From: Dehalococcoidia bacterium
GTDB taxonomy: Bacteria; Chloroflexota; Dehalococcoidia; Lucifugimonadales; UBA3495
NCBI GenBank assembly: GCA_021295965.1
Contig: JAGWBI010000016.1
Coordinates: forward strand, 16,623-51,227
Reading direction: 5' to 3'
DNA length: 34,605 nucleotides
Shown: positions 1 to 34,605 of the stretch, piece after piece
Layout: each line of letters opens with the position of its first letter
Numbering within the stretch: position 1 is the stretch's first letter
Notes under the pieces: generated by a model
Databases searched by the model: none
The model's input: only the letters and a program-made list of their open reading frames with translations
Told to the model about the DNA's origin: nothing
Translations under genes and position numbers: made by a program

Positions 1-258
1 ACCGACGCCATCGCCCACGTCCGGGACAGCGGGCACCGGCGCATCATGGCGACCACTGAGGCCGAGCAGGCGTGGGTGCAGCACATGAGGGAGGACAGCG
101 AGAACATCCTGCGAACCCAGGCCGACTCGTGGTTCGTGGGCGCCAACATCCCCGGCAAAGCCCGCGTCCTGCTCACCGCCCCCGACACCGCCCCGGCGAT
201 GCGCGCCAAGCGCGCCGAGGTAGCGGCCAACGGGTACGAGGGATTCACGTTGGATTAG
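1..258 (+). CDS. Flavin-containing (Baeyer-Villiger-type) monooxygenase, C-terminal fragment
   Basis: The reading frame is open from base 1, so the gene starts before the window and only its last 85 codons are present. The tail contains SWFVGANIPGK followed by EVAANGYEGF. This is the conserved C-terminal block of cyclohexanone/phenylacetone-type FAD-NADPH Baeyer-Villiger monooxygenases, whose usual form is SWYxGANIPGKPRVF...YEGF. These enzymes insert oxygen next to a ketone, or oxygenate soft heteroatoms, using NADPH and O2. The stretch between the two motifs (LLTAPDTAPAMRAKRA) departs from the usual PYxGGxxxYR, so the substrate pocket may differ. An internal ATG at 46 is not needed as a start, because homology continues upstream of it. 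The family is well supported; the substrate is unknown. Confidence 0.82.
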   Translation, partial: TDAIAHVRDSGHRRIMATTEAEQAWVQHMREDSENILRTQADSWFVGANIPGKARVLLTAPDTAPAMRAKRAEVAANGYEGFTLD

Positions 259-287
259 CTCACCAATACCGGCTGGAAGTTGCTGTA

Positions 288-310
288 GGGGCAACCCTTG
301 TGGTTGCCCC
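288..310. repeat. Short palindromic repeat, GGGGCAACC type
   Basis: A perfect 9-bp inverted repeat (GGGGCAACC, loop CTTGT, GGTTGCCCC) lies just after the monooxygenase stop. The same unit, preceded by the same 'gtag', recurs at 2303-2323 inside the second MFS gene. It may also act as a bidirectional transcription barrier between the converging monooxygenase and MFS genes, but no T-run follows it. Confidence 0.7.
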
Positions 311-343
311 GATGCGGTAGGGTAATCTCGTCAGAATCACGAT

Positions 344-1681
344 TTACCGGATTTCAGGATTTGCGGGATTGTGTTCCTCCAATCTTGATTCTGACGATTT
401 TTGCGAAGCTTCCATCGTCGGACGACGCGCCAGCAGGTAGCACAGCCCCGACGCCAACTGCACCGGCGCCGCCACCACCAGCGCGGCGGCGTAGGTTCCC
501 GTCTGGTCGAATATCCAGCCCGCCGACCATGCCGCCAGGAGTGATGCGCCCCCGAAGCACACCGTCATCGCGCCAACCAGCGTTCCGAAGCTGCGCCGTC
601 CAAAATACTCTCCCACCGCCAGCCAACCCAGCGTGGCGATGCCCTCGGTGGCGGCGATGGAGACTACGAACAACGCCGCGGCGACGTAACCGTTGCCCAC
701 CAGAAACGCCGCGGTCCCAGCGGCTCCCACGCTCATCCCGGCAAATATGAGCCACCGCGAGGGTATCCAGGTCGCCGCGACGCCCATGGCAATTCGCAAG
801 GGAATTATCGCCAGGAATGTGGACGACAGATAGAAAGACGCCTGTTCTTGCGGTATGCCCTTCCACACCAGCATCGGTATCTGGTTGATTACCAGCGCAT
901 CCGCTGCGGCGATCCGCAGGGTGACGCCAACCGTCAGTAGCCAAAAGGCCGGTGTGGCCAGCGCTTGCCGAACCGTGAAGTCGGACGCCGAATAGGTCGG
1001 CTCGATGCGTCGCCCTCGTGTTCCTTCCGCACCGATAGCGGGCTGGACACCGTCGGGCAGCAATCCGATGTCCTCCGGACGGCTCCGTATGACCACCGCC
1101 GCTCCTATGGTCAACGCGCCGGCCATCGCCCCGGCTCCCAGGATTGTCACCCTCCAGCCGAACTCGCCCAGGCACCAGGACAACAGGGGAACCATCACGG
1201 CAGCCCCGCCGGCGAAGGCGGTGTTCATCAGCGTCATCGTCAGCGCTTTACGCCGCACAAACCACTGGTTGGCAATGGTCATCAGGTTGGGAACGATGCC
1301 GATGCCCCGGCCTATGGCGGAAATGCCTGAATACGCCAGCACCAGTTGCCAGTAGGAATTGACGCCGGCGACGGACGCGAACCCGGCGCAACTGAGCAGC
1401 CCCCCGATGAGCACCAGCCGCCGGCCCCCGTACCGGTCCGCCAGCCATCCGGCGCCCAGCGAGGCCACGTTGCCCACGGCCCACGCCGCGCCGACTACGA
1501 AAGCGAACTGGGCCGATGCGATGTGCAAATCTTCCTGGAGAGATGGGGCGAACACCAGGAAGCCGGGGATTATCGCGCCGAACCCGAGGCAGCCCATCAC
1601 CCCGCCGGCAAGAATGACCCACCAACCGTAGTAGATGCCTCTCTGCCTGACCAGCCGCCGGCCCGTTGTGCGATTGATCAT
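344..1681 (-). CDS. MFS transporter (oxalate/formate-antiporter-like), tandem copy 1
   Basis: The 445-residue protein has about twelve hydrophobic segments. It opens with YYGWW at the first membrane segment, a feature of the oxalate:formate/monocarboxylate branch of the major facilitator superfamily. The MFS motif A between helices 2 and 3 is clear (GWLADRYGGRR, residues 78-88), and a charged central loop (about residues 205-235) separates the two six-helix halves. A solute carrier for a small organic anion in the inner membrane is the most likely role; the substrate cannot be read from sequence. The gene lies 16 bp downstream of a paralogue (1698-2972) on the same strand, so the pair is probably co-transcribed. 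The ATG at 1681 has only a weak ribosome-binding site. Confidence 0.88.
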   Translation of the reverse strand: MINRTTGRRLVRQRGIYYGWWVILAGGVMGCLGFGAIIPGFLVFAPSLQEDLHIASAQFAFVVGAAWAVGNVASLGAGWLADRYGGRRLVLIGGLLSCAGFASVAGVNSYWQLVLAYSGISAIGRGIGIVPNLMTIANQWFVRRKALTMTLMNTAFAGGAAVMVPLLSWCLGEFGWRVTILGAGAMAGALTIGAAVVIRSRPEDIGLLPDGVQPAIGAEGTRGRRIEPTYSASDFTVRQALATPAFWLLTVGVTLRIAAADALVINQIPMLVWKGIPQEQASFYLSSTFLAIIPLRIAMGVAATWIPSRWLIFAGMSVGAAGTAAFLVGNGYVAAALFVVSIAATEGIATLGWLAVGEYFGRRSFGTLVGAMTVCFGGASLLAAWSAGWIFDQTGTYAAALVVAAPVQLASGLCYLLARRPTMEASQKSSESRLEEHNPANPEIR

Positions 1682-1697
1682 CCGGTGCTCGGCATCC

Positions 1698-2972
1698 CTA
1701 TCGGGAATCGGATGCGGTGTCGTCGGCCGGCTGTTTTACCAGCAGGAACGATGTTGCGGCGACGGCCTGCAGCACCGCTGCCACCGCCAGTACCGGCACG
1801 AAGCTGCCCGTCCGGTCAAAAACGGATCCTGCAACGGCTGGGATGATCAGTCCGCTGGTTCCGTAGAACACCGTCATCACGCCGACCAGCGTTCCGTAGC
1901 TGCGCCGGCCAAAGTATTCCCCGACCGTAATCCACGCTATCGAGCTCACTCCCTGCCCAGCGGCAGAAGCAACGATCAGGAACCACGCCACCCGGTCGCC
2001 CTGCGCAATCAGGGCCGCCAGGGTGCAAAGGGTCACCACCACCATCGCCGCGCTCAACAGCCAGCGGGGGGCGATCCACAACGCCGCCAGTCCCATTCCA
2101 AAACGCGCCGGTATGGTGGCGAAGTAAGTCAAAGACAGATAGGTGGCCGTTCTTGCCTCAGCGACTCCCTTCCATATCAATATCGGTATTTGATTCACTA
2201 TCAGCACGTCCGATGTCACCGTGCGCAGCACTGCACCCAACGTCAACGCCCAAAAGGTTGCCGTCACCAGGGCTTGGCCCAGCGCGAACTCCCTCCGTGT
2301 AGGGGCAACCCTTGTGGTTGCCCGGTCCCCGTCTCCCCTATTTGCCCCGTCCGCTGTCCCGCTCGCGTGCCCTCCCCCGTCAGGTTCTAGACCCATATCC
2401 TCCGGCCGGCTGCGGATGATCGCTACCGCCGGCAGCGTCAACGCGCATATCGCAAGGCCGGCGACCAACGCGGTCGGACGCCAACCAATCTGCCCCGCCC
2501 CCAGGCTCAACGCGGGGAGCAGCGCCGCTGCCCCTCCGGCGGTGGACGTGTTCACCACTGCCAGCGCCAGGGCCTTGCGGCGCACGAACCACTGGTTGAC
2601 CAGGGTCATCAGCGTGGGAAAGATGCCCATGCCCCGACCCATCGACGCAATTACCGTGTACGCCAGCAGGATTCCCCAAAACGAATTTGCCAGCGCGAGG
2701 GCCGCAAACCCGGCCCCGCAGAGCAGTCCGCCCACCAGCACCAGCCGGCGTGCGCCGTACCGGTCAGCCAGCCACCCCGCGGCTACAGAGGTAATATCCC
2801 CGATGCCCCACGCCGCCCCGACGATAAACGCCGACTGGCCCGATGAAAGACCCAACTCGGCTCGGACGGGGACTGAAAACGCCAGATACCCGGGGATGAC
2901 GACCCCGAACGCTACGAAGCCCAGGCAAACCGCCGCGCCGAGGACCCACCACCCGTAGAAGACCTCCCTCAC
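1698..2972 (-). CDS. MFS transporter (oxalate/formate-antiporter-like), tandem copy 2
   Basis: The 424-residue protein is a clear paralogue of its downstream neighbour. It shares FYGWW at the N-terminus, GWLADRYGARR (residues 66-76), NQWFVRRKAL and VGEYFGRRSYGTLVG. The start is GTG at 2972; no convincing Shine-Dalgarno is visible, and a 79-bp inverted repeat begins 8 bp upstream. The central cytoplasmic loop (about residues 205-230) is longer than in copy 1 and contains, in frame, one copy of the GGGGCAACC palindromic repeat (2303-2323), read as RATTRVAP on this strand. The repeat therefore seems to have inserted into a tolerant loop without breaking the gene. The substrate is unknown; a role in uptake or efflux of an organic acid is inferred from family only. 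Confidence 0.87.
   Translation of the reverse strand: MREVFYGWWVLGAAVCLGFVAFGVVIPGYLAFSVPVRAELGLSSGQSAFIVGAAWGIGDITSVAAGWLADRYGARRLVLVGGLLCGAGFAALALANSFWGILLAYTVIASMGRGMGIFPTLMTLVNQWFVRRKALALAVVNTSTAGGAAALLPALSLGAGQIGWRPTALVAGLAICALTLPAVAIIRSRPEDMGLEPDGGGHASGTADGANRGDGDRATTRVAPTRREFALGQALVTATFWALTLGAVLRTVTSDVLIVNQIPILIWKGVAEARTATYLSLTYFATIPARFGMGLAALWIAPRWLLSAAMVVVTLCTLAALIAQGDRVAWFLIVASAAGQGVSSIAWITVGEYFGRRSYGTLVGVMTVFYGTSGLIIPAVAGSVFDRTGSFVPVLAVAAVLQAVAATSFLLVKQPADDTASDSR
2303..2323. repeat. Palindromic repeat inside the MFS copy 2 coding region
   Basis: GGGCAACC, loop CTTGT, GGTTGCCC. The left flank 'gtag' and the core match the intergenic copy at 288-310. It falls in the central loop between the two halves of the transporter and keeps the frame. 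Confidence 0.7.
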
Positions 2973-2979
2973 TGCGAAT

Positions 2980-3058
2980 CGTCATTCCCGCGAAAGCTGG
3001 AATCCAGAACGCCTTTGCCCATGGGAGACCCTGGATTCCTGCTTTCGCAGGAATGACG
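2980..3058. repeat. Long inverted repeat of the GTCATTCC..GGAATGAC family
   Basis: Two 28-bp arms (2980-3007 and 3031-3058) are complementary at all but about two positions and enclose a 23-bp loop. The arms begin CGTCATTCC and end GGAATCCAG. Related shorter copies occur near 3488, 9195, 28882 and 29311. The size and shape are those of a non-autonomous palindromic (REP/MITE-like) element. It forms the spacer directly upstream of the MFS copy 2 start codon. Confidence 0.75.
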
Positions 3059-3094
3059 GATTAACCCGGAAAAGCTCTGACCAGACGGCAATGC

Positions 3095-3463
3095 CTAATC
3101 GGCCAAAGGTATGACCAGGTACACCCGTTCTTCGCCGCCCACCACGCGGGTCGTGTGGCCTTCCCCGGTGAGGTCTTCCGCCAACAGCACATCGCCGGGC
3201 CCCACGCGGTGGGTGGAGCCGTCGCTCAGCCCGATTTCCGCCTGGCCGGCCAGCGTCACGGTGTACTGCCGGCGCGGGGCGCAGTGGAAGTCCAGGAAGT
3301 AGTCGGGCGGCGAAATGCGGATGGTCAGGCCGCTGGTCGGCTGCATGGGCGTGCCGCGCCCGTAAGCGCCCTCGGTGTCCAGGAAGTCCTCGAAGGGCGG
3401 ATCATAATGTTCCAGGCGGGATTGACCATCCGGTCCGGTATAGACGCGCACGAATTGGGGCAT
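3095..3463 (-). CDS. Small single-domain cupin protein
   Basis: The 122-residue protein has a beta-strand-rich pattern typical of a single cupin barrel. The segment ISPPDYFLDFHCAPRRQY precedes LAGQAEIGLSDG (motif-1 region), and GPGDVLLAEDLTGEGH is the motif-2 region. The usual HxH...E metal set is incomplete: His60 and His103 remain, but Arg/Gln stand near the expected positions. A metal-dependent enzyme role is therefore uncertain, and a small-molecule binding or isomerase-like role is equally possible. The ATG at 3463 is chosen because GAGGAG lies 7 bases upstream; a longer reading from TTG at 3478 would include that site. It stands alone on the minus strand, upstream of the MFS pair. Confidence 0.78.
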   Translation of the reverse strand: MPQFVRVYTGPDGQSRLEHYDPPFEDFLDTEGAYGRGTPMQPTSGLTIRISPPDYFLDFHCAPRRQYTVTLAGQAEIGLSDGSTHRVGPGDVLLAEDLTGEGHTTRVVGGEERVYLVIPLAD

Positions 3464-3487
3464 GAGAAAGCTCCTCAAACTTAACTG

Positions 3488-3566
3488 TCATTCCGGCGAA
3501 AGAACAGCCTGCCCAGTGCCTGACACGGGGTCATCCCGTAGTTGATACGGGGCCGGAATCCAGTCT
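3488..3566. repeat. Degenerate GTCATTCC-family palindromic repeat
   Basis: It opens with GTCATTCCGGCGAAAG and closes with GCCGGAATCCAG, the two ends of the same element family as at 2980-3058. About 55 bp of unrelated sequence lies between them. It sits between the cupin and membrane-protein genes. Confidence 0.55.
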
Positions 3567-3595
3567 GATTTTAATTGGCGGCAATTATACCGCGC

Positions 3596-3913
3596 CTATT
3601 CCCGGCTGCTGTCGTCGGCCGGCCGCCGCGTCACCCAGGAGGACTCGTTGTCGCCCCGAGAGCGCCGTAGCGCATCGATCATGCGATTTGCGACGGCCCC
3701 GATAATCAGCCCGGCGGCCGCTCCCAGCGGGAAGGCTATCAGACCTCCGGCTATGCAGAGCACCACTAGCACGTGCGGCTCAACGATTGCTCGGTCGTTC
3801 AGCTCCGCAATGCGAGCGAATCGGGAAGCGATGGCCCAGGCGACGTAACCGCCGGCGGCTGCGCCGCCCACGGCTCCGCATATGATGTAAAAAAGTCGAG
3901 TTGGCGTGAACAT
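3596..3913 (-). CDS. Hypothetical small membrane protein
   Basis: The 105-residue protein has two hydrophobic, Gly/Ala-rich segments (about residues 8-28 and 48-75). A charged loop containing ELNDRAIVEP separates them, and the C-terminus is basic and hydrophilic (RRSRGDNESSWVTRRPADD). I do not recognise a family. The start ATG at 3913 has only a weak GGA upstream. The gene is alone on this strand, divergent from the ABC locus at 4198. A small inner-membrane protein is likely and its function is unknown. Confidence 0.6.
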   Translation of the reverse strand: MFTPTRLFYIICGAVGGAAAGGYVAWAIASRFARIAELNDRAIVEPHVLVVLCIAGGLIAFPLGAAAGLIIGAVANRMIDALRRSRGDNESSWVTRRPADDSSRE

Positions 3914-4088
3914 AGGGTGTCCAGAGTTCCGGTCAGGTGTGGAAGAACTGTCGCATCTCTATGCAATCCTAACACGCCCGGCCCTGCAATCCACTATCCA
4001 ACAACTTTCCCCGCCGTAAATTGGTGTCTCCAAAACGAAAATACTACTCACTACAGGAGTAAACATGATCGTGTTTCGTAACCTGGGC

Positions 4089-4118
4089 TTGACAGCGCGG
4101 CGATACCGCCCGTTTAAT
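4089..4118 (+). promoter_or_regulatory. Sigma70-type promoter of the first binding-protein gene
   Basis: A perfect -35 box TTGACA (4089-4094) is followed, after 18 bp, by TTTAAT (4113-4118), which matches the -10 consensus at five of six positions. A leader of about 70 nt separates it from the ATG at 4198. The same arrangement, including an upstream CGTAA.CTG block and CCGTTTAATC at the -10, is found before the second binding-protein gene (6193-6221). This suggests that the promoter was duplicated with the gene. Confidence 0.7.
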
Positions 4119-4197
4119 CCCGATTCGTACGTGACATTTTTGGATTAGCCGACTGGCTTGGCATCAGCGCGAGGACCGACTGTAGGAGGTCTAGCTC

Positions 4198-6027
4198 ATG
4201 AAATTGCAACGGATTCTCAACGTCAAACTGCTGGTGGTATTGGGATTGGTCATAAGCCTGTTCGCCGTGGTGGCTTGTGGCGGAAGCGCTGCGGCCCCGG
4301 CTGAACCGGCCGCTCCGGCGGCTCCTGCTGCCGCCCCGGCCAGCTCCGGCGCCAGCAGCGCGGCGGCGGCGCCTACCGCAGTGCCGGCAGCCACCGAACC
4401 CGCCGCCATGGCCGAGAAAACCGGCGGACACGTCAACCTGCTGGTGACCAACATCGGCAACGGCAAGTTTGACCCCTTGCTCACCGAGGGCGAAGACCTG
4501 AAGTTCCAGCGCATATTCCAGGTCGCGATGGTCGGCGGCGGCGGCGGCAGCGAACTGGTGCCGGCGGTGGCCAAGGACTGGTCGGTCAGCGCGGATGGCA
4601 AGGTCTGGACCTTCACCGTCAACGATGGGTTCATCCAGGCCCACGATGGCAACGTCATCACCCGGGATGACGTGTTCTTCAATCTGGACTCTCGCCTGGG
4701 AGTGGAGGCGCAGGAACTGCTGGCGTCCGGCTACTACGAACCCCGTGACGTGGCCCTGACCAAGCTGATCGACGGCGTCACCAAGGGCCCGGCCGATGAC
4801 CAGGTGCAGGTTACCTTCAACACGGTTCGCCTGGACTTCTCCTTCAACTGGTCCGAAAACGCCCAGGGCGCCAGTCCCATGATAGTGCCCGAAGCCACCA
4901 TGCGCGCCCGCGCCGGCGCCGCCGGGTTCGAGGGCTACGAGACCGACCCCATCGGCGTTGGCTCCATGCGGGTTACCGACTTCGTCCTGGAGCAGAAATA
5001 CTCTTTCGAAAAGTTCGAAGATTTCTTCTGGACGACGGAAAACGGTTTCTCCGAAGACCGTAGCGTCACCTTCGACACCCTGACCATCGAGGTAGTTCCC
5101 GAGCCGGCCGGACGCCTGGCTGCCCTGCGCAGCGGCGACGCCCAGCTGATTGAAGCCAACATCAACATGATTGGCGACATCGAGAGCATCGACGGGGCAT
5201 CTGTCGCCTGGCAGCGGGAATCGTCGTACAACCTGGTGGCGTACGTGGATTGCTGGGAAGAATCGATGTGGTGTTACCAAAAGGAGGTCCGGCAAGCCGC
5301 CGAACACGCCATCGACAAGGATGCCATTGTGAATGGTCTCTACTCGCCCGATGCGGTCAGTGCGAACAGCTGGTCCCACGTCACCCCCAATTCCCTGGGC
5401 TGGGGCGAGAACCTGCAGCCGCGTCCTTTTGACCTGGACATGGCCCACAGCCTGTTGAAATCCGTGGGCTTCGGTGGCCCCAACGGTGACGACGGCACCG
5501 ACGCCAACGGCGAGCAGGTATCGTTCACCATCTACACCTGGGAAGCCGGCGACCTGCCCGGCCTGCCCGACCTCGCTCAGCTTTACAAAGATTTCTGGAC
5601 CGAGGGATTGGGCTGGGACGTGGACGTGGTGGTGGGCGATGCCTCGTCCACGCGGCAACAGTGGAACAACCGCGAACTGCCCGGCGACGTCTTGGTCCGG
5701 ACCAATGAGTGTCGTTACGACGGCACTTCCATTGCCCAGGGAGCGTACTTGAACGAGGCCATAGCCTGGCGGGCTGTTGCTGACTGGCAAAGGGAGCCGT
5801 GGGCCAGCACCACCACGCCGGCGGTGCAAAAGGGCATTTCCGACCTGAACCTGGATACCCGCGCGGCAACCTACAACGAAATGTGGGACTACCTCCAGGA
5901 CGAGTCCCACTGGGGCGATGGGTTCAACACCAATTTGCCCTGGGGGTTGGGCGCAGATGTCGCCAGCTATGAACCCTGGACGCTGGTGCCATACGTGACG
6001 GCCATCTGGACGCTGAAACTGAAGTAA
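4198..6027 (+). CDS. ABC importer substrate-binding lipoprotein (peptide/opine family 5), copy 1
   Basis: The 609-residue protein is an SBP_bac_5 (DppA/OppA-like) extracytoplasmic binding protein. It has an N-terminal signal helix and a lipobox ending VVAC with the lipidated Cys27. A 40-residue Ala/Pro/Ser linker follows, then the binding domain (about 70-600) with typical blocks such as LVPAVAKDWSVSADGKVWTF and VRQAAEHAIDKDAIVNGLYS. It would capture an oligopeptide or similar solute outside the membrane and deliver it to a DppB/DppC pore. AGGAGGT lies 7 bases before the ATG. The next gene is a near-identical paralogue with its own promoter. The ligand cannot be predicted from sequence. Confidence 0.93.
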   Translation: MKLQRILNVKLLVVLGLVISLFAVVACGGSAAAPAEPAAPAAPAAAPASSGASSAAAAPTAVPAATEPAAMAEKTGGHVNLLVTNIGNGKFDPLLTEGEDLKFQRIFQVAMVGGGGGSELVPAVAKDWSVSADGKVWTFTVNDGFIQAHDGNVITRDDVFFNLDSRLGVEAQELLASGYYEPRDVALTKLIDGVTKGPADDQVQVTFNTVRLDFSFNWSENAQGASPMIVPEATMRARAGAAGFEGYETDPIGVGSMRVTDFVLEQKYSFEKFEDFFWTTENGFSEDRSVTFDTLTIEVVPEPAGRLAALRSGDAQLIEANINMIGDIESIDGASVAWQRESSYNLVAYVDCWEESMWCYQKEVRQAAEHAIDKDAIVNGLYSPDAVSANSWSHVTPNSLGWGENLQPRPFDLDMAHSLLKSVGFGGPNGDDGTDANGEQVSFTIYTWEAGDLPGLPDLAQLYKDFWTEGLGWDVDVVVGDASSTRQQWNNRELPGDVLVRTNECRYDGTSIAQGAYLNEAIAWRAVADWQREPWASTTTPAVQKGISDLNLDTRAATYNEMWDYLQDESHWGDGFNTNLPWGLGADVASYEPWTLVPYVTAIWTLKLK

Positions 6028-6069
6028 GATAGCCGCGCCATTGAGCAATACTGCAACTGTAAATGGTGG

Positions 6070-6097
6070 GGCGGGTTTCAATCCCGCCTCATCTTTT
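6070..6097 (+). terminator. Terminator-like hairpin after binding-protein copy 1
   Basis: GGCGGG (6070-6075), loop TTTCAAT, CCCGCC (6083-6088), followed by TCATCTTTT. The stem is short but GC-rich and the T-stretch is modest, so it may give partial termination before the separately promoted copy 2. It also resembles the other 'GGGGCGGGTTTC'-like palindromes of the window and could be one of them. Confidence 0.5.
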
Positions 6098-6192
6098 GGT
6101 CCAGCGCGGCTCAGGCGGTGCGATGCCAATGCATCACCGGAATATTCACCCTGTATTCTGTTTGGCATTTGAAGCGTTTTCGTAATCTGCTC

Positions 6193-6221
6193 TTGACAGA
6201 ATGCGGATATCTCCGTTTAAT
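6193..6221 (+). promoter_or_regulatory. Sigma70-type promoter of the second binding-protein gene
   Basis: TTGACA (6193-6198), a 17-bp spacer and TTTAAT (6216-6221) lie upstream of the ATG at 6297. The upstream block (GTTTTCGTAATCTG) and the -10 context (CCGTTTAATC) match the promoter of copy 1, supporting duplication of promoter plus gene. Confidence 0.72.
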
Positions 6222-6296
6222 CGTCCGGCATTCGTAACCGACGGTGATAACCGTCGACGTCGGTTAAAGCAGTACATTTAGAGGAGTGTTCATGCA

Positions 6297-8114
6297 ATGG
6301 GATTGAAAAGGTTTATGAACGTCCGGCTGCTGATGGCCTTTGGGCTGGCGGCTGGCCTGATCACCGCAGTGGCCTGCGGTGGCGCGTCCGAGGCTCCGGC
6401 AGCGCCGGCTGCTCCCGCCGCTCCGGCCAGTTCGGGCGACAGCAGCGCAGCCGCTGCCCCGACTGCCATGCCCGAGGCTACCGAAGCCATGATGATGGCC
6501 GAAGAGACCGGCGGCCACGTCAACCTGCTGGTCACCAACATCGGCAACGGCAAGTTCGACCCCCTGCTGACCGAGGGTGAAGACCTCAAGTTCCAGCGCA
6601 TCTTCGGGGTCGCCCTGGTGGGCGGCGGCGGCGGCAGCGAACTGGTTCCGGCCGTCGCCAAGGACTGGTCCGTCAGTGAGGACGGCAAGGTCTGGACCTT
6701 CACCGTCAACGACGGTTTCATCCAGGCCCACGACGGCAACATCGTCACTCGCGACGATGTGTTCTTCAACCTGGACTCCCGGTTGGGAGCGGAAGCGCAG
6801 CAACTGCTGGAATCTACCTACTACGAACCCCGCGACGTGGCGTTGACCAAGCTGATTGACGGCGTGTCCAAGGGTCCCGCCGACGACCAGGTGCAGGTAA
6901 CCTTCAACACCGTCCGCCTGGACTTCTCCTTCAACTGGTCCGAAAACGCCCAGGGCGCCAGCGCCATGATCGTCCCCGAGGCCACCATGCGGGAACGGGC
7001 CGGGGCCACCGGGTTTGAAGGCTACGAGACCGACCCCATCGGCATCGGGTCGATGCAGGTGACCGATTTCGTCCTCGAGCAGAAGTATTCCTTCGAAAAG
7101 TTCGATGACTTCTTCTGGACCACCGAGAACGGCTTCTCCGAAGACCGCAGCGTCACTTTCGACACGCTGACCATCGAAGTTGTCCCTGAGCCGGCCGGTC
7201 GCTTGGCCGCCCTGCGCAGCGGAGACGCCCAGCTCATTGAAGCCAATATCAACATGATTGGCGACATTGAGGGCATCGACGGCGCTTCCATCGCCTGGCA
7301 GAAAGAATCCTCCTACAACTGGGTCGTTTACGTTGACTGCTGGACCGAGGATCTCTGGTGCTACCCCGTGGAGGCTCGCCAGGCCGCCGAACACGCCATC
7401 GACAAGGACGCCATCGTCAACGGCCTGTACTCCCCCGAGTCAGTCAACGCCGACAGCTGGGCCCACGTAACGCCCAACTCCCTGGGCTGGGGCGAGAACC
7501 TGAGGCCGCGTCCTTTTGACCTGGCCACGTCCCACGAATTGCTCAAATCCATCGGCTACGGCGGAGCCAACGGCGATGACGGCACCGACGCCAACGGCGA
7601 GCAGATCTCCTTCACCATCTACACCTGGGAAGCCGGCGACCTGCCCCTGCTGCCTGACTTGGCCCAGCTTTATAAGGACTTCTGGACCGAGGGTCTGGGT
7701 TGGGACGTACAGGTCGTGGTCGGCGACGCCGCCGCCACGCGCCAGCAGTGGAACAATCGCGAATTCCCCGGTGACGTGCTGGTACGTACCAACGAAGGGC
7801 GCTACGACGGCACTTCCATCACCCAGGGCGGCTACATCAACGACCAAATCGCGTGGCGGACTGTGGATGACTGGCAGGTAGAGCCTTGGGCCAGCACCTC
7901 CACTCCGGTTGTTCAGAAGGGTCTCTCCGACCTCAACCCCGACACCCGCGCCGCGTCGTACAATGCGATGTACGATTACCTCCAGGATCAGACCCACTGG
8001 GGCGACGGTTTCAATACCAACGTACCGTGGGGATTGGGAGCCGACGTGGCCTCCTACGAACCCTGGAGCCTGGTGCCCTACGTCACCGCCATCTGGACGC
8101 TGAAGCTGAAGTAG
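6297..8114 (+). CDS. ABC importer substrate-binding lipoprotein (peptide/opine family 5), copy 2
   Basis: The 605-residue protein aligns nearly end to end with the preceding binding protein. Long blocks are the same in both, for example GGHVNLLVTNIGNGKFDPLL and IEVVPEPAGRLAALRSGDAQ. It has a signal helix, a lipobox ending AVAC (Cys27) and a shorter Ala/Pro linker. Differences concentrate in the linker and in scattered surface positions. GAGGAG at 6281-6286 serves the ATG at 6297 with a 10-base gap. A closer ATG at 6292 is out of frame and stops after four codons, so it is not the gene start. The DppB gene follows after a strong intercistronic hairpin. The likely partner is the 8216/9239 permease pair. 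Confidence 0.93.
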   Translation: MGLKRFMNVRLLMAFGLAAGLITAVACGGASEAPAAPAAPAAPASSGDSSAAAAPTAMPEATEAMMMAEETGGHVNLLVTNIGNGKFDPLLTEGEDLKFQRIFGVALVGGGGGSELVPAVAKDWSVSEDGKVWTFTVNDGFIQAHDGNIVTRDDVFFNLDSRLGAEAQQLLESTYYEPRDVALTKLIDGVSKGPADDQVQVTFNTVRLDFSFNWSENAQGASAMIVPEATMRERAGATGFEGYETDPIGIGSMQVTDFVLEQKYSFEKFDDFFWTTENGFSEDRSVTFDTLTIEVVPEPAGRLAALRSGDAQLIEANINMIGDIEGIDGASIAWQKESSYNWVVYVDCWTEDLWCYPVEARQAAEHAIDKDAIVNGLYSPESVNADSWAHVTPNSLGWGENLRPRPFDLATSHELLKSIGYGGANGDDGTDANGEQISFTIYTWEAGDLPLLPDLAQLYKDFWTEGLGWDVQVVVGDAAATRQQWNNREFPGDVLVRTNEGRYDGTSITQGGYINDQIAWRTVDDWQVEPWASTSTPVVQKGLSDLNPDTRAASYNAMYDYLQDQTHWGDGFNTNVPWGLGADVASYEPWSLVPYVTAIWTLKLK

Positions 8115-8142
8115 GCGCACCTAAAGGTGACAAAAGCGACAG

Positions 8143-8175
8143 CCGGCGACAATCCCGCAAGCGGTTTGTCGCCGG
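8143..8175 (+). promoter_or_regulatory. Strong intercistronic stem-loop between binding-protein and permease genes
   Basis: A perfect 10-bp stem (CCGGCGACAA / TTGTCGCCGG) encloses a second small stem (CCGC-AA-GCGG), giving one long, nearly continuous hairpin. Only scattered T residues follow. This suggests an mRNA-stabilising or partially terminating element that would leave the binding protein in excess over the permease. That arrangement is common in binding-protein operons, but it is an inference here. Confidence 0.6.
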
Positions 8176-8215
8176 TGTCTTATCGCGTTATTCTTGCGTC
8201 CCAGGTTATTAGATT

Positions 8216-9181
8216 ATGACTACGTACATCATTCGCCGCATCGGCGAGGGTCTGGTCACCCTGATCGCCCTCAGCTTCGTCGTATTTGGGAGCGTCCACC
8301 TGACCGGCGACCCAGCCCGCTTCCTGCTGCCAATTTCGGCCGAGCACGATGAATCAGTGTACGAGGCGCAGAAAGCCGCCTATGGATTGGACAAGCCGTT
8401 CATCGTCCAGTACTGGAATTTCCTGATCAAGGCTGTTCGGCTGGACTTCGGCGATTCTTTCACGGCCCGACGCCCGGTTCAGGAGATCCTGCTGGAGCGC
8501 ATACCGGCGACCGTCCATCTGGCCATAGCCGGTACGATCCTGGCTATTGGGATAGGAGTCCCCCTGGGAATCATATCTGCGGTAAAACGCGACACCTTCC
8601 TGGACAGGATCTGCAAGGCATTCGCCATTTTTGGCATGGCGGCCCCGCAATTCTGGGTTGCCATAATGTTGATCATAGTCTTTGCCGGCTATTGGGGTTG
8701 GCTGCCGGCTTTTGGCCGCGGCGATATGACGGGATGGTTCCCCACGTGGTCCCAGATTCCCGATATGCTGGCCCACCTGATTTTGCCGGCCTTCGTGCTG
8801 GCGCTGGCGATAATTGCCGCCATCATGCGCCTGGCCCGCTCCGCCATGCTGGAAGTGCTGGACAGCGACTACGTGAAATTCGCCCAGGTGAAGGGCATGA
8901 GTGACCGGGTGGTCATTTGGAAACACGCCGCTCGCAACGCCCTCATTCCGGTAATCACCTTTGGCGGCATCAGCCTGGCCGGCCTGCTCAACGGCTCTGT
9001 GGTGGTGGAAGTGGTTTTCGCCTGGCCCGGCGTGGGACTAATGCTGCTGGAGGGTGTTCTGTCCAACAACTTCCCCCAGGTTGAAGGCGCCATAATGGTT
9101 TCCGGCGCCGCCTACATTCTGACCGCCCTGGTGGTTGACATCCTGTATGGTTACGCCGACCCGCGGGTCCGGATGAACTAG
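8216..9181 (+). CDS. ABC importer permease, DppB/OppB type (system 1)
   Basis: The 321-residue protein is a typical DppB-family inner-membrane subunit. It starts with TTYIIRRIGEGLVTLIALSFVVF (first helix), then a periplasmic region with DLTGDPARF-like spacing, then GLDKPFIVQYWNF and a core of five further helices. The cytoplasmic EAA-type loop FAQVKGMSDRVVIWKHAARNALIP (about 222-245) docks onto the ATPase. It ends with the family's usual ILYGYADPRVRMN. The gene follows the second binding-protein gene after a 101-bp gap holding a stem-loop. Its ribosome-binding site is weak. It pairs with the DppC-type gene at 9239 to form the pore. Confidence 0.94.
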   Translation: MTTYIIRRIGEGLVTLIALSFVVFGSVHLTGDPARFLLPISAEHDESVYEAQKAAYGLDKPFIVQYWNFLIKAVRLDFGDSFTARRPVQEILLERIPATVHLAIAGTILAIGIGVPLGIISAVKRDTFLDRICKAFAIFGMAAPQFWVAIMLIIVFAGYWGWLPAFGRGDMTGWFPTWSQIPDMLAHLILPAFVLALAIIAAIMRLARSAMLEVLDSDYVKFAQVKGMSDRVVIWKHAARNALIPVITFGGISLAGLLNGSVVVEVVFAWPGVGLMLLEGVLSNNFPQVEGAIMVSGAAYILTALVVDILYGYADPRVRMN

Positions 9182-9192
9182 GCCAAGTACCT

Positions 9193-9222
9193 TCGTCATT
9201 CCGGCGAAAGCCGGAATCCAAA
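9193..9222. repeat. GTCATTCC-family palindromic repeat between dppB- and dppC-like genes
   Basis: The core GTCATTCCGGCGAAAGCCGGAATC folds as ATTCCGGC-GAAA-GCCGGAAT, a perfect 8-bp stem with a GAAA loop. It belongs to the same family as the elements at 2980, 3488, 28882 and 29311. Inserted inside an operon, it ends just before the TTG start region of the next gene. Confidence 0.75.
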
Positions 9223-9238
9223 ACCTAGGAGCGCAGTT

Positions 9239-10123
9239 TTGGCTTCTGAAACTCCCGCATTGGTGATTGACGACCGCAGACAGGTCGGCTTGAGGCAGCG
9301 CATCAGGGACGCGCGACTGCCCTGGGTTCCCATCGCCATCCTGCTCATCATCGTCTTCTGCGCCGCCTTCGCCAACCTGATTGCGCCCCACGACCCACGC
9401 GAAAACAACGTTCGCAACAAGCTGCAGGCGCCGTTCGCCAGTTCGGAGCATGTCCTGGGCACCGACCGCCTGGGTAAGGATATGCTCAGCCGGTTGATTT
9501 ACGGCTCCCGGACCATGCTCCAGGTCACCGCCCCCTCCATGGTGGTGGCCATTCTCGCGGGAACTGTGGTCGGCCTGGTGTCCGGTTACTCCGGTCGTTG
9601 GGTGGACTCCATACTGATGCGGATCACCGACGCGGTGCTTGGTTTCCCGTCAATCCTGGTTGCATTGCTCATCGTGACCTATCTGGGTACGGGCGTCTGG
9701 AACGTGATGATCGCCATTGCCGCAACCCAATGGGCGCGGTTTGCCAGGATGATAAGAGGAGAGGTATTAGCGATTCGTGACCGCGATTTCGTCGTGCTGG
9801 CCCAGATCTACGGGGTCTCACCCGGCATGATCGTATGGCGCCACCTGTTCCCCAACGTCATCAACACGTTGATGGTGCTAACCAGCGTGAGCGTGGGCCA
9901 GGTTATCCTGCTGGAAGCGTCCCTCAGCTTCCTTGGCCTGGGCCTTGCGCCCGGCGATCCGGCGTGGGGCATTCTGGTGGCAGAGGGCCGCGAGTTCCTG
10001 ACGCAAGCCTGGTGGATCGCGCTTTTCCCCGGCCTGGTGATAACCGTCGTCGTGATGGCGTTCAACTTCTTCGGCGATTGGCTTCGCGACTACCTTGATC
10101 CCAGGCTGCGACGCGCCGGCTAA
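9239..10123 (+). CDS. ABC importer permease, DppC/OppC type (system 1)
   Basis: The 294-residue protein is the second pore subunit. A cytoplasmic N-terminus is followed by one helix (LPWVPIAILLIIVFCAAFANLI) and the periplasmic HDPRENN...HVLGTDRLGKDMLSRLIYGSR block that marks DppC proteins. Then come the core helices with an EAA-type loop (LAQIYGVSPGMIVWRHLFPNV) and the C-terminal NFFGDWLRDYLDPRLR signature. The start is TTG at 9239, chosen because TAGGAG lies 8 bases upstream and no in-frame ATG precedes the first helix. It ends the first transcription unit, 36 bp before a strong terminator. Confidence 0.93.
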   Translation: MASETPALVIDDRRQVGLRQRIRDARLPWVPIAILLIIVFCAAFANLIAPHDPRENNVRNKLQAPFASSEHVLGTDRLGKDMLSRLIYGSRTMLQVTAPSMVVAILAGTVVGLVSGYSGRWVDSILMRITDAVLGFPSILVALLIVTYLGTGVWNVMIAIAATQWARFARMIRGEVLAIRDRDFVVLAQIYGVSPGMIVWRHLFPNVINTLMVLTSVSVGQVILLEASLSFLGLGLAPGDPAWGILVAEGREFLTQAWWIALFPGLVITVVVMAFNFFGDWLRDYLDPRLRRAG

Positions 10124-10159
10124 TCCCGCGACGCGGCTACGCGCTATTCCAACAAACCA

Positions 10160-10198
10160 ATCCGCCCGAGAACATCCGGCTCTCGGGCGGATGTTTTT
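10160..10198 (+). terminator. Rho-independent terminator of transcription unit 1
   Basis: A perfect 12-bp stem, ATCCGCCCGAGA (10160-10171) with TCTCGGGCGGAT (10181-10192), has a 9-nt loop and is followed by GTTTTTCT. It is the clearest terminator in the window and separates the first importer unit from the second. Confidence 0.9.
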
Positions 10199-10220
10199 CT
10201 CCGACCGGCAGCCGGCAATG

Positions 10221-10249
10221 TTGACGGGCTATAGGCGGTATGCTAATGT
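10221..10249 (+). promoter_or_regulatory. Probable promoter of transcription unit 2 (extended -10)
   Basis: TTGACG (10221-10226), a 17-bp spacer and TAATGT (10244-10249) with an extended TGC at 10241-10243. The -10 agrees with consensus at the three most important positions (first T, A, last T). It lies just after the terminator and 76 bp before the binding-protein ATG. Confidence 0.5.
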
Positions 10250-10324
10250 CGCGCCTACGCCGCACAAGGGCGATTCGTTGACGCTAATCCGCCAACCTAT
10301 CGCGCCGGATTGGAGGAATGCGTG

Positions 10325-12034
10325 ATGCTGGTTCGCCAACAGATAGGGAAGCTGCTATTGGTTGGATTTTCCGTCTTGATTGTAATGGCGCTGGCAGCCT
10401 GTGGTTCCCCGACGGAGGAGCCCAGCGCGGCGGCTCCCGCAGCTCCCGCCGCATCCCAACCGACGGCAGCCCCCACCTCCCCCGCGCAGGCAACGGAAGC
10501 CCCGGCGACAGCGATGACCGAGGACACCGGTGGCAAGGTGACGTTAATGAACGCCGTGTGGGGAACCGAACTCTTCACCCCCAGGGACGGCGTCGGTGAA
10601 GCAGCGACGTACGGCCGCCAGATGAATGCTTTCTGGATTAACGGCAACGAAAACGTGGAGATGCTCCCGAGTGTGCTAACCGATTGGGCGGTTTCCGAGG
10701 ACGGCTTGTCCTGGGACTTGACCATCCGTGAAGGCATTACGTTCCACAATGGCGACCCGCTGACCATCGACGATGCCTTGTTCACCATGCAGTTTACGTT
10801 CGGCCCTGAAGCGGTAACCGAGTCGATCAGCCCCAGCATTCAGGCGGAAGCGGCGGAAACGGCCAGCATCGAGGCGACCGGTCCGAATTCCCTGCGGGTT
10901 ACGCATACCACCCCGAAAGCATTCTTCCCATTTTTTATATCGGAGTTGAGTTTCGGCATCGCTGGCATCCTTTTGCCCAAGACCTATTTTGAGAGCATAG
11001 GCCAGGATGCCTTTAACGATGCTCCTATCGGCGCTGGCCCGTTCCGACTGGAGAAGCACGTCATTGCCGAGCAGATTCTTTTGGAACGGGTGGACGATTA
11101 CTTCATGCCGGAACGAAGCCCGTCATTCCAGACCCTGGATTTGCGCTTGGTCCCAGAAGTAGCGACCCGCGTCGCTGCGCTGCGGGCGGGAGACGCCGAC
11201 GTGATCGAAGCAAACCTGGCGGTCAAAGACCAGGTTGAGGACGGTGGCGGCCGTTTCATCTGGGCGCAAGAGTCCTCGTATATGTGGATATTGATGCCCG
11301 GCTGCTGGGAGGTTCAGTTCCCGTGCAACAAGAAGGAAGTGCGACAGGCTTTGGACTATGCCATCGACAAAGACCTGATCATAAATTCGCTGTACGGGCC
11401 TGAAGCCGCGGTTTCCAAGGGCTGGAACTGGGTCACCCCCAATGCTCTGGGCTACAGCGCCGACCTGGATCCGTTCCCCCATGACCCCGAACTGGCCAAG
11501 CAGTTAATGGCGGACGCCGGCTACCCTGACGGCGACGGTTTCGGCACGCTTGAAGTCCATACTTGGAAGGCTGGCGACGTACCCTTCTTGCCGGAGCAGG
11601 CGCAGTTGATTGCGGACATGTGGGAAAAGAACCTGGGGATTGACGTGGAAGTAATCGTGGGAGAAGCCTCCACCGTGCGGGAGCGTTGGTTCGGCCGGCA
11701 ACTGGATGGCAAGGTGATCATACGCGCCAACGAGACCCGTTGGGACGGTGGCAGCATCACCAATGGCATCTATGGAGACCCTGAGGGGAACGCCCACCTG
11801 GGCGGCAAGCGTGACGATCTGGTTGCCGTCGCCAAGGAAGCTCTCTCGGTAGTTGACCCGACGCTGCGCCAAGAAGCGTTCAACAAAGCTTACAAGGTGC
11901 TTCGCGACGAGCACTACGAGTTTGGAACCGGGTATGTGAACCTGCCTTGGGGAGTAGGCCCAAGGATCGCCTCATGGGAACCGTGGCCTGTTGTCGCCTA
12001 CCAGACCGCGATCTGGACCATGAAACTCAACTGA
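10325..12034 (+). CDS. ABC importer substrate-binding lipoprotein (peptide/opine family 5), system 2
   Basis: The 569-residue SBP_bac_5 lipoprotein has a basic N-terminus, a hydrophobic helix and a classical lipobox LAAC (Cys26). A 35-residue Ala/Pro/Thr linker follows, then the binding domain with VLTDWAVSEDGLSWDLTIREGITF and VRQALDYAIDKDLIINSLYG. It shares architecture and many motifs with copies 1 and 2 but is clearly more diverged and shorter, so its ligand may differ. GGAGG at 10312-10316 places the start at ATG 10325 with an 8-base gap; a longer reading from TTG 10310 would contain that ribosome-binding site. The gene opens the second transcription unit, followed by its permease pair. 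Confidence 0.92.
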   Translation: MLVRQQIGKLLLVGFSVLIVMALAACGSPTEEPSAAAPAAPAASQPTAAPTSPAQATEAPATAMTEDTGGKVTLMNAVWGTELFTPRDGVGEAATYGRQMNAFWINGNENVEMLPSVLTDWAVSEDGLSWDLTIREGITFHNGDPLTIDDALFTMQFTFGPEAVTESISPSIQAEAAETASIEATGPNSLRVTHTTPKAFFPFFISELSFGIAGILLPKTYFESIGQDAFNDAPIGAGPFRLEKHVIAEQILLERVDDYFMPERSPSFQTLDLRLVPEVATRVAALRAGDADVIEANLAVKDQVEDGGGRFIWAQESSYMWILMPGCWEVQFPCNKKEVRQALDYAIDKDLIINSLYGPEAAVSKGWNWVTPNALGYSADLDPFPHDPELAKQLMADAGYPDGDGFGTLEVHTWKAGDVPFLPEQAQLIADMWEKNLGIDVEVIVGEASTVRERWFGRQLDGKVIIRANETRWDGGSITNGIYGDPEGNAHLGGKRDDLVAVAKEALSVVDPTLRQEAFNKAYKVLRDEHYEFGTGYVNLPWGVGPRIASWEPWPVVAYQTAIWTMKLN

Positions 12035-12050
12035 TTGATTAACGGTCGTC

Positions 12051-12968
12051 ATGTGGCAATTCATTGCAGTCCGGGTGTTGCAGGGCCTGATCACCCTGCT
12101 GGTCATCAGTATTCTGGTTTTTCTGGCAACCCGTTTGACAGGCGATCCGGCGTTAGTGCTGCTTCCTCCGGAGGCCTCGGGTAAAGAGGACTACGAACGG
12201 TTGCGCCGAGATTTGGGCTTGGACAAGCCGATCTCGGAGCAATACTTCATTTTCCTGAAAGGGGCGGTCCAAGGCGATTTCGGAGTTTCCATCCGCGATC
12301 GTCGGCCCACTCGCGATTTACTTCTCGAACGTCTTCCGGCCACGCTTCAGTTGGCCGCCGCGGGCATGGCTTTGGCGATAGTCATTGGCGTGCCTCTCGG
12401 CATATTGTCGGCGGTGAAGCGTGATACCGTTTTCGACAAGGTCGGCAAGTTGTTTGCCGTGCTGGGGATGGCCGCGCCCCAGTTCTGGGTCGCCATCATG
12501 CTGATCCTTCTGTTTGGCGCGATCCTGAAGGTGTTGCCCACATACGGAAGAGAGGGACCGGAGAATTTCATCCTGCCGGCCTTCGTGCTGGCCTGGTCCA
12601 TTATGGCCGGCATCATGCGCTTGGGGCGCTCCAGTATGTTGGAGGTCCTGGACAGCGACTATGTGCGTTTCGCCCAGATCAAGGGTTTGAAGGACGGCAT
12701 GGTGGTGTGGAAGCACGCCCTGCGCAATGCCCTGATACCCATACTGACTTTCAGCGGAATCAGCCTGGCGGGTTTGCTCAACGGCGCCATCGTGGTGGAG
12801 CAGGTGTTCGCCTGGCCCGGCCTCGGCCGGCTGATGCTGGACGGAGTGCTGCAGCGGAACTTCCCGGTGGTGCAGGCGGCGGTGATGGCTTCGGCGGCTT
12901 TCTACATCTTGACGGCGCTCATTGTTGACATCCTGTACGTGTACGCTGACCCCAGAATCAGGAACTAA
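12051..12968 (+). CDS. ABC importer permease, DppB/OppB type (system 2)
   Basis: The 305-residue DppB-family subunit closely resembles the gene at 8216, for example VPLGILSAVKRDTVFDKVGK, APQFWVAIM, SSMLEVLDSDYVRFAQIKG and GISLAGLLNGAIVVEQVFAWPG. Six helices and an EAA-type loop (IKGLKDGMVVWKHALRNALIP) are visible. It begins 16 bp after the binding-protein stop with a poor Shine-Dalgarno, so translational coupling is likely. It partners with the DppC-type gene that starts 22 bp downstream. Confidence 0.94.
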   Translation: MWQFIAVRVLQGLITLLVISILVFLATRLTGDPALVLLPPEASGKEDYERLRRDLGLDKPISEQYFIFLKGAVQGDFGVSIRDRRPTRDLLLERLPATLQLAAAGMALAIVIGVPLGILSAVKRDTVFDKVGKLFAVLGMAAPQFWVAIMLILLFGAILKVLPTYGREGPENFILPAFVLAWSIMAGIMRLGRSSMLEVLDSDYVRFAQIKGLKDGMVVWKHALRNALIPILTFSGISLAGLLNGAIVVEQVFAWPGLGRLMLDGVLQRNFPVVQAAVMASAAFYILTALIVDILYVYADPRIRN

Positions 12969-12990
12969 CCCGGCGCAGGAGTACATGGCC

Positions 12991-13872
12991 ATGGCTACCT
13001 CCGATCTGGTGCTGGAGGGCGCGCAGCCCCAACTGAACTGGCGACAGCGCATCGCTGAAAAGCGGCTGCCCTGGCTGCCCATTGCGATCCTGCTGCTGCT
13101 CCTGGTGTGCGCCGCCTTCGCCCACTGGCTGGCTCCCCACGACCCGACCAGCCTGAACGTCGTCAACAGCAAGGTGGCGCCGTTCCAGAGTATGGACCAC
13201 CCGCTGGGCACCGACGTATTGGGTCGGGATATGCTGAGCCGGCTGATTTATGGCGCCCGTACCACCGTTCAAATCAGCGTTATCGCATTGGCTCTGGGCG
13301 CGGTCATCGGCACGATCATCGGCCTGGTCTCCGGCTATTGGGGAGGTTGGGCCGACGCCGTGCTGATGCGGATGACGGACGCGGCTTTGGGCTTCCCCAC
13401 CATTCTGCTGGCCCTGGTGGTCGTGGTGATCATGAATCCCGGCCCGGTTGCCATCATCCTGGCCGTTCTGCTGACGGTGTGGGCGCGTTTCGCTCGCATG
13501 ATTCGCGGCGACGTGCTGACCGTTAAAGGCTACGATTTCGTCACTCTCGCCCGCATTACTGGCGTGAAGGCGCCGGTCATTCTCTGGCGGCACATCTTCC
13601 CCAATGTCGCCAACACGCTGATGGTTATTACCAGCCTGATGGTGGGCCAGATAATCCTCCTGGAAGCGGCGCTGAGCTTCCTGGGTTTGGGACTCTCTCC
13701 CGGCGCCCCGGCGTGGGGTATAATGGTTGCCGAAGGACAGGAAGTAATCCTCGACGTCTGGTGGTTGTCCCTGTTCCCGGGGGTCGCCATCACGGTCGTT
13801 GTACTGGCCTTCAATTTCTTTGGCGATTGGCTGCGCGACTATCTGGACCCCAAGTTGCGACGGGCGCGCTAG
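12991..13872 (+). CDS. ABC importer permease, DppC/OppC type (system 2)
   Basis: The 293-residue protein is the system 2 counterpart of the 9239 gene, with the same layout: RLPWLPIAILLLLLVCAAFAHWLAPHDP, then HPLGTDVLGRDMLSRLIYGAR, an EAA-type loop (LARITGVKAPVILWRHIFPNV) and a C-terminal NFFGDWLRDYLDPKLRRAR. Two ATGs (12985 and 12991) are possible. The second is preferred because AGGAG lies 9 bases upstream and the protein then matches the system 1 N-terminus (MATSD / MASET). The next genes on the strand are the two Uma2-type genes. Confidence 0.92.
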   Translation: MATSDLVLEGAQPQLNWRQRIAEKRLPWLPIAILLLLLVCAAFAHWLAPHDPTSLNVVNSKVAPFQSMDHPLGTDVLGRDMLSRLIYGARTTVQISVIALALGAVIGTIIGLVSGYWGGWADAVLMRMTDAALGFPTILLALVVVVIMNPGPVAIILAVLLTVWARFARMIRGDVLTVKGYDFVTLARITGVKAPVILWRHIFPNVANTLMVITSLMVGQIILLEAALSFLGLGLSPGAPAWGIMVAEGQEVILDVWWLSLFPGVAITVVVLAFNFFGDWLRDYLDPKLRRAR

Positions 13873-13951
13873 CGTCGGTTTTGCGACTCCAAACTTGCGG
13901 CCCGAAGCCGGCGCCAGCGACGTCCCGTCGTTCGCCGTTTGAGGTTTTGCC

Positions 13952-14644
13952 ATGGCTACGAAACCACGTCCTTACGGCGTTCTTGACCACGCGCTCCTTG
14001 ACGCCTATCCCGAAATCTGGGAACCCTTGCCGGATACCGCGATGCAAGAAAGGCCGCAGCAAGACATCAAAGAAGCTATCCGCAGCCGGTACGGGGGCCG
14101 CTCCGACGCCTTCATATCAGGCAATACCGGCGTTTATTATGAAGAAGGGAACCCGGACGCCGTGTTCCGGCCCGACTGTTACGTGGTGTTCGGCGAAGGC
14201 GCCGACCGGCTGTGGAACCCCTATGCCTACCGAGTGTGGGAGTTCGGCAAGCCGCCGGACTTTGCGCTGGAAATCGGTTCCAAAAGTACCTGGCAGAATG
14301 ACCTGTACTACAAGCGCGAGCTGTACGCGAGGGTGGGGATTGGAGAATACTGGCGGTATGACCCAACGGGAGGGGATTTTTACGGTGAGCCGCTGGCGGG
14401 GGAATACCTGGCGGGTGGAGCGTATCGGCGATTTGAGCTGGAGCGAGGGCCGGGCGGGATAGTATGGGCGCACAGCCCAGCGCTGGCGCTGGATTTGTAC
14501 TATAAGGAGGAGCGGTTGCAGTTTTACGACCCGACGACGGGGGAATGGCTGGGCAACGTGCTGGAGCAGCGGGATGCCCGGTTGGCCGCCGAGGCCGAGG
14601 CTACCCGCTTACGGTCGGAACTGAGCCGGCTGCGCGGGGAATAG
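13952..14644 (+). CDS. Uma2-family (DUF820) PD-(D/E)xK nuclease-like protein, tandem copy 1
   Basis: The 230-residue protein fits the Uma2 fold: FRPDCYVVFG (acidic residue Asp75), FALEIGSKST (Glu107) and YKRELYARVGIGEYWRYDP (Lys121 region). This spacing of Asp, Glu and Lys is that of PD-(D/E)xK restriction-like nucleases in the family. The last 30 residues (QRDARLAAEAEATRLRSELS) form a short coiled coil, common in these proteins. Uma2 proteins are expanded in cyanobacteria and Chloroflexota and their cellular targets are largely unknown. The gene lies 79 bp after the DppC gene and 25 bp before its paralogue, inside an importer operon. Upstream TTTGAGG serves the ATG. Confidence 0.83.
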   Translation: MATKPRPYGVLDHALLDAYPEIWEPLPDTAMQERPQQDIKEAIRSRYGGRSDAFISGNTGVYYEEGNPDAVFRPDCYVVFGEGADRLWNPYAYRVWEFGKPPDFALEIGSKSTWQNDLYYKRELYARVGIGEYWRYDPTGGDFYGEPLAGEYLAGGAYRRFELERGPGGIVWAHSPALALDLYYKEERLQFYDPTTGEWLGNVLEQRDARLAAEAEATRLRSELSRLRGE

Positions 14645-14669
14645 TTGGTAAGGTTTTTGAGGCATTGCC

Positions 14670-15362
14670 ATGGCTACAAAACGGCACCCCTACGGCGCGC
14701 TGGACGAAGACCTGCTGGACGCTTACCCCGACGTCTGGGGGCCATTGCCGGATCCCGAAATGCAGGAAAAACCGCAATGGGAGATTATGGACGCAGTGAG
14801 AAGCTGGTACGGCCAGCGCTCCGACGTTTTCGTATCCGGCAACACCGGCATCTATTATGAAGAGGGCAACCCCAACGCCGTCGTCCGGCCCGACTGCTAC
14901 GTGGTGTTCGGCGAGGGAGCCGAACGCCTGTGGAATCCCTACGCCTATCGCGTTTGGGATTTCGGCGCGACGCCGGCTTTCGTGCTGGAAGTGGGTTCCA
15001 AAAGCACCTGGCAGAACGACTTGGGCTACCAGCGGGATTTGTACGCCCGGCTGGGCGTTGATGAATACTGGCGGTACGACCCGTCGGGCGGGGATTACTA
15101 CGGCGAGCCGCTGGTGGGCGAGTATCTGGAGCGCGGAGAATACCAGCGGTTTGAGCTGCAGCCGGGACCGGACCGGATGATCCTGGCCCACAGCCGCGTG
15201 TTGCAGCTGGAGTTGCGCGTTCGGGACCAGCAATTGGAATTCCACGACCCGCAGACCGGGGAAATCCTGGTGAACGCGATAGTACAGCGTGAAAGGCGGC
15301 TGGCCGCCGAAGCCGAGGTAGCCCGCCTGCAGGCGGAACTGCGCCGATTGCGCGGAGAATAA
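14670..15362 (+). CDS. Uma2-family (DUF820) PD-(D/E)xK nuclease-like protein, tandem copy 2
   Basis: The protein is 230 residues, the same length as the preceding gene and aligned without obvious gaps. Conserved landmarks are VRPDCYVVFGEGAERLWNPY, FVLEVGSKSTWQNDL and YARLGVDEYWRYDPSGGDYY, followed by a coiled-coil tail (RRLAAEAEVARLQAELRRLR). The putative Asp/Glu/Lys nuclease residues are kept in both copies. The sequence before the start (TTTTGAGG..TTGCCATGGCTAC) is also shared, so the duplication included the ribosome-binding site. The stop is only 7 bp before the ATPase gene, whose ribosome-binding site (GGAGA) overlaps this gene's end. Co-transcription with the importer is therefore very likely. 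Confidence 0.83.
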   Translation: MATKRHPYGALDEDLLDAYPDVWGPLPDPEMQEKPQWEIMDAVRSWYGQRSDVFVSGNTGIYYEEGNPNAVVRPDCYVVFGEGAERLWNPYAYRVWDFGATPAFVLEVGSKSTWQNDLGYQRDLYARLGVDEYWRYDPSGGDYYGEPLVGEYLERGEYQRFELQPGPDRMILAHSRVLQLELRVRDQQLEFHDPQTGEILVNAIVQRERRLAAEAEVARLQAELRRLRGE

Positions 15363-15369
15363 GAACAGA

Positions 15370-16335
15370 ATGGCAAACGACTTAATCTTACAGGTGCGAG
15401 ACCTGCAGACCCATTTCTTCACGCGCACCGGTGTGGTGAAGGCGGTGGATGGCATCAGCTTCGACCTGCATCGTGGCGAGACACTGGGAATCGTTGGAGA
15501 ATCCGGTTCCGGCAAAAGCATGACCGCCTGGTCGATCCTGGGCATGGTTCCCCATCCGGGGCGCATCGTGGGCGGGAGCATCGATTACCTGGGCGAAAAC
15601 CTGCTGGAGAAGAGCCGCGGGGAAATGCGGGACATACGAGGCTCCGGTATCTGCATGGTGATGCAGGACCCGCTCACATCGCTGAACCCGGTTTTTACGG
15701 TGGGGGATCAACTGGTCGAAACGCTGCGTCTGGAATACCCCGAACCGAGACGCTCCCTCCGTCAGCGGGCGATACAACTGCTCGACAACGTGAAAATACC
15801 AGCTGCGGAAGACCGGTTGACCAACTTTCCCCACCAGATGAGCGGTGGTATGCGGCAACGGGTGGTGGGCGCGATCTCCATTTCCAGGGCGCCCAACCTG
15901 CTCATCGCTGACGAGCCAACCACGTCGTTGGATGCTACCATTCAGTTGCAATACCTTCGCCTGTTGAAAGAGATCCAGGAGCAGACCGGAGCGGCCATCA
16001 TCTTCATCACCCACGACTTTGGCATCGTGGCGCGGATGTGTGACCGGGTGGCCGTGATGTATGCCGGGCGAATTGTCGAGCAGTCGGACGTGGAAGATAT
16101 GTTCGATAGCCCCGCCCATCCCTACACAGAAGCGCTGTTGCAGTCGGTTCCTGACCTGGACACCGACGTTGATCTGCTGCCTTCAATTGAGGGCCAGCCG
16201 CCGTCGCTGGATGCTTTGCCGGTAGGGTGCTCCTTTGCCCCGCGCTGTCCCTACCGGTGGGAGCGCTGCGAAGAATACCCGGACGAATTTACCGTAGCTG
16301 CGGGGCACACTTCCCGATGCTGGAGGGCGGAATAA
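15370..16335 (+). CDS. ABC importer ATPase, DppD/OppD type
   Basis: The 321-residue nucleotide-binding subunit has Walker A GESGSGKS (43-50), a Q-loop in MVMQDPLTSLNP (Gln99), the signature MSGGMRQR (157-164), Walker B LLIADEP (177-183) and a switch histidine in FITHDFG. The C-terminal oligopeptide domain with paired cysteines (GCSFAPRCPYRWERC) is typical of Opp/Dpp ATPases. It would power the DppB/DppC pores together with the adjacent OppF-type subunit, whose ATG overlaps this gene's TAA by one base. No other ATPase pair occurs in the window, so it may serve more than one permease set. Confidence 0.95.
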   Translation: MANDLILQVRDLQTHFFTRTGVVKAVDGISFDLHRGETLGIVGESGSGKSMTAWSILGMVPHPGRIVGGSIDYLGENLLEKSRGEMRDIRGSGICMVMQDPLTSLNPVFTVGDQLVETLRLEYPEPRRSLRQRAIQLLDNVKIPAAEDRLTNFPHQMSGGMRQRVVGAISISRAPNLLIADEPTTSLDATIQLQYLRLLKEIQEQTGAAIIFITHDFGIVARMCDRVAVMYAGRIVEQSDVEDMFDSPAHPYTEALLQSVPDLDTDVDLLPSIEGQPPSLDALPVGCSFAPRCPYRWERCEEYPDEFTVAAGHTSRCWRAE

Positions 16336-17372
16336 TGGTTACCACGATTGCAGCGTCCGGCGAGACCGTTGTAAGGGGCGATGACCAGGCCCTGGTGCGC
16401 CTGGAGGGCATCCGCCGCCATTTCCCGATATATCGTGGCAATGTGCTCCGCCGGAGAACCGGAATAGTCAAAGCCGTTGACGGGATCTCCATCAACATCA
16501 TGCCCGGCCAGACCTACAGCCTGGTCGGCGAATCGGGCTGCGGCAAGACCACCACCAGCCGGATGCTGCTGATGGCCGACCGCCCCACCGACGGCAGCAT
16601 CTATTTTGACAACCGGCCCATGAACCAGTTCTCCGGGGCCGAGCGGCGCAACTTCCGCGCTTCCGTGCAGGCCGTTTTTCAGGACCCATGGAGTTCCCTA
16701 AACCCCAGGATGCGGGTTGACCAGATCATCGCGGAGCCGCTGATTACCCACCAGCGTCTCAGCCGGTCTGCGGTGCGTTCCCAGGTCCACGAACTGTTGC
16801 AGGTGGTGGGTTTGCACCCCTTCCATGCCGAGCGGTATCCCCATGAGTTCAGTGGCGGCCAGCGTCAACGCATCGCCATCGCCCGGGCCCTTTCCACCCG
16901 ACCCAAGCTGATCGTGCTGGACGAGCCGGTTTCGGCATTGGACGTCTCGATCCGCGCCCAGATCCTTAATCTGCTGAAGGAACTGCAATCGACCTACGAG
17001 TTGAGCTACCTGCTCATCGCCCATAACCTGGCGACGGTGCGGTACATGAGCCACACGGTGGGCGTCATGTACCTGGGCAAGATCGTCGAAGAAGCGCCGC
17101 CCATCGAACTGTTTACCAATCCCCAGCATCCGTACACCCGCGCGCTGATCTCCGCATCACTGCCGGCCCATCCTCGGCGGCAGCGGGAGGAGCTGGTGCT
17201 GACGGGGGAAGTCCCTTCGCCCCTGAACCCGCCGGCGGGCTGCACCTTCCACCCTCGCTGTCCCTTCGTCATGGAGCGCTGCTCGGTGGATGTTCCCCTG
17301 TTGATCGAATATCAGCCCGGCCATGCCGCAGCGTGCCACTTGTACGACGGCGGCGGCCCGGATGCCTGCTGA
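16335..17372 (+). CDS. ABC importer ATPase, DppF/OppF type
   Basis: The 345-residue partner ATPase has Walker A GESGCGKT (65-72), Q-loop FQDPWSSLNPRM, signature FSGGQRQRI (172-180), Walker B LIVLDEP (192-198) and IAHNLATVRYM at the switch region. The Cys-containing tail GCTFHPRCPFVMERC is the Opp/Dpp C-terminal domain. The start is ATG 16335, overlapping the upstream stop (TAATG) and preceded by GGAGGG at 16322-16327. A longer in-frame reading from 16227 would run inside the DppD gene and lacks homology. It ends the second transcription unit. Confidence 0.95.
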   Translation: MVTTIAASGETVVRGDDQALVRLEGIRRHFPIYRGNVLRRRTGIVKAVDGISINIMPGQTYSLVGESGCGKTTTSRMLLMADRPTDGSIYFDNRPMNQFSGAERRNFRASVQAVFQDPWSSLNPRMRVDQIIAEPLITHQRLSRSAVRSQVHELLQVVGLHPFHAERYPHEFSGGQRQRIAIARALSTRPKLIVLDEPVSALDVSIRAQILNLLKELQSTYELSYLLIAHNLATVRYMSHTVGVMYLGKIVEEAPPIELFTNPQHPYTRALISASLPAHPRRQREELVLTGEVPSPLNPPAGCTFHPRCPFVMERCSVDVPLLIEYQPGHAAACHLYDGGGPDAC

Positions 17373-17683
17373 CGGCGTGGGATATTAGTCAACGTCCGGT
17401 AACAAGGGCGCCTTTGTCACCGCCGTGGAGCAAGGGCGCTCGATTAATTTGGATGTGCCTATCTTCCGGCGTCGTCCGGTTGGTCTGCGCCAGCGGCATC
17501 CCGAGGATGAACCTCCGTGTCGGGCTGCTCATAGGGCGGACTGCCGCCCCGATTCGCTGATACCGGAAGGTTTTACATATTTGTAATACGGATAGCCATG
17601 CGGGGTGGGGTATAATAAACGGCGTTGTCTGCCGGAATCGGCATAAATTTTTGCGATTATCGGCATCCGAAGGGAGCTAATAC
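17373..17683 (+). promoter_or_regulatory. 311-bp intergenic region with operator-like palindrome and -10 box
   Basis: No gene is seen here. A near-perfect 24-bp palindrome without loop lies at 17398-17421 (GGTAACAAGGGC / GCCTTTGTCACC, two mismatches), 25 bp after the OppF stop. It could be a weak terminator stem or a regulator site. A perfect TATAAT occurs at 17611-17616, 68 bp before the MFS start, but no good -35 is visible at 16-18 bp. ATCGGCAT occurs twice around 17637 and 17660. Confidence 0.45.
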
Positions 17684-19066
17684 TTGCTACAGGCGAGGGA
17701 ACTTGCCCATCCCGTGCGCTTGATGCGCGGGATGTTCTACGGCTGGTGGTTGGCAGTTATCGGCGCGGTCATCATGGTGATCGGGACGGTACCGCTTTTC
17801 CAGGCGCTGTCTTTGTGGCTGCCGGTGTTGTCGCAGAATTTCGGATGGACGCCGTTTCAAATGTCGTGGGCGTTCACCCTGACGCGGGTGGAAGGCACCG
17901 TGATGGGTCCCATCGCCGGCTGGGGAGTGGACAAGCTCGGGCCGCGCAAGATGGTGGTCATCGGGATGGTGATTTTCGCCGTCGGTTTCATTCTGTTCAG
18001 CCGGACGGACAACCTGTTGATGTTCTACCTGGCGTTTGTGGTGGTCAGCCTGGGAGCCGGCTTGGGTTCCTGGCTTCCCGCCAACACCGCGTTGAACAAC
18101 TGGTTCCGCATGCGGCGTTCCACCGCCATGTCAATACCGATGCTGGGCTTCGGACTGGGCGGCGTCGTCATCGTGCCGTTGATGGCGTGGGCGATGGGGT
18201 GGGACATCAAGACCGGCATGGAGATACCGGGCCGGCTGGGTTGGCAGAATACGGCGCTGTTGGTCGGAGCAATCGGTTTGGTGTCAGCAGTACCCCTGTC
18301 GCTGCTGGTGCGAAACCGTCCGGAGGACTACGGGCAGCACCCCGATGGCGTGGACCCGGATACTATCGAAAGCACCGGCCCGCGGCGTTCCGCCAACGGC
18401 GGCGCCATCGCGCCGGACTACAGCTGGCAGGAAGCCGTCCGGACCCGGTCGTTCTGGCTGATAACCATGGGACACGCCAGCTCATCCATCATTATCATCA
18501 GCGTGATGTTCTACCTGGGTCTGATTATGGCAGACCGCGGCTTCCCCCTGGAGCAGATCGGAGGGGTGATTTCCGTGCAGACTGCCGTATCGACTGCGTT
18601 CATCATCGTGGGCGGCATCATAGGAGACCGCATACCCATCCGGTTGGCGATTTTCGCCTTCTCCATCCTGCAATCCTGCGCTATGGTCATCTTGCTGATG
18701 GCCGATACCCTCCCGATGTTCTATTTATTCACCATCGTGATGGGGATAGGGTTCGGCGGCAGGACGCCGTTGACCACCGCCATTCGAGGGGTATATTTCG
18801 GGCGCAGCAGCTTTGCCCGCATTACCGGAATCTCGATGATACCCATGAACATCATGTTCATTGTGGTGGTGCCATACGTTGCGTGGATGGAGGAGTACAT
18901 CACCGGCAGTTATACGGTGCCCATGGCGTCCATAGCTGCGGTTAGCGCGGTGGGAGCATTGATGTTCCTGTTCCTGGGAAATCCGCGCCTGTCTCCGTCC
19001 CAGCGTCGGCAGGCGGACGTGCGGCGTTTGGTCACGCAGGGAGCGGATACGTCGGCGGGCAGCTGA
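17684..19066 (+). CDS. MFS transporter (YGWW type)
   Basis: The 460-residue protein has about twelve membrane segments. Its start region MFYGWWLAVIGAVIMVIG matches the oxalate/formate-antiporter-like MFS branch, and motif A reads GWGVDKLGPRK. The central loop carries RNRPEDYGQHPDGVDPD, a sequence also seen in variant form in the MFS pair at the window start (RSRPEDMGLEPDG). All three therefore belong to one subfamily. The start is TTG 17684 with AGGGAG 7 bases upstream; ATG 17723 is an alternative just before the first helix. It follows the importer operon but has its own -10 box. The substrate is unknown. Confidence 0.88.
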   Translation: MLQARELAHPVRLMRGMFYGWWLAVIGAVIMVIGTVPLFQALSLWLPVLSQNFGWTPFQMSWAFTLTRVEGTVMGPIAGWGVDKLGPRKMVVIGMVIFAVGFILFSRTDNLLMFYLAFVVVSLGAGLGSWLPANTALNNWFRMRRSTAMSIPMLGFGLGGVVIVPLMAWAMGWDIKTGMEIPGRLGWQNTALLVGAIGLVSAVPLSLLVRNRPEDYGQHPDGVDPDTIESTGPRRSANGGAIAPDYSWQEAVRTRSFWLITMGHASSSIIIISVMFYLGLIMADRGFPLEQIGGVISVQTAVSTAFIIVGGIIGDRIPIRLAIFAFSILQSCAMVILLMADTLPMFYLFTIVMGIGFGGRTPLTTAIRGVYFGRSSFARITGISMIPMNIMFIVVVPYVAWMEEYITGSYTVPMASIAAVSAVGALMFLFLGNPRLSPSQRRQADVRRLVTQGADTSAGS

Positions 19067-19082
19067 CGCGCCAGACGGCGCG
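19067..19082. terminator. Small GC hairpin between convergent genes
   Basis: CGCGCC-AGAC-GGCGCG is a perfect 6-bp stem with a tetraloop, directly after the MFS stop and before the convergent PQQ-like gene. There is no T-run, so termination by it is only possible, not shown. Confidence 0.35.
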
Positions 19083-19160
19083 GGGTATATCGCGAGGCCA
19101 GGTGTGCGCGGCTCACGACGTCGGGCCGTTATCCGCCGTTGCAGTAAGTACGCAGCCGCC

Positions 19161-20603
19161 CTACTCAACAGCGTGCAGGACGCCGTCGGTGGTCCTGACG
19201 TAAAAGCGGCCTTGGGCGAACACCGGCGCAATCTCGATGGGCGCATCCAGCTGGATCTTCCAGATTTGCTCACCGTCGGAGCGGCGCAGGGCGTAGAAGG
19301 ATCCCGCGCTGTCTCCAAAGTACACCCGGTCTCCCATTACCACCGCCGATTCAAAGATGGATCCGTCTGCATTGAACCGCCAGATTTCCTTGCCGGAGTG
19401 AGCGTCAGCAGCGTAGAAGGCCCCGTTGAAGCTTCCCACGTAAAAAGTTTCGGGCGTCACGGCCGGCGCCGCCACCAGGCCGGTGGTGGTGCGCTCCCTG
19501 GGATCGAAATCGGGGTCGAAGAGCCATTGTCCGCCCTTTTGCACCGGGGGACGGGGCACTCCGGGGATCTGCCAGTAGTAGAACTGCGCCCAGACCCGGT
19601 TGAATTGGTACTCGCCGGCGATCTCCCGCGCATCGGCATCAACCGCGTACATCCGGCCGCCGGCGGGGAAGTAGGCCAGCCCGTTGGCCACCGCCGGGGA
19701 TGCCTTGGTGTTTCCCGTAGCGCGATAGCGGAGCTTGTCCTGGCCGGTACGGGCGTCAAAAATGTACAGGTCGCCCAAGTTGCCCGCAGCATAGACCAGC
19801 CCGTCGTTCACCGCCGGTGCGGAGCGGAGCTCGCCCACGATCTGAGTCTTCCACAGCATCCTTCCAGTGGCCGCGTCCAGGGCGTACACGAAGCTGTCGG
19901 ACGAGCCGACGTACACGATGCCGCCGGCCACCACCGGGGAAGATGAGATGGGGCCTTCCGTCTTGAACTCCCACTGCAGATACTGGGAGTTGCGGTCCAC
20001 GGCCTGCACCCGGTGGTTGGTCAGGCCCAGGTAGATGTTATCGCCGGCAACCGCCACCGAATGATCCAGCGGCGTGGCGATCTCATATCGCCAGAGCTCG
20101 TCTCCCGTTGCAGCGTCCAGGGCGATAACCTCGAAATAACCTCCCGCGTACACCACTCCCTCATGCACCACCGGAGCGCCGCGGGTGGGCGTGCCCAGGT
20201 TGCGCGACCAGACGGCCCGGCCCTCCGGCTGGACGGAGGGAGTCGGTATGTGCCGGGTGAGCCGCAGGTCTCGGCCCGTCATAGACCATTGTCCGTCGGG
20301 AGAGTCGGAGCTGGCCTCGGTGCTAGGCGACCGGAACAGGAGCGTAATCGGGTTGGGGAAGAATGGGTAGTACAGCCACGCCAGGAAGGACAGAACGACC
20401 GCTGCTACCGCAAGACGAATAATGCGGCGTCTGGTGAACCAGGCAAGGCGGCCCCGACGCCGGGGCTGAGCCCACCTGGGGACGGTGGCGGGGACGCGCT
20501 GGCATTGCTGGCAGGGCTCTCCGGGTGTCTGGCCCTCAGCCCCGCACCAGCCGCACACTATGGTGTTGCTCGGCCTGCTCTCGGATTGGGTGGCGTCGTT
20601 CAT
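19161..20603 (-). CDS. Membrane-anchored PQQ-like beta-propeller protein with N-terminal zinc ribbon
   Basis: The 480-residue protein has three parts. Residues 17-34 hold two CxxC pairs (CGWC and CQQC, 10 residues apart), a zinc-ribbon pattern. One membrane helix spans about 61-80. From about 105 to the end it is a beta-propeller of PQQ/pyrrolo-quinoline-like repeats, with VYAGGYFEVIALDAATGDELW, IVYVGSSDSFVYALDAATGRML and further blades. The family resembles BamB or quinoprotein dehydrogenase propellers, but no catalytic quinoprotein residues were recognised, so a binding or scaffold role outside the membrane is more likely. The start is ATG 20603; the frame upstream lacks a proper start codon. 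It follows the importer operon on the same strand, 168 bp after the DppC stop. Confidence 0.8.
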   Translation of the reverse strand: MNDATQSESRPSNTIVCGWCGAEGQTPGEPCQQCQRVPATVPRWAQPRRRGRLAWFTRRRIIRLAVAAVVLSFLAWLYYPFFPNPITLLFRSPSTEASSDSPDGQWSMTGRDLRLTRHIPTPSVQPEGRAVWSRNLGTPTRGAPVVHEGVVYAGGYFEVIALDAATGDELWRYEIATPLDHSVAVAGDNIYLGLTNHRVQAVDRNSQYLQWEFKTEGPISSSPVVAGGIVYVGSSDSFVYALDAATGRMLWKTQIVGELRSAPAVNDGLVYAAGNLGDLYIFDARTGQDKLRYRATGNTKASPAVANGLAYFPAGGRMYAVDADAREIAGEYQFNRVWAQFYYWQIPGVPRPPVQKGGQWLFDPDFDPRERTTTGLVAAPAVTPETFYVGSFNGAFYAADAHSGKEIWRFNADGSIFESAVVMGDRVYFGDSAGSFYALRRSDGEQIWKIQLDAPIEIAPVFAQGRFYVRTTDGVLHAVE

Positions 20604-20710
20604 CGGTGGCAGATTACCCGGTTTTGGCGGGCGGGGCAATCGTGAGCGGGCCGCCGGGCAGCGTGCCAATCCAGGCGGTTGCTTGGACGAGGACCTTTCG
20701 CAAGTGTGCG

Positions 20711-20736
20711 TAGGGGCGAATGATTATTCGCCCCTA
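20711..20736. repeat. Short palindromic repeat, TAGGGGCGAAT type
   Basis: TAGGGGCGAAT-GATT-ATTCGCCCCTA has 11-bp arms. A relative with core GCGAATAATTATTCGC lies at 32757-32772. It sits between the PQQ-like gene and the DppC gene. Confidence 0.75.
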
Positions 20737-20770
20737 TAACCGACAATCGTGCGCTGCCGCCAATCGGGTA

Positions 20771-21649
20771 TTACAGGTTCCGCTGTTTCGGGTCCAGCTT
20801 GTCGCGCAGCCAGTCGCCCAGCAGGTTCATGGACAGCACGGTGAGCAGGATGGCCAGGCCGGGGAAGAAGGACAGCCACCAGGCGTCGGTCACGAAGGAT
20901 CGTCCGTCGGCTACCATCACGCCCCATGCCGGGGTAGGCCGGGAGATGCCCGCTCCGAGGAAGCTCAGCGTCGCCTCCAGCACGATGACGAAACCCACCT
21001 GCAAGGTGGCGAGGACCACCACGGTGTTGAAGATGTTGGGGAAGATGTAGCGGAGCATGATCCGGAAGTTGGACGCTCCGGCCACCCGGGCCCGGGAGAT
21101 GTAGTCCTGCGCCCGTATGGTCAGCGCTTCGCCGCGAACCAGGCGAGCATAGCGAGACCATTGGCTCAACACCAGCACGGCAATCAATATCTTCATGCTG
21201 GGCCCCGCCATCGCGGCGACCACAATCGCCACCACGATGATGGGCAAGGATAAGGAGATGTCCACCAGGCGCATCATCAGGTTGTCGGCCCACCCCCCGT
21301 AAAAGGCGGACACAATACCGAAAGATGTGCCAATCAACCCGGATATCAGTATGGCCACACTGGCCACCAACAGGGACACGCGGGCTCCGTGCATGACCCG
21401 GCTGAGTACGTCCCGCCCAATGTCGTCGGTGCCGAACCAGTGCTGCGCCGAAGGTTCAGCGAAGCGATTCTTCATGTCGCCTTTCAGTGGGTCGTAGGGA
21501 GCAATCCAATTGGCGCCGAGGGCGGGGATGAGCAGGACTATCACCAGGACAGCCACTGGAATTATCGGATAGCGGAAAACTTCCCTTACGTAATGGCCGA
21601 TTCGGGATGGCGGACGTGGGGCGCTAAGTTCTGGTAGTGCTACGGCCAT
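20771..21649 (-). CDS. ABC importer permease, DppC/OppC type (system 3)
   Basis: The 292-residue protein has one N-terminal helix (YPIIPVAVLVIVLLIPALGANWI), the DppC periplasmic block YDPLKGDMKNRF...HWFGTDDIGRDVLSRVMHGAR, core helices with EAA-type loop SRARVAGASNFRIMLRYIFPN, and the C-terminal NLLGDWLRDKLDPKQR signature. It is clearly more distant from the system 1 and 2 subunits than those are from each other. GAGG lies 11 bases before ATG 21649. The stop of the DppB-type gene is 30 bp upstream, so the two are coupled. No ATPase gene follows on this strand. Confidence 0.93.
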   Translation of the reverse strand: MAVALPELSAPRPPSRIGHYVREVFRYPIIPVAVLVIVLLIPALGANWIAPYDPLKGDMKNRFAEPSAQHWFGTDDIGRDVLSRVMHGARVSLLVASVAILISGLIGTSFGIVSAFYGGWADNLMMRLVDISLSLPIIVVAIVVAAMAGPSMKILIAVLVLSQWSRYARLVRGEALTIRAQDYISRARVAGASNFRIMLRYIFPNIFNTVVVLATLQVGFVIVLEATLSFLGAGISRPTPAWGVMVADGRSFVTDAWWLSFFPGLAILLTVLSMNLLGDWLRDKLDPKQRNL

Positions 21650-21679
21650 GGCTGTTGTCCTCGCTTAGACCTGGTGGCG

Positions 21680-22600
21680 TCAGTTGTACCGTATGCGCGG
21701 GTCGAGGTAGGCATAGGATATGTCCACCAGCAGATTGGCGACTATATAGATGGTGGTGAAGGTCAGCATAATGCCTTGGAGCAGCGCGTAGTCGCTGGAG
21801 CGCGCCGCGTTGAACAGCAGGAACCCCAGGCCGGGCCACTGGAAAACCGTTTCGATGGAAACGGATCCCACCATCAGCGATCCCAGCGTGATGGCGAAGT
21901 AGGTCAGCGGCGCGATGGAGGCGTTCCGCAAACAGTGCTTCCAGATGATCTTCCGCTCCGGCAGACCCTTGATCCGGGCCAGTTTCACGTACTCGCTGTC
22001 CAGCACGTCCAGCATGGACGAGCGGACGAGGCGGAGCATGGCGGCCACCTGGAACCACCCGATGGCGACGGCCGGCAGGATCAGGTTCCTGATGCCGCCC
22101 TTGCCGGAGGTTGGGAACCAGTCCAGTTGGACCGCGAATATCCACATGAGGACAATACCCAGCCAGAAGACAGGCAGGGACTGTCCGAGGAGGGCTACGA
22201 TTTTGCCGGTCCAGTCAAATACGCTGTCGCGATAGGTTGCTGTCAGGACTCCGATGGGCAGACCGATAACTACGGCCACCAGTATGCCGGCTCCGGCCAA
22301 CTGGATGGTGGCTAAGAAGCGGTCCTGGATGAGTTCGGACACTGAGAACTGTGGGTATTTGAAGGAGTTGCCAAAGTCACCCCTTACGGCGTTCCAAACG
22401 TAAGTGAAGTACTGTTCGTGCAACGGTTTGTTGATGCCCCAGAATTCCTCCAGGTCAGCCCGGACCGTGGCGTCGGCGTCGTCAGGCAGGATGGCGTCCA
22501 GGGGGTTGCCGCCGGCGTGGCCCAAGGCGAAGGCTATTACGCTCACCACCACCAGGACCAGAAGCGCCTGGAGGACACGCATAATGATGTACCTTTGCAT
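21680..22600 (-). CDS. ABC importer permease, DppB/OppB type (system 3)
   Basis: The 306-residue DppB-family subunit starts MQRYIIMRVLQALLVLVVVSVIAF. It has the GINKPLHEQYFTYVWNAVRGDFGNSF block before the core, VFWLGIVLMWIFAVQLDWFPTSG, the EAA-type loop ARIKGLPERKIIWKHCLRNASI, and the C-terminal DISYAYLDPRIRYN. TTAGGAG lies about 7 bases before ATG 22600. It stands between the system 3 binding protein, from which a strong stem-loop separates it, and the DppC-type gene. Confidence 0.94.
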   Translation of the reverse strand: MQRYIIMRVLQALLVLVVVSVIAFALGHAGGNPLDAILPDDADATVRADLEEFWGINKPLHEQYFTYVWNAVRGDFGNSFKYPQFSVSELIQDRFLATIQLAGAGILVAVVIGLPIGVLTATYRDSVFDWTGKIVALLGQSLPVFWLGIVLMWIFAVQLDWFPTSGKGGIRNLILPAVAIGWFQVAAMLRLVRSSMLDVLDSEYVKLARIKGLPERKIIWKHCLRNASIAPLTYFAITLGSLMVGSVSIETVFQWPGLGFLLFNAARSSDYALLQGIMLTFTTIYIVANLLVDISYAYLDPRIRYN

Positions 22601-22646
22601 CCCTAACTCCTAACCGGGGCTGGAACCGTTGCTATTGGCGATTCAT

Positions 22647-22682
22647 GCACCGCGACCGTTGGTTGCCCAGCAGTCGCGGTGC
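22647..22682 (-). promoter_or_regulatory. Intercistronic stem-loop between system 3 binding-protein and permease genes
   Basis: A perfect 10-bp stem GCACCGCGAC / GTCGCGGTGC with a 16-nt loop and no T-run. Its position matches the hairpin at 8143-8175 of system 1, though the sequences are unrelated. An mRNA-stability or partial-termination role is inferred. Confidence 0.5.
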
Positions 22683-22755
22683 GTTCAAACCGGCTTCCGA
22701 ATATGGCTGCGACGAGGATCAGCAGGGGGAAACCTCGATCAAATCGTTGCCGCCT

Positions 22756-24609
22756 CTATTGGGGGATTCCCCTTGGTGAATTATCCGGATCGCAGGGGGG
22801 AGCCTCGATCAACTCGTTGCTGCCCAAGTCGCCACCTTCCCAGCCGGGGAACGGCCAAGAGCAGATGAACTTCGGGTCAACGATGGTCTCGATAGGCACC
22901 CAGAATAGCGGTATCCATTCGTGCTCGTAGAACTTGATGTTCCCGATATCGATGAGCACCTTTTCCCGTTCGACCGGATCCACCGTTACCTGCAGCGTGT
23001 GATACAGGTCCCGCAGCTCCTGGGTCTCATACATCCAGACCACGCCGCCGTCATCCCGGTGGGTGTTGAACAGCATTATCTGGGCTTCCACGGCTTTGAA
23101 GGAAGGAGTGGTGGCGAGGGCCGTCTCGTGGTTGGCCTTCTGGCGGCGACGTGCTACCACAGCCGCCCGGTCCTCGTCGCGCAGTTCCAGCTCCACTCCG
23201 ATCTCGGCCCAGGCCAGTTGCATGAACTGGGCAATCTGGGGGAGTTCCGGCGCGCCGGGGAAGGGGTACATGGGAACGGTGATCTTGAACCCGTCGGGGT
23301 AGCCGGCGTCAGCCAGAAGCTGCTTAGAAGCTTCCAGATCGTAACCGTACTCCGCTTCCCAGTCCTCGTCCCACTGCGGGTTCCAGGCCGTCAGCGTGGG
23401 ATGGAAGGCATGGACTTTCGAGTCCCAAACGCGGCCCTTGTACAGCTCGGACTTGAAGGTTTCCCGGTCAACGGCCTTGTTGAGGGCCTTGCGAACCATG
23501 ATTCCCCTCTCGCCCGGCGCAGTGACTGGGAAGTTGGGGTCATAGTTTTCGGGGTCGGCGTAGAACATGCCGCCGAAGCGGAAGGCCGTCTGCTGGGCGG
23601 GGCCTCTGCTGGGGATGATCAGGAAGCCTTCCTCGGTCAGCCGGTCGCCCAGGTCGCGGTTGACCTCGGTCATGTGGGTCTCGCCGGCGCGGAACTGGGC
23701 CAGACGGGTGGATTCTTCCAGGACCCAGGTGTTGCGCATTTCCGGATAAACCGGATCATGGCGCCAGTGCCCGTCCGGGAAGGCCAGGGAGTAGTCCACG
23801 TGGACTTCGGGGACCCGGCCTTCGTACTGATACGGACCGGTGCCGGCCAGGTTTTCGTAGTACGCGTCGGTGCAGCCTTCGCTGGCGACGTTCTCAGCAT
23901 CGTCGAACCCGCCGTTCTGGTCGCACTGGGCCTTGCTGTAGATCATGTTGCCCGCGGACTCGGCAGCGTAGAACAGGTACTCCGCCGAGGGCTTCTTCAT
24001 GTGGACGATGATGTTATAGGGGTCCACAATCTCCACATGGTCAACGTTGCAGATGCCGCCCTTGTAGCTGGCGCGGGTACCCTTCTGGCAGGTCAGCTTG
24101 AAGCTGTGCGCCACGTCCTCGGCGGTGAACTCGCCGAACCCCTTATGGAACTGGACGCCCTGCTCCAGTTCAAAGGTCCAAACGTCTCCGGTGGCGTTCA
24201 TCTCCCAGGACCTTGCCAGCATGGGGGCCCACTCGCTGGTGTAGGGGTCCAACTGCACCAGGTACTCTATGAAGGGGCTGTGCTGGTACACGAAGTCAAC
24301 ACCACCCAGCCACGGCACCACGGTGTCGTCGATGGGAGTGATCAGCCCCAGGATGATTTTGTCCGTCAGCAACTCCTGGTTAGCCATCGCGTCCGGGGCG
24401 GGCGCTTCCGTGGCCGCAGGTTGTGCCGCCGCCGCGGGCTCGGTCGCCGCTGGCGCGGAGCCGGACTGTGCGGCCTGCGGCGGTGCGGCAGGCTGACCGG
24501 TATCGGCCGGCGTCTCGGCGGCCCCTCCGCAAGCTACGACAAAAACCAGCGCCAAAAGCGCTGGCACGCATAGCAACGCCGGGGAAATCCTGATTCCGTA
24601 ACGGTTCAT
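22756..24609 (-). CDS. ABC importer substrate-binding lipoprotein (peptide/opine family 5), system 3
   Basis: The 617-residue lipoprotein has a hydrophobic signal segment and lipobox VVAC (Cys27). An Ala/Pro/Gln linker runs from about 30 to 70, and the SBP_bac_5 domain carries SEWAPMLARSWEMNATGDVWTFELEQGVQF and VRKALNKAVDRETFKSELYKGRVWD. Four cysteines in the middle region (around TCQKGTRASYKGGICNVDH and SKAQCDQNGG..SEGCTD) could form two disulfides. The start is ATG 24609 with GGAGGT about 7 bases upstream; an earlier GTG at 24639 lies before that site. The gene opens a minus-strand importer operon. It is clearly distinct from the three binding proteins of systems 1 and 2. Confidence 0.92.
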   Translation of the reverse strand: MNRYGIRISPALLCVPALLALVFVVACGGAAETPADTGQPAAPPQAAQSGSAPAATEPAAAAQPAATEAPAPDAMANQELLTDKIILGLITPIDDTVVPWLGGVDFVYQHSPFIEYLVQLDPYTSEWAPMLARSWEMNATGDVWTFELEQGVQFHKGFGEFTAEDVAHSFKLTCQKGTRASYKGGICNVDHVEIVDPYNIIVHMKKPSAEYLFYAAESAGNMIYSKAQCDQNGGFDDAENVASEGCTDAYYENLAGTGPYQYEGRVPEVHVDYSLAFPDGHWRHDPVYPEMRNTWVLEESTRLAQFRAGETHMTEVNRDLGDRLTEEGFLIIPSRGPAQQTAFRFGGMFYADPENYDPNFPVTAPGERGIMVRKALNKAVDRETFKSELYKGRVWDSKVHAFHPTLTAWNPQWDEDWEAEYGYDLEASKQLLADAGYPDGFKITVPMYPFPGAPELPQIAQFMQLAWAEIGVELELRDEDRAAVVARRRQKANHETALATTPSFKAVEAQIMLFNTHRDDGGVVWMYETQELRDLYHTLQVTVDPVEREKVLIDIGNIKFYEHEWIPLFWVPIETIVDPKFICSWPFPGWEGGDLGSNELIEAPPCDPDNSPRGIPQ

Positions 24610-24808
24610 TACCAGACCTCCAGACTCTGCTTTGTCCACCGGATACCGTGAGCCCTAACTCCAACCAACTATTGATATGAGACCTGTAGTGGATGGCAAC
24701 TGTGGCTCATGCGGTGTGTGATGAAATACTCGGTCGTTTCTCTGCTGATTGCCACGCGCCGTCTCCATGGACGACCCGAAAAACCGTTCTTACAAAGGTT
24801 TGCCGGAC

Positions 24809-24844
24809 TTTATACCAGCGGGCAAATTGTGTCAATAGTGTCAA
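24809..24844 (-). promoter_or_regulatory. Probable promoter of the system 3 operon with tandem -35 boxes
   Basis: On the minus strand TTGACA (24835-24830) is followed after 15 bp by TATAAA (24814-24809). A second TTGACA (24844-24839) lies 9 bp further upstream, so TTGACAC is repeated in tandem. The 15-bp spacer is short but acceptable. The leader would be about 195 nt. The rest of the 319-bp gap (24610-24928) is AT-rich by the standard of this window and shows no gene. Confidence 0.5.
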
Positions 24845-24928
24845 TCAAAAGGCACAAAAGAAAAGAATAACGTAGCACTTTTAATATTGTTTTACGAAAT
24901 ACGACTCGGCCTTACGGAATGCAATAAC

Positions 24929-27900
24929 TCACGGATGCTCAATAATGGTCAATCGTTGATTGGCCGGAACGTCCTCCAGGGTTTGCACGGCGCCGCTGGG
25001 CCATCGGATTTCTACGGAGTCCGCCTGGTCGGCGGCGCCCAGTCCGAAATGGGCTGGCAGCATATTCTGGCCCTTGTTGCTGGAGCCGGCCGTGATCTCC
25101 CGGATCTGCGTGCGCCCTCCGGCGGTTACGGTGATTCTGGCCCCGATGCCGTCGCGGTTGCTGACCGTCCCTTGCGTAGCGATGCGTAGCCAGTTGCCGC
25201 CCCAGGCGCAGCTGTTTCGGAAGAGTTTCGCCGATTGAGGGCCATCTCCGGCCAAGCCCAGGTTGGCCACGTACAGGTCCAGGCAGCCGTCGTCATCGAA
25301 ATCGGCATAGGCCACTCCGCGGCCGACGCCCCGGTCGTCGGCGCCGCTCACCGACGACACGTCGGCGAAGGTCGCGTCTCCAGTGTTGCGGAGCAGCAGG
25401 TTGGGCTGGTTACGGTGGTTGGTGAAGGGGTCGCTGTCCAGGTAGCCGCTGGCTGCGTAGAGGTCCTCCCAGCCGTCGTTGTCGTAGTCGAAAAACACGG
25501 CGCCCCAGCTCACGCGCTGTCGTCGCTGGAACAGGCCCTTCGCTGCTCCGGCGTCGGCGGCGGTTTCGGTGAAGGCGCTCCCGTCTCCGTTGTTGCGCAG
25601 CAGCACGTTGGCCTCGATATTGGTGACGTAGAGGTCGAAGTCTCCGTCCAGGTCGTAGTCGCCGACGGCAAGCCCCATGCCGAACATGGCCGCATCGGCC
25701 CCGGAGGGCTGGGAAATATCCGCAAAGCGCCATGCGCCGTCTTGTCCCGGCCCGTCGTTGCGCCAAAGGACGTTGGGCTGAATATCCTTGCCGAAGTCGT
25801 TGATCACGTAAAGGTCTGAATCGCCGTCGTTGTCGAAATCCACCCAGGCCGGTTGGAACCCGGCGCCCCACAGGTTGCCGTATTCGCCCTGGGATCCGCT
25901 GGGCGCGGAGGTGTCGCCCAGGAGGTGAGTGACCTCGGTGAAGGTTCCGTCCCCGTTGTTGTGGTACAGGGCTAGGGGACGCACGGCGTAGGCGTAGAAG
26001 CGGAGGTCAAAGGCTTCCGGGTCGTCCTCCGCCATGTGGCGTACCACCACGAAGTCCAGGAAGCCGTCCCGATCATAGTCGCCCCAGGCGCAGCCCATGG
26101 ATCGGTAGCTGGCGTCCGGGTCGCCCAATCCGGCCGGGCTGGTGACGTCGGTGAAGGCTCCCGCGCCGTTGTTGCGAAAGAGCCGGCTGTTGCCCCAATT
26201 CGTCACGAAGAGGTCTCGGTCGCCGTCGTTATCGTAATCGGCGGCGCACCCGCCGTTGGTTTTGCCCTCCAGATCGCCGACGCCGGCTTCCTCGGCCACG
26301 TCGGTGAAGGCGCCGTCGCCGTCGTTGCGGTACAGGGCGTTGTTCACGTCGGCATCGGAGACCACGTCGCTGGTGTCCTCGGTGCGGGCCACAAAGATAT
26401 CGTGCCGGCCGTCGCCGTTGTAATCAAACACGACCACGCCGGCCCCCAACGGGATGCGGTCCGTCGGGTCCCGGTAGTGCCGGAAGTCAACGCCGGCCGC
26501 TTCGGACACGTCGTTGAAATAGGGCCGGTGGTAGCTGAAGCCGCCGGCCACCGTGCTGGAACGTCCGTCGGGATTGGTGACCACCACGTCCGCCACGCCG
26601 GCCGGTTGCGGCGGCGCGGCGATGGTCATGGTATGCGAATCGAGGAATTCCACCACTCGGGCCTCGACGCCGCCAATGTTGACCCGACTATTCTCCAAAA
26701 AACCCGTGCCCGTGATGGTCACCAGGCTGTCTCCCAGGGTGGCGGCAGCGGGCGGGTCCACGCCCAAAACCAGCGGCCCTCCGGACTCGGCCGGTGGGAG
26801 GATTCCCGGCCCCCATGCCGGGCCCACGTCGTTGGCGGCGCTGCCGCTGAGGTTGGCCTGGTGGGACCCGTCGGCGTTCATCACCATGATCTCTTCGTCG
26901 CCGTAGCGGTTGCTGGTAAAGACGATCCTCGTGCCGTCGGGCGACCAGGAGGGCCAGTAGTCCTTGAAGGCGTTGGAGGTGAGCCGCACCCGGTTGGAGC
27001 CGTCGGCCTGCATCACGTAGATGGATCTCCGGCCTTCCCAGTCCGAGGAGTAGGCGATCCTGGAACCGTCGGGCGACCAGACGGGAAATTCGTCGCTGGT
27101 GGCGCTCTTGGTGAGGCGCGTCTGGTTGGAGCCGTCGGCGTCCATCACGTAGATCTCCAGGTTCCCGTCCCGCCGCGTGTTGAACAGGATGCGCTCGCCG
27201 TCGGGGGACCACGAAGGAGACGCGTCGTAACCGGGGTGGTTGGTCAGGTTGACCTGGTTGGAGCCGTCGGCGTCCATCACGTAGATCTCCCGGTTGCCGT
27301 CCCGGTCTGAGGCGTAGGCAATCTTGCTGCCGTCCGGTGACCAGGCGGGATAGGCGTTGACCGGACCGCTGGCCCCGTTCCCGGATCCGTTGGTCAAGCG
27401 CCGCAGGCGGGAGCCGTCGGCGTTCATCACGTTTATCTCCGCGTGGCCGTCCCGTTCGGACACGAAGGCGATCTTTTTTCCGTCGGGCGACCAGACGGGG
27501 AAATCGTCATAGGCGGTGTTGTTGGTGAGCCGCCTCAGGTCTGAACCGTCGGACTTCATGGAGTAGATCTCGAAGTCCCCGTCCCGGTCCGAGCGGAAAA
27601 GGATGCGGGAATCGGAGTCGTTCAGGAAAAAGGGGCCGATGAACAGCAGACCCGCGCCAGCCACCATGCTCAGCGACCAGGTGCCGGCGGCAAAGGCGGC
27701 CACCGCCTTCTTGGGCATAACGCGGGCCAAGCCCCAGAAGGTGAAGGGGCCGCCGGCCGCCGCGCCGAACAGCAACGCCGCCGCCGGGGCGCTGCCCATG
27801 CCAACCAGCAGCAGCACCGCCACCAGGGGTATCTCGAACAGCAGGGGCACGTTGATAAGGATGCCGAAGGTGGCGGCCACGACGATGCCGGAGACATTGT

Positions 27901-28714
27901 TGCCCAGATAGGCGGCGACGGTCTCCGGCGTCAGCCATTGGATGACGAGGCCGCCGGCGAAACCGGCCAGCACCATGGCCGGCCCCAAACGCCAGAGATA
28001 ACGCAGGCTGGCTTTGATCCAGTCCTTCAACCCTGTCGTCAGGGTGTCCCGCCAGGTGTTCGGTCCGCTTTCCTCTCCAACTGTCCCGTACCGGAATATA
28101 TCGGCTATAGGAACGCGACGCCGGATGAGCAGGGCCACCAACGGCCCCAGCAGCAGCACGCCCACGATGCTCACCGCGATGCGGGTGCTGGCCAGCATGG
28201 GAGTGAACACCAGCGCGGCCATCACCAGCGCCGGTATGTTCAGGGTGGAAGATCCCTGGGTGATTGCGATGGCCGTCTCAACCGGCGCGCCCTGGCGTCG
28301 GAACGCCGAGGCGATGGGGACAATGCACGCGGAGCACAGGTTCATCGAGGAGCCGACGGCGAAGCCCCGCAATACCCCTTTCAGTCCCCCACCGGTGAAA
28401 CGCGAGCCTTCGCCCCGGGGAAACAGGAAGACTTCCGTGATGCCCGCCGCAAGGAAGGCGAAAGTCATCCCCAGGCTGACCAGTCTCAGGTAGCTGAGAG
28501 AGAAGTCCCACCACCGCTCGAAGAATCCGGTTTCAGGTTCCCGGTCGATGCAGAAGCCCTGGAAGCACTCGGTCTGGGGGGCGTTGACGGCGCCCAGGTC
28601 TTCCTGGATCGTATCCAGCTTGGGGATACGGTTGAAGGCCAGGAACAGGCCCAGAATGACCGCCAGCAGCACGATACCGATGACACGCTTCTTTTTCAGC
28701 GCCGTATCAAACAT
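24929..28714 (-). CDS. Permease / TolB-propeller / IPT-TIG / VCBS-ASPIC fusion protein
   Basis: One uninterrupted ORF of 1261 residues. Residues 1-365 are an integral membrane part with about nine to ten hydrophobic segments, resembling ArsP/DUF318 permeases (SSMNLCSACIVPIASAFRRQ near 122-141, and a second half with INVPLLFEIPLVAVLLLVGM near 287-306). Residues 367-636 are six PD40/TolB-type propeller repeats, each ending in a WSPDG-like motif (408, 458, 502, 546, 590 and a degenerate WGPG at 634). Residues 648-727 are an IPT/TIG Ig-like domain. Residues 730-1165 hold seven VCBS/FG-GAP calcium loops of the DxDxDGxxD kind (near 764, 827, 879, 959, 1019, 1077 and 1138). Residues 1174-1260 are an ASPIC/UnbV domain (NRDGIGARITV, SVEIRWPSGAVQTL). 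The soluble part resembles secreted CRTAC1-like proteins. The order suggests a membrane carrier with a very large extracytoplasmic receptor, but function is unknown. The start ATG 28714 has a weak ribosome-binding site. Confidence 0.85.
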   Translation of the reverse strand: MFDTALKKKRVIGIVLLAVILGLFLAFNRIPKLDTIQEDLGAVNAPQTECFQGFCIDREPETGFFERWWDFSLSYLRLVSLGMTFAFLAAGITEVFLFPRGEGSRFTGGGLKGVLRGFAVGSSMNLCSACIVPIASAFRRQGAPVETAIAITQGSSTLNIPALVMAALVFTPMLASTRIAVSIVGVLLLGPLVALLIRRRVPIADIFRYGTVGEESGPNTWRDTLTTGLKDWIKASLRYLWRLGPAMVLAGFAGGLVIQWLTPETVAAYLGNNVSGIVVAATFGILINVPLLFEIPLVAVLLLVGMGSAPAAALLFGAAAGGPFTFWGLARVMPKKAVAAFAAGTWSLSMVAGAGLLFIGPFFLNDSDSRILFRSDRDGDFEIYSMKSDGSDLRRLTNNTAYDDFPVWSPDGKKIAFVSERDGHAEINVMNADGSRLRRLTNGSGNGASGPVNAYPAWSPDGSKIAYASDRDGNREIYVMDADGSNQVNLTNHPGYDASPSWSPDGERILFNTRRDGNLEIYVMDADGSNQTRLTKSATSDEFPVWSPDGSRIAYSSDWEGRRSIYVMQADGSNRVRLTSNAFKDYWPSWSPDGTRIVFTSNRYGDEEIMVMNADGSHQANLSGSAANDVGPAWGPGILPPAESGGPLVLGVDPPAAATLGDSLVTITGTGFLENSRVNIGGVEARVVEFLDSHTMTIAAPPQPAGVADVVVTNPDGRSSTVAGGFSYHRPYFNDVSEAAGVDFRHYRDPTDRIPLGAGVVVFDYNGDGRHDIFVARTEDTSDVVSDADVNNALYRNDGDGAFTDVAEEAGVGDLEGKTNGGCAADYDNDGDRDLFVTNWGNSRLFRNNGAGAFTDVTSPAGLGDPDASYRSMGCAWGDYDRDGFLDFVVVRHMAEDDPEAFDLRFYAYAVRPLALYHNNGDGTFTEVTHLLGDTSAPSGSQGEYGNLWGAGFQPAWVDFDNDGDSDLYVINDFGKDIQPNVLWRNDGPGQDGAWRFADISQPSGADAAMFGMGLAVGDYDLDGDFDLYVTNIEANVLLRNNGDGSAFTETAADAGAAKGLFQRRQRVSWGAVFFDYDNDGWEDLYAASGYLDSDPFTNHRNQPNLLLRNTGDATFADVSSVSGADDRGVGRGVAYADFDDDGCLDLYVANLGLAGDGPQSAKLFRNSCAWGGNWLRIATQGTVSNRDGIGARITVTAGGRTQIREITAGSSNKGQNMLPAHFGLGAADQADSVEIRWPSGAVQTLEDVPANQRLTIIEHP

Positions 28715-28881
28715 CTGCTGCGCCCCGAGCGGCGTGATTATGGTCGCATAACGTCGCGATTGGTCGAGGGATCGGCCGCAAGAACGGTGGGATGTTATGC
28801 CCGGCCCTGGTTGCTGTCAACGCTGGGGAGCCTGCGCACCCCCAGCGTCGCAGGACTTGCGCAGTTGGAAGCCTTTACTCT

Positions 28882-28909
28882 CGTCATTCCCACGAAAGCG
28901 GGAATCCGG
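28882..28909. repeat. GTCATTCC-family palindromic repeat
   Basis: CGTCATTCCCACGAAAGCGGGAATCCGG is the same unit as at 9193, with a slightly mismatched stem. Confidence 0.6.
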
Positions 28910-28968
28910 TGAACGAAATCGTCAAAGGCGATGAATGTCTCACGCGTACCCGCTTTCTCCAAACTGTC

Positions 28969-29002
28969 ATTGCCACGAATGCCGTCAGGCATTCGTGGCA
29001 AT
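28969..29002. repeat. Perfect 15-bp-arm hairpin repeat
   Basis: ATTGCCACGAATGCC, loop GTCA, GGCATTCGTGGCAAT. It is preceded by GTC, so it opens like the GTCATTGC elements at 33299 and 33752, which appear to be relatives with a different stem. The following sequence to 29087 ends GAGATTGCCATCCGCCAGAGG.., which is also found at 33830-33862. Confidence 0.7.
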
Positions 29003-29310
29003 CTCGTTGCGGTACTGACGACTACTTGCAACAAGCCTCTGCTACGCCGACGAGATTGCCATCCGCCAGAGGCGGACTCGCAATGCCAAAGTAGGTACGC
29101 ATGAGCGATGAATGTTCATTCGCTCTTCGGCTCCTGGACTCCTGCTTTCGCAGCAACGACGGTACTCTAGTCTCAACTGCCTAACTCCTATGACGGCATG
29201 AGTGAGCCAGGGCAATTGCATTTCAAATAATCTCATCCGTCCCTCCGGTGAAAGCCGGCGTCCGGTAACCCAAAAGTCGGTACATCTGCAACGAAACAAA
29301 CAATTGTGGC

Positions 29311-29341
29311 GACTGGATTCCCGCTTTCGCGGGAATGACGG
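29311..29341. repeat. GTCATTCC-family palindromic repeat (reverse orientation)
   Basis: It folds as ATTCCCGC-TTTC-GCGGGAAT and ends GAATGACGG, the reverse complement of the CGTCATTCC start seen elsewhere. Confidence 0.65.
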
Positions 29342-29389
29342 ATATATGTAGCCCCAAATGCGATTGCCCTGATGAGTGAGCCAACCGCG

Positions 29390-29419
29390 TTGACTTACGT
29401 TAAATCCCGGTGCTACGGT
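29390..29419 (+). promoter_or_regulatory. Possible promoter of the 29447 MFS gene
   Basis: TTGACT (29390-29395), an 18-bp spacer and TACGGT (29414-29419) with an extended TGC in front. The -10 matches consensus at its key first, second and last bases. The transcript would start about 20 nt before the ATG. Confidence 0.4.
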
Positions 29420-29446
29420 GGGCCAGCCTGAGGGGCCGGTTTTCTG

Positions 29447-30685
29447 ATGCGCCGGATAGATTATCGCTGGATCATCCTGACCACGGGGTTCATGATCCTC
29501 TTCTTCAATGGAGGGTCACGCTCCGCGCTGGGGTTGATGCTGAAGCCCATGGGCGACGATCTGGACTGGACCCGGTCGGCGCTGTCGTCGGGCATCACGG
29601 CGTATATGCTGGTCTCCGCCCTGGCGATGCCCTTTGTCGGGCGGCTGGCGGACCGCTACGACCTGCGCTGGATCATGGGGACCGGGGTGGCGGTGGGCGC
29701 GCTGGGCATCGGGCTGATGAGTGTCATATCCGCGCCCTGGCAGCTGTTCCTGGTGTACGGGGTGGTCTTTGCGCTGGGGAACGCGGGCATTTCCAACCCG
29801 GTGGTGAGCGTGATGATCGTCCGGTGGTTCCCGCAGCGTCGCGGCGTGGCCAACAGCGTGGCGGTGTCGGGGAACGCCATCGGGCAGCTGGTGATCGTAG
29901 GCTCGCTGGCGCAGTCACTGGTGCGTTTCGGCTGGCGCGCGTCTTTTGCAGGGTTGGGGGTGGCAAACCTGGTGATCCTCACGCCCATCGTGATGGCCGC
30001 AGTGCGGGCCGCGCCACCGGAATCGACTCACCCGTCCGGCCCGGCCCGGGGCAATCCGGCGGCGGCGGATGCGGTGGCGACACCGGAGGGATCGCTGCTG
30101 ACATCGGGACAGCTGTGGCTGCTGGGAGGGATCTACGCCATCTGCGGGTTCCAGGACTTCTTCGTGCAAACCCACGTGGTGGCTTTCTCCCTGGACATGG
30201 GGATGGGCACGCTGTTGGCGGGCTACCTGCTGGCGCTCATGGGCGTGATGGGCCTGTTGGGGGTGCTGGCGTCCGGATACCTGGCCGACCTGATGGGGCC
30301 GGGACGTCCGACGCTGCTCTGCTTCGTGATGCGGATAGGGATATTCTCGCTGATCATCCTGACGCAGGCGATACCGTCGGTGATGATCTTCGCGCTGCTG
30401 TATGGTTTCACCTTCCTGATGACCGCGCCGCTGACGGTGATGTTCTCGGGCAACATCTTCGGGCAGCGACGATTGGGTCGGGTCAGCGGCACCATATCGG
30501 GCATCCACCAGGTCAGCGGTGGCCTGGGGGCGCTGGCGGGCGCACTGTCCTTCGATATCTGGGGCAGCTACGACCGCGCCTTCCTGCTGATGCTGGCGCT
30601 ATCGATTGCGGCGACGGTGGGAACCCTGCTGGTCCGCGACCGGGCGCCACAATGGTCAACGCCGGAGATTGCCGCCTGCGATTAG
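29447..30685 (+). CDS. MFS transporter (monocarboxylate-carrier-like)
   Basis: The 412-residue protein has twelve predicted membrane segments. It starts MRRIDYRWIILTTGFMILFFNGG, with motif A as GRLADRYDLRW and the conserved GNAGISNPVVSVMIVRWFPQRRGVANSVAVSG region of monocarboxylate-type MFS proteins. The central loop (about 190-220) is Ala/Pro/Ser-rich. It lacks the YGWW start and the RPED loop of the other three MFS genes, so it belongs to a different subfamily. AGGGG lies 11 bases before ATG 29447, a weak site. Flanking gaps hold repeats, so it is probably transcribed alone. A role in organic anion transport is inferred. Confidence 0.87.
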   Translation: MRRIDYRWIILTTGFMILFFNGGSRSALGLMLKPMGDDLDWTRSALSSGITAYMLVSALAMPFVGRLADRYDLRWIMGTGVAVGALGIGLMSVISAPWQLFLVYGVVFALGNAGISNPVVSVMIVRWFPQRRGVANSVAVSGNAIGQLVIVGSLAQSLVRFGWRASFAGLGVANLVILTPIVMAAVRAAPPESTHPSGPARGNPAAADAVATPEGSLLTSGQLWLLGGIYAICGFQDFFVQTHVVAFSLDMGMGTLLAGYLLALMGVMGLLGVLASGYLADLMGPGRPTLLCFVMRIGIFSLIILTQAIPSVMIFALLYGFTFLMTAPLTVMFSGNIFGQRRLGRVSGTISGIHQVSGGLGALAGALSFDIWGSYDRAFLLMLALSIAATVGTLLVRDRAPQWSTPEIAACD

Positions 30686-30737
30686 ACGGCGGTGGGCTCA
30701 TCGGCCTGTCGCCTCCACCCCACGGTGTGTAATAATA

Positions 30738-30922
30738 GATGGGCTGAGGCTCTCCATACTTCCATTGCGGGGCATAAAACCCGCTTAGCCCTTCGGAGCG
30801 GCCCGGCGCTTACGGGACGGGGTTTCCTGCCGCGCTATCGCGCGGTTCAGCCTGCGGGTTTGGCCCGCCCGGTGGCACGTCGTGACCCTCCTGGTACCCC
30901 GCAGAATGGCCCATTGGCGGGG
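30738..30922 (+). ncRNA. Hairpin-rich leader or small RNA candidate upstream of the NCS2 gene
   Basis: Within 185 nt there are four perfect or near-perfect stems. GGGCTGA/TTAGCCC (30741-30747 with 30785-30791) closes over GCGGG/CCCGC (30767-30771, 30780-30784). CCGCGC-TATC-GCGCGG is at 30830-30845, and GCGGG-TTTGG-CCCGC at 30854-30868. CCCCGC...GCGGGG (30897-30922) has an inner AATG/CATT stem. No known riboswitch or housekeeping RNA consensus (RNase P, SRP, tmRNA, purine riboswitch) was recognised. It could be a structured 5' leader of the transporter gene 60 bp downstream, a small RNA, or a cluster of decayed palindromic repeats. An AATAAT -10-like box lies at 30730-30735. Confidence 0.3.
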
Positions 30923-30982
30923 TGGTCGCAGCATATCAACTGACGCGCTGGATTCTTGCGCGTGGACACCGAGGTATAACTC

Positions 30983-32725
30983 ATGTCATTTGAACCGACT
31001 ATAAACGACAACATTCGCTACGAACCGCAGGAAAACCCACCAACCAGGCTGGCCATCAGCGCCGGCATCCAGGGCGCCCTGGTGATGATCGGCTCCATCG
31101 TCCTCACCGTGGTGATAGTATTCCGCATCGCCGATCAGCCCGTTGATTACATCGCCTGGGGCGTGTTCGCCGCACTGGTGGTCAGCGGTCTGACCACCAT
31201 CCTGCAGGGTGTGCAATTCTGGCGATTTGGCGCGGGCCACCTGTTGGTGATGGGCACTTCAGGGACGTTCATTGGGGTCTGCGTGGCCGCGCTGGTGGAG
31301 GCCGGCCCGGCGGTCATGGCGAGCCTGATCATCGTCTCCTCGCTGTTCCAGTTCCTGCTGGCCGCCCGGCTGTCGGTCCTGCGCCGGATTTTCACCCCCG
31401 TGGTGTCCGGCACGGTCATCATGCTGATAGCGGCCACCGTCATGCCGATCCTGTTCGATATGCTGACGGACGTGCCAGAGGGAAGCTCCAGCGTCGCCGC
31501 TCCAGTGGTGGCGGTGACCAGCCTGGCGGCGCTGCTGGCGCTGGTGCTGCGCGGGCCGAGAAGGTGGCGCATCTGGTCGCCCATATTCGGCATCATCGTC
31601 GGTTGCGCGGTGGCGGCCCCCTTCGGCCTTTACGACGTGCAATACGTTATGGATGCGCCCTGGTTCGGCGTGCCCTTCCGGTCGTGGCCGGGGCTGGACT
31701 TCACGCCGGGTCACGAGTTCTGGGCGCTGTTGCCGGCGTTCATCGCCGTGACCATCGTGGGCGCGATTGAGACCATTGGCGACGGCGTGGCCATCCAGCG
31801 CGTATCCCGCCGGCAGCCCAAAGCGACTGATTTCCGCGTGGTACAGGGGGCGCTCAACGCCGACGGATTGGGCAACCTGCTCTCCGGCCTGGCGGGAACC
31901 TTGCCCAACACCACTTACTCCGGCACCATACCAATGGTCGAGATCACCGGCGTGGCGGCGAAACGGGTGGGTATCATTATCGGAGTGGTGCTGCTGGCGT
32001 TGGCGTTTTCCCCCAAGGCTACCGCATTGCTGATCGCCATTCCCAGTCCCGTTGCAGCGGCATTTACGATCGTATTCTTCACGTTGCTCTTCGTACAGGG
32101 GATGCGGATCGTCTTCCGCGATGGACTGGATTATCGCAAAGCCGTGGTGCTCGGCGTGTCTTTCTGGACCGGCGTGGGATTTCAGAACCAGGCCATCTTC
32201 CCGGAACAGCTGGGAGACGGTTTCTGGGGCATCCTGCTGGGCAACGGCATGACGGCCGGAGGGCTGGTGGCGGTGGTCCTGGCCGCTTTCATGGAGCTGA
32301 CCGCAGGCAGGACCCGCTGTATCAGGCTCCCGGTGGACGACGAACATGTGGCGGAGCGGGTGGACCGTTTCCTGCGCGGTTTCACAGGACGCTTGGGCTG
32401 GAACCCGGAAGCCACCGACCGGCTGGCGGCGGCAGCCGAGGAGACCCTGACCATCTTGTCCCAGGAAGACCCCCGCGACGACGGCGCGCCGCGGCACCTA
32501 ACCGTCAGGGTGCGGCACGATGCCGGCAAAGTGGAGGTGGAGTTCGCGTCCACGCTGCATGGCGAGAACGTCGAGGATCGCCTGACCTACCTCAGCGTGC
32601 TGCCTCCGATACCCGACGAGAGCGAGGCATCCTACCGCCTGCTGCGTCACTACGCCTCCGAGGTGCGCCACCAGAAGTACTACGGCCTGGATGTGGTGAC
32701 GGTCAGCGTGGCAAATGCCGCTTGA
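30983..32725 (+). CDS. NCS2-family (nucleobase/ascorbate-type) transporter with RsbW-like C-terminal domain
   Basis: The 580-residue protein has an N-terminal part (about 20-440) with the NCS2 transporter pattern of 12-14 helices. It keeps the helix-8 motif IVGAIETIGD (Glu263, the nucleobase-binding glutamate position of UraA/XanQ) and LPNTTYSG...EITGV before helix 10. The usual signature QNxGxxxxT reads GTIPMVEIT here, and the helix-1 QH motif reads QG, so the substrate may not be xanthine or uracil. The last 135 residues (about 447-577) are soluble. They resemble the RsbW/HATPase_c_2 fold: TDRLAAAAEETLTILSQE looks like the N-box helix, followed by HLTVRVRHDAGKVEVEFAS. The glycine-rich ATP lid is not obvious, so ATP binding is doubtful. 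The start is ATG 30983; its ribosome-binding site (GAGGT) is fair. Confidence 0.82.
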   Translation: MSFEPTINDNIRYEPQENPPTRLAISAGIQGALVMIGSIVLTVVIVFRIADQPVDYIAWGVFAALVVSGLTTILQGVQFWRFGAGHLLVMGTSGTFIGVCVAALVEAGPAVMASLIIVSSLFQFLLAARLSVLRRIFTPVVSGTVIMLIAATVMPILFDMLTDVPEGSSSVAAPVVAVTSLAALLALVLRGPRRWRIWSPIFGIIVGCAVAAPFGLYDVQYVMDAPWFGVPFRSWPGLDFTPGHEFWALLPAFIAVTIVGAIETIGDGVAIQRVSRRQPKATDFRVVQGALNADGLGNLLSGLAGTLPNTTYSGTIPMVEITGVAAKRVGIIIGVVLLALAFSPKATALLIAIPSPVAAAFTIVFFTLLFVQGMRIVFRDGLDYRKAVVLGVSFWTGVGFQNQAIFPEQLGDGFWGILLGNGMTAGGLVAVVLAAFMELTAGRTRCIRLPVDDEHVAERVDRFLRGFTGRLGWNPEATDRLAAAAEETLTILSQEDPRDDGAPRHLTVRVRHDAGKVEVEFASTLHGENVEDRLTYLSVLPPIPDESEASYRLLRHYASEVRHQKYYGLDVVTVSVANAA

Positions 32726-32756
32726 TAAACCCCCTGCAATTCCCGACCGGGAGCGG

Positions 32757-32772
32757 GCGAATAATTATTCGC
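32757..32772. repeat. Short palindromic repeat, GCGAATAATTATTCGC core
   Basis: A perfect 16-bp palindrome flanked by GAGCGG and TCTAC, a diverged relative of the element at 20711-20736. It lies 31 bp after the NCS2 stop and may act as its transcription end. Confidence 0.65.
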
Positions 32773-32849
32773 TCTACACAGAGAAACCACCTGGATCGTA
32801 ATGCCACCGCCACGGACAATACTGCCGCCCGCAACGCCGCCGTTTGTCA

Positions 32850-32855
32850 TATAAT
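32850..32855 (+). promoter_or_regulatory. Perfect -10 box upstream of the Rieske gene
   Basis: TATAAT at 32850-32855, 90 bp before the ATG at 32946. No convincing -35 is seen at the proper distance, so promoter assignment is tentative. Confidence 0.35.
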
Positions 32856-32945
32856 GGTTTGCTGATAAAGGGCAGCGAGGGCGGCCGCAGCCGTCGTTGC
32901 ATCAACAGCCGCAGTTTCCGGGCGGAGCAATTAAGGAGCATCCCA

Positions 32946-33272
32946 ATGGCCGACGAATTTGTCAAAGTAGCCTCTGTCAGCGAGATCCCGCCGGGGGACA
33001 TGATGTCCGTGCGGGTTGGCACGGAGGAGATCCTGCTGGTCAACCTGGACGGGGACCTGCACGCGTGCGACGACATCTGCACCCACGCCTACGCCAATCT
33101 GTCCGAGGGAGACCTGGAGGAAGGCGAATTGGTCTGCCCGCTCCACGGGGCCGTTTTCGACGTGGTCAGCGGCAGCCCGGTCACTCCCCCGGCCACCGAG
33201 GCCCTGCGCAAGTTCGCGATCCGGGTCGAAGGCGATGATGTATTAGTCGGCCCGGTCATCGAGGCTGAGTAG
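32946..33272 (+). CDS. Rieske-type [2Fe-2S] ferredoxin
   Basis: The 108-residue soluble protein is of the bacterial Rieske ferredoxin type (as in aromatic dioxygenase or nitrite reductase small subunits). The cluster motif is complete: CTHAYANLSEGDLEEG..VCPLHGAVFD gives Cys-x-His at CTH (residues 46-48) and Cys-x-x-His at CPLH about 16 residues later. It would carry electrons to an oxygenase or reductase; no such partner gene is next to it. The start is ATG 32946 because AAGGAG lies 6 bases upstream, and an upstream in-frame extension has no homology. It is probably a single-gene transcript. Confidence 0.92.
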   Translation: MADEFVKVASVSEIPPGDMMSVRVGTEEILLVNLDGDLHACDDICTHAYANLSEGDLEEGELVCPLHGAVFDVVSGSPVTPPATEALRKFAIRVEGDDVLVGPVIEAE

Positions 33273-33298
33273 CGCCTTTCGCGTTGGTTTTGGGGCCT

Positions 33299-33344
33299 GT
33301 CATTGCGAGAAGCGTAGTCCGCCTGCGGCGGATGGCAATCCCGG
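33299..33344. repeat. GTCATTGCGAG-type palindromic repeat (left of IS remnant)
   Basis: TGTCATTGCGAGAAGCG... ends GGATGGCAATCCC, with an inner stem TCCGCC-TGC-GGCGGA. The left end matches the GTCATCGCGAGGAGCGAAG start of the element at 33752. Confidence 0.65.
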
Positions 33345-33738
33345 TGGACTTTCAACCGCAAGAAAGCCTGCCAGGACAGGCCGATGTGATCACGCTGGGT
33401 TTGCGCCGTTCGCACTGGCGATTTCTCCACCCCACCGCTTTCGGGTTTTGCAGTCTGGCGTACCAACTGTCAAAGAGAATGTGATGGGGCTGAAACGCCC
33501 GCTGCTGCGCCGCCGCCAGCATCTGGCGGAAGCGGTCGTCCTGGGTCAAGCCGCTGAGCGGCTTGTCGTAGATCCGGAAGTCACTGGGGCAGCAGGGCGT
33601 TGCCGTCGATGTTTGAAAAATCGGCCACGACAGGGTCATCAGGTTGATCCCATCCGCCACACCACTCTACCGTGCCTGCCGTTCCAGCACCGCGATACCG
33701 GATCCATCTTCTTGGCGTAAGGCTTGTCCAGGGCTGAC
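33338..33738 (-). pseudogene. Decayed DDE transposase fragment (IS4/IS701-like)
   Basis: Read on the minus strand in shifting frames, this stretch gives the ordered blocks LDKPYAKKMDPV..NGRHGRVV, DGINLMTL, DGNALLP, SDFRIYDKPLSGLTQDDRF, FQPHHILFDSWYARLQN and RDHIGLSWQAFLRLKVHR. All are familiar pieces of one transposase type (DKPYARK, GINLxTLLW, DFRIYDKP, VLFDSWYSSLENLK). At least three frame changes, and probably a deletion before the last block, show that it is long dead. The start, the first part of the catalytic domain and the true C-terminus are missing. Assignment to the IS4 or IS701 family is not certain. Palindromic repeats lie on both sides. Confidence 0.75.
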
Positions 33739-33751
33739 GCGTACCCAGTTT

Positions 33752-33862
33752 GTCATCGCGAGGAGCGAAGCCCGATCTTTGACAAATCGGGCGATCCCGT
33801 CGCCAGAGCGACCGCTCCTCCGACAACGAGATTGCCATCCGCCAGAGGCGGACTCGCAATGA
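33752..33862. repeat. Compound GTCATCGCGAGG palindromic repeat (right of IS remnant)
   Basis: It begins GTCATCGCGAGGAGCGAAG and ends GGACTCGCAATGACAG, which are roughly complementary termini. Inside it are CCCGAT..ATCGGG and CCGCCAGAGGCGG stems. The right half (GAGATTGCCATCCGCCAGAGG..) also occurs at about 29054-29087. It is a non-autonomous mobile-repeat-like element about 110 bp long. Confidence 0.65.
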
Positions 33863-33966
33863 CAGATCAACGGGAAGTGGGTACGCGTGAGCTCTTCCAT
33901 CGGTTGCCCAGCCGGGGCCCGTGCGCTACACTTTTCCAAGCCCTGACGCCCTGCCCGCGATTCGCG

Positions 33967-34605
33967 ATGCCTACGATCACCGACGACACGACATCCGGCG
34001 TACTTGCTAACGATATCGACGTTGGCAATTACCGGAGTGTCCTGGATACGGTGCGTCGGATGGCAAATGTTGCAGGTGTCTCGGCATATTTGGTGGGAGG
34101 CCCGGTACGCGACCATCTGCTGGGTGTCCCGGTGAAAGACCTGGACGTCTGCGTGGTTGGCGACGCGCCGGCGCTGGCCGCCCGGCTGGCCGAAGCCATC
34201 GGCGGCAGATTGACCGTTCACCAACGCTTTGGCACCGCCAGCGTTGCCACGTCGGACTGCACCGTTGACCTGGTGACGGCACGCCGCGAGACCTACCGCC
34301 ATGTCCGCCGGCAATCTCGCCGACGACCTGGCGCGCCGCGACTTCACCATCAACGCTATGGCCATCCCCATCGCTGGCGAAGCCGGTGAGTTGGTGGACT
34401 CCCACGGCGGACGCGCCGACCTGTCCGCCGGCGTCATCCGCATCCTGCATCCGCAGAGCTTCCGCGACGACCCGACGCGCATCTTCCGCGCCGTCCGCTA
34501 CGCCGCCCGGTTTGGGTTCAGTATGGACGAGGCCACCCGGGCCGCGATGGCGGAGGCGCTGACCGCTGGCGCAATGGCAACGCTGACCCCCGACCGGGTG
34601 CGGCA
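33967..34605 (+). pseudogene. cca: CCA-adding tRNA nucleotidyltransferase, 5' part, with frameshift (runs off the window)
   Basis: The first frame (33967 to about 34300) encodes the nucleotidyltransferase head: VSAYLVGGPVRDHLLGVPVK followed by DLDVCVVGD, which supplies the catalytic Asp pair, and RFGTASVATSDCTVDLVTARRETY. The frame then fails. From about 34301 the next frame (+1) continues with NLADDLARRDFTINAMAIPI, VDSHGGRADLSAGVIRILHP and SFRDDPTRIFRAVRYAARFGF to the window end. Between ETY and NLADD the usual PGALPxVxP stretch (about 10-13 residues) is missing, so a small deletion of non-multiple-of-three length is likely. It is either a true pseudogene or an assembly error. ATG 33967 has no good ribosome-binding site. 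Confidence 0.8.

Follow-up and report, generated by a model that had tools for sequence, protein, structure and literature searches.

Why does a membrane permease carry some 900 further residues in the same polypeptide? The question is raised by a gene of a marine SAR202-type bacterium. Widely distributed in the ocean and in sponges, SAR202 bacteria are difficult to culture, and their interactions with the surroundings are poorly understood. We analysed a stretch of 34,605 nt (the window) from Dehalococcoidia bacterium (Lucifugimonadales; UBA3495), assembly GCA_021295965.1, contig JAGWBI010000016.1, positions 16,623 to 51,227 of the forward strand.

Five module types in one frame

The initial annotation had read five module types in a single frame of 1261 residues and proposed a domain search. 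The search bore this out, with ArsP_1 (residues 86-353, 66.2 bits against a cut-off of 32.3), PD40 (185.1 bits), TIG (residues 647-726, 43.1 bits), FG-GAP_3 (seven stretches, 145.2 bits) and UnbV_ASPIC (residues 1189-1256, 81.6 bits) each above its Pfam cut-off in an intact ORF. Every one of 1000 base shuffles of this ORF held at least 17 in-frame stops. It is the sole ArsP_1 match and the sole ASPIC match of its own genome. The CSAC motif of the permease was located as annotated, and so were seven calcium-type loops: a motif scan found Dx[DN]xDG, a putative calcium site, at residues 764, 826, 879, 959, 1019, 1076 and 1138. An FG-GAP calcium-type propeller followed by ASPIC/UnbV is the arrangement that we call CRTAC1-like. 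The six annotated PD40 repeats were also found by motif scan, at residues 408, 458, 502, 546, 590 and 634; the first spacing is 50 residues, and the next four are 44. The label "ArsP-like" holds for the superfamily but no further, since the fusion falls far below the NCBIfam equivalog cut-offs of SaoE (33.7 bits where 325 are required) and SO_0444 (21.7 where 300 are). The stand-alone relative L147 is likewise far under the permease equivalog cut-offs.

Table 1. Features of the fusion locus (window coordinates).
Feature	Residues	Position	Strand	Basis or remark
Fusion ORF	1-1261	24929..28714	-	ATG start, intact frame
Permease module, ArsP_1 superfamily	1-365	27620..28714	-	our assignment: seven membrane crossings plus two hairpins
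CFQGFC, outer-loop motif	50-55	28550..28567	-	permease alignment
CSAC, hairpin 1	127-130	28325..28336	-	permease alignment, structure model
NVPLLFEIPL, hairpin 2	288-297	27824..27853	-	permease alignment, structure model
TolB-like six-bladed propeller	366-640	26795..27619	-	Pfam, structure model, fold match
TIG domain	641-733	26516..26794	-	Pfam 647-726
CRTAC1-like FG-GAP propeller	734-1188	25151..26515	-	seven calcium-type loops
ASPIC/UnbV domain	1189-1261	24932..25150	-	
SBP_bac_5 binding protein		22756..24639	-	next gene, same strand as fusion
BPD_transp_1 membrane subunit of ABC importer		21680..22600	-	
BPD_transp_1 membrane subunit of ABC importer		20771..21649	-	
Two oligo_HPY-type ABC ATPases		15370..17372	+	15370-16335 and 16227-17372; only candidate partners of importer

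A membrane carrier with an outer part of about 900 residues, either for sensing or binding or as a surface-binding domain that the carrier anchors, had also been proposed. The polytopic carrier is supported, while the outer placement is probable: the helix order of the AF2 model and the positive-inside charge count agree with an N-in/C-out protein, and the hydropathy maximum of 19-residue windows is 2.82 before residue 365 and 1.09 after it. The C-terminus and the roughly 900 residues that follow the permease thus probably lie outside the cell. Structural matches of this ectodomain place CRTAC1 first, followed by fungal GlcNAc lectins and integrins. A fold search with the permease-plus-propeller model listed propeller proteins in its top 50 and, within that list, no match for the permease fold by itself. 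The permease profile gave three matches against the PDB, all at chance level, and thus no substrate hint from solved relatives.

Conservation, exchange and separation of the halves

The assembly is in 86 contigs, and a misassembly of unrelated genes at the permease/propeller junction was a concern of the initial annotation. However, 6 of the other 13 genus genomes, including two single-contig assemblies, have full-length orthologues with the same module order and 77-81% identity, which brings the fusion to 7 of 14, its own genome included. Related fusions extend across many families. We therefore rejected misassembly, whose probability is negligible. The pairing of permease and ectodomain is real and conserved. 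Within the order, 62 of 250 genomes match the permease family, and 58 of 67 near-full-length permease matches sit in frames of at least 700 residues, the usual partner being a CRTAC1-like FG-GAP/ASPIC ectodomain. A TolB-like propeller fused to the permease was found only in the window's genus among the genomes surveyed. The five-module layout is a genus-specific version of a wider permease plus CRTAC1-like family. Outside the fusion clade, Chloroflexota PF03773 frames reach at most 602 residues among the matches listed. Other phyla were sampled through CRTAC-bearing loci in 34 genomes (some Chloroflexota). Three of these contained permease matches (E <= 1e-5), four in all, which are 25-29% identical and lie in frames of 389-640 residues.

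The permease core is intact in the window copy. Across 30 permease rows, 52 columns are invariant, CFQGFC and CSAC among them; both CFQGFC cysteines are invariant in 30/30, also in decayed relatives. Both core motifs (CSAC and FEIPL) are kept in 67 of 70 surveyed ORFs. Pairwise dN/dS against the six genus orthologues, with some dS near saturation, is below 0.35 in every module and 0.13-0.16 in the permease, which is among the most constrained.

The tree of the permeases and the tree of the ectodomains are in conflict, so exchange or recruitment of ectodomains must have happened on more than one occasion. The AU test left out five rows: three on long branches, a fourth at the edge of a contig and the split gene L149. 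Of the analyses of ectodomain change, one omitted four outgroup rows and another five, the test groups of the latter having been named after the trees were seen. The free CRTACs were drawn from matches to the window's own protein and lean towards its type. Relatives carry other outer parts on the permease. The two halves are separable, and relatives have lost either the core or the ectodomain. Six stand-alone permeases (L147, L148, L150-L153) have an intact core and no ectodomain, and at L149, permease and ectodomain are separate neighbouring genes. Conversely, three ORFs from two lineages have lost the CSAC hairpin and the FEIPL motif and kept the membrane segments, the outer CxxxxC loop and the ectodomain. 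These natural losses make the role of each half directly testable.

Importer genes beside the fusion

Side by side downstream of the fusion, an SBP_bac_5 gene and two BPD_transp_1 genes have the layout of an Opp/Dpp/Nik importer. Fusion locus and peptide/nickel-type ABC importer genes are newly linked here. In the genus, the SBP orthologue and the fusion share exactly the same 7 of 14 genomes, and SBP-type genes are same-strand neighbours of the fusion in several families. Of 32 scored loci, 11 have an SBP-type gene no more than 4 kb from the fusion; the expected number, 1.36, comes from PF00496 counts in 24 genomes, to which the scored loci were limited, rather than from a random-gene control. 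When one locus is drawn per family, the figures are 4.8 and 0.6. The detector was seeded with binding proteins from these same loci, and flank lengths are unequal. Outside the scored set, such a gene lies within 4 kb at 4/4 further loci of the window's genus and at 5 of 20 outside the genus; the available flank of the other 15 holds none. Against the link stand the other 21 of the 32 scored loci, where no SBP-type gene occurs in this 4-kb range, and two further SBP_bac_5 systems in the window, which make the region transporter-rich. No substrate-specific importer equivalog was matched: the binding protein is far under every cut-off, and the membrane subunits are under theirs, the nearest being Opp2C (285.7 of 300 bits). 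An arsenic operon was considered and rejected, as none of 19 scanned window neighbours is an arsenic gene.

In a first scan of gene context, the neighbourhood looked unconserved; profiles and wider stretches revealed the ABC link. The importer, the wider family, the exchange of ectodomains and the loss of core or ectodomain had all escaped the initial annotation.

Possible roles and known systems

We give an even chance to a working carrier with a permanent surface-binding ectodomain, tied to an ABC uptake locus. The gene product would be a cytoplasmic-membrane carrier of the ArsP_1 superfamily, with transport activity suggested by its sequence. Its C-terminus, as modelled, would lie outside the cell and bear the ectodomain. 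This is a CRTAC1-like calcium propeller with ASPIC, to which the TolB-like propeller and TIG are added in this genus. The substrate may be a small, thiol-reactive or metal-containing solute. The ectodomain could dock on a ligand or partner outside the cell, for which the adjacent binding protein or surface material feeding the importer is the likeliest candidate, and carrier and importer would then act at one place. The computed basis is the layout, its conservation, the intact core, ectodomain exchange, the separable halves and the closeness to an Opp/Nik-type importer; the conserved fusion, the kept core, CRTAC1 as the best ectodomain match, and the proximity and co-occurrence of the SBP gene support this reading. 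More tentatively, the family may consist of carriers whose outer receptor modules can be swapped. A single permease scaffold, fitted time and again with different extracellular propellers or helices, would then be the docking carrier of ABC uptake loci; in some lineages it would have lost the transport core and turned into a platform for outward display, with the invariant CxxxxC loop retained. If true, a scaffold with exchangeable outer parts beside peptide/nickel-type importers would be a novel means of positioning transport at a surface ligand.

In the strongest, though unlikely, rival the permease serves above all as a membrane anchor and display platform, and selection keeps an adhesin-like or glycan-binding ectodomain. 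The three ORFs that keep loop and ectodomain without CSAC and FEIPL favour it; there the ectodomain is therefore not maintained by transport, which counts against the docking carrier. The lectins and integrins next after CRTAC1 and the split halves of L149 also fit. However, both motifs persist in nearly all surveyed ORFs, constraint on the permease ranks with the strongest in any module, and the core motifs kept in ectodomain-less permeases speak for transport as such. Somewhat less probable still is a transceptor, in which an outside ligand gates or reports through the permease and controls the neighbouring importer or gene expression. Varied ectodomains on one scaffold and the adjoining importer genes agree with this, but a Pfam scan of the fusion found no cytoplasmic signalling domain. 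A detoxification exporter of organoarsenicals or soft metals, with the ectodomain as a minor add-on, is improbable. It would explain the ArsP_1 match, and C. jejuni ArsP exports trivalent organoarsenicals (excerpts of PMC6205960); against it stand the missed equivalog cut-offs, the scanned neighbours without arsenic genes and the nearly constant presence of the ectodomain. A docking carrier remains our preferred reading.

The combination had been put forward as undescribed. No permease fused to ASPIC/FG-GAP appears in the search listings of openly licensed PMC papers or in excerpts of PMC6205960, PMC3123361, PMC6306507, PMC7176098, PMC5649159, PMC3174227, PMC2745422 and PMC3909097, but the five-module layout is one genus's version of a wider family. 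With the ArsP exporters (TC 2.A.119, PF03773), the fusion shares the PF03773 match, a C-S-x-C in the first half and the internal repeat pattern. It differs in an extra N-terminal segment with the outer CFQGFC loop and in the ectodomain; ArsP permeases are single modules of 344 ± 53 residues on average (excerpts of PMC7176098), against 1261. The nearest other ArsP-type members met are about 28% identical to its permease. TolB of Tol-Pal has a six-bladed PD40 propeller too and, as entry 1c5k, heads the PDB fold matches. The fusion, whose propeller is part of a membrane protein, misses the TolB cut-off (TIGR02800, 246.3 of 343.15 bits), and its best stretch covers only positions 236-418 of the 418 in the profile. 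The fusion differs from CRTAC1 by its permease; animal CRTAC1 has an EGF-type domain, which a Pfam scan did not find in the fusion. Murine CRTAC1 (9etn) is nevertheless the best PDB match of the ectodomain (E 2.9e-27, TMq 0.65), and CRTAC1 and bacterial FG-GAP-ASPIC proteins match it in sequence (E 1.9e-25). We know of no Opp/Dpp/Nik-type importer (SBP_bac_5) with such a fused carrier; here, genes for the SBP and the two membrane subunits of an importer of this type adjoin the fusion.

A single constrained reading frame

The initial annotation had described five module types in one ORF. A Pfam domain search found all five in the order given there (ArsP_1, PD40, TIG, FG-GAP_3 and UnbV_ASPIC), every match above its own Pfam cut-off, and a motif scan confirmed the seven calcium loops (Dx[DN]xDG). 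Six propeller repeats are likewise present, but their spacing, given there as a regular 44 residues, is 44 four times and 50 once. Every one of 1000 base shuffles of the ORF contained at least 17 in-frame stops. Constraint is evident along the protein: pairwise dN/dS between the window and six genus orthologues is 0.13-0.16 for the permease, 0.18-0.34 for the TolB-like propeller, 0.18-0.27 for TIG, 0.17-0.20 for the CRTAC part and 0.10-0.25 for ASPIC. The window's own genome (completeness 86.6%) has a single ArsP_1 and a single ASPIC match, both in the fusion gene. Copies of a dispersed repeat of the ATTCCCGCGAAAGCGGGAAT type lie in the intergenic stretch 5′ of the fusion (window 28880-29345); 80 places were listed in this genome at up to one mismatch, whereas the reversed pattern, used as a control, gave none.

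Positions of the fusion, its predicted hairpins and importer genes (nucleotides in the window; aa in the fusion protein)
Feature	Position	Strand	Remarks
Fusion ORF	24929-28714	(-)	1261 aa, ATG start
Hairpin 1	aa 110-140		contains CSAC; DSSP-based assignment
Hairpin 2	aa 274-303		contains NVPLLFEIPL; DSSP-based assignment
SBP_bac_5 gene	downstream of fusion, 293-base gap	(-)	same strand as fusion
Two BPD_transp_1 genes	downstream of fusion	(-)	same strand as fusion
Two oligo_HPY ATPases	15370-17372	(+)	
Two further SBP_bac_5 genes	6297-12968		with membrane subunits

Seven of 14 genus genomes, the window's own included, carry the fusion in a single frame spanning residues 1-1259 or 1-1261; it is absent from the other seven, including the single-contig G018. 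The orthologues in the six other genomes, two of which are single-contig, are 77-81% identical with the same module order. Full-length relatives come from SAR202 or Dehalococcoidia MAGs. The available part of PMC5649159 presents bin87 as a SAR202 bin of the sponge Aplysina aerophoba, and one member of the window's genus is very probably a sponge symbiont.

A search with aa 1-365, the permease part, matched 62 of the 250 genomes surveyed from the order. In samples of the class and the phylum it matched 11 of 393 and 4 of 400 genomes; the four from the phylum sample are our own, two that belong to a single other genus and carry four copies apiece, and one with a 29% match. Near-full-length matches, covering at least 300 of the 365 query residues, numbered 67 in the order survey; 58 lie in open frames of at least 700 aa and 7 in frames of 380-432 aa, and those of G357 and G869, with frames of 521 and 613 aa, are apparently cut by contig ends. 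As a control, PF03773 matches 79 of 121 Chloroflexota genomes; among the matches listed, only our gene and four in G523 have frames above 900 aa, and the rest have at most 602 aa. The permease clade splits from six other ArsP_1 rows, a hand-picked outgroup, at 100/99 support. A frame change within the permease breaks one of the permease-CRTAC copies in G029, which has a second, whole copy (L011, L019, L020, L027).

Predicted structure and exchange of the ectodomain

The AF2 model of aa 1-740 (33 alignment rows; mean pLDDT 84, pTM 0.62) has TolB as its first structural match. For the model of aa 641-1261 (28 rows; pLDDT 89, pTM 0.91), the top-ranked PDB structure for the ectodomain is 9etn, murine CRTAC1 (E 2.9e-27, TMq 0.65); fungal lectins and integrins rank lower. 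Calcium blades with a Dx[DN]xDG-type motif occur in an integrin, PilY1, a lyase and a fungal lectin, according to the available portion of PMC3123361. Crossing segments and hairpins were assigned by hand from the DSSP string of the AF2 model, which suggests an N-in/C-out permease that crosses the membrane seven times and has two broken hairpins. Lys plus Arg counts are 4, 4, 2, 6 and 3 for the segments assigned as inner, against 1, 0, 0, 0 and 1 for those assigned as outer.

Permease and CRTAC-type ectodomain share a single ORF in 31 of 40 fetched loci; in L149 they form two adjacent, overlapping ORFs. The permease has no ectodomain in L147, L148, L150, L151 and L152 (one family) and in L153, is fused to DUF3179 in L154 (4905-7076), and carries a choice-of-anchor Q/beta-helix region in L185, the same gene as in L012. 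A sortase gene is next downstream of the L154 ORF. Among the loci examined, the TolB-like propeller is a fusion module solely in the window's genus; the seven permease rows of that genus group as a single clade (100/100). L156 has a separate TolB-like propeller ORF (3744-5084) with a lipoprotein-like start, directly 5′ of a same-strand permease-CRTAC fusion, and all three loci of one genus (L239, L240, L241) have a separate, divergent CRTAC-type ORF of 728-739 aa beside the fusion.

On the permease tree, the beta-helix permease L012 clusters with two TIG+CRTAC permeases (97/91); its outer part has therefore been replaced. Fused and free forms are intermixed in a tree of 62 CRTAC rows, and a single clade for fused CRTACs is rejected (p-AU 2.8e-7; 32 fused versus 25 free, five rows dropped). 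Grouping the permeases that share one CRTAC type is rejected on the permease tree as well (17 rows, p-AU 1e-5; 13 rows, p-AU 2e-4). Thus, ectodomains have been exchanged or recruited more than once.

Separability of the two halves

We surveyed 70 distinct ORFs with an outer C[FILV]QGxC loop. CSAC-type and FEIPL motifs are both kept in 67, of which 58 have calcium-type loops and 9 do not: L154, L185 and the seven that have no ectodomain fused to them. The remaining three lack both motifs and keep the ectodomain. Two are a tandem pair of decayed permease-CRTAC fusions that lost the CSAC hairpin (L250:2949-9496, in G342); the third, L031:7998-10634, is an 879-aa ORF with membrane segments, an ECFQGGC loop and CRTAC/ASPIC, and gave no ArsP_1 match in a Pfam scan. 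In an eight-row alignment, the hairpin 1 stretch is missing from these three and from L251:3057-3953, a contig-end fragment from the same genus as G342 in which the second half is recognisable. Apart from the missing stretch, L251 shares 46% identity with the permease of the window; it may represent an intermediate. C50, Q52, G53 and C55 do not vary across the eight rows, decayed relatives included. Given core-less ORFs and ectodomain-less permeases, each half can persist without the other; in the window's fusion both are intact.

Importer genes and the proposed role of the fusion

Same-strand importer genes also lie beside the fusion in other families (L211, L212, L213, L214, L216, L227, L229, L230), and divergent ones in L215 and L228. 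An SBP-type gene is within 4 kb of the fusion in 11 of 32 scored loci (24 genomes), against 1.36 expected from per-genome counts, and in the other 21 there is none within that distance. When one locus was drawn per family (16 families), 4.8 had a nearby SBP against 0.6 expected, and a value as high as the observed one arose by chance in 0.2% of draws. No SBP-type gene was found in the stretch examined for 15 of 20 unscored loci outside the genus. Orthologues of the window's SBP (83-84% identity) are confined, within the genus, to the fusion-bearing genomes and occur in all of them (7 of 14); since the genes are adjacent, this is block inheritance rather than seven independent events. Counting against an importer link are the 21 scored and 15 unscored loci with no SBP-type gene nearby, and also the two further SBP_bac_5 systems of the window, which make the region transporter-rich anyway.

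Transporter genes are numerous across window 344-32725: four encode MFS proteins, one a xanthine/uracil-type permease, and three are SBP_bac_5 genes accompanied by membrane subunits. The six other genus SBP orthologues (L244-L249) have one in-frame TGA inside the stretch aligned to the window's SBP_bac_5, whose start codon was perhaps called too far upstream. In another genus, each of the six loci retrieved (L233-L238) has a convergent MFS gene of 493-508 aa beside the fusion.

Our main reading, to which we give about even chances, is that the fusion acts together with an ABC uptake locus as a carrier whose outer binding part is permanently attached. The analysis establishes the architecture, its constraint, the exchange of ectodomains, the separability of the halves and the proximity to importer genes. 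On the main reading, the permease would be the active carrier, the ectodomain would lie outside the cell, and the outer binding part would dock; superfamily membership and the pair of cysteine motifs suggest a thiol-reactive or metal-containing substrate. Because permease cores have decayed in some relatives, the strongest rival is a permease that merely anchors the ectodomain in the membrane, which we nevertheless consider unlikely. A transceptor is somewhat less probable again, the Pfam scan of the fusion protein having found no signalling domain, and a plain detoxification exporter, for which no neighbour genes speak, is the least probable.

The individual modules of the fusion are already known, and ArsP-family proteins average 344 aa in the available text of PMC7176098. 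The portions of the openly licensed literature covered gave no description of a permease-ectodomain fusion. Within that scope, what appears to be new is the fusion of known modules in one protein.
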